From contig JALQPE010002496.1 of assembly GCA_030407315.1 (NCBI GenBank), forward strand, positions 20,833 through 84,832: DNA of 64,000 nucleotides, written 5' to 3'. Made by a program: the position numbers and the translations under genes. Shown here piece after piece: positions 1 through 64,000 of this stretch; position 1 is the stretch's first letter, and each line of letters begins with the position of its first letter. Origin of the DNA: Asparagopsis taxiformis (Eukaryota > Rhodophyta > Florideophyceae > Bonnemaisoniales > Bonnemaisoniaceae). The notes below the pieces were generated by a model. It was not told the DNA's origin and ran no database searches. It saw only the letters and a list, made by a program, of their open reading frames with translations.

Positions 1-2220
1 AACACCCCATCCGAGTTCTGGGCAGAAGCACTCTCCTGTGCTGCCTACATTCGTAACCGTGTCACCAGCCGCTCCCTGCCAACTGGAAATACTCCGTATG
101 AGATCTGGTATGGTAGGAAACCGAGTATTGCTCATATGCGAACGTTCGGAAGTAGATGCTGGTACAAAACGCCTGATAAACTTCTTCAGACCCTTGATTT
201 GCGGGCAAAGGAAGCAATTATGCTTGGATACGCAAGCTCCCAGAAAGCCTACAAACTATGGGACACAGCAAATGAAAAGGTCGTTGTATCGCGAGACGTA
301 GTGTTCGACGAGCTGCAAAAGAAGCGTTTGCCATCTTCTGATACAGACTACAACAGCGTTGATGCTGCTTCTGAGTCCAATACTGAGCCATGGGATGGAG
401 ACAGCAAGTCTGGTCTCTCTACCAAACAGGATACTCCTCCTTCATCCCATTCGGACTCTGACTCTGACACCAACGCTCCACAACCTCAATCTCCTCCACC
501 AACTCCCTCAGCATCTACTGATGAGTCTCTCCTTAACACTCCGCGTAAATCTTCTCGATCTCGTAAACCTCCGGGTGAGTGGTGGAAAACAACTGCCCTT
601 GTCTCCACTACTGCTGATACCACTCCGGAACATCTTCTTACCTTCACTGAGGTGACCAAGGGGGAGGAGAAAGATCTCTGGATTGAGGCCATTCAGTCCG
701 AGATGGATTCCCTCGAAGCAAATGGCACCTGGATTCTGGTCCCCCGCAGTGAAGCTCTCAACCTCCTCACTTCGAAGTGGGTCTTCAAACGCAAAGATGT
801 TGTGAGTGAAACTGGTGAGCACTCGATCAAACACAAAGCTCGACTCGTAACTCGAGGATTCCAGCAGAAGTACGGCATCGACTACTCCGAGACTTATGCC
901 CCCGTTGTCCAGTTCTGTACTCTTCGCATGTTCTTTGCGCTCACTGTCCACCACGATTTGCACTGCGATCAAATGGACGTCAAAACAGCCTTTCTCTACG
1001 GAGATCTCGAGCAGGACATATTCATGGAGCAGCCGGAGGGATTCGTCGACTCGAAGCATCCAGACCATGTCTGCAAACTGCAAAAGGCTCTATACGGACT
1101 GAAACAAGCTCCGAGGCAGTGGCATGCTAAGATCGATGACTTTCTCATTTCACAGCTCGACTTCCAGAGCTCTCCGTACGATCCATGTTTCTACGTCAGG
1201 TATCGTGACGACTCTATGATCATCACTGCACTATACGTCGACGATATTCTTCTTGCTTCAAGCAGTAGAGATATGTTGGATGAGCTGAAAGCAGAGTTCA
1301 GCAAGCGTTTCGAGATGAAGGATTGTGGTAGAGCTCGGGTATGTCTTGGCCTAGAGATTGCGCGCAACACCTCCAAAGGACTGCTACACTTGAATCAGTC
1401 TCGCTACGCTGAAAAGGTATTGGAACGGTTTGGAATGGAAAACGCAAGTCCGGTTGTTACGCCAATGCAAGCTCAGATCTCCGTCGCGGATACCGAAACT
1501 GAGCCCATCGACTCTACGCTCTATCGCAGAGCAATTGGCAGCCTGATGTACCTAGCGGTGGGAACTCGCCCTGACATCGCATTTGCTGTTGGGAGACTTG
1601 CACAGTTCGTTGAGGCCCCGACAAAAGCTCTCTGGGTAGCCGTTAAACGTGTCCTGCGCTACATCGCTGGTACACGGGACTTTGGCGTGATGTACAGAGC
1701 TACAGCAACACTTGCACCAGTCGGGTACAGCGACTCGGACTGGGGCGGTTGTACTATCAACCGGAAGTCGACCAGTGGCTATGTCTTCAAAATGGCTGGA
1801 GGAGCGGTGAGCTGGAAGTCTCGTAAGCAAGGCTGTGTAGCCCAGTCTTCCTCAGAAGCCGAATACATGGCTCTCAGTGCAGCAGTGAAGGAGACAATCT
1901 GGCTGAGAAACATCGTTGGTTTCAGCAGCAGTACAAATCCTGCAGATCCTATCCTCATCAATGTGGATAATCAAGGATCTATCAAAATGGCTAGGAACGA
2001 TGCTTCTGGAACCCGCACAAAGCATATCGACATTCGGTACCACTTTGTCCGGGATTGCCTCCTCGAAGGGATGTTCGATATCGACTACTGTCCAACATCC
2101 GATATGGTAGCGGATGTCCTCACTAAGCCTCTGCAAAGGATTCAGTTCGTCAAGCTTCGTGAACTTATGGGGGTAACTACCAAATCATTAATCGAGAAGG
2201 TCAAAGAGGGGGAGTGTTGA
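1..2220 (+). CDS. Ty1/copia retrotransposon Pol, 3' part (integrase C-terminal region, reverse transcriptase, RNase H)
   Basis: The frame is open from base 1, so the protein is cut by the window edge; 739 residues are visible. The first ~100 residues look like the end of a copia integrase (FWAEA, TPYEIWYGRKP, then the GYA-KAYKLWD region). An S/T/P-rich linker follows. The RVT_2 reverse transcriptase shows KARLVTRGF, MDVKTAFLYGDL, GLKQAPRQW and the catalytic YVDD at 1234-1245. RNase H shows YSDSDWGG, RKSTSGY and SSSEAEYMALS. The order integrase-RT-RNase H is diagnostic of Ty1/copia. The stop lies 6 bp inside the 3' LTR. All visible catalytic motifs are intact, so this copy may be young. It copies element RNA to DNA and integrates it; gag and protease lie outside the window. 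Confidence 0.97.
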   Translation, partial: NTPSEFWAEALSCAAYIRNRVTSRSLPTGNTPYEIWYGRKPSIAHMRTFGSRCWYKTPDKLLQTLDLRAKEAIMLGYASSQKAYKLWDTANEKVVVSRDVVFDELQKKRLPSSDTDYNSVDAASESNTEPWDGDSKSGLSTKQDTPPSSHSDSDSDTNAPQPQSPPPTPSASTDESLLNTPRKSSRSRKPPGEWWKTTALVSTTADTTPEHLLTFTEVTKGEEKDLWIEAIQSEMDSLEANGTWILVPRSEALNLLTSKWVFKRKDVVSETGEHSIKHKARLVTRGFQQKYGIDYSETYAPVVQFCTLRMFFALTVHHDLHCDQMDVKTAFLYGDLEQDIFMEQPEGFVDSKHPDHVCKLQKALYGLKQAPRQWHAKIDDFLISQLDFQSSPYDPCFYVRYRDDSMIITALYVDDILLASSSRDMLDELKAEFSKRFEMKDCGRARVCLGLEIARNTSKGLLHLNQSRYAEKVLERFGMENASPVVTPMQAQISVADTETEPIDSTLYRRAIGSLMYLAVGTRPDIAFAVGRLAQFVEAPTKALWVAVKRVLRYIAGTRDFGVMYRATATLAPVGYSDSDWGGCTINRKSTSGYVFKMAGGAVSWKSRKQGCVAQSSSEAEYMALSAAVKETIWLRNIVGFSSSTNPADPILINVDNQGSIKMARNDASGTRTKHIDIRYHFVRDCLLEGMFDIDYCPTSDMVADVLTKPLQRIQFVKLRELMGVTTKSLIEKVKEGEC

Positions 2221-2702
2221 AGCACTGGAATTGGCCCTGAGGGGCTCAATTACGTGAGAAAACTTTGACCCTCGATTTCTCCTAGAAGGAGTGCTCTATG
2301 CGCTCCGAAACCTATCTCATCGTGTTCAGCGTGCCCGAATTAGTCGGGTAGCAACTTCTCCGAAGCTTCTACGACCTTTCTTCATGGAGATAATAGCGTC
2401 TGAAGTTTCAATTTGTTTGGCATAGTTTCAATTAGTAATTAGAAATGCCAGGATGGGTTGCCATCATGGCAGAGGGGAAATGTTATGATAAGTGTACACG
2501 TGTGGGTGATATGATTGAGAAGCCCACGTGTACCACATTGGCAGCGGGTGTTTGCTAGGACAGACTGTCAGTGACAGTCTGTCTGGAGCAGCCATGTACA
2601 GGCTGTCCTTAGCACCGCCGACGCACCTCGGCGAGAATACAAATTATGTAGTGAGCTCGCAGATTCAATAAACGCTCGGTAAGCGACCAATTCGTTTCAA
2701 CA
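2215..2702 (+). repeat. 3' LTR of the copia element
   Basis: It starts at TGTTGAA just after a purine-rich tract (2204-2214, AAGAGGGGGAG) and ends in TTCAACA, giving the TG...CA ends and a 7-bp terminal inverted repeat expected of an LTR. Length is 488 bp. An AATAAA poly(A) signal lies at 2667-2672. The DNA after it (from 2703) resembles the sequence around 4047 and 5109, so the element inserted into a copy of that older repeat. The 5' LTR is outside the window, so target duplication and age cannot be read. Confidence 0.92.
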
Positions 2703-3455
2703 GGAATGGTATGGACGGCTGTAGGCGGCATTTGGTAACACATTGTGTTGTCTACACCCGGTTTGAGCTGGGTGTTGTGTCTAGTATGGTTGGAGGAGTG
2801 CACGAAATTTCGACCACGTGGTCGGAAATGGTTCAATTTTCTCACGACAGAGATTCTGAGTTTCGAAATTCAAACTCGTTAAAGTGGGCTGGAGTTGGTG
2901 TGAACACCTCCAGGACCTCTGGGAAGGATCTGGTAACACATGTCCTGTGACTGCACGCGGTTATCCTCTCTGAAATCAACCATAGATTATCGGAGGGCAA
3001 AATCTACTCTTGGTGTCGTGTGGCACATTGACTATACAAAACCGTCTGTTTCCAGTTTTTATATACTTTACTCTCGAGTAGATAGGATTTCAGCTGTCCA
3101 AGTAAAGAATGGGCCATATAAATGTTTCATTTCAACACAAGCATTGTGCAATTCAACCTCTTCCAGGTCCAAAAACTTGTCCAGAGTACACTTCCAGGCC
3201 ATCGCCTGGGAGCGTACTCTGGACAATTTTTTGGACTAAGTGCACTTTCAAGTGCATGCACTTGGAGGCATCCAGTCCAAATCTACGTCGTTCCGACAAA
3301 GTTGAATTTTGGCCATGGCCGAAATTCATCACATCTGTAGTTGTGAGAATCTGATGACCAAAATCGATGCATTCTGCCAGCCCTAATGCGCAAGCCAGAA
3401 GCTTTACGGACAGATAAATCACCTTTCTGTACTCCCCAGAGCCACTCCAGCCCTT
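2703..3455. repeat. Diverged dispersed repeat, copy 1, ending in one unit of the 170-bp repeat
   Basis: About 400 bp here are related to 4047-4440 and 5109-5480. Shared landmarks are the GGACGGCTG block, ACCCGGTCTGAGCT, the AAATTTCAACCACG block, GTTGGTGTGAACACCTC and GTGTGGCACATTGACTATAC. From ~3292 one diverged unit of the repeat that is tandem at 5911-6592 follows. No credible coding region. Confidence 0.75.
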
Positions 3456-3462
3456 ATACAGT

Positions 3463-3530
3463 ACGGTGTTGAAAAGGGGGCCTCAGACAGTACGGTGAGA
3501 CAGTGATTTTTACTGCCTCACTGTACAATG
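3463..3530 (+). repeat. Terminal inverted repeat, left-type end
   Basis: It begins ACGGTGTTGAAAAGGGGGCC, then CTCAGACAGTAC and a GAGACAGTGATTTTTACTG stretch. Its reverse complement is at 43430-43488. The first 31 bases match exactly and much of the next 30 as well. AGT precedes it (3460-3462), and AGT follows the mate (43489-43491). The orientation says the element body lies to the right. Confidence 0.75.
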
Positions 3531-3762
3531 ATCTTCAGGAAGTAGGATATTCTCTAGGCCTAGCACGGGAGAGAAAGATGGAAGCGTAGGCATGCAGAAG
3601 TATAGAGGCAATAGTATGTGTAGACTATGGCAGTGGTACAAAAGTATTTCATGCACGAAAAGGACTGGTAGAGTGACACTAGAGAAGTGGTGCTTAGCAG
3701 GAAGGGAGGTGGAGATGATGAAGGAGGACAACAGACATGAGATCGAGGGTTGAGACCAACGG

Positions 3763-3972
3763 CTTACAGACGGAGCAGTTTACCAGGGATGTTTACAGCA
3801 AAGTCATCGTTACGATGACTTTGCTGTAAGAAAACAATTCATTACAGTAGCCATGATTTTTTACCGGGTAAAAAATTCTTCGGCCACTGTAATGAAAACG
3901 TTTTCTTACAGCAAAGTCATCGTAACGATGACTTTGCTGTAAGCATCCCTGGTAAACTGCCTCAGCTGTAAG
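3763..3972. mobile_element. Fold-back (palindrome-bearing) MITE-like element
   Basis: The ends are inverted: CTTACAG, a GCAGTTTACCAGGGATG block and an ACAGCAAAGTCATCG arm on the left, with the mirror image ending CTGTAAG on the right. Inside are two near-perfect 38-39-bp palindromes (3793-3830, 3905-3943) with arms CAGCAAAGTCATCG/CGATGACTTTGCTG. They flank another inverted repeat centred on TTTTTTACCGGGTAAAAAA. CGG occurs at both outer borders, a possible 3-bp duplication. No coding capacity. Confidence 0.8.
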
Positions 3973-4662
3973 CGGCTGGGAGCTTGGTCCCTCCCTAACC
4001 TTGGGAAGGGTGAGCAAGGAATTGTGAAGCCGTAAAACATGGCAGAGGGATGGTTTGGACGGCTGTTAGCGGTGTTGGGGAGCACTCTGCGTCGTGCTAA
4101 CCCGGTCTGGGCTGGGTGCCCTGCCTGGTACGGCGGGAGGAGTGCACAAAATTTCAAACACAATTTTCTCAAGAGTGAAATTCTGATTGTCGAAACTCAA
4201 CCTCCCTAAAATGAACTAGAGCTGGCATGAGCACCTCCACGACGTCTGGAAAGGTACTGACAGCACGTTTTCGGAGCATTGGCGCAGCTGTTCTCTCTGA
4301 GATCAAGCATAGAGTATCCGTGGCCAGATTCTATTCCTGGTGCCGTGTGGCACAGTGACCACACCAAATCACCCTTTTTACCAGACTATAGATTTGAGTT
4401 ACTAGGAATCTAGCTGCCTTCAATACCAACATAGTTGGTAAGTAGGCTAGCCTAGGATTGTAGGAAAATCAGGAAGGATGAGAGGGTAGGTATGCAGCAA
4501 CATGAAGGGGGTAGTATGAGTAGATAATGGCGGTGGTAGACAAGGATTGCACTCACCGAAGGGTCGGCTGGAGTGACACCAGAGTCGACACAGGAAGGGA
4601 GGTTGGGATAGGCTGGGATGAAGGAGGACAAGAGACATGAGAGAGAGGGTGAGGCCAGACCG
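3973..4662. repeat. Dispersed repeat copy 2 and unclassified spacer
   Basis: Positions 4047-4440 are a diverged copy of the repeat at 2703 and 5109. Positions 4441-4662 resemble 3530-3760 (AGGCATGCAG, AGTATGAGTAGA, GGATGAAGGAGGACA), so the unit upstream of each fold-back element is itself duplicated. No gene. Confidence 0.6.
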
Positions 4663-5039
4663 CTTACAGCTGAGGCAGTTTACCGCGGTTGCTGACAGCA
4701 AAGTCATCGTTACGATGACTTTGCTGTAAGAAAGGAAACATTACAGCCGGCACGATTTTTTACCCGGAAAAAAAATTCTTGGTGATTTTTACCCGGTAAA
4801 AGTTATTCGCCCACTGTAATGTTTTCTTTTCTTACAGCAAAGTCATCGTAACGATGACTTTGCTGTAAGTAAACGTTTCATTACAGTATCCACGATTTTT
4901 TACCCGGTAAAAAAATTCTTGGTGATTTTTTACCCGGTAAAAATCCTTCGCCCACTGTAATGTTTTCTTTTCTTACAGCAAAGTCATCGTAACGATGACT
5001 TTTCTGTAAGCATCCCTAGTGAATTGCCTCAACTGTAAG
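4663..5039. mobile_element. Fold-back MITE-like element with three palindromes
   Basis: Same family as 3763-3972. CTTACAGCTGAGGCAGTTTA at the left is mirrored at the right (5011-5039). It holds three ~38-bp palindromes (4694-4730, 4831-4869, 4972-5010). The spacers between them are inverted repeats centred on TTTACCCGGTAAA. The longer internal array suggests expansion by unequal exchange or slippage. Confidence 0.8.
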
Positions 5040-5910
5040 CGGCTGGGAGCTTTGTCCCTCCCTCACCTTGGGAAGGGTGCGATAGGAATTGTGAAGTCGG
5101 GAACATTGTGGAAGGATGGTTTCGACGGCTTCGGGCGGCTTTCAAGAGCAATCTGTGTCTTGTTCACCCGGTCTGAGCTAACTAAAAAGTTCAGTATTGC
5201 GAGAGGAGCACGCAAAATTTCAACCACGATTTTCTCATGACAGAGATTCTGGCGGTCAAAATTCAAACTCGTTGAAATGGACTAGAGTTGGTGTGAACAC
5301 CTCTAGGACCTCTGGAAAGGTACTGCCTGCACATTTTCCGAGGCTACAAGAGGCTGTTCTCTCCAATATCAAGCATAGATTATCGATGCGCAAAATCTAC
5401 TCCTGGTACTGTGTAGCACATTGACTATACAAAACTGTCCGTTTACCGTTATAATACACCCTACTTTCAAGTAGGTAGTAATCTAGATATTCACTTTACA
5501 TCTATGGTTATGAAGCAGGTTAGGCTAGGATAGGAGGGTAGGCATGGAGTGAAATGAAGGCAGTGGTATGAGTAGACTATGGCAGTGGAAGACAGGTATT
5601 TAATTCACAAGAGGGGCGTGTGAAGTGACACCAGAGGCACGGTGTGTCACAGGAAGGGAGATTGGGATGATGAAGGAGGAGTAGAGACTTGAGAGATGGG
5701 TTGTTGAGGAATGATTCTAGCTCCAGTACATAACTACATTGCTCCTCTATAGGCCACGGCAATCGACTCCAGCAGTCCAAGCAAAATGGACTATACGAAT
5801 GTTTCATTTCAATATCAGAATTGTGCAGTTGAGCCTCTTCAAGGTCCGAAAACTTGTCCAGAGTACGCTTCCAGGCTACTTGAAGGCATCCAGACCACTT
5901 GCACATCGTT
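5040..5910. repeat. Dispersed repeat copy 3 and spacer
   Basis: Positions 5109-5480 are a third copy of the 2703-type repeat. Positions 5530-5705 repeat the spacer seen at 3590-3740 and 4480-4650. Positions 5790-5890 resemble 3110-3220 (ATGTTTCATTTCAA, AACTTGTCCAGAGTAC). No credible gene. Confidence 0.6.
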
Positions 5911-6592
5911 CCGACAAATTCAATTTTGGCCATCACATCTCCAGTTGTGAGAATCTGATGACCCAAAATTGATACATTCTGGCATCCCTACCACGCAAGC
6001 CAGAAGCTTTGAGTACAATTAGACCATGTCTCAGTGCTCCCTAGAGCCACTCCATCCCTTCTAGACCACTTCCACATCGTTCCGAAAAATTTCAATTCTG
6101 GCCATCGCATCTCCAGTTGTGGGAATCTGGTTGCCAAAAATCGATGCATTCTGTCAGCCCTAACGCACAAGCCGGAAGCATTACGAACACATAGAACACT
6201 TTTCCGCACTCCCCAGAGCCACTCCATCCCTTCCAGACCAATTCCACATCGTTCCCACAAAGTTCAATTTTGGCCATCATATCTCCAGTTGTGAGAATCT
6301 GATGGCCAAAAATCGATGCATTCTGTCAGCCCTAATGCGTAATCCAGCAGCTTTACGAACGCATAGAACACTTTTCCGTACTCCCTAGAGCCACTCCAAC
6401 CCTTACAGACCACTTCCACATCATTCGGACAAAGTTCAATTTTGGCCATCACATCTCCAGTTGTGAGAATCTGATGGCCAAAAATCGATGAATTCTACCA
6501 GCCCTTCCACGCAAGCCAGAAGCTCCTAGTACAATTAAAACACGTTTTAGTGCTCTCTAGAACCACCCAACCCTTTCAGACCACTTTACAGC
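5911..6592. repeat. Tandem array, four units of ~170 bp
   Basis: Units begin near 5911, 6081, 6254 and 6425. Each carries TTCAATTTTGGCCATCACAT, CCAGTTGTGAGAATCTGAT, AAAATCGATGCATTCTG, CGCAAGCCAGAAGC and a CCCTAGAGCCACTCCA block. A fifth, isolated and diverged unit lies at ~3292-3455. No coding frame is conserved between units. Confidence 0.85.
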
Positions 6593-6660
6593 CTTTCCCG
6601 CGGGGTCCGAAATCGTTTCCTTCTTCTTCCCGAGTGAGAAACATCAGTCCCTCTCGTATG

Positions 6661-6806
6661 CTTACAGAGAGGTTGGTTTACCATGGTTTCTTACAGTAAA
6701 GTCATCGTTTCGATGACTTTGCTGTAATGTTTTGTTTTCTTACAGCAAAGTCATCGTAACGATGACTTTGCTGTAAGCAACCTGGGTAAACTGCCTCTGC
6801 TGTAAG
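6661..6806. mobile_element. Fold-back MITE-like element, short copy
   Basis: Third member of the family: CTTACAG...GGTTTACCATGG at the left, mirrored by GGGTAAACTGCC...CTGTAAG at the right. Two palindromes lie inside (6690-6727 with one arm mismatched, 6739-6777). They are separated by only ~11 bp, so the TTTACCCGGTAAA spacer palindrome has been lost. Confidence 0.75.
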
Positions 6807-7708
6807 AAAACAGAATAGCAGTTCCGACAACTTGTCCTGAAATCCCGTCCTCCCGCACCAGCTCGTAGTCTGTTACCGTCACCCGAAGTAAGTCCTGCAA
6901 CTACTGCAGTTCCTTCCCCGCAGAGAAATGTATTTGTCGATGCTCGGGCACTCTCAGACATGGCGAAACTTGAGCTAGTGTATCAGGCACATGTTGTAGC
7001 AGCCGTACTTTGTGGTCAGTCTGGGAGCTATGCTACCTCTGGGCATATGGTGGTATACATGGGGTCTGTAATGATGAAGTCGTATTGCATGATTGCCGGG
7101 TGTGTGGAACGGGTGATCGAGGTCAATAGCCCTAGATATCGAAAGAGAATTCGTGTGCGTTCAAAGGCGGCTGGGCCAGAGTATACTGCTTTCGCTGCGC
7201 GGTATGGCAGTTGAGAACCAAGTATGGAATCTAGCAGGTGCCTTGCGTCCGCCAATCATTGGTCATCCATTATGGATGATTATGGCAGCTTGACACAAGT
7301 TTGCCAATGAAGAAATTTAGCTACACATGTGTGGTTATAACCACGCAGTATACTGCAGTAACCTTCCGTGCAGTTGATATCAGTGTCAACAACATATCAT
7401 CCTCTGCATATCTAGATGCCAACTTTGCATCCACCATAGGTACAGCAGCTTTATCTCTCGTCTTCAGGCGACAGCCTGATTGACATAAAATCCACTCTAT
7501 TGCACCATATACATCCGCGATTCGAGAACACACGAAGTTAGTACAACGTTCCAATACTCTCATCACATGATACCTGACAGTCTATGGGTACGATATTTAT
7601 TCCGCAATAGACTAGCAATTGCTAGTCATTTTAACATGTACAATCTAGATCACTGCAGCACCTGTACATTACAAACCTAATCTACAACACCTGCACTAGT
7701 CATTACAC
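6807..7708. other. Intergenic, no feature recognised
   Basis: Short open frames exist (for example 6960-7214 on the plus strand) but show no recognisable motif or neighbour logic. I see nothing I can support here. Confidence 0.5.
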
Positions 7709-7935
7709 TTACAACAGCGATGAAAAGATGATCTTAAACTGCTCAATAATCCCCTTGCCGGTCACTGCCTCTGTCACAATACCGATGAAGAAGCCCATCA
7801 TGGCAGCATGTCCATTGAGCTGCACAGCGAATAGGAAATAGCTATTTCGCGCGACCACTCGCGCTCAGCGCTATGTGCAGCCATTTCCTTGGCGATGCGG
7901 TTCTCCTCAAGACGCTTGTAACCGTGAAGCGTCCA
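7709..7935 (-). pseudogene. Fragment of an LHC/ELIP/one-helix-type chlorophyll-binding-like protein
   Basis: The C-terminal frame (stop at 7709-7711) reads a membrane helix with LNGHAAMMGFFIGIVTEAVT then GKG. This closely resembles the chlorophyll-binding helix of LHC, ELIP and high-light-induced proteins, E-x-x-NGRxAMxGF, except that the usual R is H. The upstream part (EENRIAKEMAAHSAEREWSR) is in another frame. The switch falls in a CGCGCG run (7848-7853), which fits a 2-bp indel. No convincing start or transit peptide survives; upstream it runs straight into WD40-like sequence. Family members sit in thylakoid membranes. I infer a truncated pseudogene, though an undetected intron at the frame switch is possible. 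Confidence 0.5.
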
Positions 7936-7959
7936 GTGGGAAAACAGAACATTCAAATG

Positions 7960-9990
7960 AAATTGCAATGAATTGCAATTGCTGAACAAAACGCAAGTCA
8001 CCCAATCGAGATTGTGATATTCACGAGAAGACGACCATATTTGCTAGCGTCTCTCGAGATCGAATATTCGTACATTTCCATCATCCGATCCGGATGCCTG
8101 CAGTCGCCCATCACCGCCTAGCGCGACGCTGGTCACACAATCTTCTTGACAATCCAACACCTTGCCAATATTTTCAAAACTCTCTGCGTCTCAAACACGA
8201 ATCCCTTCATAATATGATGCAGACACCACGACATCTTCCCTCTGCCCAGCCGTTAGCGAGGTTATATAACTATATTTATTATGTTCATCGACAGTTTGGA
8301 TCGCGCTCCCGCTTTCCAGGTCTATCACCACCAGTCGTCTATAGACGATGTATACACACCAGCCGCTCTACGATTCCGCTCTCGCTTCTCACATCTCGCA
8401 ATCTTCCATACATCTGGAATGTACACTCCTCCCGATTTTGCTCGCAATACGGTGCCATGCAGAGCCGCATTTCGTTGATTAATACTTCAAAGTCGCTTGT
8501 TACATTTCTCGCTGTTTCAGTCTTCTCATTCTCCATTAAATACATCTTCAATAACTGCAGTTCACTCATCACCTTTTGAAACGGAGCTTGGTTCTTGCCG
8601 TCATTCATTCGCTCTACCCTTCGATAGTCGGTGAGCAGTCCCAGTGTCTCAATTACTAGTCCAGCACCGAGTAGATGCCGCAATATATTTTCAACTATGT
8701 ACTCGTCACCGCTGTCTATCTTTCACCATTCAACTTGTCTACATTCACTTCCCATTGTCATCCCACTACTCTCACCATCTCTACTGCTTCCACTCCCCAC
8801 AACCCACGCTCCGTATCCATCAACTTGTCTCTTGTGCCAGAACCGTACACCTTCCTTCTCCTCCGCCTTTTTCACACACATTTCGTGCACCAGATCGTGC
8901 AGTGGTACTCCTAGCCCCCTTCCACCCTCATCTTCTACAAGTGATACAAGACTGTGCTGTGAAAACATCCTCACTGCCCACAGCCCCTCAACTACTCCCC
9001 AAATCTTCTCAATCGCACACGATGGAAGAATCTTCTGCTTTTCTACAATGCAAAGCGAACGAAACATTTCTCCCACTGTCACGCTCTCCCCGTCCATTTC
9101 TTCTCAATTGGCCATAAACTCGTCTCCACCGCCACCTTCAGTCCACCATGCCTACTCCCACTTGCTGCATCTCCAAGCTGTCGAAAATTCGCCTCCAGAC
9201 TCTACCAGTATTCCTCTATTCCATTTCCCACCCACCCACCCATCCCTCTCCCTAGCACATCTTGCATTGCAGACCCAGCAACACTCAGTGCCAGCGGCAG
9301 ACCATCACACATCTCGATTATCCTCTCCAGTGCATCCCGATTTTCAGCCGTAAATTTTCCTATCCCCTCTTTGTCGATCCCACAGTAGCGGCATAAAATA
9401 TCGACGCTTCTATCCCTGCGCCAGTCTTCAGCACTTACTCCAATCGACAGATCATGTGTGGGTAGACGCCCAATCGCCTCATTACTCGTCGACGATAACA
9501 CCTTACAACACGTTCCCTCCATCTTTTGTACATCTGTACATACTTCTTCCACCAATGTGTACACATTGGTGTCGAGGTCCCAGACGTCGTCAAAGATCAG
9601 GAGGAAATGCTTGGAGGCGAAATGGTCCGTCAGCATGTTCATCAATCTGAGGTGCTTACTTGACTTGGCTGCGAATCGGGTAAAGTTGGGAAGGAAATCT
9701 GGGAGTGCTTCGGGGACAACATCTTCCATCTCGTCCAGAAGCGCTTGCACAGTGGCGTCATGACCGAGTTGTATCAACCACACGCCGTCGCTGAACTTGG
9801 CCCAGACGTGTTCATGTCTGCCGAGGGCGCGCAGGATGGTTGTTTTTCCTTCGCCACCCATGCCAACAACAGCTATGGCGTTTTGATTTGGGTCTTCGGA
9901 TAGGACGTCTGTCTTGGCTTTGCTTTCTGGGGTGCGCGAGTTTCGGGAAAAGTCGAGGACGACTTAGGGAGGATTCAGAGGTAGGTAGAA
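7960..9990 (-). pseudogene. Degraded NB-ARC / WD40 (NWD-type) STAND ATPase gene
   Basis: Read from high to low coordinates: the P-loop VVGMGGEGKTT lies at ~9834-9872. Walker B-like HFLLIFDDVWD and the GLPL motif (CDGLPLALSVAG) follow within an open frame to 9202. After a frame change, the ARC/winged-helix part resumes at 8723-9097 (SLVSLVEDEG...VPLHDLVHEM). A helical region follows at 8339-8683. Two WD40-like repeats lie at 8041-8345 (VVVSASYYEGIRV, then ASGSDDGNVRIFDLE). A third repeat start (DWVTCVLFS) is cut near 7960, where LHC-like sequence begins. There are at least two frameshifts, and a TGA replaces the usual WD40 Trp after GIRV. No start codon precedes the P-loop. Intact relatives are signalling switches; this copy cannot make the full protein. 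Confidence 0.75.
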
Positions 9991-10970
9991 GGCAGATGGT
10001 TGGGGTATGGGGGCTGCGTGGGGGTGAGACGAAACGGGAGAGGGGTGTGGGAGGTGAAGATGGTGATGAACGGAGGACGAAGGCATGGGTGCAGTAGAGG
10101 GCGATTGGCTGGATGGGGTAGTATGGGTGTCCATGGTGGTGAGAGAGATGATGTCAGACGCAGGGTTCGTATCGATATCAACGGGTGGAACAGAGGGATT
10201 ATGTAGAGGAGATGATTGGAGCAAAGACAGATGTGAAGGCAGAGAGGACGTCAGTGGTTCAAACAGAGCAGGTTATGTAAAGGATGCGACGAGAGCTTCG
10301 GCTGGAGCTTCAGCGGGAGTGTGAGGCAGCGAGCGGTTGGAGTGGGTAGACTGAGGAGGTTGCTGACGAGAAGATGTACTGGAGACAGAGAGAGGATTGG
10401 AGTCGGAGGAGAGGTTAGATCGGCTGTTGCGACGTCGTATGGCTAGGCAATTGTGCAGAGAGAATACGCGATAGAGAATGCAAGTTGTGGATTCGGATGA
10501 TGGATGGATAGAACTGATGGATAGACAGACGGATGGAAATTTATGGATCAATTCAAATATTATATTAATTTACAACGTGGATTGTTTAATTGTGTTCCCT
10601 CAGTGCTTCCAACAACGTGCACATCAAAATTGGGGGCGGGTAGTGTGAAACCAGATACAAAACATTGCCGGTGTGATGTCTGCTGCAGGCATTGTGCCAG
10701 TGAATATGCTGTCCCAAAAATGAACGATTTCGCCCCAAGTTCATTTCCCATCACTCCACTAATCCTACTAATCCCACTCGCACCATTCCCATTCACGTTC
10801 AACATGGAAAGTTTCCATGATACTCTCCAATGTCCCTCACACAAGATATGTTTAATCCTCCCAATCTTTCTCTCTACAACGTTCTATTCAGCATCTAGCT
10901 TCCCTAAATCCAACTATCTGTAAAGCTCCATCACAATTACTATAGTCTTATACCACACATCTGTGTTTTC
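9991..10970. other. Intergenic; possible remains of the NB-ARC gene's N-terminal linker
   Basis: On the minus strand 9975-10550 is Ser/Pro/His-rich open sequence in shifting frames, which may be the decayed N-terminal part of the NB-ARC gene. Positions 10551-10970 hold nothing I recognise. Confidence 0.35.
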
Positions 10971-10977
10971 GGAAGTG

Positions 10978-11055
10978 GACGCGGACGTCCAGTCTCTCTA
11001 GTACGGGTCCTAGTCGGCCCCGAGATTTACTAGAACAATGAACGTCCGCGTCCAA
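10978..11055. repeat. 78-bp mini inverted repeat with GGACGCGGACGT ends
   Basis: The left end GGACGCGGACGTCC is mirrored by ACGTCCGCGTCC on the right. The left flank (GTGTTTTCGGAAGTGGACGC) is related, inverted, to the ends at ~33395-33426 and ~47985-48014 (GCGTCCATTTCCGAGAACAC). This marks a shared terminal sequence of one repeat family. Confidence 0.65.
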
Positions 11056-11085
11056 AAAAAAATAAAAATTTTTTGGATGCGGACG

Positions 11086-12120
11086 TCCACTTTCTCTAGT
11101 ACATATGGCGGAATACTAGGGCCCGACATCCACTTTCTCTAGTACATATGGCGGAATACTAGGACCCGACATCCACTTTCTCTAGTACATATGGCGGAAT
11201 ACTAGGACCCGACATCCACTTTCTCTAGTACGTTTGGCGGAATACTAGGACCCGACATCCACTTTCTCTAGTACATATGGCGGAATACTAGGACCCGACA
11301 TCCACTTTCTCTAGTACATATGGCGGAATACTAGGACCCGACATCCACTTTCTCTAGTACGTTTGGCGGAATACTAGGACCCGACATCCACTTTCTCTAG
11401 TACATATGGCGGAATACTAGGACCCGACATCCACTTTCTCTAGTACATATGGCGGAATACTAGGACCCGACATCCACTTTCTCTAGTACATATGGCGGAA
11501 TACTAGGACCCGACATCCACTTTCTCTAGTACATATGGCGGAATACTAGGACCCGACATCCACTTTCTCTAGTACGTTGGCGGAATACTAGGACCCGACA
11601 TCCACTTTCTCTAGTACATATGGCGGAATACTAGGACCCGACATCCACTTTCTCTAGTACATATGGCGGAATACTAGGACCCGACATCCACTTTCTCTAG
11701 TACGTTTGGCGGAATACTAGGACCCGACATCCACTTTCTCTAGTACATATGGCGGAATACTAGGACCCGACATCCACTTTCTCTAGTACATATGGCGGAA
11801 TACTAGGACCCGACATCCACTTTCTCTAGTACATATGGCGGAATACTAGGACCCGACATCCACTTTCTCTAGTACGTTTGGCGGAATACTAGGACCCGAC
11901 ATCCACTTTCTCTAGTACATATGGCGGAATACTAGGACCCGACATCCACTTTCTCTAGTACATATGGCGGAATACTAGGACCCGACATCCACTTTCTCTA
12001 GTACATATGGCGGAATACTAGGACCCGACATCCACTTTCTCTAGTACATATGGCGGAATACTAGGACCCGACATCCACTTTCTCTAGTACATATGGCGGA
12101 ATACTAGGACCCGACATCCA
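11086..12120. repeat. 43-bp satellite array, about 24 units
   Basis: The unit is CATCCACTTTCTCTAGTAC followed by ATATGGCGGAATACTAGGAC and CCGA, repeated head to tail with almost no divergence. The only common variant changes ACATATGG to ACGTTTGG (units 4, 7, 15, 19, and unit 12 with one base deleted). Each unit carries inverted CTAGTA/TACTAG elements. No coding frame. The near-identity implies recent expansion or homogenisation. Confidence 0.95.
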
Positions 12121-12246
12121 GTATACAATATATCAGCGAAAACCGGGAGGGAAGAAATTACAGCGGATGGTAAATTCAGGGCCCATATCGGACCGTATTT
12201 TATTCTCTCATTTAGGAAACTGCTCGTATACAATACGTCTCTCTAG

Positions 12247-12361
12247 AATAGGGAATACATATCTGGTCAGAATAGGAAATAAATACCCGGTTAGAATAGG
12301 AAATAAATACCCGGTTAGAATAGGAAATACGTATCCAGCCAGAATACAAAATACCTGTCAG
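12247..12361. repeat. 24-bp tandem repeat, five units
   Basis: Unit AATAGGAAATAAATACCCGG+TTAG at 12271 and 12295. Diverged units lie at 12247 and 12319, and a shortened one at 12343. Confidence 0.8.
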
Positions 12362-12689
12362 CATATCGTCGATCACCCATCTCCCTCACTATCGCGTTCT
12401 CCCTACCATCCGAACGCCATGCACCACCATCCGCACATACTGCAAGAACCCTCACGACCTAGATTACAAAAAATACGCTCCTTCCCAATACCATCCCCGC
12501 TTTCCTCGACACCACCCCAGCCCATTAAATCATCAAGACATCAAACACGAACATGGTCAGCAAAATCTTACACCACTTGAAACGCACTCTCACTTCTATC
12601 GTATGCCCCAAAATATACACATACCAGAAACACCTCACAGCTTCATTCCCCATCTTCCTACATCCCTTCTTCACTCTCCTTCAGTCCTG

Positions 12690-13745
12690 CCGTTCCTGCT
12701 TCACCACTCCTGCATCACATACACAACATCAGAATCAACCACAACAGTCAGACTCAAAAGCAACGCTTACCACGACAGATATCCTAGAAACTCCCTTACT
12801 TACCTCTCCGAGAGGATGACTGAATCATCCATCCTACACAAAATACAAACCATGATCCAAAAACCTTGCAATGAATAATCAAAGTCAGCAGTCCATATCT
12901 TCGCAAAACAAGTCTTGGTGCTCAGTAAAACTTACCTTCTGTCATCAACATTCCTGCATCATCTACACAACATCGGAATCAACCACAACAGTCAGACTCA
13001 AAACCAACCTTCCATCACAGCATACTTTCAAAACTCGCACACTTACCTTCGCTCCACACAATACACACCATGACTCAATAGGCTTCCAATGAAAAATATC
13101 GCATCAACGGAAATAGTCAGACTCAAAACCAACCTTCCCTCGCTGCTTACTTTCAAAACTCGCACACTTACTTTACCTGTTCCATCCTGCACACAATAAA
13201 AACCATAAATCACGTAATCGTGTAGCCAAGAAAAGTAGTCAGCATTCCGCATCTTCGCACAACCGGTCTGGGCGCCCAATGTGACTTACCTTCCGTCATC
13301 ACTATTCCTCCATCACCTACGCAACATCGGATTCAATCGCAACAGTCAGATTGAAAACCAACGTTTCCCTCGCTACATACCCTGAGAACTCGCAAATGTA
13401 CCTCTCATCCATCCTACACACAATACAAACCATGATCCAAAAACCTTGCAATAACAATAATCATAGTCAGCAGTCCATATCTTCGCAAAGCACATCTTGG
13501 CACTCAATGAAACTTACCTTCCGTCATCAACATTCCTGCATCATCTACACAACATCGGAATCAACCACAACAGTCAGACTCAAAATCAACCTTCCCTCAC
13601 AGCATACTTTCAAAACTTCACGTACCTCTCTTCCATCCTCCGCTCAATACACACCATCAGTCAACAGGCTTCCCATGAAAAATATCGCATCAACGGAAAT
13701 AGTCAGACTCAAAACCCACGCTTCCCTCAACGCATACCCTCGAGG
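12690..13745 (-). repeat. Imperfect ~100-200-bp tandem repeats carrying repeated 5' splice-site-like GTAAGT
   Basis: Blocks such as ACAGTCAGACTCAAAA, CAACATCGGAATCAACCACA, ATGAAAAATATCGCATCAAC and CTTTCAAAACTCGCACACTT recur in several orders. On the minus strand AAGGTAAGT-like sequences recur at about 12934, 13041, 13168, 13285 and 13513. No protein frame is conserved between copies. This could be a repeat with cryptic splice donors or the remains of a multi-exon transcript. Confidence 0.6.
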
Positions 13746-13764
13746 GTAGAGGATGGAACGAAGG

Positions 13765-13800
13765 TACGTGCGCGAATCTTGATCAAGATTCGCGCACGTA
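13765..13800. repeat. 36-bp perfect palindrome
   Basis: The left half TACGTGCGCGAATCTTGA is followed at once by its exact reverse complement with no spacer. It lies ~600 bp upstream of the 14399 transposase gene. A perfect zero-loop palindrome of this size suggests a resolved hairpin end or a dimeric protein site. Confidence 0.95.
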
Positions 13801-14398
13801 CAAAGCAAAGTCGGTCAAAGAAGATCAGTCGGTGATGAGGGCGGAGTGGAGCCTGCGGCGTCGACCGGACAGCTTTCTGCGTCCGCTTAAGTCTTGCTGT
13901 GCATACTCGAAATCATCGCCGGCAGTGAGATTGAGTATGGCCCAAGCCATGGTCTCTGATTCCCCGAACAAAGAGATCCGGATCGAGAACAACGAATATA
14001 AACATATAATCATATATATGAGAATCCATTTGCTTTCCTTACATGATCTGTGGCATATCCGCTGTAAAGCACATTCAGATTCCACGAAGTTTGGAAATAA
14101 AAAAGTTTATTATTACAAATGAATTAATTGAAAATTCATCTCCCAGGGCAGTCGTTCGTCCTTCCATGCACACGTTGCCAGCACGCAATGTGATGTAACA
14201 GTTGGAAATGATTGAACTCTCGGTTAAATTCCACCGTTGGGATGTCAGCTGGAGTGAGCACAAAACTACTACCCAAAAAACTACGAACACGTTACATTCC
14301 AAGTCTCGAAAGCACCACAAAAATAAAATTGGTCGCATCTGGACGGCACAGTCTCCCCTGTTCAGCTCGCAATCCTCCCTTTTGCGTCAAAACTCGAC
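13801..14398. other. Upstream region of the 14399 gene
   Basis: No gene supported. The 5' flank is AT-rich around 13990-14130 and includes AAATAAAAAAG near 14097. No TATA box in a convincing position. Confidence 0.4.
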
Positions 14399-17300
14399 AT
14401 GGAATGCAAGTATGAAGGGTGCTTCTACTACTGCGTAGATGCTTATGCGCTCGCGCTGCATGAGCGAACGTGTCGCTACCGTTTCAACCCCTCTCCCCAA
14501 CATTTCAACAACGCTCGTGTCCCTGCCGTCACCCATGAGCCTGCTCGAAACGGCGACCATGATTCCCCGCAACCCAGCTCCCCAGACCCAGAATCTGGTC
14601 GTGCTTCCTCCAGCGACTCACCCTGTGACGCTTCACTGCCACCAACCTCAACCCCCTCCCGCGCAGACCTCCTCGTGCAATCCCTCGCCGCCAGTCTCAC
14701 AACCCTCGAGTACAAGGCCGGCGCTGGCCGCGTGAGCGAAGTCATCACCATCCTACAAGACCCCGCATTCTCCCTAGAAAAGTTCAACAGCGCCGTTCGC
14801 ACCGTAGAAGAATGTCGCCACGTTACCGCTTCCATGGTCGAAACACATTTCCGCACCGAAGGTTACAAGAGCCACATCATTCCAGACAAAACTGGTAAGT
14901 ACTCGGCACAGCTGTACCTCCGCGACCCAGTCGACATGCTCCGCAGGCAGTTAGCACTGGCTAACGACCAAAATACTCTCTTCCACCCCTCCCCACAGAC
15001 CGCCCCAGACGGCACCGCAATATTTTCTCATCCCCTACACACAGAATTCGCGAAAACGCTGCACCAGGTTACTAGACAGCGCGTGCAGCTCTCGGAAGAT
15101 CCACAGGTCGTATGGGCAGAGGAAAATGATCCCACCGCTTCCTCCTTTGCCGGCCTCCTCCAAGTGTACTCCGACAAGAGCAGCACAAGCCTCAAGAGCT
15201 CCGCAATCGTCGCATACCCCATACACGTCACACTGCTCAACTTCTCCGCCCCCCTCCGTCGCCACTGCATCCGTACCGGCCTCACCATCGTCGGGTATCT
15301 TCCGTACATTGTTAACCCTTCGTCCAACGCCTTGTTCGGTGATGAAATGCCGACAACCTCTAGTTCTGCTAGTCGCGCTCGCAAAATTGATATTCTTCAT
15401 AAAGCACTCGAAAAAGTGTTTTCGTCCCTATCCACCGCGTTCTCTTCCGGGTTCCCCTGCACAGACTCCACTGCAACTGCCCGCCAATGCTTTCCCATCC
15501 TAGCCAATTATTGCTGCGACTTTCCAGAGGCCAAAGAGCTCTCATGCACTCGCAACAGCACTACCACCACACATCCCTGCCACCGCTGCTACATCCCCGC
15601 CACTCAACTTGAATCCAGCGCGCCACACCAGCCCCGCTCCCTCGATGATACACGCTCTGCACGCCAAGAGAGCGCTCAGGAGCATACAACTGCTCCGCTC
15701 GAAGCTCTCTCCCTCCTCGAACAACACTCTGTCCTCGAATCGACCGCTCTTTTACCCACCAACAGTCCCCTAGACCCCTACAACATTTTCTCCTTCGAGC
15801 CTCTGCACAATCTCCACCTCGGCATCTCAAAGCTCATCAAACAGTGCATTGTCCACCGCCTCAGCTCCCCAGACCTCACCACCACTGCCTCCCATTCCGG
15901 GACACCTCGCACCTTCAAGAAGGTGAAAAAATCCATCCTCGCCGGCTCAAACAGCATTCTGTCCGCTATCGAACGCGACTACTACATCACCGGTCTTCAT
16001 GTCGACTTCTCCAAGGGTGAGAAGGGCACCAATTTGAACGGCCTCTTCACGGAGGACGGCATACGCGGCATGCTCGCAGCCAAAGACTATCACCATGTCG
16101 ACATGGTGTTCCCTTTCATCGCAGCATTCATTGACACATGCTGTGACGAAGTAGATACAGCCCCCCTCACTTCCATCTGCACGCAATACTCTGACCTCGT
16201 CGCATGGGTCATGAAACGCGGTCGCATCAAGCACTGGACTGCCGCCGAACTAGAAAGCCTCCAGAACTCCATTTCCTATTTCAAACAATCAATGCTCTCC
16301 ACCCTCGGCCCATTCCACACCACAGGTCTCAAAACTTTCAAGTTCCATCTTCTAGACCATCTTCCCGGTGACTTGCAGAGATATGGCGCCCTGGAACACA
16401 TTGATGCAGGCCCCTACGAACACTCGCATCTTCTGTTCAAACAGAGTTATAGGAAAACCTCTCGAAGGCGCTCCACAGCCATGGAAGAGACTATTCGCCA
16501 CATGGAATTCTCCTTGGCCACTCCAACTGGTCATACCCCATCGAACACATTGGGAAACGCACGCATGATATCGCCCACAGACGGTGCAGTACTCGTTCGC
16601 GACGGATTCACCGTTGCACTGCACGACTTTGCCTCCCTGCTGCCCGATGCAACCCTCCTCGTTGCAGATATCGACGGACAGCCCGATCCTGCCACTCTTT
16701 TGCCGCTGCACAACTCCTCGTTCCCGTCTGGCACCATAACGCTATTCCAGCAACTCGGTGACACAGCTGCACAAGCGTTCCTCACCCTCGCTAGACTGCG
16801 CGCCACGGCAGAAGGCCCTCCAATACATGACATGGACATTTCCGTCACCGTGGTAAAGTCCGCCTACGTCATGGGAGGGTACGTCCCAGATGCCGACGAC
16901 TTTGACCCGCACAGTGGCATGCTTCGCCCCACAAACGTGTCGAGGCACAAGCAGCAGCGCGTCTTTGCAACTTCATCGTTCGGCCCCGCAAAGAGATCGC
17001 AGTACTCCTTTGTCGTCATCTCCGGAACTGCCGATGACTACAGAACCATATGGGTAGGGCGCGTCCTGGCACTGGTACGCCTGCAGTCTCCAAACCTGTT
17101 TCAACCTGTAGAACTCGCTTTCGTTCAGTATATGACCTGCTTTGCCCCAAAAACCGCTGTGGAAAAATCACTTGGGTGCATTTGTTTAAAGTGGTCCACA
17201 TGGGACCCGGACAACGGATCCGTTGACAGCAATGACACTGCATCCCACAGTGCAGGTGGTCCTTGGTTTGACCTCATTCCTGCATCTACTATATCTGGCA

Positions 17301-17437
17301 CCGTGCACATCGTACGAAGTAACTTTCCAGTCAAGCCATTTACGAAACAAATGCACTGGTCGGACCACCGTTTCTATCTCAACCGCTTCTACACCAACAC
17401 TGATTACCAATTCACAGATGATAATGAAGAAGAATAA
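14399..17437 (+). CDS. KDZ/TNP2-like (CACTA-superfamily-related) transposase
   Basis: 1012 residues, ATG at 14399. The N-terminus has a C2H2/C2HC-like finger (CKYEGC...ALALHERTC, residues 2-24). The middle shows the layout of large plant/fungal TNP2 and KDZ transposases: LANYCCDFPEAKEL, a Cys pair HPCHRCYIP, then FEPLHNLHLGISKLIKQC, and later FKFHLLDHLPGDL with YEHSHLLFKQSYRKTSRRRS. I infer an RNase H-fold DDE-type cut-and-paste transposase; the acid residues cannot be assigned with confidence. The frame is intact, GC-rich and C-ending in codon use. AATAAA overlaps the stop. The coiled-coil gene at 17515-19800 converges on it with a 77-bp gap, so both probably belong to one element. It could be a domesticated derivative. 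Confidence 0.7.
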   Translation: MECKYEGCFYYCVDAYALALHERTCRYRFNPSPQHFNNARVPAVTHEPARNGDHDSPQPSSPDPESGRASSSDSPCDASLPPTSTPSRADLLVQSLAASLTTLEYKAGAGRVSEVITILQDPAFSLEKFNSAVRTVEECRHVTASMVETHFRTEGYKSHIIPDKTGKYSAQLYLRDPVDMLRRQLALANDQNTLFHPSPQTAPDGTAIFSHPLHTEFAKTLHQVTRQRVQLSEDPQVVWAEENDPTASSFAGLLQVYSDKSSTSLKSSAIVAYPIHVTLLNFSAPLRRHCIRTGLTIVGYLPYIVNPSSNALFGDEMPTTSSSASRARKIDILHKALEKVFSSLSTAFSSGFPCTDSTATARQCFPILANYCCDFPEAKELSCTRNSTTTTHPCHRCYIPATQLESSAPHQPRSLDDTRSARQESAQEHTTAPLEALSLLEQHSVLESTALLPTNSPLDPYNIFSFEPLHNLHLGISKLIKQCIVHRLSSPDLTTTASHSGTPRTFKKVKKSILAGSNSILSAIERDYYITGLHVDFSKGEKGTNLNGLFTEDGIRGMLAAKDYHHVDMVFPFIAAFIDTCCDEVDTAPLTSICTQYSDLVAWVMKRGRIKHWTAAELESLQNSISYFKQSMLSTLGPFHTTGLKTFKFHLLDHLPGDLQRYGALEHIDAGPYEHSHLLFKQSYRKTSRRRSTAMEETIRHMEFSLATPTGHTPSNTLGNARMISPTDGAVLVRDGFTVALHDFASLLPDATLLVADIDGQPDPATLLPLHNSSFPSGTITLFQQLGDTAAQAFLTLARLRATAEGPPIHDMDISVTVVKSAYVMGGYVPDADDFDPHSGMLRPTNVSRHKQQRVFATSSFGPAKRSQYSFVVISGTADDYRTIWVGRVLALVRLQSPNLFQPVELAFVQYMTCFAPKTAVEKSLGCICLKWSTWDPDNGSVDSNDTASHSAGGPWFDLIPASTISGTVHIVRSNFPVKPFTKQMHWSDHRFYLNRFYTNTDYQFTDDNEEE

Positions 17438-17514
17438 ATCTAAATCGCAGCACTCTATTGATAATGTACTACATGATAAACCTTCTAGTCAACGTCACAT
17501 TTACTGCACTAATT

Positions 17515-19800
17515 TCAACCATCCTCCATTACGCCAAAACCGTTATCAGCAGTGGCTGCATGGCGCCGCTCCATGCCCCCATACTGTGGGGCATTGATTT
17601 CGACATTCAGGTTTGCAGTCAGGTGTCCAGCATATGGGTCAACGACGAAAAGTTCTGCGCCAATTAGTCCTTGCGCAATCACACAATCCATTACAGCACC
17701 GAGGTTTGACGTAATATGCGATTGAATCCAATCCTCGGACACTAGAACAAGTGATGAGCAGCGGTTTACATCATCAACGACATGAACAATTCCAGACCCC
17801 TCTCCGCTTTGCCACACTTCAACAGCCTCTCTCGTCACAGTACGGCTTGCAAACACATGCCGTGACTGTGCACTAGTCCGCTGTTCGCTCTCGACAACGT
17901 CCGTTTCTTCCCTTGCTTGCGAGCCTTGGAGACAAGACATGCAGTACACCACCATACCAACTAATTGCTGAAAAGCTACCCCCACATATTGACTGTACCG
18001 CCTTGTAAACTCCTTCTGCCGTGCACCTCCTTTCCCCTTCGGTTCATCCAAACACTCCACAGTAGTCACTAGCCAAGCATCCAGGCGCGCCAGCGTTAGT
18101 ATGCTCGTCTCTATGTCCATTACTTGTTCTGGTCGTATCGAATAACCCCTGAAGATGTCCAGCACATTCACAGCTACTCGGTTGTTAAACCATGCATCAC
18201 CATTCACTTCCATTTCGAAGCTGTCAGGAACCAAGCCTTTGCTGTATCGCAGCTCTGAGAACGGTGCCGTTCGCCACCTCCCCATATCCAAATCACCGTT
18301 ACTTTCCCGTTTCAAAAGCTTCTCAGACGCTTCGCGCTTTTGTTCCTCTCGCTCGTCCATCTCAGCTCGCGTCGTCAGCATCGTGCATCTAGACATTAAT
18401 TTCGTGTACCCCAGCGAACCGAACAATCTGTCCCTCGCATTACGCTTCCGTGCACTCATCACGTCGGACAGTTTCTGCGTCACCTTCACTTTCAATTCCT
18501 TGCTCCCCGCCACAGCCTCTTGACAGCACACACGCTGCTCCTCATCGGAAAACACATCACACCACGGACTTTGACGCAGTACGTGTCGCACCAAGTCATT
18601 CAGCAGATCACTCTCGTCCCTGTACGAAGGTGTATACCACTGCAGATTCTTGATGATATAGCCCGGAGGGGTAGCAATATATCCTACACCGTTTTCGCTC
18701 CAAAGTGCCCCTTCTACCGGCTCTACCTCGATGGTACGTCCAGTCCAACGTCTCTGCGTTTGTTCCGCTATAGGGTCCAGCTCCATAGTCTCGTTCTTGC
18801 ACCACTTTGTCAGGTTTTCCTCAACCGCCCTAAGAACTCCAAGGTATTTCACAGGAATGGCTTTCTGTATTTTCGACTTACCGCCACCGTGATCACTGAT
18901 TCTACCTGTTCTCGCAATTGCAGTAAGGCTGGCATTTTCCGCCTGCAGAGTCTTCACCTTAGCCTCCAACGCAACAATCTCCGTGGTGAGCGCCTTGTTT
19001 GCTATGTCCTGGCTAAACACTTTTTTTTCCAGCTCCGCGATCTTCTTCTTCTGCGCATTGATGCGACTCGCCATTAAATCGATGGATTCCGGCGGATGCA
19101 ACCTCTCTGCCCTCACCGTCCCCCCATCTCCCACGCTATCGGGAATATGATGTCCTCCATCGCCAATAGCCTGACGTCGCGGGGGCGTTACGCGCATATT
19201 TGGCACCAATGACACTCTGTTGTGACGAGGCCCGCACTCCGGCTGCTCTCTCCCCTCAGTACCACCTGACCGCCGATGATAGTTGGCATCCTGTGAACGT
19301 TGCTCAGAAACAACATCCCTTGCCGCTATCCTCGGGTCCCTGACTGCATTACCTGCTGGGGCTGATGTACTCGGCATAGTTGGCGCAGTGGGGGTCACAG
19401 CCTCCAGTGTGTCGGAAGCCCCCGGCTGGGACTCCGTCTGCAGCACCTCCGCATCTGCCAACCCGGGAGGAACTACCTTTGCCATAGCACTCTGCCGCAA
19501 TTCCAACATGTTTTGAGCCACTATCATGTCATCATCATGATGTTCACTGTCCCTGCGAGCACGCTTGCCTCGGTCAAGCCCCATCTCTCTCCGCGCCGTT
19601 CCTCCTTCCTCACTTTCTCGCTGCGGATCCCCAGTTCTGCGCCGGTCCGTCTTGCGACTACCGGACCGCGGTTCAATGCTGCCGGTAGGCCCAGACCGCT
19701 TCTTCGCACGGGATTGTCGGGCACTCGATACAGCAGCTGCTGACCGGGTTTTCTGGAGGCCCGGAGGCTTTGGAGCTTTCTTCGCAATACGCGGCGGCAT
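17515..19800 (-). CDS. Coiled-coil, basic N-terminal protein of the same element (unknown function)
   Basis: 761 residues, ATG at 19798-19800. The first ~100 residues are Arg/Lys/Ser-rich and could bind DNA or act as a nuclear signal. Residues ~240-300 form a heptad-rich coiled coil (IAELEKKVFSQDIANKAL and following). The C-terminal half is globular (QSPWCDVFSDEEQRVCC, LEVNGDAWFNNR-like blocks) and matches no family I know. It is convergent with the transposase, which fits the two-gene layout of CACTA-like elements, where a second DNA-binding protein partners the transposase. That role is inference only. Confidence 0.6.
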   Translation of the reverse strand: MPPRIAKKAPKPPGLQKTRSAAAVSSARQSRAKKRSGPTGSIEPRSGSRKTDRRRTGDPQRESEEGGTARREMGLDRGKRARRDSEHHDDDMIVAQNMLELRQSAMAKVVPPGLADAEVLQTESQPGASDTLEAVTPTAPTMPSTSAPAGNAVRDPRIAARDVVSEQRSQDANYHRRSGGTEGREQPECGPRHNRVSLVPNMRVTPPRRQAIGDGGHHIPDSVGDGGTVRAERLHPPESIDLMASRINAQKKKIAELEKKVFSQDIANKALTTEIVALEAKVKTLQAENASLTAIARTGRISDHGGGKSKIQKAIPVKYLGVLRAVEENLTKWCKNETMELDPIAEQTQRRWTGRTIEVEPVEGALWSENGVGYIATPPGYIIKNLQWYTPSYRDESDLLNDLVRHVLRQSPWCDVFSDEEQRVCCQEAVAGSKELKVKVTQKLSDVMSARKRNARDRLFGSLGYTKLMSRCTMLTTRAEMDEREEQKREASEKLLKRESNGDLDMGRWRTAPFSELRYSKGLVPDSFEMEVNGDAWFNNRVAVNVLDIFRGYSIRPEQVMDIETSILTLARLDAWLVTTVECLDEPKGKGGARQKEFTRRYSQYVGVAFQQLVGMVVYCMSCLQGSQAREETDVVESEQRTSAQSRHVFASRTVTREAVEVWQSGEGSGIVHVVDDVNRCSSLVLVSEDWIQSHITSNLGAVMDCVIAQGLIGAELFVVDPYAGHLTANLNVEINAPQYGGMERRHAATADNGFGVMEDG

Positions 19801-20033
19801 AATGAAGCTTTCCCGGAAGCGATGGAACGATTGAGTTGCACGAGATACAAAAAAGATTGCTGTATAGTGTCGGTAACCACAACGGTCTGCGATGAACGTT
19901 CAGGTCAGGTCAAGTACCGGATAATACGCCAACAGCCCAGATTGTATACGGTAGGCAGTCATCAACAGTATTTAATGAGGTACAATTACAGCTGTCGAGC
20001 TAGGCCGCGAGCACCCCTATGTCCGGAAGACGT
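19801..20033. other. 5' flank of the coiled-coil gene
   Basis: 233 bp between the coiled-coil gene's start and the repeat at 20034. No motif stands out. Confidence 0.4.
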
Positions 20034-20590
20034 CCTGATTTGAATTAAAATTTGGGCTATTCTCAAAAACATGCACATGTGAACATGTTTTTGAGATGGG
20101 GGTGTGCCGTACGGCACAATCGACCGCCCAAATCGATGTTTTTTGCAATATTTTTTTGTGCCCGAAATTTTAGAATTTCTGGGCTGGCCAGCAATGCAAT
20201 CGAGCTGGACATCCACCGGACGTCCATTTCAGGTTGGTCGTGAGAGAGCGGGGCGGGACCATGATGGAACAAGGACCAAGACCTGTCCCTGGCGTATTGA
20301 GCCTGAAATTGACCCTTCGTCAGACGCCATTTAGCCTTACAGTTGGTGCTTACAGAAGCCAGTGATGACCCCGCTCGGGGCGGCGGTCGGTTCCTGGGGC
20401 CGTTGTGGCCAAATTAGACACCCTGATTTGAATTAAAATTTGGGCTATTCTCAAAAACATGCACATGTGAACATGTTTTTGAAATGGGGGTGTGCCGTAC
20501 GGCACAATCGGCCGCCCAAATCAAGGTTTTTTACAATATTTTTGCTGCCCGAAATTCTACAATTTCTGGGCTGGCCAGTAATGCATTAGC
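20034..20590 (+). repeat. ~390-bp dispersed repeat, one full and one partial unit in plus orientation
   Basis: The unit starts CCTGATTTGAATTAAAATTT. It contains an inverted CAAAAACATG...CATGTTTTTG pair, the perfect palindrome TGTGCCGTACGGCACA (20103-20118 and 20491-20506), then GGGCTGGCCAGCAATGCA and a GGACGTCC block. A GC-rich tail ends GGCCGTTGTGGCCAAATTAG at 20422. The second unit breaks off near 20590. The same unit recurs inverted on the far side of the methyltransferase-SET gene. Confidence 0.9.
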
Positions 20591-21055
20591 TATGTGCTCT
20601 AAACCGATTCTAACAAGCAGAAAGAATCCTCTCCTTCATGACGATGCTCTCGAATTGAGTGCAATGCAACGGACTCCCTCCAGGAGAACGACAAAGCATC
20701 GTCTTTTGCAAGACATTTTCGTACGAAAAATAATCGAAACACATATTTGACTTTAACCTAACAGCTATCGCGAGCACCGTACTCAGCTAAATTTCCTCTG
20801 TAATTTCCTTCCTCCAACCAATCAATAGCCGCTTGGTCACAGGCTTAAAAGCCTTCCACTATTTGTCCTATCCATCGAAGAGGGTTCGATCCAGGCCTTG
20901 ATGGGTGTGGAACCCGAGAACTTGAAAATGGAACATATTGCGACAGAGATGAGATGTCATTCTCTTTCGTTTACTTTTTTCTAACAAGATTCTAAACGTC
21001 TACGCAGCGGAACGAACCCAATGTCGTCCGTCCGTTTTCAGCCCGGTGAGATGTT
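20591..21055. other. Spacer, no gene
   Basis: No coding or RNA gene supported. GGTTCGATCC at ~20885 resembles a Pol III B-box, but no matching A-box or cloverleaf is visible. Confidence 0.4.
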
Positions 21056-21400
21056 TTTGCCATTAACGGAGGTGGAGGCGGCTATGGAGGAAGCCTGCGG
21101 TTCGGGTATTCTTTCCATTAACGGAGGTGGAGGTGGCGGCTTTGGAGGAAGCCTGGAGAACATGTGAGATGTCAGTACCCATGGATCACAAGAAAAACAT
21201 GTAGAGGTCCAGTTTGGATATTGTTGCCATTAACGGAGGCGGAGGAGGCGGCTACGGTGGAAGCCTGGAGAGCATGTGAGATGTCAGTACCCATGGATCA
21301 CATGAAGAACATGTTGAGGTGCGGTTCGGATATTCTTTCCATTAACGGAGGCGGAGGAGGCGGCTACGGTGGAAGCCTGGAGAAGAATAGAATAGTCCTA
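21056..21400 (+). repeat. ~112-bp tandem repeat with Gly-rich coding-like modules
   Basis: Four blocks carry CATTAACGGAGGCGGAGGAG or a close variant (near 21061, 21116, 21229, 21339). Each reads INGGGGGGYGGSLE in one frame and the second and third then hit ATG-TGA. The linker GTGAGATGTCAGTACCCATG is repeated between blocks. The Gly/Tyr module is conserved while every block is closed by a stop, so a single protein is unlikely. Confidence 0.7.
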
Positions 21401-21680
21401 TACCCATGGATCACAAGTAGACGTAGTTGGGCTCCTTTTCGAAGCCCATTCGTCTCTTGAATAAATTTAGCACCCAAATCATATACGATTGCCGAGTTGA
21501 CACCCCGTATGTCTCGTTGGTAGAAATAGCAGGGGTTCCACCACTCAGCTGGCGGGAAGTAGTTACTGATTATATGAGATATGGCTTAGCTCCCGCCAAA
21601 ACCGATAGCTCTGGGCTCAGGTTCTCCAAATGTGGTTATACGAATGTGTTCTGACAATGGTAGAAGACGAATATCTGCAT

Positions 21681-21880
21681 CCTGCTTTGAATTAAAATTT
21701 GGGCTATTCTCAAAAACATGCACATGTGAACATGTTTTTGAGATGGGGGTGTGCCGTACGGCACAATCGACCGCCGAAATCGATGTTTTTTGCAATATTT
21801 TTTCTGCCCGAAATTGTAGAATTTCTGGGCTGGCCAGCAATGCATCTGAGTCGGACATCCCCACGTCCAGTGGCCGTCCG
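21681..21880 (+). repeat. ~190-bp terminal-type copy of the dispersed repeat, plus orientation
   Basis: It runs from CCTGCTTTGAATTAAAATTT through the palindrome at 21750-21765 to GGCCAGCAATGCA and a diverged GGACATCC end. It sits 316 bp upstream of the methyltransferase-SET start. Its inverted mate is 25618-25821, 225 bp downstream of that gene's stop. The gene is therefore bracketed by ~190-bp inverted repeats. Confidence 0.85.
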
Positions 21881-22195
21881 GATGTCGCTCACCTGGTAAG
21901 CGTGAGGCACCTGTGTCAACCTATGTGACTGGCGGCCTTGCAGTACAACACTCAAAGGCAGGGAATCACAATCTTTTTAAAATTTTTTCTCTACCACGTA
22001 TCCGTCACAACTTATTACCTACACCGGTTACGGGTTTCAAGACCTTTCCAGTGCTGTGTACCCGTATACTCTGTTCCGTTCGATATCAACCAGTGTTCCT
22101 CACGAAAGAGTGCAAACGTCACGAGATACGTCGTCAAATTTGACTGTCTCGCCGAGCGGTCGCCATCCTGTACCGAATTTTCCACTCATTCCATT

Positions 22196-25100
22196 ATGAC
22201 GAATAAGCGCAGGCGCAACAGCAATCCGATCGTTGACGACGCAACCGTGCCAATTCTGCGCGAACCCGCTAGCCCTTGGGAGGATTCTAGTGACATGGGT
22301 ACACGTCGAAACGTAGGTCGCGCCGCCCGCGAAACTACTCTCGCTGGCAAAGACTTCCTCCGCCTCTTGCTGGATTTATTCGCCCACTCAAGTTTCGCAG
22401 ACTTGACGGACAAGCCGGGAGGTTTCACATACGCGGACCTTGGCGCTTGGGTTGCGCAGGGCACGGAAGAACAATTTGTGGCGCTGCAAGGTCGACTCAG
22501 CATGTCCTTCAGCGGTCGTTCGAAGAATGCTGGAGTCGAGGCGGATGTTGCCGAAATCGTCATGGCAGAGATGAACGTTGAGCGAGCCAAGCAGATTGTT
22601 CGTCTGGCATTACCCATTGCCGAGTTTTCAAGACAGGATGAGCGTATCGGGCAATGGGTTGAGCACTGCATCCTTTCTGGGATCGTGCCGCAGACCTTCC
22701 TTATTGGATGTAACATGCTTCCTTCGCCACTACAGGCGCCGCAGCGCGGGGAACCAAGCGCCTTCGTTCTTGCTCCACCGGAAACGTTCGAGGTATTGAT
22801 GTATTTCCAAGCGTTGTCTATCATCCGAAATCACAACAAGAACCTGCCGCGTCGCCGAATAGGAGATGCGGCCGAAGAGGGGAACGAAGCCGCACGCGTC
22901 CCAGCCCATCGGAAAAGCACTAATCGAGCTTGTTACGTGGTTCAAGTTTTATACCATGCTTGGACCGATGTGGCCTACGCCGCAAAGTTTTCCAGCTTCG
23001 AAGAGTTGATGGCGCCGTACATCATTTTCGACAGCAGTGAGCATTGGTTTGACGTGCTCGATGAAGGTCTATTCGCACCGATGGAGCAGAAGCTAGATCT
23101 CTACCACAACAAAGCTCCCCTATCTCATCCTGATGGATATGGTGGAAAAGTAGAGACAAGAACCAGTGCGCAGCACAGTGCATTTAGGGACCTTGTGAGG
23201 AAGTTCTTCGACCGGTTGCAGTTTCTTATCGTCAACCCGGACCTGTACACCTGGCCGGAGTCCGACCGCTGGGGGGCACTGGAAATATACTTCTCAAGCG
23301 GAAATCCGGACAAGCTGCCAGCGTATTTTGACACCCTCGACGAAGACGTTATGGCTGTCCTCCGCCCGGCACCACAAGCCGCGGACGCAGAAAAGGTCCC
23401 CAAGCCGGTTGATGACACTCCCACTCGTCGCAACACAGGAGGGAGAGGTTTGGTTCCGTCGACAAGACACACAACCAGGCTTCAACTTGGACCTGGGAGG
23501 ACCAGTCTTACTGCCCAAGGGCCGTCTCCCCCGTCACCGTCACCCCATGCGACAGAAGAGCAGGAAAGTGAAGGGCAGGCTCTCGCAAAGGACTTTCTTT
23601 CGAAAATGAGTCAGTATTGCCGGGTGTACGACGTCCCTTTCGAAGATTTGGTCAGTGCCGACGAGAGCCGAGAACACGTGCCCATCACGGGCAACGTTCA
23701 GCTCATTCTGACTGATCCGCCCTACAATGTTCGTCGTAAGAGGAACGATTCCAACTCTTCGTACGACAGGCTAACTGCAGAAGATATGCAGGCTAGCATC
23801 GAAGTGTTTGACGAGCTGTTGCGCCCCGGTGGCCACGGCATCGTGTTCTGCTCGGTTTTGCAGTTCTACGAATGGTTCCATTACTTGGAAACGTACAAAG
23901 GACCGCAGTCAGAAGGCCCAACCGATACTGCTGCCAGTGATGACGGGTCGGATGAAGAAGAGGTTACGTCCATGAATTCGGACTCCGAAGCATCGCAGCA
24001 CAGTGGCGAAGAAAGTGCGGATGAGGAGGAGGACGAGGAGGAGGAGGACGTCGTTCGGAATTCAGTTTTCTTCGTTGACGAGGTACCTCTGTTGTTTGTC
24101 CGACTACCTGGGCACCTCTATCAAATGCCGGGGCGGAAGAGGTACCAACGCATGAACATGGCAGAGGTCGCTATCCACTTCTGGAAGCGAGGTGTTCCGT
24201 TCAAGACCGGAAGCGAGATGGTGGCCTATAGGAACCACGGATACATGGACGGCACGTACCCGGCGTGGTGCAACGTCACCATCAATATGCCCGCCATCGA
24301 TTCGAATGAGATGGTGTGGCGAACAAGGAGCACAACCGGTGCTACGGTCAGAGTTCGTGCAGAGCAGAAGAGCGTCGCTCTCATGATGGAGTTGATCAGC
24401 CAGCATTCACAGCCTGGTGATATTGTTGTCGATCCATTCTCTGGCACTTTCGCAACGGGAAAAGCAGCTATGAGCTTGCCTGAGCACCGTGTTTTCGTCG
24501 GCAGTGACATGGACAAATTGTGTGTGGTACGATCGCTTCCAAAGCTGTGTGCAGTCATGTCACGTGTAATTCTTTCAAACAACACTGACATGAGGGTCAC
24601 GACAGAAGCGAAACAGAGTGCTGAGAAGTTCTTGGCGTCCCCCTCTGTCACGATGCGTACGCAGAGGGAACGCAGGATCATCGAACCCCCACCTGGCCTT
24701 CCCCTGTACCAGAGGTTCCCGAAATATATTCGGCAGTACCTCTGGCAGCTGTGCCCAGAGTCGATTGCGTCGCGCGAGCACATGGAGAAACCGGTACATT
24801 ATTGGCCACCTTCCCTGCGCCGCTGGTTGCAAACTGAAAACCCTCGCGTGATGCGGGCACACGATTGTGTTGCGAAAAAATTGAGCGTTCGACCATCGCT
24901 GATTAAGCATCCAAATGCAGGAAGAGGGCTCTTCGCTGAACAGACATTTAATGTTGGTGACGAAGTATGTGCATACTACGGAACTGTTGTGTACTCTGAT
25001 ATGAGCAAGGAGTCGATGAGGTTCGCGTACGGAGAGGGTCACATGGCGATAACGAAGGAAACATTCTTGATGTATGCTATCAAGCTGTATGCAACAGCGG

Positions 25101-25393
25101 AGGACGACGAAAACATCGAGCATCCAATTTGGATTGTTCCGGCTCCGTTCTGTTCGGCGCAGTTCATCAACGACCCGCGGTATTTGCGAGGTGAGGACAC
25201 TCCGGCGGAAGACACCAGGCGGATGGCCAACGTCGAGTTTGTCGAGAACTACAGCAGCGGTTCGACGGGGAAGAAGCTCAAGGCGAAGGACCTAGAAAAT
25301 CCGAAGATCATTGTAGTACGTGCAATCCGCGATATCCGTCCGGGGCAGGAGCTCTACGTTCATTATGGGACAGCGTTTAGAGCATGGAATTAG
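22196..25393 (+). CDS. DNA methyltransferase (beta-class, DPPY) fused to a SET domain
   Basis: 1065 residues from ATG 22196; upstream codons of the same frame lie in probable leader. Residues 1-420 are helical and unrecognised. The methyltransferase shows motif IV LTDPPYN (D507), an inserted acidic stretch, a target-recognition-like segment (GSEMVAYRNHGYMDGTYP), then the AdoMet motif VVDPFSGTFATGK (D746). The order IV before I is the permuted beta class, giving N6-adenine or N4-cytosine methylation. Residues ~895-1063 read as a SET domain: NAGRGLFAEQTFNVGDEV, AYYG, QFINDPRY, NVEFVEN and IRPGQELYVHYG. SET proteins methylate protein lysines, classically histones. One protein would thus carry DNA and histone writers. 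Inverted repeats bracket the gene, so it is probably transposon cargo. AATAAA at 25425-25430. Confidence 0.85.
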   Translation: MTNKRRRNSNPIVDDATVPILREPASPWEDSSDMGTRRNVGRAARETTLAGKDFLRLLLDLFAHSSFADLTDKPGGFTYADLGAWVAQGTEEQFVALQGRLSMSFSGRSKNAGVEADVAEIVMAEMNVERAKQIVRLALPIAEFSRQDERIGQWVEHCILSGIVPQTFLIGCNMLPSPLQAPQRGEPSAFVLAPPETFEVLMYFQALSIIRNHNKNLPRRRIGDAAEEGNEAARVPAHRKSTNRACYVVQVLYHAWTDVAYAAKFSSFEELMAPYIIFDSSEHWFDVLDEGLFAPMEQKLDLYHNKAPLSHPDGYGGKVETRTSAQHSAFRDLVRKFFDRLQFLIVNPDLYTWPESDRWGALEIYFSSGNPDKLPAYFDTLDEDVMAVLRPAPQAADAEKVPKPVDDTPTRRNTGGRGLVPSTRHTTRLQLGPGRTSLTAQGPSPPSPSPHATEEQESEGQALAKDFLSKMSQYCRVYDVPFEDLVSADESREHVPITGNVQLILTDPPYNVRRKRNDSNSSYDRLTAEDMQASIEVFDELLRPGGHGIVFCSVLQFYEWFHYLETYKGPQSEGPTDTAASDDGSDEEEVTSMNSDSEASQHSGEESADEEEDEEEEDVVRNSVFFVDEVPLLFVRLPGHLYQMPGRKRYQRMNMAEVAIHFWKRGVPFKTGSEMVAYRNHGYMDGTYPAWCNVTINMPAIDSNEMVWRTRSTTGATVRVRAEQKSVALMMELISQHSQPGDIVVDPFSGTFATGKAAMSLPEHRVFVGSDMDKLCVVRSLPKLCAVMSRVILSNNTDMRVTTEAKQSAEKFLASPSVTMRTQRERRIIEPPPGLPLYQRFPKYIRQYLWQLCPESIASREHMEKPVHYWPPSLRRWLQTENPRVMRAHDCVAKKLSVRPSLIKHPNAGRGLFAEQTFNVGDEVCAYYGTVVYSDMSKESMRFAYGEGHMAITKETFLMYAIKLYATAEDDENIEHPIWIVPAPFCSAQFINDPRYLRGEDTPAEDTRRMANVEFVENYSSGSTGKKLKAKDLENPKIIVVRAIRDIRPGQELYVHYGTAFRAWN

Positions 25394-25617
25394 GGTCACG
25401 AAAGATGTTTTCATTTCGACTACAAATAAAGCTACGTTCCAGAGTTGAAGTATATCATATAATGCAGAATGTCCAGCCACCATTAGTCCAGGGTGAAACC
25501 TATTCGGCAGTACTCGCCTGTCAAAAACCAATCGTTCACACTCTAGGTGCACTTCGTCCGAGCAGTGAACCTGACTGCTTGGTTGCTGTTATGCGTGCAG
25601 ATGCAAAATACAAGACC

Positions 25618-26712
25618 AAGTTGAAATGGACGCCCGGTGGATGTCCAGCTCAGTTGCATTGCTGTCCAGCCCAGAAATTCTACAATTCAGGGCAGAAAAA
25701 ATATTGCAAAAAACATCGATTTCAGCGGGTCGATTGTGCCGTACGGCACACCCCCATCTCAAAAACATGTTCACATGTGCATGTTTTTGAGAATAGCCCA
25801 AATTTTAATTCAAATCAGGGTGTCTAATTTGGCCACAACGGCCCCAGGAACCGACCGCCGCCCCGAGTGGGGTTGTCACTGGCTTCTGTAAGCACTAACT
25901 GTAAGGCTAAATGGCGTCTGACAAAGGGTCAATTTCAGGCTCAATACGCCAGGGACAGGTCTTGGTCCTTGTTCCATCATGGTCCCACCCCACTCTCTCA
26001 CGACCAACCTGAAATGCACGTCCGGTGGATGTCCAGCTCGATTGCACTGCTGGCCAGCCCGGAAATTCTAAAATTTCGGGCACAAAAAAATTGTAAAAAA
26101 TCAACGATTTCAGCGGGTCGTTTGTGCCGTACGGCACACCCCCATTTCAAAAACATGTTCACATGTGCATGTTTTTGAGAATAGCCCAAATTTTAATTCA
26201 AATCAGGGTGTCTAATTTGGCCACAACGGCCCCAGGAACCGGCCGCCGCCCCGAGCGGGGTCATCACTGGCTTCTGTAAGCACTAACTGTGAGGCTAAAT
26301 GGCGCCGGAAGATGGGCCGATTGCAGGCTTCAAGCCTAAGTTATGCTAGGGAGAAATCTTCTTCCGTGTTTCATCATGGTCCCGCCTTACTCCCTCAACA
26401 GAAACACTACTCACCCATCACGTTACTCATATTCCGTGCACTTTATATTAGTAGTGAACCCGCCTGCTTAGTTGCTGCAATGCGTGGATGTAGGCAGCAC
26501 ACGACCAACCTGAAATGGACGTCCGGTGGATGTCCATCTCAGATGCACTGCTGGCCAGCCCAGAAATTCTAAAATTTCGGGCACAAAAAATCTTGCAAAA
26601 ATCAACGATTTGGGCGGGTCGATTGTGCCGTACGGCACACCCCCATCTCAAAAACATGTTCACATGTGCATGTTTTTGAGAATAGCCCAAATTTTAACTC
26701 AAATCAGGGTGT
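25618..26712 (-). repeat. ~390-bp dispersed repeat, three units in minus orientation
   Basis: Three head-to-tail copies are inverted relative to 20034-21880, with the palindrome at 25735-25750, 26123-26138 and 26624-26639. The middle unit (25822-26211) is complete. The third is interrupted by unrelated sequence (~26340-26490). The array ends with CAAATCAGGGTGT at 26712. It separates the methyltransferase-SET and ParB-like/dioxygenase genes. Confidence 0.9.
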
Positions 26713-27056
26713 TCCCCGGATAAAGGGGTGCTCGCAGCCGCCCCAAAAGCCGCCTAGCTTGACAGCTGTAATTTTAACACATTACACATCAAGGACACTG
26801 CCTGCTTCACGCCACCTCGTCAGGTTTCGAGAGCCCGACTCGGGCCCGTTCTGAACGGACACTCACATCTCGATTGCCTGTCTTGCATTCCAGCGGTCAC
26901 GATAGGTGTGTACCTAACAAAATTTCGGTTGTATTGTGTTATTATTTCCAGCGATTGGCGTTCACGACCATTCTTCAACTTAACGTGAAACATACCATCC
27001 ACATCACTCGAATACGTCAACGTCAACCATCTCTTTTCCTTTCCAACTCAACAACC
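26713..27056 (+). other. Leader region of the ParB-like/dioxygenase gene
   Basis: The downstream frame stays open back to 26874. I prefer the ATG at 27057 because it has a strong context (ACAACCATGG) and begins the first acidic, protein-like segment. No TATA box seen. Confidence 0.4.
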
Positions 27057-30000
27057 ATGGCGGATACGCATTTCAGCAGTTTGTTTTCAACGGTTTGCGG
27101 CGATCAAGTGAGCGCGTCAGCGGAGTCGCGCGGACTCAAGCGCGGCGTCGATGTCGACTTGTTTGCGGACGTGGACGGTGCGGCTGTGCATATTGGGACG
27201 GCTTCGGTGAGCACTGCTGGTGGCGATGTTGGCCTTCCGCGCACGCTGCACAACCACAAGCTGCCGGAAACCGACGAGGCCGACTATATCGTCGTGCGCA
27301 ACATTGCGACTAAGGACAAGTTCAAGGACCTCCCGTTCCCGTACATGTTTGATGGCGCCGAGGGACCGCCGGAGACGATGGGTGGAGCATACGCCGCGGC
27401 GTTTTACCCTTGGGATACTCGGATGATGCGCCCCGCTGCGGAGGATGGCTCTAGCGACATTCGTACCCCTGCTGCAGCGTCAAACTTCAACGCAGCGACG
27501 AACCAGGCCAGCTCGGGACGGATGCCCAGTACCGGTCCAGCAGGCGAAATCACTGGTTCGGGGGGTACGAAGCATCCAGCACGCTCCGTCCCGGTTTCGG
27601 GAGGCACGAAGCGCCCTGCTCGCTCTGCCAGAGCCTCCAGTGGAGGCACGAAGCACCCTGCTCGCTCCAACGTCACCGAAGCTACTACGCAGGACGTAAC
27701 CGAGGTGGACGACGAACCGGAGGTGGCGGAAAGCATTCGTGAGCAGCAGGGGACGCAAATTATGGTGCCCAAGTTTGTGACGTCGGATTACGTCGGAGAA
27801 GGAGCGACTGTGTTGGTGAGGCAGCTAGTGGAACCGGCCGTGACCCTTCGCGATGTCAAAGAAGACCACGTGGAGGACCTGCGCAACAATATGTTGGCGG
27901 TGGGGTATGTGAGCTCTTCGCGTATCACTGTGACGGTGCTGAGGTCGCAGAACACGCATTTGTCCGCCGACACGCGTCTGTTCCAGAATGGCAAATTCCA
28001 TGCCAATGCGAACGTGACCGTGATCGACGGACTGCATCGTCTCAATGCTATGCATAGCATTGCGGATGACTTCACGCGCCTCACCCGTATGCACAGAACC
28101 AAGCTGCCACAGGAGGCAAACCGCTTGCGCTGGGTTACTCAGCCTCTGGATGTGTACTACCTTCGCCGCAAGGACGACAGTGATCTCCAGCCTCATGAGA
28201 TCATCCACAAGAGTGCAGAGTCGAACCATACGACTGGGACGCAACTGACGGAGCGCTCCCTGGTTCGAATCTTGTCGTCCATCCAGCAGTTCATCCGTAC
28301 GATTGCTGTTGCAAACAACGTGGAAAACGCTGGCGACTTGCGTGAGTCTGATGTCATCCGAACATTGTTCGAGGCGCAGTTCATGGGGATGATGAATTCG
28401 ACGAACACGGCTCGGCGGTGGACGCGTTTGGCTATAGCAACGCTGAAGCATCCTGTTCTCGACGACGTGTTGCGTGAGCTGAACAATTCCGAGCGCCGCA
28501 ACGAGATTGGGATAACGCACCTGGACCACAAGATAGTGCGCGAGTTGCTGGAAGAAAACTTTGTCTTCGTCTTGCGTGGTCTTTCGGAGTACTTGAACCC
28601 TGCTCATGGCGGACGTCCGGATGGACGCTTTGACGTGAACGACTTTTATACATACGTCCGTCGCGTGACTGCAATAGCAAATTCTCTGTACGCTGCGTTT
28701 GGGCGCCCAAAGAGTATTATGCGCAAGTCATTTCTGAGCACAGAGATGGCAATTGGGTCGGTTAAGCAGCCGAAGGAGTTGCAATGGCATCTCACCAATG
28801 CCATTGCAATGTATAGAGGGGACGACCGGAGCAGTGAGGTTCGAATGCGACGGAGAACCACGCGTTTACAGGATTTGGAAACGAACTTGAAAGAGTTTTT
28901 CAATCCGACATTGAAGAAGAAGACTAAGGCTCGACGCAAACGCCGCCCTTCTGCTGCCAATGTGAGACTCACTCACAAGAAGCAGCGGAATGTCGAACAT
29001 GAGCCTGCTTCGCATGGCATCCGCCGCCGTTCACAGCGACTTCGCTCGACGGGGAGCACACGCCTCGAGGAAGAAGAGCCGGTTGTGGTACAACAATCCG
29101 CCGGGGAAGAAGAGCAGGCCGTTGTTGATAAACCCACCGATCAACAACAAGCCACTGCTTCCGGTGATGAGGTTGACGAAGACTCCGCCCGTTCCCCCGA
29201 TTCTGCCGTTGAGATTGTCCCCCAAGATAACCAACGTGCTGGTGCGACTCCCTCCAACCAAGAATCTGTCCATACCGCTTCGGACGAGGAAGACAAACAG
29301 GGTGCAGACGAGGGCCAAGTCGAAAGCAAGGGGGTCCGCGAAGTGACAATTACATTCACTGTTCCGGAAGGAGTGGAAGTCGATGAAGACGGTTACATCG
29401 TTCGTGACTCTCCTTCTGAAGACGACCTCCTCTTCGACGACCGTATGCCGTCTCTTCCTGACGATTTCGAAGACCGAGCCGAAGGGCATCATCTGGCGCA
29501 GCGTCCCGCGGATGTCATCGCATCGGTGAGGGTTGGCTGTCTGCCCCCGATTGAGCTCAGGTTGTTATTGGAGAGTGTGGAAATCGATGAGGAGGGCAGA
29601 GAGGTGAGGTATTTGAAGCAAGTGGCGATGGACCCTGTGTTTGAGGGGCTGCATATTCCGGAAGAACATCGGGCTCGTGTGCTATTCGAAATCGATCACG
29701 TCTATCCGATGTTCTTCGCAGCGTGGAAGATGGCTGCCAAGGCGATGTGTGAGCCTACATCGACGTTTCTACCCTCGAGGCTGGACTTCGCCCAGGTTGC
29801 GCGAATGTCTACAAGCTGGAAGGATTCGTATGAGGCCGGCACTGGTATGGCGTACTTCCACAATTGCCGAACGGAAATCAACGAGCGAGGGTATACGGTG
29901 ATGCACAATTTCGCGGATGTAAGCTACCTCGATGCGTCGGACAAGTTCCCATTTGACTTGGGTCTCATGGAAGAAATTCCTAACCAGGAATTGTTTCGGT

Positions 30001-30989
30001 ACTTCTTGGGAACGTGGGAGGGGGAGCAGGTGCACAAGGACCCTGGGAACCGGCAGCTGTGGAGTCCCATTGTCAATACAGGGGACGATGAAACAGATGA
30101 GAAGAACCGGAATGAGGGGAGGGCTCGCTTCACGTCTACACGCCACTGCCTGGTTGACTATGCCGAGAACGACGAGACGCATATCGACCGGTTCAAGTTT
30201 GTGACGCGGCGAGCCCTACTGGATGTGTGGTTGGGAATCCTTGTCCGGCTGATAGGGCTGGAGGAGTGCGGTTTACCGGGAGAAAAACTTGTCATGCCGG
30301 CATCTGGGGGACGGTTTTTGATAACGGGAAAGGGGTGTCCTCGGCAGGTCCCACACAATGATTTCCCTGTTCCTCCTCGCGACCGCAAAGATCAACTTCC
30401 GGGTTACTTTGTTATTGCCAACGGAGATGACCCATTCCCTATCTGGGTGTGTCCAGGGTCCCACAAGTACGTCTTTTCCAAAGCGCTGGAATTAGATATG
30501 TACGCCAAGACGATGAAGCTGAAGAAGGTAATCGTTCCGCCACGTTCAGTCTTCATCGGTCACGGCCATGTACAACATGCCGGGGCAGGGCATGTCGACA
30601 GAGTTGTGTCACACACGACAACGAGGTATCACACGTATTTCAGGAATGCGTCGTATCCGATTCCCGACAATGTTTCGTTTGGTTTCATCAGGCGGTTGGG
30701 ATTCGAAGAAGAAGTCATCGCCAATGCTCCGCGCCGGTCTGCAAGGCAAAGTCAACCGGCACCTGTCAATGTTCGCCACAAGACAGTTGTTCCCATCCCG
30801 GTCAAGAAAGATGGTAGGCCGAAGACAGGGCAGCTCCGAATGATGCGGATGAAGACGACAGAACCTCGCAAGGATGTAATGCACACACCGAGTGTGGCCC
30901 CGGTAGTGCCTCTTCTGCCGGGACAACCTGGATATCTAGTTCACTATCATAGTGAGGACGAAGAGGAAGAACAGTTTTCCGACGGCTAG
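27057..30989 (+). CDS. ParB/Srx-like domain protein fused to a 2-oxoglutarate/Fe(II) dioxygenase-like domain
   Basis: 1310 residues. Residues ~235-440 contain the ParB/Srx fold signature VIDGLHR (D324-R328) preceded by VKEDHVEDLRNNM. Before it lie three short repeats (GGTKHPARS type, residues ~165-205). Residues ~620-790 are a basic then acidic disordered linker (KKKTKARRKRRPS; many E/D). The C-terminal ~400 residues end in a double-stranded beta-helix pattern: VPHNDF (H1100, D1102), FPIWVCPGSHKY, then GHGHVQHAG (H1169-H1174) and TTRYHTYF with a candidate 2OG-binding Arg. HxD...H is the iron site of PhyH/TET-JBP-like dioxygenases, which oxidise methyl groups among other substrates. A role as eraser of the neighbour's DNA or protein methylation is my inference. 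Frame intact; GC-rich like the methyltransferase-SET gene. Confidence 0.72.
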   Translation: MADTHFSSLFSTVCGDQVSASAESRGLKRGVDVDLFADVDGAAVHIGTASVSTAGGDVGLPRTLHNHKLPETDEADYIVVRNIATKDKFKDLPFPYMFDGAEGPPETMGGAYAAAFYPWDTRMMRPAAEDGSSDIRTPAAASNFNAATNQASSGRMPSTGPAGEITGSGGTKHPARSVPVSGGTKRPARSARASSGGTKHPARSNVTEATTQDVTEVDDEPEVAESIREQQGTQIMVPKFVTSDYVGEGATVLVRQLVEPAVTLRDVKEDHVEDLRNNMLAVGYVSSSRITVTVLRSQNTHLSADTRLFQNGKFHANANVTVIDGLHRLNAMHSIADDFTRLTRMHRTKLPQEANRLRWVTQPLDVYYLRRKDDSDLQPHEIIHKSAESNHTTGTQLTERSLVRILSSIQQFIRTIAVANNVENAGDLRESDVIRTLFEAQFMGMMNSTNTARRWTRLAIATLKHPVLDDVLRELNNSERRNEIGITHLDHKIVRELLEENFVFVLRGLSEYLNPAHGGRPDGRFDVNDFYTYVRRVTAIANSLYAAFGRPKSIMRKSFLSTEMAIGSVKQPKELQWHLTNAIAMYRGDDRSSEVRMRRRTTRLQDLETNLKEFFNPTLKKKTKARRKRRPSAANVRLTHKKQRNVEHEPASHGIRRRSQRLRSTGSTRLEEEEPVVVQQSAGEEEQAVVDKPTDQQQATASGDEVDEDSARSPDSAVEIVPQDNQRAGATPSNQESVHTASDEEDKQGADEGQVESKGVREVTITFTVPEGVEVDEDGYIVRDSPSEDDLLFDDRMPSLPDDFEDRAEGHHLAQRPADVIASVRVGCLPPIELRLLLESVEIDEEGREVRYLKQVAMDPVFEGLHIPEEHRARVLFEIDHVYPMFFAAWKMAAKAMCEPTSTFLPSRLDFAQVARMSTSWKDSYEAGTGMAYFHNCRTEINERGYTVMHNFADVSYLDASDKFPFDLGLMEEIPNQELFRYFLGTWEGEQVHKDPGNRQLWSPIVNTGDDETDEKNRNEGRARFTSTRHCLVDYAENDETHIDRFKFVTRRALLDVWLGILVRLIGLEECGLPGEKLVMPASGGRFLITGKGCPRQVPHNDFPVPPRDRKDQLPGYFVIANGDDPFPIWVCPGSHKYVFSKALELDMYAKTMKLKKVIVPPRSVFIGHGHVQHAGAGHVDRVVSHTTTRYHTYFRNASYPIPDNVSFGFIRRLGFEEEVIANAPRRSARQSQPAPVNVRHKTVVPIPVKKDGRPKTGQLRMMRMKTTEPRKDVMHTPSVAPVVPLLPGQPGYLVHYHSEDEEEEQFSDG

Positions 30990-31257
30990 ATATCTTAACA
31001 ACAACTACTTTAGCAAACAATTATCGAGAATATAATCATCTCCTTTATCACTTTCAATCTATGAACCTACTATAATGCACTTCCGTTCCATGCTTTCAAA
31101 CTAGATTGTCCATTCCCTAGTGGGTTGGAGCATGATTCCAGGACGATTCCCTCACATCTCTAGACTCGATGGTCTATGCTAGAAATAGCAGAACAATTGG
31201 GTTTATACGTGCTTCATCGCCAACTTGCTTCTGGTAATGGCTGGACGTGCACGATAC
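30990..31257. other. 3' flank of the ParB-like/dioxygenase gene
   Basis: AT-rich, no gene. Ends where the next dispersed repeat begins. Confidence 0.4.
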
Positions 31258-33426
31258 ACGATCACCTGAAATGGACGTCCGGTGGATGTCCAACTCAGAT
31301 GCATTCCTGGCCGGCCCAGAAATTCTACAATTTCGGGCACAAAAAAATATTGCAAAAAACATCGATTTGGGCGGTCGATTGTGCCGTACGGCACACCCCC
31401 ATCTCAAAAACATGTTCACATGTGCATGTTTTTGAGAATAGCCCAAATTTTAATTCAAATCAGGGTGTCTAATTTGGCCACAACGGCCCCAGGAACCGAC
31501 CGCCGGCCCCGATCGGGGGCTATCACTGGCGTCTGTAAGCACCAACTGTAAGCCGGAGCCGGCTGCCGCCCCGATCGGGGCTATCACTGGCTTCTATTAG
31601 CACCAACTGTAAGCCAAAATCGCGTCTCACGAAGGGTCGATTTCAGGCTCAACACGTCAGGGAAAGGTCTTGGTCCTTGTTTCATCATGGTCCCGCCCCA
31701 CCCTCTCGCGACCAACTGAAATGGACGTCCGGGGGATGTCCAGCTCGATTGCATTGCTGGCCAGCCCAGAAATTCTAAAATTTCCGAAAAATCAATTTGG
31801 TGGCCCAGCATCTCCTGTGCCGAAAATTCCCGCACTCAGTTCTGATATACGTCTAGACGTGTTTCCACTTGTACGCATCAGGGAAGGCGTCACGGAAGGT
31901 TGACACTACGCTACTTGTGTACCGCGTCGTCTGAAATAGCGAGTAGTGTTTGTTGTATAGTTGTGGAGTATGCGTCTAGTGGTTGTAAAGCTTGCAGAAC
32001 GGGATAGGGATGTGGGTGGCCCTATTTTGAATACATGAGTACCAATATTCAGGGTTGACAAAGCGGAAAGGCATAGGCTCATACATGTTTGAGATTGCAT
32101 AGTAGAGAAAATATTTTCATCGAAATTTACATGGAGCTGATGGAGGTTTTAAGGATGAGGTATGAGAGGAAGAAAATTCTTCTGTGGTATGAGGATGTGT
32201 TCTGTGGGGGATGGAATCTTGGGATGGTACAGGGGGAGGTGGAAATGTACGGAGTGCGGGTTAGAATGGATTGTGATTCGGAGAGGAGTGCCGACAAGCA
32301 TATTATGGGGATTGGGGAGACGCTGCGGGGTGTTGGGGTAGTGAGGGCGGAGGAGGTGTTTAGGTGGGACCGTAGGAGGGTGCGGTTGAAGGCGCCGAGA
32401 GGAGGGGTTTTTAGGAAAGTGAGGAGAAAGAAGGGGAGGGGGGGTGGCGTCTGTTCTGGCTGTGGTGAGTGGGGATGTGATGGAGAAGAAGGGGGTTATT
32501 GTATTTGGGGAGGGAGGGGAGTGGGAGGAAGGGTGCGAAGTGGGGGGTTGATATGTGTTTCAGAGCGGGGAGGTTTCTGGGGATACGGCGGGGGAGCCAC
32601 CCCGCAGTGCGGGAGCGTGGGCCGGTGGTGGTGGTGTATACGGTATCGAAGATGCGGATGGCGTGGGGGCATGGAGCAGCTGAGGGAGGGAGGGGTGGAG
32701 CAGGTCGGGTACGGGATGGGGAGTGAGAGGTTTTGGAAGAGTAAGCTGCAGGGGAAGTTTGTGTAGAGGGCGAAGGAGAGGGGTTGAGGGTAGAGGAGAG
32801 AGGGTACTGAAGAACAATACGTTTCAAAGGTGATGGGGGAGAGCATGGTCGAGGAGATAGGGGGTGTTTTGCCCTATTCTGAGGTAGTATGAGGACTGGT
32901 TATACGAAATCTGTACGGTAGAGCAGAAAAGTAGGTATGGAATGGAGGTGTGCACCGTGGAAGCGGGGATAGGTATCTGAAAATGCGTGCTAGAGTGGTA
33001 TTGGGGTGTTTGAGGTACAGTACGGGGGAGGTGAGCACCAACAGGAAGGGGGTGTGAGCGAGAGGATGAAAAAATTAAAGACGAAATTGGAGTCGACCGA
33101 CAAGGAAAAATAGAGTGGTCGCCGTGATGGATGCGGACATCCATGTCGAGCACGGCGGCAGAAATTTCTGGGGTCGAAATTTTTGAATTTCTGAACCGGC
33201 GCCCGTCCTAGGTGGACATAGACATGGCGGAAGTCCATCCCGAGGGGGACATCCGTGGTACTAGAAACAATGAATGTCGCCCTAGTAATACTAGACGTAC
33301 TAGACCGCATGGACGTCCGGTTCTAGGCGGACATCCAAAAATACTGGAGAACATGGACGTCCGCCTAGTAATACTAGGTGTACTAGAGGTTGTGGACGTC
33401 CGCGTCCATTTCCGAGAACACAGACG
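31258..33426 (-). repeat. ~2.1-kb repeat, copy A, beginning with two dispersed-repeat units
   Basis: Starts with units of the ~390-bp repeat (palindrome at 31380-31395). Next come a G-rich plus-strand segment (32100-32850) and a segment with GGACGTCC and CTAGTA/TACTAG motifs (33130-33426) ending GCGTCCATTTCCGAGAACAC+AGACG. It is nearly the same as 45944-48014, with small indels. Open frames inside are not conserved between copies. Its right edge lies inside the ParB-like gene at ~33427, so this is the inserted DNA. Confidence 0.88.
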
Positions 33427-35714
33427 AAGAGTGGTGCTTCTTCTCCAGTCGTTCGGTCTTTTGCATTGACTCTACTCTTCTTTTCCCGGGGAGGCCCAAT
33501 CTCAATGTTGTCATCCGGCGTATTGGGCTCAGAAAACTTCGCGCTAGTATCTTCCCTTCTTCGCTTCTTATCCAACCTGGACTCGTTTTCATCGCCGCTT
33601 CCACCAGAACTCCTGCTTCTTCCCGAATTCTCCTTGTCCACTTCGGCCGGGCTAGTGCTGTAAGTTTCTGGTGTCCTGATTCGAAGTTTCAATATCACAG
33701 AGCGGTTCTGCGCATCTCCAGCTTGTTGTCCAGGCGTGTCTATGTCCATGCGACCACTATTGTCCAAGTTGATATCCAGACTTTGCGTATCGCCGCTTTG
33801 TTTCCTTCCCTGAGGAAGATCTTCTCTGACAATCCTTCCCGGCGAATTATCCCTGGCACGACTTTCCCGCTCTGCCCTTGAAGCTGAAAGACGTTCCTGT
33901 TCTTTTGGAGAACAGCAAGACGTTCTGCTTCCCTCTTCTCAGCTGCTGCAAGACGCGTGGCAGGACGTTCTGTCCTCCCTCTTTTGCTGCGGCAGGACGG
34001 TCTTCTGCTTCTTTCGGGGTGCTCAGAGGTGCCTCTTCTATTGCTTTCGTCGCGACAGCAGGAATCACTTCTTCAGCCACCACATTTGGAGTAATTTCCT
34101 GTTTCCTCCACAAACAGCAGAAACTTCCTGCTCTGCTTGGGCTTCGGCAGATACTCCTTCTTCTGCTTGAACAGGACCAGAAGTTTCCACAGTTTCCTTC
34201 TCTGTAGAATTATTTCCCTGTTCTGCGGCAGTAGGTGCTTCTTCGTCTTCTGCTTTGGCGCCATCAACAAGTGCTTTTTCTATTTCTCCGGGGGTCATGC
34301 GATTCCGTTCCCTCTCCTCCTCCGCTTTCGTCTCCTGCATTGCCTTTGTCCCGGTAGCATATTCCAGTTTGTCGTAAAAACTGTTTGTAAACATCCCGTT
34401 CTTGGTTCTCAGACTGCTACTGTCTACCACGTCGTCATGAAAGTCGACAAGGACGAATACAATGCGCTCTCCAATGCGATGATCATTATCCCCGACCTCC
34501 TTCGCGTTTTCTGCTGCCAAATCCGTTCGCACGAATTCCTCCATCGTTGCAGAGTTCAACCACTTGCGGACGACCTCTGCCATATCATAGATGGCCAACA
34601 GAGCCAGTAGCCAAGTGCGCATCGTGAACGGACTTCCGCTTCCGATATTTCTGACAAGTCCTCTCTTCCTCCTCATCCTTGTCCACGACGCTGTCATCTC
34701 GAGCACAAACCACTGGAACCACTCCTTATCGCGCGTCCCGCGTCCGTCCGTGCCATTGCGGAATATTGCGTTATTGACAAGATCGAGCACGCACCCGTAC
34801 ATATCGGCAGAGTCAATTCGAGAAAAGTCCGGATCTCTTCCCTCGGTTCTTGCATCCTCGATTTCTCTGTTCCTATCCAAAGCATTGTAAACGCTAGGGA
34901 TAGAGCTCCAGTACACGAAAGCAACGCTGTCTGTGCGATTGAACCCCTTCGCAATGTTGATGTACTGCCTATACGAGTTCTCCGAACGGTTCCTGTCGGA
35001 CGGCAGAATATAGCTCACTTCTTTCAGAATAGGAATAAGCCGGACAACAGGAAGATCCATCTGGTTGGAAAACCTGAGAAACTCTATGACCGCACACACA
35101 TTGTCGGCAATGCTCACAGAAGCGACATCGTGAGTTTGTATATTGGCTTCGAGAGACAGTTTCAGAACCTCCAGCGCATCGAAAATTAGACGCCCGTTCG
35201 GCGCAATCAACTGTTGTACCCAAACCAATTCCAAGGAATCCCTGTTCTTTCCTGAGTACTTCTCCAGGCATAGTTGCAGAGCAGCTATGCGATGAGAGCC
35301 ATCGATGCAGTAAAACTCGTCTCCTTCGTTATCTTCCATTTTGCAGACTGTAATCATAGTTCCAGTGGTAGAGAAACCTCTATCCATGAAAATGCTGGCC
35401 AGTTCGTTTACACGACCCGGTCGCACCAAACGGGAGGTCACTGTCGGAAATTTCACTTTGCGAGGATCAACTTGCACTTTAGAAGAGCTGTACTGAGCAA
35501 TAGTGATGCTTTTCTCTTCAGCAGAAGGAGAATTGCTCTTCTCCGCTGTAGTATTCATGATACTATTGTCTCCCATTGTAATCCCTGCAATCTCAGTTCG
35601 TTCAATCGGTTCTCTGTTCAAATGTTGTGTAGACGATGAAATCCACAATTGTGGTACCTCCGAGTGCGCTTCCCGTCTCTCAGCTTCCTCTCTTATACTG
35701 TCCGGACAAGACAT
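33427..35714 (-). pseudogene. ParB/Srx-like domain protein, 3' end truncated by repeat insertion
   Basis: ATG at 35712-35714. The first frame runs 549 residues to 34065 and holds the ParB/Srx motif CIDGSHR (D138-R142), with VDPRKVKFPTVTSRLVRPGR upstream. A helical region follows (to ~residue 430), then an acidic/Ala-rich linker. The linker continues in a second frame (33847-34113; EEVIPAVATKAIEEAPL) and a third (33470-33767; basic, KKRRREDTS), so at least two frameshifts are present. Coding character stops at ~33427, where the 2.1-kb repeat begins. The protein resembles the N-terminal half of the 27057 protein in layout (ParB-like domain, helical domain, charged linker), so an effector domain may once have followed. 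The ParB-like part may still be expressed. Confidence 0.65.
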
Positions 35715-36413
35715 TCCCTACCTACGTTCAGTCCTGATGAACCTTACGCTGCACCCGCTCAGCACCTCTGACTCTACCTGATCCTGATACCTCCACAAAG
35801 CGTTTAGCCCTTTCCATCAATCTACACCTAATAGTATGTACCTCTAGCGCATATAATGCAATCGAACCCGTTTACCTCACCACGTCAATTATCATTCATA
35901 TTCCAACAACCTATTTCATCCACACTCTCCACCTCGCTTCTTCTTCCGTACCATTGATTCCTATCAATCGATTCTACGTGAGTTTTATACATTTACTACG
36001 ATCCACCTCTCCTACAAGTCTGAAAAATTCATTTCTACACTAACTTTTGCTACTCACAAATGAACGGTTCCCGTGCAGGCCACTGCTTGAATTTCTTCCT
36101 ATTGGCGTACTCGGCTGCAAAGGATTCATAGACTATTTAAACGGTGATCATATAAATGGTTTTCAATGTGCTCCAATGGACAATACACCAAAGAACATCA
36201 ATATGAATTCATTTCAACTACCTATTCACTACTGCGATTCAGTTTTCTTGCATACCAAATCTCATTGCGTTCCTACCCTAGTCGATTCAAAATGCTTCCT
36301 CCTCGTCAGTTGATCAATATTCCTTATTCCTTACAACGAGCAGGTCCTCTGGACATCCTAAAGTTGGTTACTTAACCTTAACTATCGATGAATTTGCTGT
36401 AATGAAACGTTTT
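35715..36413. other. Intergenic, no feature recognised
   Basis: AT-rich. Short open frames have no recognisable motif. The last ~30 bp (from 36382) look like a decayed right half of a fold-back unit. Confidence 0.45.
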
Positions 36414-36929
36414 CTTACAGCAAAGTCATCGTTACGATGACTTTGCTGTAAGAAAAGAAAACATTACAGCAGCCATGATTTCTTTACCGGGTAAAAAAAT
36501 TGTGGCCGCTGTAATGAAACGTTTTCTTACAGCAAAGTCATCGTTACGATGACTTTGCTGTAAGAAAAGAAAACATTACAGTAGCCATGATTTCTTTACC
36601 GGGTAAAAAATTGTGGCCGCTGTAATGAAACGTTTTCTTACAGCAAAGTCATCGTAACGATGACTTTGCTGTAAGAAAGCAAATCATTACAGCGGCCACA
36701 ATTTTTTTACCCGGTAAAATTTCTTGCTGATTTTTTACCCGGTAAAAAATTCTTCGGCCACTGCAAGGAAACGGTTCCTTACAGCAAAGTCATCGTTACG
36801 ATGACTTTGCTGTAAGAAAGCAAATCATTACAGCTGCCACGATTTTTTTACCCGGTAAAACATTCTTGGCCACTGTAATGGAAACGTTTTCTTACAGCAA
36901 AGTCATCGTAACGATGACTTTGCTGTAAG
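36414..36929. mobile_element. Fold-back palindrome cluster, five palindromes
   Basis: Five near-perfect 39-bp palindromes (36414-36452, 36526-36564, 36637-36675, 36778-36816, 36891-36929) share the arm CTTACAGCAAAGTCATCG. The ~70-100-bp spacers are themselves inverted repeats with GAAAACATTACAGC arms centred on TTTACCCGGTAAA or TTTACCGGGTAAA. The period is about 111-140 bp. The outer TIRs seen at 3763 and 4663 are missing. The cluster lies 120 bp past the stop of the minus-strand transposase gene. Confidence 0.85.
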
Positions 36930-37049
36930 CATACCTCCCTCCATCCTCTCAGATCCTCTCCCCACTACTTTGCACCAATCCACCACCGCCCTAGAGTGTA
37001 CAATTCATATGTGATGCATCTGGTTATTCATTTTATTCTTCCCTAAAAA

Positions 37050-40000
37050 TCATGCAGCCCTCGGTGGAAATCCGTCTCGCCTACATAGTGCATATATCTC
37101 TCCACCCTCCAGCAGTCCGGGTCCGTGCCTTACCTCCCTCATGTTCTCATCATATTCGCATACACTCCCATTGCAATAGTGCATACCAAACACCTCAGTG
37201 ACTCCCTCACTCATCTCCACAATTACTGTTCGTCGCCTCTCTTCGACCTTGAACACTCCTTCATCAGTTTTTTGCAAACCCAGGCAAACTCCATAAGCTG
37301 TACCTTGCTCATCTCTCGCACTCTCGTTCCTCAGGATAAAGAACGCTAGAACAATAAAAAACCGCGGTTCATAATTAATTCTTCCCCGCATTATCTCTGA
37401 TGTGAGACGAGACGCCGGGTACAGAATCGCTTGTGAAGTTGCACCATCCTCACATTTCATCTGTTCAGGGCAAACAGCATGGATGATAGCTCCTGATTCT
37501 AGAGAGCCAGACCTCTGCACTGTTTTCCTTCCCCACTCTGTCGTAGTGCTTCTAGAAACTCTTCTCACCCATTCGGCATACTTTCCACACCCGCTTGTTC
37601 CGCTTCCGTACCTTTCGGTAAAGAACCGTTTGAAAACACCTACAGCACCCTCTGCCATATCACATTTTCCATTCATGTACTCCTTGACCTCGTCAATAGA
37701 TATACCTCCATGCCCTCTCCACGTCACAATTTCACCATCCGCCGACAATATCTTTCCTCGACGCTGGGAGAGAAGCTGGAGAACCGGTTCCTGGAAGCAG
37801 TTTTTCACTACCTCGTCTTCCACATCTATTTCTCTCCCTAGCTCCTGTGAAAGAACGTTGACCATTTGAGAGCATTCGGACGAGGACCAATGTTGTGGCT
37901 CCATGCCGATTTCGCGCAAAACAATGGCCACTCTCGTCTGCCAGTCATCCGCAAGAACTAATTCCAGCGCTGAAAGCTGTTCGCTTTGGTGATTGGACAT
38001 TCTCACACCTTTCTTCAGCGGCTGATGCATCCGTTCGAATATAAGCTCCTGCACGTGCTTCACAGAGCCGTAGGCAGGAAGCGTATGAACACAAAACTCG
38101 ACAAGACGATGAACATTAGGCTTGTCCAAATGTGCTCCTGCTCCCTTCACTTTCCGACAATACTCATTCAACGTCTCCACGTAGTCTACAGTTCTTCCCA
38201 GAATGTATTCATTCCTGCCACCTTCTCCGTCAGCCGTCTCTACTTCATGGGGACCGTCTTTCCACCATACGGGCATGAAACTAATACACGAAACCAGCTT
38301 CTGAAACATCACTACTAGTTTGACGGCCCCATCAAATTTTTCACGATGACCTTCCCCTTTCCCATCCATCATTCGAGCTGCGTTTTCGAATGCCATAGGT
38401 GCTATCAGAAGCACACTGAATATGTCACTCATGTTCATGGAAAGCAGATTGTTGGTTCCAAATAAACGGTTCTGCCTTCCCATCCTGAACTTCTTCAGAG
38501 CGCCCAGAATTTGCAATTCAGCTACCTCTCGAATTCGTGGGCTGGCAGCTGAAATACAAGCGTTCAGTACATCTTGTGCCAGTCCAGACAATAGATGGTC
38601 AGGTGCTATCACTGCGGAACGGTACGGGTCAAAAATTGCTGGGACAACTGAAACTCCGTTTTCCGTCTTCGGTACTTCTTCCTGCACTGCTTCCAAGGAA
38701 GTGCTCAGGACATGAAATGGTAAATCTTCCCCTTCTTCTGCAGCCAGTCCGAGAGTGCGAAGCTGGGTTTCTGTGGCATCCTTACGTGTCGATGCATTCC
38801 GATACTTGCTCCTGGCATGCGTCGATGTTTGCCCGTTCACTACCGAAGTGTATGCATTCTTCGTGCCACCAGTACTGCTCAGGTCATATTTGCGGAAACT
38901 GCAGATGTGGCACGGAGAGTTTGATGTGTGTCCAAGAACATCCAGGGTATGTGAAACTGCAGGATAGTCTCCAATGCTCCCCACTGGGTCTAGAAATACC
39001 ACAATATCTTCTCCCTCTGCATTTTTCGTTGGGAAACCCTCTGTGCTTCCTCGCACTATATCTTGAACGATATATCGCAATACACAATTTGTGGACACTC
39101 CCGGAGGTGGCAAACCAATCACTCGAACCGCTTGGTAGCTTCCCCTTTTCCGAGGCGGTAGATTGAGAGGTAACATATAGCATCCACCAAAACTTCCCTT
39201 CCTGCTTGTGAATGGTTCAAAGTCATCCGTGTAAAGGAGAAATCGGTAAACAAAGTAGTTTCGACCATCCTCCAGCTTTCCCCAACATGGTGCATCTTCT
39301 CGCGGAGACGCTGGGTGCCATTGCGACCTGTGGTCTCCGAAACCATCCGAGAACACCCCTGAAACACGAATTTCTTCATAGTTGGGGCTTCCTAGTCTAT
39401 CGGGCGGGTTTTCTGGCTTCAGCAAAGCTCGCGCCCGGTGAAAAGCAAAGTAACATGGTGGATGCTTCTCCGACCTGCTCTTTCAAATACCTGTTCACCA
39501 ATACGACGTGTGGAACAATATCACCCTCTTCCATTCCAATTGGTAATAGAACGGTTATCACGTCCCCAGCTCGTGTTCTTTTCCCTTGGCTCCTGCTCCG
39601 ATTACACATTGCGATATCGCTCGCAGAGCATGCTGCCTCTCCCATTCCAATAGATGTGACATTCGCGGCTGCAGATATTTTTCGACATGCACATCATGCT
39701 CACCGTCGTGTCGAGCCTCATAGGTAACTATGGTCCTAGCATGAAGTTCCCACAACGACGTAACCGCCACTCTTCTCCTCTTCGGTTTCCCACCATCTCT
39801 GTCATTCTTCCTGAACCCTTTTGCTCTTTCGATGACGGCAACCTGACGAGCTCCTGGATGACATCGGATTCGAATTGCTGTTCCATCAGGTACATAAATG
39901 TGCTTCAAACCCTTTTTCCCATCGCTGTCAATGGGAACAACTGCTGTGCGAACGAATGGGTCGCTCAAAACACCCCTCCTGCACTTTGCAATGAACGAAT

Positions 40001-40853
40001 CTTCAATGCTGCACTCTGCGGTTGATTTTTCTCCTTCTGAGCTTCGATTGTTCGCATCACTGCGGAATGATTCAAAGATTGGTCGAGTCTGGACATCTTT
40101 CAGAGCCCATGTGCTTGGGAGTACAATACGAACTTTCGCCATTCCTCCACAATTGTCTCTGTCATCTGTTGTTCCACGGGTTCCTACTGCACCTCGATGC
40201 TGTGCAGCTCTTGCTCCGCTCTTTCGAAGGTCTATCGGAAACTCGATGTCACAGCTCTTTGCATAGCAGTGTTTCCTCAAGAATGGTAGTATCTTCTGTC
40301 GCATCACAGAGTCCGACGGGACGTGCTCACTTGGATCTCTGCGGAAATTCATTCCGAACAGGGTACCTTCATAGTGGGCTCTTGTCATTCTTTGAGTTCC
40401 ACTCAGCTGAAGAGCCCCATACATCGCAGGCCATTGTAGTAATGCCTTGAAATCACCACATGCTTCATCCCCAGCATTTCGGTCTATCGGGCCTCCAGTT
40501 GAAATGGAATCAGAACCTCGTCCGGTTGCTTCTTCCGATTCCATTAGCGTGCTCGATGCTACGTAGATGTCACTTCCAGCTTCATCGTTGTTGCTGTACA
40601 CATCAATACAACCTTCTATTGTGTCACCCATAGGGATTGGGGACTCCAATAGGTCATCTGTGGTACACTCACGTCGTAGCTCATTACCTCTCGGGATTTC
40701 TTTGTTCATGCAGGCTGCATCACTGCTGCGGATTTCTCCCTGCAGTTTCCCAGGAAGCTGTTTACTGGGACTGGCCACATTGAGTGAATCGAATCTCGCC
40801 TTTGTCCTACGACTTGTGGTTTTCTTTCGAATAGGAGTCCGTCTCGGAGCCAT
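37050..40853 (-). CDS. Second TNP2/KDZ-like transposase, read as two same-frame blocks
   Basis: ATG at 40851-40853. Block 1 (to 39558, 431 residues) has a basic start (MAPRRTPIRKKTTSRRTK), a GALQLSGTQRMTRAHYEGTL segment and an HIYVPDGTAIRIRCHPGARQ segment. Block 2 (39425 down to 37050) has the TNP2-type layout: YTDDFEPFTSRKGSFGGCYM, VFLDPVGSIGDYPA, Cys pair SPCHICSF, IAPDHLLSGLAQDVLNACIS, and HRLVEFCVHTLPAYGSVKHV with ELIFERMHQPLKK. Both blocks share one frame. An 87-nt stretch (39475-39561) starts GTGATA and ends GAGCAG; removing it joins them in frame as one 1238-residue protein. But that stretch is open in another frame and has no pyrimidine tract, so two compensating frameshifts are also possible. 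AATAAA (minus strand) at 37032-37037. Confidence 0.7.
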
Positions 40854-41812
40854 CTTGATGTTTTTGTTCTTTTCTTCTTCGCTCAGTTTTGTTGCATAGA
40901 ATACAACTCTAAACTTCTATGACATGACTACTATCTCAATACAGTACTACTACTTTTAACCGTTACGAAACCTTTCCAGGCTTTCATTCGATCCAATGAA
41001 CTGGTTCACCACAATGCTTTGCCCTATGCTCATTGCTTTATGCACATTGATTGCTATTTCATCCGGACTCAACATCGTTTTGCTATCTTGTATCGCATCC
41101 CCTAACCACAAACCCAGCCAAGATGTATCCATTTCCGGAAAACGGCCGTTTATTTCGCAGTGATGCTCTAGGCACTAATACTGAATCTGATTTTCTCATA
41201 CACGTACTTCCTACTCGTATACTCTACCATTTTCGGCCCTATTTACAAGTTGAAAGCACAATCTCTCGTTGAATCGTACTCGGTGTGATATCTTAAATTA
41301 GCATAAATTTATATATTGCAATGCAGATTCACTGCTCGCTTGCAACATGAAAATTATAAAATTTCTCCCACACTGCTGTTTCCTAGCCGCCCACATCCAC
41401 GTGGCCCGCTTTGACTGCCTGCCAAGTGTGCTCAGAGCATGCAATGACGTCATCGATATATACCGTCCAAATCATCACTGGAAGCGCGGACTCCTCGTCC
41501 AGGAAAGTGCGCCATTTTTCCTACTCCTCGCCTCCCCCTTTCCAGTAGGCCCGATATGCTAGTGTTTTTCCTATATTTCTGTAGTGATGACGTCATTATA
41601 GACTAGAGAAGGCGGTAGAAGATACAATAATTTTGCGCCTGTTCTGCCAGGTCATGTGCTTCAAAGCGTAATTCGCACCCTAGGTATCGTTTTTCTGGGC
41701 CTCCCATCGCACCGCTCCGTTTCAAATTCATCCCTCTATTGTTAGAGTACACGTCATTTCCGCCCGCAGAGTGCTACTTAAACAACAGATTCTGGAGATC
41801 CCTGTTTCCATC
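40854..41812. other. Intergenic, no feature recognised
   Basis: Upstream of the transposase start and of the hairpin at 41813. Short open frames only; nothing supported. Confidence 0.45.
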
Positions 41813-41953
41813 TTCATATCCGTCGGAAGCAAAGCAACAACCCTGGCCGTGGAAGCCGTATAGATCATCTAAACTGCTTCCAAAGCGTAAGTTTTAGATC
41901 ATCAATACGGCTCCCAAGGCCAAAGTTGTTGCTTTGTCTCCGACGGATATGAA
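41813..41953 (+). ncRNA. 141-bp long hairpin, possible pri-miRNA-like or fold-back sequence
   Basis: The left arm begins TTCATATCCGTCGGA and runs ~63 bases. The right arm ends TCCGACGGATATGAA. About 87% of positions pair and the loop is ~13-15 bases (GCTTCCAAAGCG region). The mismatches are scattered, as in miRNA precursors. It could equally be a small fold-back MITE; no target duplication is evident. Splice-like signals follow directly. Confidence 0.5.
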
Positions 41954-42385
41954 CCATGATGGTACGTTTCCACAACTCACGCCACTAACCCAGTTTTCTA
42001 TTCGTTTTCTCTTTCTCAGGTTTCCAGTCGGTGAGTGTTCCAATTCTACTTTCATTTATCTTTCTCTCTTACCACTTCTCCACTAATTTTCTTTTCTGCC
42101 TGTGAGTACATATCTCAATTTGGGATGCAATGGTATTTGTTAAGGTACGTTAGTCTCCTAATCACCATCAATTTCCCTCTCCAATTCAACGTCACTAACT
42201 TGTTTCCTTTCTCTACATCATTTTTTCTTCTTCTCTTCATTTCCTAGCTTATTCATGCAGCTCAATCAGTTGATAGATTTCTAGACTTTTCTAGTAGTTT
42301 TAGTTTTACTCGTCGGAATAGTGTTAGTTGTAGTAGCATTTTTAACATAGGGATTGTTTATTCTCAATGTAGCCTGCGCAAATAA
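41949..42385 (+). other. Putative spliced transcript with three short introns
   Basis: Three GT-AG intervals show donor, branch-like and acceptor signals. Intron 1: 41962-42019 (GTACGT, CACTAAC, pyrimidine tract, CAG). Intron 2: 42031-42106 (GTGAGT, CACTAAT, pyrimidine-rich, GAG). Intron 3: 42145-42247 (GTACGT, CACTAAC, long pyrimidine tract, TAG). The exons between are 11 and 38 nt. After splicing, an ATG at 41949 gives a ~32-codon open frame, which is short enough to be chance. An AATAAA near 42380 could end it. The host is otherwise intron-poor, so this cluster stands out. Confidence 0.4.
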
Positions 42386-42653
42386 ACAAATCCAGAGTGA
42401 AGCTTCCCATATCGCACCCTCTTAGATTGCTACCTATCCTACCGCGTATACCTCTCGCTAGCTCATAGTCACTACGAAATAAAAATTCCTAGCCGTACTA
42501 TTCTGTCCATTCCCATATGAATACCGTCCATGCCCCATCCTCATAGCGCTAGAACTGCCTTCCTCTACCCCAGAAAGATGCCCACGACAGCGTGACGCTC
42601 CATCTCATCCACCACTCCCAGACACCGAATTTTACTATATCAGGACACTACTT
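42386..42653. other. Spacer between the putative transcript and the tandem array
   Basis: No gene or repeat recognised. Confidence 0.4.
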
Positions 42654-43135
42654 TTACTGTCTCCAGGTGCTGCCCAGGGCAGCACGAAATACTGTCTCCA
42701 GGTGCTGCCCAGGGCAGCACGAAATACTGTCTCCAGGTGCTGCCCAGGGCAGCACGAAATACTGTCTCCAGGTGCTGCCCAGGGCAGCACGAAATACTGT
42801 CTACAGGTGCTGCCCAGGGCAGCACAAAGTACTGTCTACAGGTGCTGCCCAGGGCAGCACGAAATACTGTCTACAGGTGCTGCCCAGGGCAGCACAAAGT
42901 ACTGTCTACAGGTGCTGCCCAGGGCAGCACAAAGTACTGTCTACAGGTGCTGCCCAGGGCAGCACAAAGTACTGTCTACTGCCCAGGTACAGCACAAAGT
43001 ACTGTCTCCAGGTACTGCCCAGGACAGTGAAAATCACTGTCTCCAGGTACTGCCCAGGACAGTGAAAATCACTGTCTCCAGGTACTGCCCAGGACAGTGA
43101 AAATCACTGTCTCCAGGTACTGCCCAGGACAGTGC
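42654..43135. repeat. 35-bp subterminal tandem array with an internal palindrome
   Basis: Nine units carry the 19-bp palindrome GTGCTGCCCAGGGCAGCAC joined by (A)AATACTGTCTCCAG or AAGTACTGTCTACAG linkers. Diverged units follow to 43135 with GGTACTGCCCAGGACAGTG. Period 35 bp. It lies between the TNP2-like transposase and the TIR at 43488, the place where CACTA-type elements keep transposase-binding repeats. The long open frames here are by-products of the repeat. Confidence 0.9.
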
Positions 43136-43488
43136 ACCGTGTTGGTTCCATCTATTGTCCCAGGCAGCGTATTTCACTATCCGGCCATGTTGCCTTGGCC
43201 AATACAAAACACTATCCGCCAACACTGCCCAGTACAGTAAATTACATCATATCCAACTATTGAATAAATCATTAATTTTTACTGTCTCCATTCACTGCCT
43301 CAGACAGTACTGTGAGACAGTGTTTTTTACTGTCTGCAGACAGTGTTCCGTACTGTCTGCCAGACAGTGCAAATCACTGTCTCCAAGTGTGGCATTAATT
43401 TTCATTTGCCGCATAGTGATTTTTACTGTCTCAGACAGTAAAAATCACTGTCTCGCAGTACTGTCTGAGGCCCCCTTTTCAACACCGT
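43136..43488 (-). repeat. Element right end: ACTGTCT/AGACAGT-rich subterminal region and terminal inverted repeat
   Basis: Many inverted ACTGTCT/AGACAGT words (for example 43280-43450) lead to the end GGCCCCCTTTTCAACACCGT at 43488. This is the reverse complement of the left-type end at 3463-3482. AGT (43489-43491) matches the AGT before the left end. Confidence 0.8.
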
Positions 43489-44865
43489 AGTGATGTGCTG
43501 GTCTAACTTGATACGACCATTGGACAGTTTTGCTCTCTAAGCAATGAGCGAAAAATCAATGATTGCGCGTGTCGTCGGTACGGTCTTGTAATGTTGGCTC
43601 AACCAATAACATCTAACGTTGAGTTATCCACCCTCCGCCGTGTCGCGTCGTAAATTTGCACAGAAAATTTGTTTCAAATCTTTGCTCTAATTATCAGCTC
43701 AAATACGGCATTGATCTCCAGCTTCATCTGGACAGAAACACCGATCGCTCGATGTCTGTCTCAGATAAACCGCAGTCAAAACGCCATGCGGAAAGTTTCA
43801 TCGCTTCCCGTTGCGACTGAATCTGCAAACGCCACACAAAAAATTTGCCCTTTCCGCGTCCGGAACGAACGCCGACTACATGTCGTCAGGTTCCTGATCG
43901 ACTGGATCGATGGAGCTTGCTCTGCAGGAGAGCAGGACAGGCGGTTTGTTATGCCTGGACAATTTCCATACCGATCTCCCTTCTTGAGTGCAAATTACGA
44001 GTCTAGAAATTGACTTGCATCGGCTGCTGTATCACATCTGTGCTAAGGATTGATGATACCCGTACCGCTGAGAAATTGCAGCTCTGGTAACGTGGGGATG
44101 ATGTGCTGAACACGCAGAAACGCTGATCCATAACGGACTGCTTCATAGGCATAGTACGGAATGTATTGAGACAGCCCAAGCGAATTCAGGAGGGAGCACC
44201 AGGGCAGTGCGCGGTGACTCAGCAGATACCAGTGGTGAGTGGTCTAAATGGGCTACACACGAGTTTGTCAATGAACAGTCTAGTTTAGTTTGGGAAATGT
44301 GTCGGGATGGAGGTATGTTGTAAATGTCGACAGATTTGAGGAAGCGATAGAAGCAATCAGCACCGTGTAGTTGCATCAAGGCTTTAGTGGCCATTGCTAG
44401 AGAACTTTCTCAATGCCCTTATTGCAGGATGGGCAGAAAACCCGGCCGGCTTCGAGATTGAAGAATTCATGCGCAGATTGAATGAATGCAATTGACGGAG
44501 AATGCAGAAGTATACAATGGTATCGTTTTGCAGGGTGACGTAGGGGAAACATGTTGGGCTTGTTGGAAATGCTGAGAGCGATGATGAGATCCAGTCCTTT
44601 CCGTCGTAGATGGCAGTGCTTATTTTCTGCACGGCTAGCTTGTCTGCTGGGCGACTGGGCGGTATTGGCGTACGATGAAGCGGGACTGGTGGTGTTTAAA
44701 TGACATTTTTTGTTGAAGATGGATGTATGTGTGCGACTAGAATGTAGTAAGAGCATGAAAATGTTTATGTTTGATGGGCGTCGCATGTTGGGGGACTTTA
44801 TGTCGTGTGGGGCAATAATGTCTCAGGTATTTGAAGCAGACAGCAATCGCTTGAGCGCATATAGA
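43489..44865. other. No supported gene
   Basis: Short open frames on both strands (43669-44013 plus; 44397-44786 minus, ending FFNLEAGRVFCPSCNKG) show no family signature. The minus-strand frame has a Cys pair and could be a gene remnant; I cannot support more. Confidence 0.35.
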
Positions 44866-45105
44866 CGTCCGGTGAATGACCAGCGCAATTGCATTGCTGG
44901 CGAGCCCAGAAATTCTAAAATTTCAGTCAGAAAAAAAATGCAAAAATACATCGATTTGGGCGGTCGAAAGTGCCGTACGGCACACCCCCATCTCAAAACA
45001 TGTTCACATGTGCATGTTTTTGAGAATAGCCCAAAAAATAAAGCAATTCAGGACGTCCGCCGGACATAGGCTTGATTCTAATTTGGCCACAACGGCCCCA
45101 GAAGC
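44866..45105 (-). repeat. Diverged copy of the ~390-bp dispersed repeat
   Basis: Core palindrome GTGCCGTACGGCAC at 44970-44983, GAGCCCAGAAATTCTAAAAT upstream, and CATGTTCACATGTGCATG plus GGCCACAACGGCCCC downstream. Confidence 0.8.
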
Positions 45106-45517
45106 TACCAAGCGCCCCGAGCGGCCCCTCCCGCTCACTTACCCACTCACGCCCATCTTGCAGAAACGTTCCTGCTGGCCTCATCCATGCCTTCACATCC
45201 ACATCATAATCCTCTGCTGAGCTGTTCACCTTGGACGCTCACTGGAAGTACTCGTCTTCGACGTCCGCCAATGCAGGACAACACCATGAATACTAAACCA
45301 ACCGTGGATCTCAGTCATCAACGGTGGGCGTCCTATAAATGACTGCTATAGAACCATTGCCCCAAGCCCTCCAGTTTGGACGCTCAGCCAACAGCGATTG
45401 CTGCTCTACCTCCTTGGTCGTTCTCCGATGCATGTAAATGCGCCAAAGTACGACCGATGGGCAGTCCAAACTTTTTGTACCAGTGCACGCTTAGGGATAC
45501 CACAAGGTTCGTCATAC

Positions 45518-45604
45518 ACCACACAAACACACAAACACACAAACACACAAACACACAAAACACAAACACACAAACACACAAACACACAAACACACAAACA
45601 ACCA
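45518..45604. repeat. (ACACAAAC)n microsatellite
   Basis: About eleven CACACAAA units, one shortened (AAAACAC). Simple-sequence slippage; the open frames across it are not genes. Confidence 0.95.
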
Positions 45605-45835
45605 CGCACTGCAGCACCCAACTTTCGCATGCGTCAGTGATGTGCTGCTGCAGTGTGTATGCGCTGTGCGGTAGCAAGATTTCCATGCTTGCAGCCATTC
45701 ACATCCAGACATCCAGCCGCCGACCAGGGAAGCCGTTTGCAGCCGATTCCCCCTTGTCTGCATGGCATCTCGGTGCTGTCAACACTTGCTTAGTTGCTGC
45801 GATGCGAGCAAATGTGCAGCACTAGCCTAACTTGA

Positions 45836-48014
45836 AATGGACGTCCAGTGGAAGTCCGGCTCGGTTACATTGCTGGTCAGCCCTGAAATTCTAAAATGTT
45901 GGGCTGAGAAATAGCTGCAAAACTGTATCCATGTGCAATACTCGACCAACCTGAAATGGACGTCCGGTGAATGTCCAGCTCAATTGCATTGCTGGCGAGC
46001 CCAGAAATTCTAAAATTTCAGTCAGAAAAAATTGCAAAATTATATCGATTTGGGCGGTCGAAAGTGCCGTACGGCACACCCCCCATCTCAAAAACATGTT
46101 CACATGTGCATGTTTTTGAGAATAGCCCAAATTTCAATTCAAATCAAGGTGTCTAATTTGGCCACAACGGCCCCAGGAACCGGCCGCCGCCCCGACCGGG
46201 GTCATCACTGGCTTCTGTAAGCACCAACTGTAAGCCAAAATCGCGTCTTACGAAGGGTCGATTTCAGGCTCAACACGTCAGGGGACAGGTCTTGGTCCTT
46301 GTTTCATCATGGTCCCGCCCTACTCTCTCACGATCAACCTGAAATGGACGTCGGTGGATGTCCAGCTCGATTGCATTGCTGGCCAGCCCAGAAATTCTAA
46401 AATTTCCGAAAAATCAATTTGGTGGCTCAGCATCTCCTGTGCAGAAAACTCTCGCACTCATTTCTGATATACGTTTTGACGTGTTTTTTACTTTTAAGCA
46501 TCAGGAAAGGTGTTACGGGAAAATTGGGACTACGCTACTTGTGTACCGCGTCGTCTGAAATAGCGAGTAGTGTTTGTTGTATAGTTGTGGAGTATGCGTC
46601 TGGTGGTTTGTAAAGCTTGCAGAACGGGATAGGGATGTGGGTGGCTCCATTTTATGAATACATGAATACAAATATTCAGGGTTGACGAAGCGGAAATGCA
46701 TACGCTCATACATGTATGAGTTTGCATAGTGGAGAAAATATTTACATCGAATTTACATGGAAGAGATGGAGGTTTTAAGGATGAGGTATGAGGAAGAAAA
46801 TTCTTCTGTGGTATGAGGATGTGTTCTGTGGGGGGTGGATGGAATCTTGGGATGGGATGGTACAGGGGGAAGTGGAAATGTACGGAGTGCGGGTTTAGAT
46901 TGGAGTGTGATTCGGAGAGGAGTGCCGACAAGCATATTATGGGGATTGGGGAGACGCTGCGGGGTGTTGGGGTAGTGAGGGCGGAGGAGGTGTTTAGATG
47001 GGACCGTAGGAGGGTGCGGTTGAAGGCCCCGAGAGGAGGGGGTTTTAGGAAAGTGAGGAGAAAGAGGTGGGAAGGGGGGTGGCGTCTGTTCTGGCTGTGG
47101 TGAGTGGGGATGTGATGGGGAAGAAGAGGGTTATTGTATTTGGGGAGGGAGGAGAGTGGGAGGATGGGTGCGAAGTGGGGGTTGATATGTGGTTCAGAGC
47201 GGGGAGGTTTCGGGGAGACGGCGGGGGAGCGGGAGCGTGGGCCGGTGGTGGTGGTGGTAGTGTATACGGTATCGAAGATGCGGATGGCGTGGGGGCATGT
47301 AGCAGGTGAGGGAGGGAGGGGTGGAGCAGGTCGAAGAGTAAGCTGCAGGGGAAGTTTGTGGAGAGGGCGAAGGAGAGGGGTTGAAGGTAGAGGAGAGAGG
47401 GTATTGAAGAACAATACGTTGCAAAGGTGATGGGGGAGAGCATGGTCGAGGGGATAGGGGATGTTTTCCCTATTCTGAGGTAGTATGAGGACTGGTTATA
47501 AGAAATCTGTACGGTAGAGCAGAAAAGTAGGTATGGAATGGAGGTGTGCACCGTGGAAACGGGGATAGGTAGCTGAAAATGCGTGCTAGAGTGGTATTGG
47601 GGTGTTTGAGGTACAGTACGGGGGAGGTGAGCACCAACAGGAAGGGGGTGTGAGCGAGAGGATGAAAAAATTAAAGACGAAATTGGAGTCGACGACAAGG
47701 AAAAATAGAGTGGTCGCCGTGATGGATGGCGGACATCCATGTCGAGCAAGGCGGCAGAAATTTCTGGGGTCGAAATTTTTGAATTTCTGAACCGGCGCCC
47801 GTCCTAGGTTGACATAGACATGGCGGAAGTCCATCCTGAGGGGGACATCCGTGGTACTAGAAACAATGAATGTCGTCCTAGTAATACTAGACGTACTAGA
47901 CCGCATGGACGTCCGGTTCTAGGCGGACATCCAAAAATACTGGAGAACATGGACGTCCGCCTAGTAATACTAGGTGTACTAGAGGTTGTGGACGTCCGCG
48001 TCCATTTCCGAGAA
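45836..48014 (-). repeat. ~2.1-kb repeat, copy B, with an extra dispersed-repeat fragment at its left
   Basis: From ~45944 this is a near-duplicate of 31258-33426: dispersed-repeat units (palindrome 46064-46077), G-rich segment, CTAGTA/GGACGTCC segment and the same right end GCGTCCATTTCCGAGAACAC+AGACG at 48014. It lacks one GC-rich sub-block present near 31500-31570. Positions 45836-45930 are a short extra, diverged repeat fragment. No frame is conserved with copy A. Confidence 0.88.
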
Positions 48015-49501
48015 CACAGACGTAGAGGTGGTAGAGCTAAGGCGGATCGCCTGCTTGAATGTGGGTTTTAAGGCGACACAGACGATACGTCGAGAATCTT
48101 GGTTCAAGTGATACTGCTATGCAGGTGAGAGGTTGGCTTGTCAGGCCAACCCTGAAGGGGTAGAAGGGATAGCGCAAAAACTGTATCAGTGGTACACTGA
48201 AGTGGTAGGGTGTGACGGTGGTACACCGGGTGTCAACGGACACTTAGTGTGTGAGGGGAATGGCCAACGGTCGAGAAGGAAATGAAGGGGAGCTGATAAA
48301 GCGTGAATGGTGGTCAACCAAGCAGATGAGGGTAACTGATAGGTGGAGAAGGGCGAGTGGGCACGCGTGCCACGGGTGGCACTTGCAGGGAAGAGACCCT
48401 GAAAGGGCAGAGGAGAAGCTGGTACAACGAGACGGCGATGACGGAGGCGCTGATACAGCGGAAATAGTAAGGCCTGACTTGTGCCACGAACTATAGCCAC
48501 AGGCGGAGTAGGCAAACAGTTACTGCGATCCGCAGGATGGGAGCGAAGCGACAAGATCAGGTCCGGTGGTACACCAAGAGGACGAAGACTCCTGATAGAG
48601 AGGCACGCGCGCAACAGGTCGCCCGTGGTAAAGGAGAAGTGCTGATACAGCAGGTGGAAGCCAAAAGGCAAACGATGGATCAGCGACGAACGGGTACCGG
48701 AAGGGTGCCAGGCGCTATAGCCAAGGGAGAAGCAGGCTGGATTGTCTTACCGCCTGGCGGTCCTCGCTGATCGAGCCGTGTCGCTTCCCTATTGGGTACC
48801 CACTTACGGGATGTGCCAATCAGAAGGCACTAGCCAACTGGCGTGTTTCCTATACTTAGGACAAGCTAAGGCTGACAAATAACCCCACCCGGGCCTATCG
48901 GCCCCAGCCAAGACCCCACAAGGGGCAAATTTTAACTTAGGCTGATCAGCCATACATTACAATGTAAGCCTATTGGCAATGACCTCGCGGTAGGCGAGCG
49001 CCAGTAATTGGGTTCTGATTGGTCACTAACTGGATATTTATTCCTAACCACTAACCCTAGCTTACAGTAGACTTAGTATAAATATGCCACTGGAATAGCC
49101 AGTAGACACGGTTTCTAGAGTAACGTAAACTCAAGTGGAATTACGACCCACGGGAACAGTGTTCGCATACCTATTGTTCAACCCCTCTCCGGGAAAACCT
49201 TAGGGTTAGCCAACAGCTCGACGGATTACGTCACTCGCTCTATCCATACGCCTCTCGCGTGAGCACCCCTTTGTCGCACAACCCCCTCCGGGTAGCGATA
49301 CCTTCTCTCTTACGAGACTACCCGCTGGGTACCTATAAGGTTCATCTGCTCTGCCACTTCCTCTACCGAGGCTCGGGACACCTGTCGGGTAGTTTGCCGC
49401 TCCAACGGATTTCTACCTGCTACATTGGTCTCTCGACCTAGAACCTTGTACCCTCGGGTAAGTCTCTTTGAGAGAAATCTTCCTTCACAATCATCTTCAC
49501 G
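48015..49501 (+). mobile_element. Probable LTR/leader region of a retroelement (boundaries unclear)
   Basis: A TATA-like box (TATAAATAT, 49077-49085) and a ~420-bp leader precede the gag-like frame at 49502, as in a 5' LTR plus untranslated leader. The upstream part (48240-48775) is open in places (48537-48770, Arg/Gln-rich) but unrecognised. I could not find clean TG...CA ends or a primer-binding site. Confidence 0.35.
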
Positions 49502-50421
49502 ATGCCTCGTAACCCTACAATGGGACCCTCTAGTGAGGACATCGCGCCTGCCAGCGACTTATCCGATTCGGATCTGATCGCCGAAGAAGGCGTGGTGATT
49601 AACACCCTGCAAGACCGAGCCGACCGAATCTTCAACGAACGGTTGGAAGAGTTCAAGGCTGAATTCAGCACCGTCGTCGAGAAGACTGTTCAAGACCGCA
49701 GGGCGGAGATCGTAGACGCTACGGTCGAAACCGTAATGGAACTGGTCGAGCCAAAATTGCTGGCCGCCAGCCGAGAAGCCACCCAAGATCGGGACGCCGA
49801 GTTCCTAGCGGAAACCTGGAATCACGTCAAAGCCGAATTCGCTAAACGCGTATCCCGTTTGGAAACTCGTCTGGAAGAGCTTTCGATTCACGGCTCTAAT
49901 GCCAGTCCGTTAGGACAACAGGAGTTTCCTTCGCGCCGCATCCGATCAGCCGACTTCCCCGACCCTACACCCAGTAGGGAGGAAAAGAAGAAGATCCCCG
50001 ATTGGATCAAGTCGCAGAAGCGACCCGACACCTGTCGGACCGTGTCGACGCCCTCGCCGAATCACTATCCCAAACAGGGAATATCTCTCGCACGAGATAG
50101 CACACTCGTGCCACCGGATCTGCACCGGAAAATCCCTCGTGGGACGATGAAGAAGGACCTCTTGAGGAAGGCTTGGTGCCCTTGAAGGCCCGCAAACCTG
50201 CGTTCGACCTAGTGGTCTCCTATCGGTACTACCGACTCAAGAACAAGTCCCTAACGACTGATACCCCAATGGGTAAATCAAGAAGCTTGTATAAGCTAAC
50301 GGAGAAGATCCGTAATTTCAACGCGTCATTCACGCCGTTCGATGGTACGGAACCTAACACTGATTTGCATATGAACAGAATGTACTTCCGGAAACAGAAT
50401 CTGAAAATTTTTCGATGTTGA
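49502..50421 (+). pseudogene. Retroelement Gag-like protein, frameshifted and truncated
   Basis: ATG at 49502. The first ~160 residues are acidic and coiled-coil-like (RIFNERLEEFKAEFSTVVEK; ETRLEELS). Around 49985 the coil-like pattern moves to another frame (VAEATRHLSDRVDALAESLS) and hits a stop. Further gag-like sequence lies in the frame reaching 50421 (KARKPAFDLVVSYRYYRL, then NFNASFTPFDGTE, a common Gag-type F-GTE motif). No zinc knuckle or Pol follows. The layout suggests a Ty3-like Gag remnant; class is uncertain. Confidence 0.5.
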
Positions 50422-51020
50422 TTGACTAATCGTAAGTTGATTGAAGTGTGGCCAATGAGATGAACATATTGACTGATTGGCCGGAATTGCGCTGACAGCT
50501 CCAAGTTCATCACTGCCCCAACCCAATTTGTTTGTCTTACAACCAGTCGCAGCTTGGTTCGTTTACAATCCTCTGACAGCCTGTCGACAATCTGCTCGCT
50601 TCTGCCTTGAAAGTCGCGTTTCAACCGTATTGGTAGTTTTCAAAACAATCTGACCATACTAGAGTTCTTATTTGATAACATTATCTGTATTTATTTTATA
50701 AAAAACTATATGTGCACCGTGGTTCTATTGTTAATATTTGCTCGCCGTGTTGGTGCAGCAGCATGAAAGCGATCCATTTCATGTCTGCCGATGCATCGCA
50801 CCCATGCGCATAGGGAGATAAATGAATAGTTTAACTGGAACATGCGAGTGCATATCCCTTGTCTAAACGCACAGGATCCGTATGGCGCGCTTGGTGGGTT
50901 TGTCGAAATATAGTTGCCTGGTAAGACAACCTGCTAGAGTAGACGAAACATATTTGTAGTACAAAATGACTACCGCCAATCCAAGGTCGCATTCAATACA
51001 TCACGACGAGTCTGTGTTGC
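50422..51020. other. Intergenic, no feature recognised
   Basis: AT-rich junction between the gag remnant and the cut 3' end of the TOG gene. Nothing supported. Confidence 0.45.
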
Positions 51021-54000
51021 TCATACTGGCCGAGGAACTTGATCGCTTTGTATCCCAATATCTCCACGTAGCCTTGGTATGAGCCATTCTAATAAATCCT
51101 TCCTGAAACCGGAGTTCAGGTTATCGAAAGGCAGATGACAGTATGGAATAAGGGGTGCAAGACCGACTGTGTCAAACCAGCTATCCAGACATTTCATCGC
51201 AGACTCTCTCACACTCTTCTTGATGTCTACACATCCCTGCCCGAGAACAGCCGGTACTAATGCTTTCACATGTATGATTGCACCTGGTCCCATCGCTTGA
51301 ACAAAGCGACCGACAACAGAAAACGTCATTGTAGCTAAGTTACGATTGCTATCGCTCAGCCGTGCCCTCAATGCTGAAATGATCTCACTACCGACATTCG
51401 GCTTGACGAAATCACCAGCGTTCTCCAGAATGAGAGTAATGGCTGTCAACGCATCTTGCCTTTTCTTCCAGTTGGAGTTCTTCAAGTCCAGGAAAATTCT
51501 AGAGTTGGGCGCGAATTCGTTGGCAATAGATACCCGAACAGTTGGCTTCACCTGTGGCTGTGATTCTTCTTCATGTTCTTCAGGAGGATGTTCATGGGTT
51601 TCCTCAGGAATGTGTTCTGGTGGTCCATCACGAGGTTGTTCTGGGATAATCTTTGAAGGTTTATGAATAGGAGTACCCACCTTCGGTGGCATACGTTCGG
51701 CCTTCACGGTTTCCATGGGAGGTTCGGGTTCTTCCGGAACTTCTTCGACTGCTGGTGAAGGATTCTGTGAGACACCAAATCGCTTTTTCCTAGTGGGAGG
51801 ATCTGGATCACGGGTGTACTTCTGCATTTCTGTATCAAACAGTTCTAATGATTCTTGCGGGGTTTCAGCTTCTTCCAGTAGCTTCCTGAATTTCTCAGCT
51901 CCATATCGTAAAGCTGTTTTGCAACCTAAGGCCAAGGCCGCGGTTCTCGCTGCTGGTGCGGCGAACCCTATAGAGATTGAAGTTAGTTTTGCGCTCGTTT
52001 TTCCAGGAACAGCCGGAACGCTAAAGTCCTCGACAAGAGAAGAACCAAATTTCAGAATTCCAACGACTGCTCTACTATTCTTTGTTTCTTGAATTGCTTG
52101 GGACAAGATTTCAAAAAGGTAACGCGCACTCGTGGCTCCGCAAATGAAATCATTATTGCGCTTGCTATCTTCGCACATTTGATATCCCCAATCTTCTCAA
52201 CAGCAATAAGCAACAACGGCTTGAGAGTTTTGCGGGGCAAGTGGGAAGTACATTTTGTGGCAACCATACCGAAAAGTTCAAGCTTTGGTTCTAACGCCAT
52301 GAAATTACTGTCGTTGAGGCCTGGTTCACAAGCTAAGAGAGCAAGGCAAATAGCTATGTCTTCATCTGTGAATGTCTCTTTCGGCTCTAGAACGCTGGTG
52401 ACCGTAGATACTGCAGCAACTCGACCCTTGAAGCTCTTTCCACTCCATTGATCGGGCTGGAAACCCTCAAAGCGCTCTTCAGCTATACTAAGAATATCAT
52501 CAGATTTGAGGGATATCTCACCCTCATCATCACTTTCCTCGATAACTGGTTTCTTAGGGGGTAGAGGTTTCGCGCGTTTTGGTGCTGAGGATAGCTTCTT
52601 TGCAGCAGCAGCCTTTGCTGCTTTTGCTTCAGCTGCCTGCTTCGCTGCTTTGGAACGGGTTGTTACGGATGACTGCGCAGTAGGGGCTTTCGAAGACGAA
52701 ACTTTCTTAGGTTCAGGTAAATCTGCAACTATTGTAGCAACTTTGTCTTTTCGTTTCTTGTCGAGCTTCTCCATGAAAGCAGCGACATTTCGGTCACCCA
52801 ACAGTTTCTGTAGCGAAGCTAAACCAGCAAGCGCAGCCTCACGAACCTCTGGAGATTAATCGTCAGTTGCTTTGACAAACATGTTACCAAAACATTTCAG
52901 GGGATTACCCTTCAAGTCGACAGGAGCCATGCCAGTTCTAATACATCGTCCAACCCACTTCAAAAGTTCACTACGAGCTTTTGGAACTTTGTGTGATGCG
53001 GCAGTGGTGATTTCATCCAAAAACTTCACGATGAGCAAGCATTTCTTTTCGTGCAGAGCGTCAAGAGCTGCAGACACAGCATCTACAAGGATTCGATTCT
53101 TCTCTTTCAGTGTACCAAATAGATCCACGCTAAGTCCCTTTGAAGCACCGCTCGGAAAAGCTTTCTTGAGTCCGTAACACATGGCTCGGATAAGCTTTGC
53201 GGCCGAAGCAACAACGTTGACGTTGGAGTCCTTTGTAAGTATCTTTCGAAGGCGAACAAAGATTTCTTGGTGGGTCCCAGGGACTAGTCTGGCATCACCA
53301 ATGATACTGATCGCAGCGTCCAGTGCTTGTTTACGAGCACTCCACTTTTTCGAATCGAGCGCAAAGTACCAATCTTTGGTGACCTCTTCTTCAATCTCAA
53401 TCTTGACTTTGCTGAGTTTTTCAAGAAGGTCGATTTCCTCTGCAAGATCAATTTCCTCTTCTTCGGCGATTCCGTCGCCGAATCCATCGTCTTCATCGCT
53501 ACCACCGCCCTCTTGTGCGCTGGCACGAACACGCTACTCCATAGCGCGAGTTAGTTTCTTGGGTTTAGGTTTTCGATTTTTCGCGTTGGCTTCGAAGGCG
53601 GCTTCGACCTCTTCGACAGTGACCTCTTTCGCGTTCTTCACGACGACTTTATCTTTGTCGCCTATCCAACGGTGCAATTCGATGACCAGTGCTTTAGCAG
53701 CGTTACGAACCGTTTCCTGAGAATGTCCGAAAAGTGGGGGGAGTTTTGTTGTAATCGCAAGAATAGGTACTGCGGAGCTTCCATACGTCGAAAGAGCTTG
53801 TAAGATGCTGTCCACAGAAGCGGAAACAACTTTGGGGGTTCTGTGCTTGAAACCGTTAGCAGCCATGGTTTCCACCGCCACATCACCCGCGTCTGCGCCA
53901 ACAAACATTAAAAACGCATCAATTACTTTGCTCTTATTAAGAGGCCGACCAGCCAAACCTTTGTCTACGATGCCCATGACAACGTCTGTGGCGACTCGCT

Positions 54001-54262
54001 TGACTAGCGGCGGAGGAGCGGTATCCGCAAACTTTGCAATAGCTTCGAAGCCAATGAGCTGAGCGGGGGCATTTGCGTCGCGAGCAATTTTTGGAAGTGC
54101 AGCCACAAAGTCTGTGTAAATCTTGCTGTCCTCTGGAGCGACATTGAATTTGTCAGTGAGTTCGCGGTAGGCGGCTTCTCTAACCTTCCAGTTTTTGTGC
54201 GAGGTACGTTCAGAGAGCGGTAGCTTTGCAGCTTCTGCAACGGGATCAACGTCCGGTTTCAT
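51021..54262 (-). pseudogene. XMAP215/MOR1/ch-TOG-type microtubule polymerase, interrupted
   Basis: Starts at ATG 54260-54262 with a TOG domain (PLSERTSHKNWKVREAAYREL; KNWKVR is the TOG signature). One frame stays homologous-looking for ~2.1 kb through a second TOG (WYFALDSKKWSARKQALDAA) and a linker, but holds an in-frame TAG (53534-53536, after TRAME) and TAA (52857-52859, between ATDD and SPEVREAAL). Near 52150 the frame shifts (AKIASAIMISF to CGATSARYLFEIL). A later TOG (NSNWKKRQDALTAITLI) runs to a stop at 51021, well short of the ~2000 residues of plant and animal members. The family adds tubulin at microtubule plus ends. It is either a recent pseudogene or carries assembly errors; other genes here use TAA and TAG as true stops, so recoding is unlikely. 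Confidence 0.75.
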
Positions 54263-54773
54263 GTGTGTTTAAGAAGTTGGGTACGTCAGGTGTGAGATGA
54301 GTGATGAAGCGCACGGTATAGAAACAAGCACAGAGAGCCGCATATGAGTGCTGGGATAGATGCAGGCGAAAGCGAGTGACAGAGTTCAGCGCTGACCAAA
54401 AATTGGCGCTCGTTGCGCCGACCCATTTGAAGTTTTGAATCTGAGCATTACAGTATTGAATTAAGCAGCGATTGCTGGAATAATGGAATTAATTTCTGGG
54501 CATTGCAGGATAGATTCAACTGTTTCTTTGCACATGTTGCGAGCACAACTTTTCAACTTGTTTCCGCCCGTCGCTACGGGGGAAAAGGTCTCTATTGTCG
54601 TTGTCGCGATTCATTCGCACACCCTTTAAAAACGACGACTGCAATGCCAATCAAATGCGCTTGGCAAGTTCTCAAACCGGCTTGCAGTGCATCTACGAGT
54701 GATACGAATCTCACATGATTTCGTTCACAATTGTGACGCACACATTTGGTTTTCGTTTAATTGGACTACTGCA
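54263..54773. other. Intergenic between the TOG gene and the small membrane-protein gene
   Basis: Upstream of the TOG gene start and downstream of the small gene's stop. No motif stands out. Confidence 0.4.
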
Positions 54774-54965
54774 CTACACGCTTTTTCGCAAGCCCAGCAG
54801 ATAATAAATGAGGTAGGCCACTAAGCCGAGCAGAAGAGTGACTATAAGGAACATGACGAAATGATCTGGATCATCATGACGACTCTCGGCATGGGCTTTG
54901 GAGTGGCGCTCACTTGGCTGGCGTCTCCTTCTCGCAGTTGTAGAATCTCCGTTGGTCGTATCCAT
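54774..54965 (-). CDS. Small tail-anchored membrane protein (63 residues)
   Basis: ATG at 54963-54965. The first ~35 residues are hydrophilic and basic (TTARRRRQPSERHSK). Residues ~40-60 form one hydrophobic helix (VMFLIVTLLLGLVAYLIYYL), followed by a short basic tail. This layout resembles tail-anchored ER proteins such as SERP1/RAMP4, but sequence identity is not evident. It is head to head with the protease fragment at 55002, with only 36 bp between start codons. Confidence 0.5.
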   Translation of the reverse strand: MDTTNGDSTTARRRRQPSERHSKAHAESRHDDPDHFVMFLIVTLLLGLVAYLIYYLLGLRKSV

Positions 54966-55001
54966 CGCGCTCTGTTTCACAACATTCTAACCTTGCGGTG
55001 A

Positions 55002-55204
55002 ATGGCGCTCGACAACCGGCAGCGAAGCACGAGTGCCGGCATCTTCCTGCTCGGATTTATCATTTTCATTCACGAAAGCGGTCATTATCTAGCCGCTAGA
55101 CTACAGGGGAGTCGGGTGAAGAACTTTTCTATTGGGTTTGGTCCCAAGCTATTCTCATTCACGGCGGACGATTCGGAGATGGAATTCACTGTAAGAGCTG
55201 TAAA
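55002..55204 (+). pseudogene. Site-2-type zinc metalloprotease (M50, RseP/plastid S2P-like), N-terminal fragment
   Basis: ATG at 55002. A hydrophobic helix leads to the active-site HExxH ([14 protein letters not shown]). [15 protein letters not shown] follows, the strongly conserved M50B sequence, then EFTVRAV. Members continue with P-LGGYV right here; instead the sequence changes and stops at 55223. The change falls at ~55204. Intact proteins cleave substrates inside the membrane (in algae and plants, plastid membranes). I infer interruption by an inserted element; a GTAAGA at ~55191 could instead be a splice donor, but the residues after it still match the family. Confidence 0.7.
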
Positions 55205-55286
55205 AACGCTTATCAGCAGATAACCTCCTGTCGTCGCTATTCACTAGCATGAAGGAAGAGTAAAATGGTTGCTGACATTTATGTTT

Positions 55287-56585
55287 CTACTCCCATAGAT
55301 CTAGTTGACGTCGAAGTGTTTCGAAAGTAAATGTATCTAGCACTCCTCCTCGAAGATAAGGTACATCTAGAATAGCAGAACTTACACTAACTGAATCTGT
55401 CCAAGCACGACCAGTCTTTGGTAGCACACAAGGTTGGTACTTGCAGGTTAGTGCATGACCTGCACACTTCTTGTACCAGTGCAATTTGAAGTGGGAGACG
55501 TTGCCTTCTCGATCTTTCTTCGTTGAGAGAATCTTGCCAAGCCAGAAAGGCTCCTCAGATGTACAACCGTCTCCTTTGATAATAACAAATGAATTGGTTG
55601 CATATTTTTCATCACTATCACCACGTTCGACACAATCGTCTTCATCGGAACCATTAATACCATTATCACCGCATCCATCGCCACCACCATCACCACGTTC
55701 GACACAATCGTCTTCATCGGAACCATTAATACCATTATCACCGCATCCATCGCCACCACCATCACCACGTTCGACACAATCGTCTTCATCGGAACCATTA
55801 ATACCATTATCACCGCATCCATCGCCACCACCATCACCACGTTCGACACAATCGTCTTCATCGGAACCATTAATACCATTATCACCGCATCCATCGCCAC
55901 CACCATCACCACGTTCGACACAATCGTCTTCATCGGAACCATTACTACCATTATCACCGCATCCATCGCCACCACCATCTCCGAAATCAATGCACTGCTC
56001 AGATATATTGTCTTGTTCATCGCCCTGCTGTTCTTCTACGTTGTTACCTGACAATATCCTCTTAGTCTTCCATAGAATATCTCTTGAATAAAGGAACGTA
56101 GACATTAGAAACACATAACAAACTCGTATTGTGCCATATTTGTAACACTTGAAATCCTTCACGAACAGTGATTCCAGAAATAAACGCCGCTCCGCTTTGT
56201 TCATTTTCGCAACTCTTTTCAGGTCTTCACAGAGCTTTTTTCCATCAACATGCTTGAAGCAGAAATCCTTACAGCAGGTTAAATTTTTTAGCTCCTTGTC
56301 ATTTACCCTTTTCTCAATTTCAATGGCTTTGGTAACCCTCTTCGCCTTTAGGCCGCTAGCCTGAGCTTCTTGGATGCGTTTCCCAGAGCGGGAGGAGCCA
56401 GAGTTGGCTGAACGTGGCGCTTTCCTCCCTACCGTAGAACGGATATTGACGACCGGGGATGTGCGAGGAGACTTTTTCGCTAGAGTCTTCCGTTTCACTG
56501 TACCTTCCATGGATCCATCCTTGACGACCGGGGATGTGCGAGGAGACTTTCTCGCTAGAGTCTTCCGTTTCACTGTACCTTCCAT
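55287..56585 (-). CDS. Transposase-related protein lacking the catalytic core; repeat-filled centre
   Basis: 432 residues, ATG at 56583-56585. The N-terminus has a 25-residue direct repeat (MEGTVKRKTLARKSPRTSP, twice). Residues ~100-180 carry a Cys-rich motif (LTCCKDFCFKHV) and the pattern RRLFLESLFVKDFKCYKYG...VCYVFLMSTFLYSR. This matches residues ~190-275 of the 60894 protein (QFCCKKRRCF...RRYLEKLF...VCYKFLESSFMFSR). The C-terminal ~110 residues (GCTSEEPFWLGKI, FKLHWYKKC) match that protein's end (GCTKEMPFWLGQI, LFIRWYEVY). Between them, instead of the transposase core, are five 24-residue acidic/Gly repeats. It could bind the same DNA or partner as the transposase without cutting. Frame intact. 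Confidence 0.7.
   Translation of the reverse strand: MEGTVKRKTLARKSPRTSPVVKDGSMEGTVKRKTLAKKSPRTSPVVNIRSTVGRKAPRSANSGSSRSGKRIQEAQASGLKAKRVTKAIEIEKRVNDKELKNLTCCKDFCFKHVDGKKLCEDLKRVAKMNKAERRLFLESLFVKDFKCYKYGTIRVCYVFLMSTFLYSRDILWKTKRILSGNNVEEQQGDEQDNISEQCIDFGDGGGDGCGDNGSNGSDEDDCVERGDGGGDGCGDNGINGSDEDDCVERGDGGGDGCGDNGINGSDEDDCVERGDGGGDGCGDNGINGSDEDDCVERGDGGGDGCGDNGINGSDEDDCVERGDSDEKYATNSFVIIKGDGCTSEEPFWLGKILSTKKDREGNVSHFKLHWYKKCAGHALTCKYQPCVLPKTGRAWTDSVSVSSAILDVPYLRGGVLDTFTFETLRRQLDLWE
55617..55980 (-). repeat. 72-bp coding minisatellite, five units
   Basis: Five near-identical 72-bp units inside the 432-residue gene, each coding 24 residues (GDGGGDGCGDNGINGSDEDD+CVER). 72 is a multiple of 3, so copy-number changes keep the frame. 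Confidence 0.95.
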
Positions 56586-56652
56586 GGTGTTTCTGACAAC
56601 CCATCACATTTCGCCAACGTAGAGTAGCAGCTACAACGCAATTAAATAAAAA

Positions 56653-56667
56653 CAGAACGATGTTCTG
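56653..56667. promoter_or_regulatory. CAGAAC-N3-GTTCTG site 1
   Basis: CAGAACGATGTTCTG, perfect 6-3-6 palindrome, 68 bp upstream of the 432-residue gene's start. Confidence 0.6.
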
Positions 56668-56895
56668 AAATTTGTATCATAACGTCGCTCTGGCTGGAAG
56701 CTTCCAGCAACACAATTGATATTTGATACGAACTTAAAATTTTTAATGTTCTGTAAACTTTCCAAAAACCTTTACACTTGTACAGAAAGGTGCACAACTT
56801 CTTCCCGAGCCCAAAAACACTACGAGACTATCCAAATTCCCTTTGTAGATTGCAAGAAATTTAAGTAACACTGAACTGTGTTCTGGTTCTCGCAT

Positions 56896-56910
56896 CAGAA
56901 CCTTGTTCTG
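56896..56910. promoter_or_regulatory. CAGAAC-N3-GTTCTG site 2
   Basis: CAGAACCTTGTTCTG, perfect 6-3-6 palindrome in the divergent intergenic region. A one-mismatch site (CTGAACTGTGTTCTG, 56871-56885) lies just before it. Confidence 0.6.
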
Positions 56911-57811
56911 TCTCGAAGCGTCCCGCCCAAAAATGACCAGAACGGTTTAGACCCAGTAACCGTTGCGAAGCTATTAAAATCCCATATGTACTCTCCATAA
57001 AGTTTAGGTGAAAAAGAACTGTGTTCTGGTTATATCATCAGAATGACTTTCTGTTCAGAAGCTTCCAGCCCAAAAGAGACGTTCGGAATTAATTGGAACT
57101 ATTTTTCTGTCGACTATGCGGACCGGAAAATGTGACACGGGAGGTGAATACATCCTCCAAGTTGGACAAGATTGATACCTATCCGCGAATATTGATATTT
57201 GATGCATAGGTTTCATGTTCTAAGATTAGCTTGAGCATTCTGACACATCATCTCGGGACGATTATTTCCATTTGAATGTAACCTCGCGAGACTATACCCT
57301 TCAAAATTGCCACCGGAATATCAAAAAATTTGGGCCCTAAGCCCACCAATTATGGTCACTCAATGCAGTCTATGTGAAAAACGTTTCTATTGGTTATGCG
57401 AAGGATAGGACAAAATATCTGTTGTCAAATATTGATATTTTCTAGACAGATAAACGACACCATTGGCCCGGCTTTCTATTCCATATATCACTTCCATATA
57501 GTTTCTCATCTCTCTGATGACCATGTGATTGCCAGGTGTGCCGAAAGTACTACTCCCGAAATGCAGATTGATTGGGAGGAATGAAATCTGACTGGAATGC
57601 AACTTTACAAATTTTGAACTCGTAAAAGGTTCACTGACTTACTTATCATGGAACTCAACACTTGCGAGAAAACTCTTCATGTAGCAAAAGGAGGCTCCAA
57701 TCATTCAATTATCCTGTCGTTTTCGTTCCTCGTTTCTGGACAAAGGTTCAGCCTGGTCAAGTTCACAGCGCGAAACCACAGTTTTACTCAGAGCTCGATT
57801 GTGACCAGAAG

Positions 57812-60682
57812 ATGAGTAAGCGATTCTTTCAAGCAAAACACAAAATAAGCTCGACAGAACCTAGTTCTGGTCGGGAGGATGCATCCGTTAAAGCATTGTT
57901 CGCTGATATCATGGAAGGCTCGACAAACAGCCGTGTAGATCCTCGATCTTGCATTCCGTTGACATCAATTCGTCAAATATCCCGCTCTGGTGTCTTGAGA
58001 TTGAAGTCTATATTCAGTGGAGGTTCCACAGTTTCTTCGGGAAAGAGAGATGGAATGCCCATAGAGAATATTGGAGATGGATTTGTTGCTGGATCTGATA
58101 ATGCTATTGTTGTAGAGCTAACGGGAGGTTTGAAAAGACATGTGTTGGACTTCTTCCGATCTAAACTCGGCTCGGACGGGGAACCTATCTCTGAATCCCA
58201 AGCCGCAGAAAAAGCAGAAGATCGTTCTGTCTGGTACGGAGTAGTAGACGGAATGCACAGAATGACTGCTATTCGTGAGTTAATAGACGAAGATCCAGAA
58301 CACTGGGAGTCTTTCTTGTGGCCTGTGACTATTCTGAAAGGCGGACACAGCTTGCAAACTTTGAAGCAATTAGGAAGGCATCAGAATAAGAAACATGATG
58401 CATCCTTTTACATCGAATCAACTTTCTATGATACTTTGGTCGGTTTAAGAGATGAAGCTGACCGATTGAAGACCATGTCGAATGGTAGAGCTCCATCTGC
58501 GAAACAGATCGCTTCAGCGTATGATGGTTGTACGCATCTGAAGGATAATACTATAAGACAAGCAGCAACAACAGCAGTTAGACTTCCACTAAGTGTAATA
58601 CATGAGATCGGAGTAATCATGAACGAAGAGCACCCGGATTTGGCAGAACCAAGTTCTGCTGAATATAAACCGCTGGAAAAATCCATGAATATGCGATGCA
58701 CCGATTGTCGAGTATACAGGAAATTCATCAACATAACTTCAATCAAGTCCGCGACAAAGTTCATGAGAGCCTCAGGTCCGGACGGAGAAAAGAATCAAAT
58801 CAACACGCTCCACCGGCTGAGGGAAATTTCTAGAACGAACAAGTTCAAAGCAGCATCGTATAAGGTAACAGTGGAGCAGTTTGAGAGTGCTTGTAGTGCA
58901 ATGAGGGAGGCTCGAAAGTTTGAAGCTCTTTTAGAAGATGATGAATGGCCGTCTGGAATGGAAGTAGTCAAGCACAACTTACTCCGTACCACAAAATTTG
59001 ATTGTGAAGTTACTGCCAATTTCGGGAATGATGGAGATGTTTTAGATTCTCTTCTTAAACAATATCGGAAAGTTTGTCCTGAGGCTGCACCGCTTAAAGA
59101 AAAAAAGTTTTCCGAGAATTTCACCAGGGAGAAAGAACTTCAGGCTAAAGACAATTGTACTGCCTTAGCTTCCGCGGATGATTCTCTTCCAATCGCAGCT
59201 GAAGATATCACTAAAGGGGGTGAAGTTCCTGAAGATCAAGTTCCACATCCAGTGCCGAGCATCACTATAGAAGGAAAGGCACCAAGAACATTACCACAGG
59301 ATCTAGGCGATATGCCTGAATCAGAAGTCTTGACCAAACCTAATTCGGAACCAAATTCCGTTCAACCGAAGCAGGTTAACAGGAATAATTCCGCTCCATC
59401 AAACGCTCCGAGTGCCAATTCTGTCCGACTGAATACGCGTCCAAAACGAGTTGCTTGTACTACAGAAGTGCTGGATGAGAAAATTAACTATCTTGACGAA
59501 TTGGGTGTTTCATGCCACCAGATGAAATGGCAAGATTTTGATAAGACCGTTTGGACAGATGGTGATGCTCTCTTCGATCTTATACTGACAGATCCACCGT
59601 ATGGGACGCCTAAATCTCGTTCTTTGCGAAACACTTCTTACGATAACTTCATAGATGACAAGGAAGTGAAAGAGATATGTCAGTTTGCCAGGCGCGTCTT
59701 GAAGCCGGGAGGGTGGTTTCTTGCATTTGTTTCATTTCGAAACTTCGAACTTTTCTACAACGAACTTCACCGCATCGGATTTGCCGGACCAGAATACCCA
59801 TTCGTAATTATGAAGGATACCAGTACGATGCAAGCTCACAGAGGTGATCAGTTTCCTCAGAACGCTTGTGAATTTTCTGTCATTGCAAGGGCACCAGGAA
59901 TTTCGAAAAGTGCATTCAAGCCAGATTTGAGGAGCCCTTACAACTTCGTTCCTTCAAAGACAAGCAGACGGTTTGCTGCTATGTCAGGTATACCCGTTTC
60001 AAAAGAAAAGCTCCTTTTGCCAGGCACGAAATCTCCCGTCCTAACAGAGGAGAAAAATGTGGGTCTGCTTGCTGAACTAATCAATACATTTTGTCCAGAA
60101 CGGGGTTCTGTTTTGGATATTTACGGAGGTACTTTCACTACTGGAATAGCTTCGTTGCGAACTGCACGTTCATGTGTAGTAATCGAGTCAAGCGCATCTA
60201 CATTTCGTCTTGCCCATGAGAGGCTACGTGCAGTGGCAGAGATACTGTACCGAAAAAGTCCATCCTCACACCACGCAATGAAGAAGAGAAAGACGCGAGA
60301 GAATTCAAAAGCTGAAAGCAGTGGAGAAATCACGAAGATGATCGAAAAGAGCAGTACTATTGTTCAAAGTGGAAACGATATGCTGAAAGGAGGGGACGGA
60401 GTTGAATTACTCCTTGATGGAATCACTATTGGTCATGCAAAGCTTCTGTCAGCTCCAGATAATGACAGTGATTTACATACTTCTATTCATAATGTTCCTC
60501 TCTCTGAGTACGAGAAAGATGGCCAGAAGCTAGTTGCATGCTATTCCTTCAAAGTTAAGGAGGATGCTGGCGATAAAAAATACCCATATGGTTATGGAGG
60601 CATCGAGAAGCCTCCGGGAAACCTGAAGGGCTTAGCGGGAATATTCTCTTGGGACCTACACAGCATGAGATGTTCCAATTGA
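57812..60682 (+). CDS. ParB/Srx-like domain fused to a beta-class DNA methyltransferase
   Basis: 956 residues from ATG 57812; upstream codons in frame are less protein-like. Residues ~40-190 hold the ParB/Srx signature VVDGMHRMTAI (D146), preceded by an RSGVLRLKSIFSGG strand. Residues ~200-450 are helical. A charged linker leads to the methyltransferase: motif IV LTDPPYG (D594), KPGGWFLAFV, then the AdoMet motif GSVLDIYGGTFTTGIAS (D769) and SASTFRLAHERL. Motif order makes it beta-class, N6-adenine or N4-cytosine. ParB-like plus DNA methylase fusions (COG1475 with COG0863) are common in phages and bacterial integrative elements, so a bacterial origin is plausible. It contains three of the six CAGAAC-N3-GTTCTG sites and is followed 211 bp later by the transposase gene. 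AT-rich codon use, unlike the 22-31 kb genes. The ParB-like domain could be a DNA-binding, NTPase or nuclease module. Confidence 0.82.
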   Translation: MSKRFFQAKHKISSTEPSSGREDASVKALFADIMEGSTNSRVDPRSCIPLTSIRQISRSGVLRLKSIFSGGSTVSSGKRDGMPIENIGDGFVAGSDNAIVVELTGGLKRHVLDFFRSKLGSDGEPISESQAAEKAEDRSVWYGVVDGMHRMTAIRELIDEDPEHWESFLWPVTILKGGHSLQTLKQLGRHQNKKHDASFYIESTFYDTLVGLRDEADRLKTMSNGRAPSAKQIASAYDGCTHLKDNTIRQAATTAVRLPLSVIHEIGVIMNEEHPDLAEPSSAEYKPLEKSMNMRCTDCRVYRKFINITSIKSATKFMRASGPDGEKNQINTLHRLREISRTNKFKAASYKVTVEQFESACSAMREARKFEALLEDDEWPSGMEVVKHNLLRTTKFDCEVTANFGNDGDVLDSLLKQYRKVCPEAAPLKEKKFSENFTREKELQAKDNCTALASADDSLPIAAEDITKGGEVPEDQVPHPVPSITIEGKAPRTLPQDLGDMPESEVLTKPNSEPNSVQPKQVNRNNSAPSNAPSANSVRLNTRPKRVACTTEVLDEKINYLDELGVSCHQMKWQDFDKTVWTDGDALFDLILTDPPYGTPKSRSLRNTSYDNFIDDKEVKEICQFARRVLKPGGWFLAFVSFRNFELFYNELHRIGFAGPEYPFVIMKDTSTMQAHRGDQFPQNACEFSVIARAPGISKSAFKPDLRSPYNFVPSKTSRRFAAMSGIPVSKEKLLLPGTKSPVLTEEKNVGLLAELINTFCPERGSVLDIYGGTFTTGIASLRTARSCVVIESSASTFRLAHERLRAVAEILYRKSPSSHHAMKKRKTRENSKAESSGEITKMIEKSSTIVQSGNDMLKGGDGVELLLDGITIGHAKLLSAPDNDSDLHTSIHNVPLSEYEKDGQKLVACYSFKVKEDAGDKKYPYGYGGIEKPPGNLKGLAGIFSWDLHSMRCSN
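57855..57869. promoter_or_regulatory. CAGAAC-N3-GTTCTG site 3 (inside coding sequence)
   Basis: CAGAACCTAGTTCTG, perfect palindrome. It is read as E-P-S-S with GAA in frame. Confidence 0.6.
58644..58658. promoter_or_regulatory. CAGAAC-N3-GTTCTG site 4 (inside coding sequence)
   Basis: CAGAACCAAGTTCTG, perfect palindrome, read as E-P-S-S in the same codon phase as site 3. Confidence 0.6.
60096..60110. promoter_or_regulatory. CAGAAC-N3-GTTCTG site 5 (inside coding sequence)
   Basis: CAGAACGGGGTTCTG, perfect palindrome, read as E-R-G-S just before the methyltransferase AdoMet motif, same codon phase. Confidence 0.6.
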
Positions 60683-60893
60683 GATAAAGATGTTTGCGAA
60701 TGAGTACTATTTTTGTACATTGCACTACTGAAGAGCGATTCCAAACATCTAGAGAAGAATGGAATAAATCTTTTCACATCGATCATTACCGTTGTACAAT
60801 ATTTGGCGCCAAATTTGTTCTCTGTTTTTGTAAGTTTGAATTATATGCTCTATCAGTACTTACAAATTTTGCCCGCCTTCTGTTCACCTCTCA

Positions 60894-63518
60894 ATGAAAG
60901 TGAGCGTTCGAAGTGAAAACCACTGCAAACTCATGGAGGACACATTTTGCCTCTCCGACACCAACCGCAAACTGATTCACAAAAGTGCTGTCGGTATTCT
61001 TGCAACGCTGGGGATCGAAGCCGAAGCTGAACAATGCACCAGCGAGAACTCATTTCCGCATCATCCAAACCGATCAAAATCATCTGCAAACCAAGGAATT
61101 CCATTGAGCAATGATATAATTCCAATTCGTTTCAACAGAAACCGCCAAGAATATGTCAGAGGTTCATTGAATCGTTCGGAATCTGGAATTCTTTTGGAGC
61201 GTAATGACGGTTACGGAAATATTCCATTTCAATCACCGCTGGAAGTAAAACAAGCTTCTGTATCTGACTGCTTATCTCCAAGTACTGCAACAGAAAGATA
61301 TTCTGATTCTTGTGCGTCATCTTGTCCAATTGGAAAACCATCCATCTATCAGTTGGATACAAGTCCACGAAAAAGCCATGATAGCGACAAGAGGAGTAAT
61401 GGAAATCGTGTGAGCAAAAGGATGATCGAGAAGAGGAAGCATGTCACGTCTTTATCTAATCTAGACATCAGAAAACAGTTCTGTTGTAAGAAAAGGAGAT
61501 GCTTTCGAAGTACAGACCCAACGTTTCTGAGGTCTGAAGTCAGCCGAGTACTTTTATGGGGAAGGATTGATCGGCGAAGATACTTGGAGAAATTATTCGA
61601 TCCCAGCTCTAAAGTTTACCTTTTTTGCGGGAGGAAAGTCTGCTACAAATTCCTGGAGTCTTCCTTCATGTTTTCTAGACACATGCAACGATCAGTGAAG
61701 ATTTCATGGGCAAATGGAAGATCAGTCTGTTTTTCATCAGCTCAAAAAGACCCAGAGAGTCCACAGAGGGACTCTGTTATATGTTTCCTGGACAGATTTG
61801 CGGATTCTACAGCGGAGCGAATGCCTGACACCAACGAAAGACACCTTCCACTCTTTCAAAAGAAATCTGTCTATGAAGTTTTCCGAGAACAGTACACTGT
61901 TCTGCATGGATATCATAATATACCTTCTTTGGCATACTTCTACACAACTTGGAAGAAGTATTGCGGTGATATCAAAGTAAGAAGAATTCAGCGATTCACA
62001 AAATGTACTGATTGTGAGTATATTCGGGACGCTCTAGCCAAGTATGGAACAGACAAGAAGAGTACAGCTCCTCTTCTTGAACGGAGACGTTTGCATATAG
62101 AGATGGTTTCTCGGGAACGTAGAGAGTATCAGAAGAGGTGTGAGCTAGCGGCGTTGTACCCTTCGCAGTATACATCACTTATCGTGGATGGTGCAGACCA
62201 GTCTGGATATGGGCTTCCCCATTTCACTGTCAATACAAAAGCGACAGTTGGGCATAGTTTGAAGGTCAGGCTGATAGGTGTACTAGAGCATGGTGCCCGA
62301 AAACATCTCTCGTTGTACACCATGACCGCAGAATTTGAAACTGGTGCTAACCATATCGTGGAAGCGCTTCACAGAACGCTTTCAAGCAAAGCATTAGGAT
62401 CTAAACTACAGGGAAAACTTTTTTTGCAAGTTGACAATTGCACACGGGAGAACAAAAATTCATTCTTGTTCTGCTACTTGGAATGCTTAGTGGCATGGGG
62501 TGTGTACGAAGAGATATTTGTGTCTTTCCTTCCTATAGGACACACTCACTCTGATATCGACCAAGCCTTCAGTTGTACATCAAGGAGACTGAAATTCAAT
62601 AACGCAGCAACTATGGAGGATCTCCACGATGAACTGCGAAAGTCTTTCACGCCTGAACCATCTGTCTCCCGCATGCTACACATTATCAATTTCTCGGGTT
62701 TATGTAAGATGGAAAACTGTATTGGGAAGGTGAAACCTTTTTCAAAGTACCGCTACTTCAGATTCTTCAGAGATCCCGAAACAGAACGGGGTTCTGCCTT
62801 CTTCAAAACTGCTTGTGATGTCAAAATTTCTTGTGATGACCAGTGGAGAAGCCTTCCAGCATTGACCAATGGTCTCAAAGGATTTACTCGATCTCCACCA
62901 AACCTTCACGCGGCACCCTGTAACTCTGTTGTCTGTCCACCAGATAAGGAAAAAATTCTTCTAAGGCTCAGATCAGAGGAGGTAAGGGTGAACAGTGTCG
63001 CTAAAATGAGATCACTTCATGCACTGGTTGCTCAAGTGTACAGAGACAGAGACGAACCACTACATTGGAACTTGGAAGAGTGCGTAGAGCTGAATGGAAT
63101 TTACAGTAATCAGAGTTTTTCCAACCATGGGTTTGACGAGGATGAAGAAAATTTACAGGAAATGATGGCTCAAACAGACCTACCTTATTCTAGGAATCGA
63201 TTTGTTGCTGTTAATGGATACGGATGTACGAAGGAAATGCCTTTCTGGCTAGGACAGATTATCGAATGTATCCAGGATGGAAGTGGCGTGACAAGAAATC
63301 TGTTCATAAGATGGTATGAAGTGTATGACAAAGGGGATGCATGGAGTGGTAAGTATCGTCCGGCGACAGTTGGAAGAGGAAAAAATATAGACCCTTGGCA
63401 AGGGAATATTTCTGTGGATACAGTAATAGCTGAGTTTGATTCTTTGACGAACAAGAAACTCAGAGCAGGAGTAGAGAAGGAAATTAGAGCAGGTTTAGTA
63501 GCATTGGGGAAATACTGA
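60894..63518 (+). CDS. DUF7869-type transposase-like protein
   Basis: 874 residues, ATG at 60894. Residues ~190-275 carry a Cys-rich motif (QFCCKKRRCF) shared with the 432-residue neighbour. The core has IVDGADQSGYGLPHF (D432, D435), TGANHIVEALHRTL, LFLQVDNCTRENKNSFLFCY (D514) and FLPIGHTHSDIDQAFS (H550-D556). This is the pattern I associate with DUF7869 proteins, which occur in large families in algae, cnidarians and other genomes and look RNase H-like. A transposase role is likely but not shown. The C-terminal ~110 residues (GYGCTKEMPFWLGQI, RWYEVY) may be a small beta-barrel reader-like domain. It follows the ParB-like/methyltransferase gene on the same strand with a similar AT-rich codon use, and contains CAGAAC-N3-GTTCTG site 6. 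Confidence 0.75.
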   Translation: MKVSVRSENHCKLMEDTFCLSDTNRKLIHKSAVGILATLGIEAEAEQCTSENSFPHHPNRSKSSANQGIPLSNDIIPIRFNRNRQEYVRGSLNRSESGILLERNDGYGNIPFQSPLEVKQASVSDCLSPSTATERYSDSCASSCPIGKPSIYQLDTSPRKSHDSDKRSNGNRVSKRMIEKRKHVTSLSNLDIRKQFCCKKRRCFRSTDPTFLRSEVSRVLLWGRIDRRRYLEKLFDPSSKVYLFCGRKVCYKFLESSFMFSRHMQRSVKISWANGRSVCFSSAQKDPESPQRDSVICFLDRFADSTAERMPDTNERHLPLFQKKSVYEVFREQYTVLHGYHNIPSLAYFYTTWKKYCGDIKVRRIQRFTKCTDCEYIRDALAKYGTDKKSTAPLLERRRLHIEMVSRERREYQKRCELAALYPSQYTSLIVDGADQSGYGLPHFTVNTKATVGHSLKVRLIGVLEHGARKHLSLYTMTAEFETGANHIVEALHRTLSSKALGSKLQGKLFLQVDNCTRENKNSFLFCYLECLVAWGVYEEIFVSFLPIGHTHSDIDQAFSCTSRRLKFNNAATMEDLHDELRKSFTPEPSVSRMLHIINFSGLCKMENCIGKVKPFSKYRYFRFFRDPETERGSAFFKTACDVKISCDDQWRSLPALTNGLKGFTRSPPNLHAAPCNSVVCPPDKEKILLRLRSEEVRVNSVAKMRSLHALVAQVYRDRDEPLHWNLEECVELNGIYSNQSFSNHGFDEDEENLQEMMAQTDLPYSRNRFVAVNGYGCTKEMPFWLGQIIECIQDGSGVTRNLFIRWYEVYDKGDAWSGKYRPATVGRGKNIDPWQGNISVDTVIAEFDSLTNKKLRAGVEKEIRAGLVALGKY
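62782..62796. promoter_or_regulatory. CAGAAC-N3-GTTCTG site 6 (inside coding sequence)
   Basis: CAGAACGGGGTTCTG, identical to site 5, read as E-R-G-S, same codon phase as sites 3-5. Confidence 0.6.
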
Positions 63519-64000
63519 ACTGTTCTTTGTAATATTTCTGCACCACGGAAATGAAATAACCATGAGATCAATCGATTTCGGAACATTTATGAAAAGGTCA
63601 ATCAATATCAGAATATGGAAATTTATTCAATCATTTTCGAAACAAATTTATTCTTAACTCGAAAATATATTCTGTTCATACAAAAATCAGTGTTACCTAT
63701 CGAATATCATCCGGTTCTCCTCGCGAATTTCAAGATGATGTGATTCATGCGGAGTCTCGGAGGGAGAATCTACAAGTTATTCAAGTATTTCCTGGAAGGA
63801 GAACCTCAAACGTTTTATCGCCGCCAGTGGGCGCGAAACTTTCGCCGCTTTGAAGCGCAAGCTTCTCAACAACCGCACCAGAAGATCACTTGGCCTCAAG
63901 CCCGTTAACGCCCTTCTGGCGACGCTAACGCGACGGACAATGTCTAGCGGACGCTAATGACGCGGTAAACGCGTATACGGCAAGGCCGGATGAAGATGAA
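63519..64000. other. 3' flank of the transposase and a GC-rich edge
   Basis: AT-rich to ~63790, then abruptly GC-rich with CGCCGC, GACGCTAACGCGACG and related words. That change may mark the element's end. The last bases read in one frame Y-T-A-R-P-D-E-D-E, faintly like the continuation missing from the protease fragment at 55204. This is too short to support. Confidence 0.3.

Follow-up and report, generated by a model that had tools for sequence, protein, structure and literature searches.

Gene content and borders of the transposon

The window, i.e. the whole 64-kb stretch of DNA that was analysed, contains a DNA transposon of a family that we call A, whose gene content consists of a DUF7869 transposase-like protein, an N6/N4 DNA methyltransferase, a third protein (ORF3) and host-like gene pieces. 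An initial sequence-only reading had placed the element at 56653-62796, an interval that is too small. Family A copies are alike from ~50355 to 63694 and diverge beyond, and the copy in the window is bracketed by a 4-bp target duplication, ACCT (50352-50355 and 63695-63698), while the flanks of other copies are AGAG/AGAG (C348) and ATAT/ATAG (C2105). With inverted ends and a target duplication, it is a DNA transposon that carries the methyltransferase gene. Its features are as follows (coordinates, strand where there is one, description).

50356-63694: family A transposon, whole (13.34 kb)
50356-50387, + strand: 5' terminal inverted repeat AACACTGATTTGCATATGAACAGAATGTACTT, which matches the 3' end in reverse complement
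51021-54262, - strand: cargo, a set of ORFs encoding an XMAP215/TOG-domain protein (53537-54262 matches Pfam XMAP215_CLASP_TOG at E=7.5e-50)
55002-55223, + strand: cargo, piece of a site-2-type (M50) peptidase gene (Pfam Peptidase_M50, E=4.5e-16)
55287-56585, - strand: ORF3, with a Cys-rich domain and a C-terminal domain that also occur in the transposase-like protein (BLAST against the transposase), lacking DUF7869 and with a tandem repeat mid-protein
57662-60682, + strand: ParB-like (weak) and N6/N4 DNA methyltransferase, 1006 aa (PF01555, E=4.8e-14; phrog_67, E=1.1e-23)
60894-63518, + strand: transposase-like protein, 874 aa, with DUF7869 (PF25273, E=3.3e-48) and a Cys-rich N-terminal domain
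63663-63694, - strand: 3' terminal inverted repeat, counterpart of the 5' one

Similar termini are found in families B/C (both ends) and D (3' end), and the subterminal TTGATTGA repeats of family A resemble transposase sites. The XMAP215/TOG ORFs probably represent pieces of a gene taken up from the host. PF25273 was found in all 45 transposase relatives among those listed and PF01555 in 11 of 12 aligned methyltransferase members, whose gene is present, whole or as a piece, in families A to F; no relatives were confirmed among viral contigs. The catalytic motif of the methyltransferase is DPPY, a form typical of N6-adenine enzymes. Its N-terminal part contains a conserved DGMHR stretch and matches DndB weakly (E=0.099; E up to 0.1 in three of the 12 members), and in a PDB search the methyltransferase domain alone was matched. 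ORF3 has no Pfam match and a protein search with it returned no relatives, word matching having probably been dominated by the internal repeat.

Palindromic sites within family A

The element contains repeated copies of a 15-base palindrome, CAGAAC-N3-GTTCTG (strict motif), of which CRGAA-N5-TTCYG is a relaxed form. The sites, none assigned to a strand save the last, are listed below.

50376-50390: palindrome CAGAATGTACTTCCG of the 5' terminal repeat, fitting the relaxed form and three mismatches off the strict motif
56653-56667: perfect site CAGAACGATGTTCTG that opens composite repeat 1, whose other half is a 2-mismatch site at 56678
56871-56885: 1-mismatch site that opens composite repeat 2
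56896-56910: perfect site CAGAACCTTGTTCTG that forms the second half of composite repeat 2 and that the A' relative has lost
57014-57028: 1-mismatch site that opens composite repeat 3, whose other half is a 2-mismatch site at 57039
57855-57869: perfect coding site CAGAACCTAGTTCTG, methyltransferase gene
58215-58229: 1-mismatch coding site CAGAAGATCGTTCTG (mismatches elsewhere: one in B and A', two in E, three in D and F)
58644-58658: perfect coding site CAGAACCAAGTTCTG, methyltransferase gene
59346-59360: relaxed-form coding site CGGAACCAAATTCCG, altered in A'
60096-60110: perfect coding site CAGAACGGGGTTCTG, peptide PERGSV
61291-61305: relaxed-form coding site CAGAAAGATATTCTG with two mismatches, transposase-like gene
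61469-61483: 1-mismatch coding site CAGAAAACAGTTCTG, transposase-like gene
61890-61904: 1-mismatch coding site CAGTACACTGTTCTG, transposase-like gene
62782-62796: perfect coding site CAGAACGGGGTTCTG, variable loop, peptide TERGSA
63660-63674, - strand: degenerate palindrome CAGAATATATTTTCG of the 3' terminal repeat, outside the relaxed form

The window scan returned the six perfect sites exactly where the sequence-only reading had put them (56653, 56896, 57855, 58644, 60096 and 62782); of its two 1-mismatch sites, that at 56871 was correctly placed and that given as 57015 begins at 57014. Three more (58215, 61469 and 61890) had been overlooked, which brings the 1-mismatch sites of the element to five, and the 64-kb scan agrees with its impression that no other perfect copy lies in the window, sites with zero or one mismatch being absent elsewhere. 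The sites are spread over the coding regions and the divergent promoter, and the relaxed form begins 20 bp into the terminal repeat at the 5' end. Promoter sites belong to a ~63-bp repeat of the form [site]-N10-[site], of which there are three diverged copies, and are thus not fully independent of one another; despite these repeats, coding sequence holds four of the six perfect sites. The four share one codon phase, as had been reported, and the phase is identical in all five sites of the methyltransferase gene. The cargo holds no site with zero or one mismatch and a single 2-mismatch site, a count also reached by 236 of 779 control patterns.

These control patterns, in which the half-site or the spacing was permuted, were counted in the element core, where sites with at most 0, 1 and 2 mismatches number 6, 11 and 14 (control means 0, 0.03 and 0.44); none of the 779 matched these counts. 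In the whole window there are 24 sites with up to two mismatches for a shuffle mean of 3.28. The relaxed motif occurs 11 times in the A core (0.03 expected) and once in the remaining 50 kb of the window (0.19 expected); elsewhere, it was found eight times in the B/C core, six times in E and three times in a hAT-like transposon. When codons were shuffled with the protein sequence preserved (400 shuffles per gene), the three perfect sites of the methyltransferase gene were never reached (mean 0.03), while its four sites with up to two mismatches were equalled in 10 of 400. For the transposase gene, one perfect site was attained in two shuffles of 400, three sites at up to one mismatch in none and four at up to two mismatches in two. 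Chance and codon effects are therefore ruled out as the source of the family A sites by the permuted-pattern and codon-shuffle controls; that a site system is present, far above chance, is the firm part of this account.

Distribution among related and unrelated transposons

Three related families have the same top-ranked palindrome, and its positions in them differ in part: in an exhaustive ranking of 13,312 palindromes, CAGAA-N5-TTCTG was top in A (15), B (12) and E (7). Every core site of B and C has one or two mismatches, and the palindrome of A's 5' terminal repeat, CAGAATGTACTTCCG, is identical in both B/C element ends. The B cargo carries one perfect site, found on 8 of the 20 contigs holding the B site and absent from the C589 copy. 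Genes for the three proteins are all present in family D, where the methyltransferase frame is open and, in the copy read, that of the transposase is split; a related terminal repeat is there too, yet dispersed sites are lacking, and family F has one or two sites only; codon shuffles in D and F gave little or no excess, and no alternative dispersed palindrome was prominent in the ranking for these two families. The code is thus not universal among the kin of family A. Two sites, separated by 489 bp, also lie in family G, a repeat or gene known from five contigs, of which some may be redundant; it could be a host gene, and a Pfam search with its ORF gave no match.

On loss of the sites at the neutral rate in relatives, which the sequence-only reading had named as evidence against it, the outcome is mixed. 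In A', a decayed relative with 88% identity, the relaxed site at 59346 has changed and several promoter sites have turned over, whereas four sites of the methyltransferase gene (0-1 mismatch) are kept, with no change over 48 fixed bases (P=0.002 against in-phase windows; P about 0.012 without the site used to find the locus). A relative with 92% identity retains the site at 62782, with spacer GGA, but this locus had been picked up by means of that very site.

Genome-wide, there are 241 perfect sites and five for the reversed pattern, and the motif is not dense outside these elements; such density was the other outcome that would have spoken against the earlier proposal. Perfect copies that could be assigned lie nearly all in A-type transposons or in the hAT-like one: among the first 50 matches listed, spacer, spacing and the loci fetched identified 40 as A, six as hAT-like and four as E. 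For perfect sites with a C or G middle base, 93 of 95 have a spacer known from A/A', B or hAT, and the two outside recognised spacers compare with three for the reversed control. The hAT-like transposon, apparently unrelated to family A and without its type of terminal repeats, holds three sites, so that the code is not private to the family A-type element. The earlier idea of an element carrying its own dispersed code thus stands as regards linkage to the element, coding sequence included, but neither as a private code nor as one universal in its kin. Among hAT copies, 3 of 36 site columns are variable (7.8% outside sites), a comparison that is uninformative because the copies are too young. 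A variant palindrome, CGGAAC-N3-GTTCCG (52 sites versus 4), was rejected as further evidence, since its 50 listed places share one spacer (CCG/CGG) and are probably one repeat with a single site each; the same caution extends to any lone site in a repeat.

Candidate readers of the palindrome

The palindromes are predicted to be binding sites of a dimeric, element-encoded DNA-binding protein serving self-recognition, a prediction that we rate at even chances. Our hypothesis for the recognition mechanism as a whole is that the Cys-rich domain common to the transposase and ORF3 would be the most likely reader, which we infer because the motif is found in the terminal repeat, where the transposase complex must bind. 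ORF3, which has this domain but not DUF7869, would coat the element via the internal sites and recruit a chromatin function, either the DNA methyltransferase that the element encodes or a release from silencing by the host, much like the action of VANC for VANDAL transposons, and the hAT-like element with the same motif would borrow this recognition service. The fullest version, in which a self-recognition code would be written in the transposon's genes, promoter, ends and (in one family) captured cargo, the element would mark itself through this code by its own methyltransferase and an unrelated hAT-like transposon would eavesdrop with the same evolved tag, is tentative and, as a whole, unlikely.

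Instead, the ParB-like methyltransferase might itself read the palindrome, as ParB does parS, and methylate adenines at or near it, which would leave both the element and the tag-copying hAT-like element chemically self-marked. parS sites are palindromic and may lie within genes, and the occurrence of the methyltransferase gene or pieces of it throughout families A to F and the DPPY motif, presumably that of an N6-adenine enzyme, would fit. On the other hand, a 12-base specificity is unusually long for a methyltransferase. The ParB-like part is also weak by profile (DndB, E=0.099), PDB matches are confined to the methyltransferase domain and family D has an open methyltransferase frame but no dispersed sites. 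Self-modification by ParB-like methyltransferases has already been proposed for algal transposons (PMC12477816), and we regard this reading as possible but rather doubtful. It is less probable still that the reader is a DNA-binding protein of the host and that the palindrome was gained by several transposons to serve as an enhancer or as a site of chromatin entry. Its presence in two apparently unrelated transposon types and the paired sites on the five contigs of family G would be accounted for, but one would expect a regulator of the host to have targets there and the reading is weakened by how few sites (2 of 95 with a C/G middle, versus 3 for the reversed control) lie beyond recognised spacers; moreover, coding and terminal-repeat sites suit a host activator poorly and a host silencer would select against sites.

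A role in transposition only, with extra copies of a terminal-repeat binding site titrating the transposase or aiding synapsis, would explain the motif form 20 bp into the 5' terminal repeat. We consider it improbable since in A the internal matches are better than the terminal ones, the subterminal TTGATTGA repeats already resemble transposase sites and the hAT copies carry the motif without family A-type terminal repeats. That the sites are a by-product of protein sequence, codon use or short-repeat copying is hardly credible: the preference of coding sites for one phase (5/5 in the A methyltransferase gene) and the placement of promoter sites within diverged 63-bp repeats point that way, but the codon shuffles, the non-coding sites, the varied spacers and flanks and the independent ranking in three families all speak against it.

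Comparison with known recognition systems

The letters of the palindrome are similar to those of the steroid response element, AGAACA-N3-TGTTCT, in which AGAAC and GTTCT are separated by five bases rather than the three seen in A; a steroid-type element (AGAACA half-sites, spacing 3) was rejected, the half-sites here being CAGAAC with spacing 3. ParB nucleates on palindromic parS sites of ~16 bp that may lie in genes, and the family A sites are alike in size and genic position, but a partition role is not indicated and ParB homology is weak in A. Control of Tn10/IS10 by Dam involves methylation sites in the transposon end and promoter, where palindromes of A also lie, but there the enzyme is the host's and the site has 4 bp, in contrast to a long palindrome.

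Bacterial-type DNA methyltransferases on eukaryotic transposons have been suggested to serve self-modification, without a named recognition site in the part of the literature consulted. Sola1-1_Ec32 of Ectocarpus, a large DNA transposon with an accessory protein that is ParB-like and an N4/N6 methyltransferase, is the case for which self-modification was suggested, with red and green algal elements cited alongside (PMC12477816). Family A likewise has such a protein (its ParB-like part weak) on a large DNA transposon, although its transposase-like protein is DUF7869 and that of Sola1-1_Ec32 is Sola1. The part of that account consulted names no recognition sites (PMC12477816), and the 15-base palindrome, as far as assigned nearly confined to transposons, supplies a candidate.

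By analogy, the best reading may be a system resembling VANC anti-silencing, but with a palindromic and genic motif. In the VANC system, a short motif is repeated along one family of Arabidopsis VANDAL transposons (PMC5735166, PMC10398659), as in family A, the reader is encoded by the transposon, as proposed here, and motif content differs between related families. Motif accumulation beyond chance, one mark of VANC-type systems, was found in A, B and E but not in D or F. VANC6 motifs also occur in AT9TSD1, which is unrelated to VANDAL and is hypomethylated too (PMC5735166), much as the palindrome recurs in the hAT-like transposon. The VANC21 motif, however, is the 9-base YAGTATTAY of non-coding regions, motif-free coding probes being bound poorly (PMC5735166, PMC10398659), whereas that of family A is a 15-base palindrome also found in genes and, in relaxed form, in the terminal repeat. 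For VANC, binding and hypomethylation were demonstrated, while the family A system is known from sequence. If our reading is correct, family A would join VANC as an example of transposon self-recognition by a dispersed motif, here one that extends into coding sequence and is common to different transposon types.

Architecture of the family A transposon

The interval picked out by the sequence-only reading corresponds to the right-hand part of a 13.34-kb transposon (50356-63694), the window copy of family A, which is organized as follows.

Inverted ends, about 30 bp: AACACTGATTT... and TATGAACAGAAT...
Cargo, leftmost: TOG-domain ORFs and an M50 peptidase fragment
ORF3, right of the cargo, minus strand
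Divergent promoter, between ORF3 and the methyltransferase gene
N6/N4 DNA methyltransferase, 1006 aa, ParB-like part weakly supported
DUF7869 transposase-like protein, rightmost gene

Target duplications are ACCT in the window copy and AGAG in the C348 copy, a third copy (C2105) having ATAT/ATAG, and TTGATTGA repeats occupy subterminal positions. ORF3 and the transposase have a Cys-rich and a C-terminal domain in common, ORF3 being without the DUF7869 part. A 72-bp tandem repeat inside ORF3 (55610-55979), encoding DDCVERGDGGGDGCGDNG, seemingly varies in copy number among element copies. The related family B shares the inverted ends and core genes of A and carries a different 5' cargo (window 51021-55223 in A vs L065 3684-8551 in B). 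Since the cargoes differ and that of A consists of host-like gene pieces (TOG, M50 peptidase), transposons of this kind may capture host genes repeatedly.

Genes in the window have a eukaryotic look, and published transposons of this kind would point to an algal host. A second methyltransferase-bearing region occupies 3800-39425.

14399-17437: Plavaka-type transposase
21938-25393: N6/N4 methyltransferase with a SET domain
26874-30989: ORF, ParB-like by eye, with a dioxygenase-like end, also by eye
34065-35714: ORF, ParB-like by eye

It holds 11 copies of the 21-bp palindrome AAGTCATCGTnACGATGACTT (six at 3801-6748, five at 36423-36900) and further palindromic repeats between its genes, and might represent a further element that has dispersed palindromes of its own. 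A 43-bp-period array from 11096 onward has 23 copies of CTAGTA-N12-TACTAG, and in an array at 42820-43004 CAGCACAAAGTACTG occurs five times, resembling, at two mismatches, the strict family A motif, CAGAAC-N3-GTTCTG.

Palindromic sites and their possible constraint

All six perfect sites claimed for this motif were recovered (56653, 56896, 57855, 58644, 60096 and 62782), with one-mismatch sites at 56871, 57014, 58215, 61469 and 61890, and, as had been surmised, the window has no other perfect copy, nor any one-mismatch site, beyond those of the element. The A core contains 6, 11 and 14 sites at up to 0, 1 and 2 mismatches; across 779 control patterns in which the half-site or the spacing was permuted, the means are 0, 0.03 and 0.44, and no control attains the observed counts. 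In codon shuffles that keep the protein unchanged (400 per gene), the three perfect sites of the methyltransferase gene and the three sites at up to one mismatch of the transposase gene were never attained, their counts at up to two mismatches being attained in 10 and 2 shuffles, respectively. The site system in these transposons is well supported as real.

Eight of the 14 core sites are coding. The other six lie in the promoter, where they make up three diverged ~63-bp repeats, each [site]-N10-[site], so the two perfect ones among them cannot count as wholly independent. The preferred coding phase, relaxed forms (CRGAA-N5-TTCYG) included, is used by 5/5 methyltransferase and 2/4 transposase sites in A (3/3 and 1/4 in B) and reads [S/P/T/A]-E-x-[G/S/R/C]-S-x; because it yields small flexible residues and no stop, sites would be cheap for the protein. 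The 4.9-kb A cargo has no site at 0-1 mismatch and one at two mismatches, which is not above controls. The B cargo has one perfect site (C1581 copy), found by pattern in 8 of 20 contigs having a B site and missing from the C589 stretch. The 5' terminal repeat of A contains CAGAATGTACTTCCG, which begins 20 bases in from the end and has three mismatches to the strict motif and none to the relaxed form; it is present at both B/C ends. A less good version lies at the 3' end of A, and the related CAGAACGTACTTTCC at that of D.

The prediction that sites outlast drift held in part. In a decayed relative, A' (C1911; broken reading frame, 88% identity across 2953 aligned bases), none of the 48 fixed bases has changed in the four sites that the methyltransferase gene has at 0-1 mismatch (P=0.002 for four random in-phase windows; ~0.012, 0.227 cubed, without the site used to find the locus). 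However, 59346, a relaxed-form site, carries one change in A', and promoter sites have been both lost and gained within a stretch of 81% identity. Another A' copy (C2936, 92%) keeps the 62782 site, through which it was located, with an altered spacer. Among 13 copies of an apparently unrelated hAT-like transposon, sites showed no extra conservation (3/36 site columns variable vs 7.8% outside).

Related families and genome-wide occurrence

B and C, 98.4% identical, were counted as one family.

Families compared: protein identity to A; strict sites at up to 0, 1, 2 mismatches; controls (of 779) attaining them; CRGAA-N5-TTCYG count (11 in the A core; expectation below 0.04 in each of A, B/C, E, D and F)
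E: 72% (methyltransferase, 447 aa); 1, 1, 4; 1, 9, 0; 6 (4.3-kb unit)
B/C: 61-64%, transposase 68-69% in main piece; 0, 3, 9 (B); 0 for 3 or 9; 8 (core)
D: 55%, transposase 65%; 0, 0, 3; 15 for 3; 0
F: 54%, transposase 66%; 0, 1, 2; 21 and 48 for 1 and 2; 1
hAT-like: strict sites 1, 2, 3; 0, 1, 2

In a ranking, at up to one mismatch, of every palindrome whose two 5-base halves are 0-12 bases apart (13,312 in total), CAGAA-N5-TTCTG headed the list for A (15), for B (12) and for E (7) and was not outstanding in D or F. The three sites at up to two mismatches in each B gene were attained in 4/400 (methyltransferase) and 1/400 (transposase) shuffles; D and F genes were ordinary, bar the F methyltransferase when one mismatch was allowed (25/400) and the D transposase when two were (31/400). 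In these families motif dispersal would either never have happened or have been lost. Within the methyltransferase gene, A shares some sites with B (58215 and, partly, 60096) but not others; together with the high rank of the motif in A, B and E, this argues that the motif persists rather than fixed positions. The E unit (4308 bp; L043, C481:28700-33300) comprises ORF3 and a truncated methyltransferase, with no transposase, and its site spacing points to at least four tandem copies. A near-perfect 58-bp palindrome (L037 2948-3005) lies directly upstream of the D methyltransferase, the position of the promoter repeats in A.

The suggested enrichment was borne out genome-wide (141.5 Mb, 3156 contigs), with 241 perfect sites vs 5 for the reversed pattern; CGGAAC-N3-GTTCTG gave 92 vs 8. 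Among the first 50 of the 241 matches listed, assigned by spacer, spacing and fetched loci, 40 belong to A, six to the hAT-like element and four to E. Spacer assignment covers the 95 sites with a C/G middle base and part of those with A/T. The 95 comprise 65 with the A spacer (GGG/CCC), 12 with the hAT-like spacer, 11 with ACT (eight on contigs with B, three in a context like that of A', C1911 being the one read), five with TCC (among them C2936, read as A') and two unclassified (reversed control, 3); nine further ATG sites divide into four of E and five of another repeat, G, which has two sites 489 bp apart. The hAT-like element (2.6 kb, AGGGATGTTCAC ends; weak Pfam hAT match, E=0.0023, below cut-off) carries three sites within its final 700 bases, at 1, 2 and 0 mismatches, and a 90%-identical subfamily has three with 0, 1 and 1. 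CGGAACCCGGTTCCG, at 52 genome places by pattern, looks, judging by the 50 matches listed, like a lone site in another repeat.

A putative reader

A palindromic site with a free spacer suggests a dimeric reader, and the scarcity of sites outside these elements, with one in the terminal repeat, suggests that the transposon itself would encode it. The favoured candidate is the Cys-rich domain common to ORF3 and the transposase rather than the methyltransferase, since D, which retains an open methyltransferase frame and, at its terminus, a related motif, has no dispersed sites. Of the three proteins, ORF3 has also diverged furthest between A and D (23% over 359 aa and 30-34% for the best local pieces, vs 55% and 65% for the other two), which would fit a fast-evolving specificity factor. 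ParB-like methyltransferases, one of which is carried by an Ectocarpus transposon, are described as possibly binding and epigenetically modifying their own transposon (PMC12477816).

No paper matched the motif strings or DUF7869, and the entries listed by a broader literature search named no such sites; with its putative reader, the system may represent a new form of motif-based self-recognition among transposons. By analogy, its likeliest function would be self-recognition for chromatin control, as with VANC, the anti-silencing proteins of Arabidopsis VANDAL transposons (see also PMC10398659). The likeness extends to a motif found in a second transposon too: the unrelated AT9TSD1 for VANC6 (PMC5735166), the apparently unrelated hAT-like element here.
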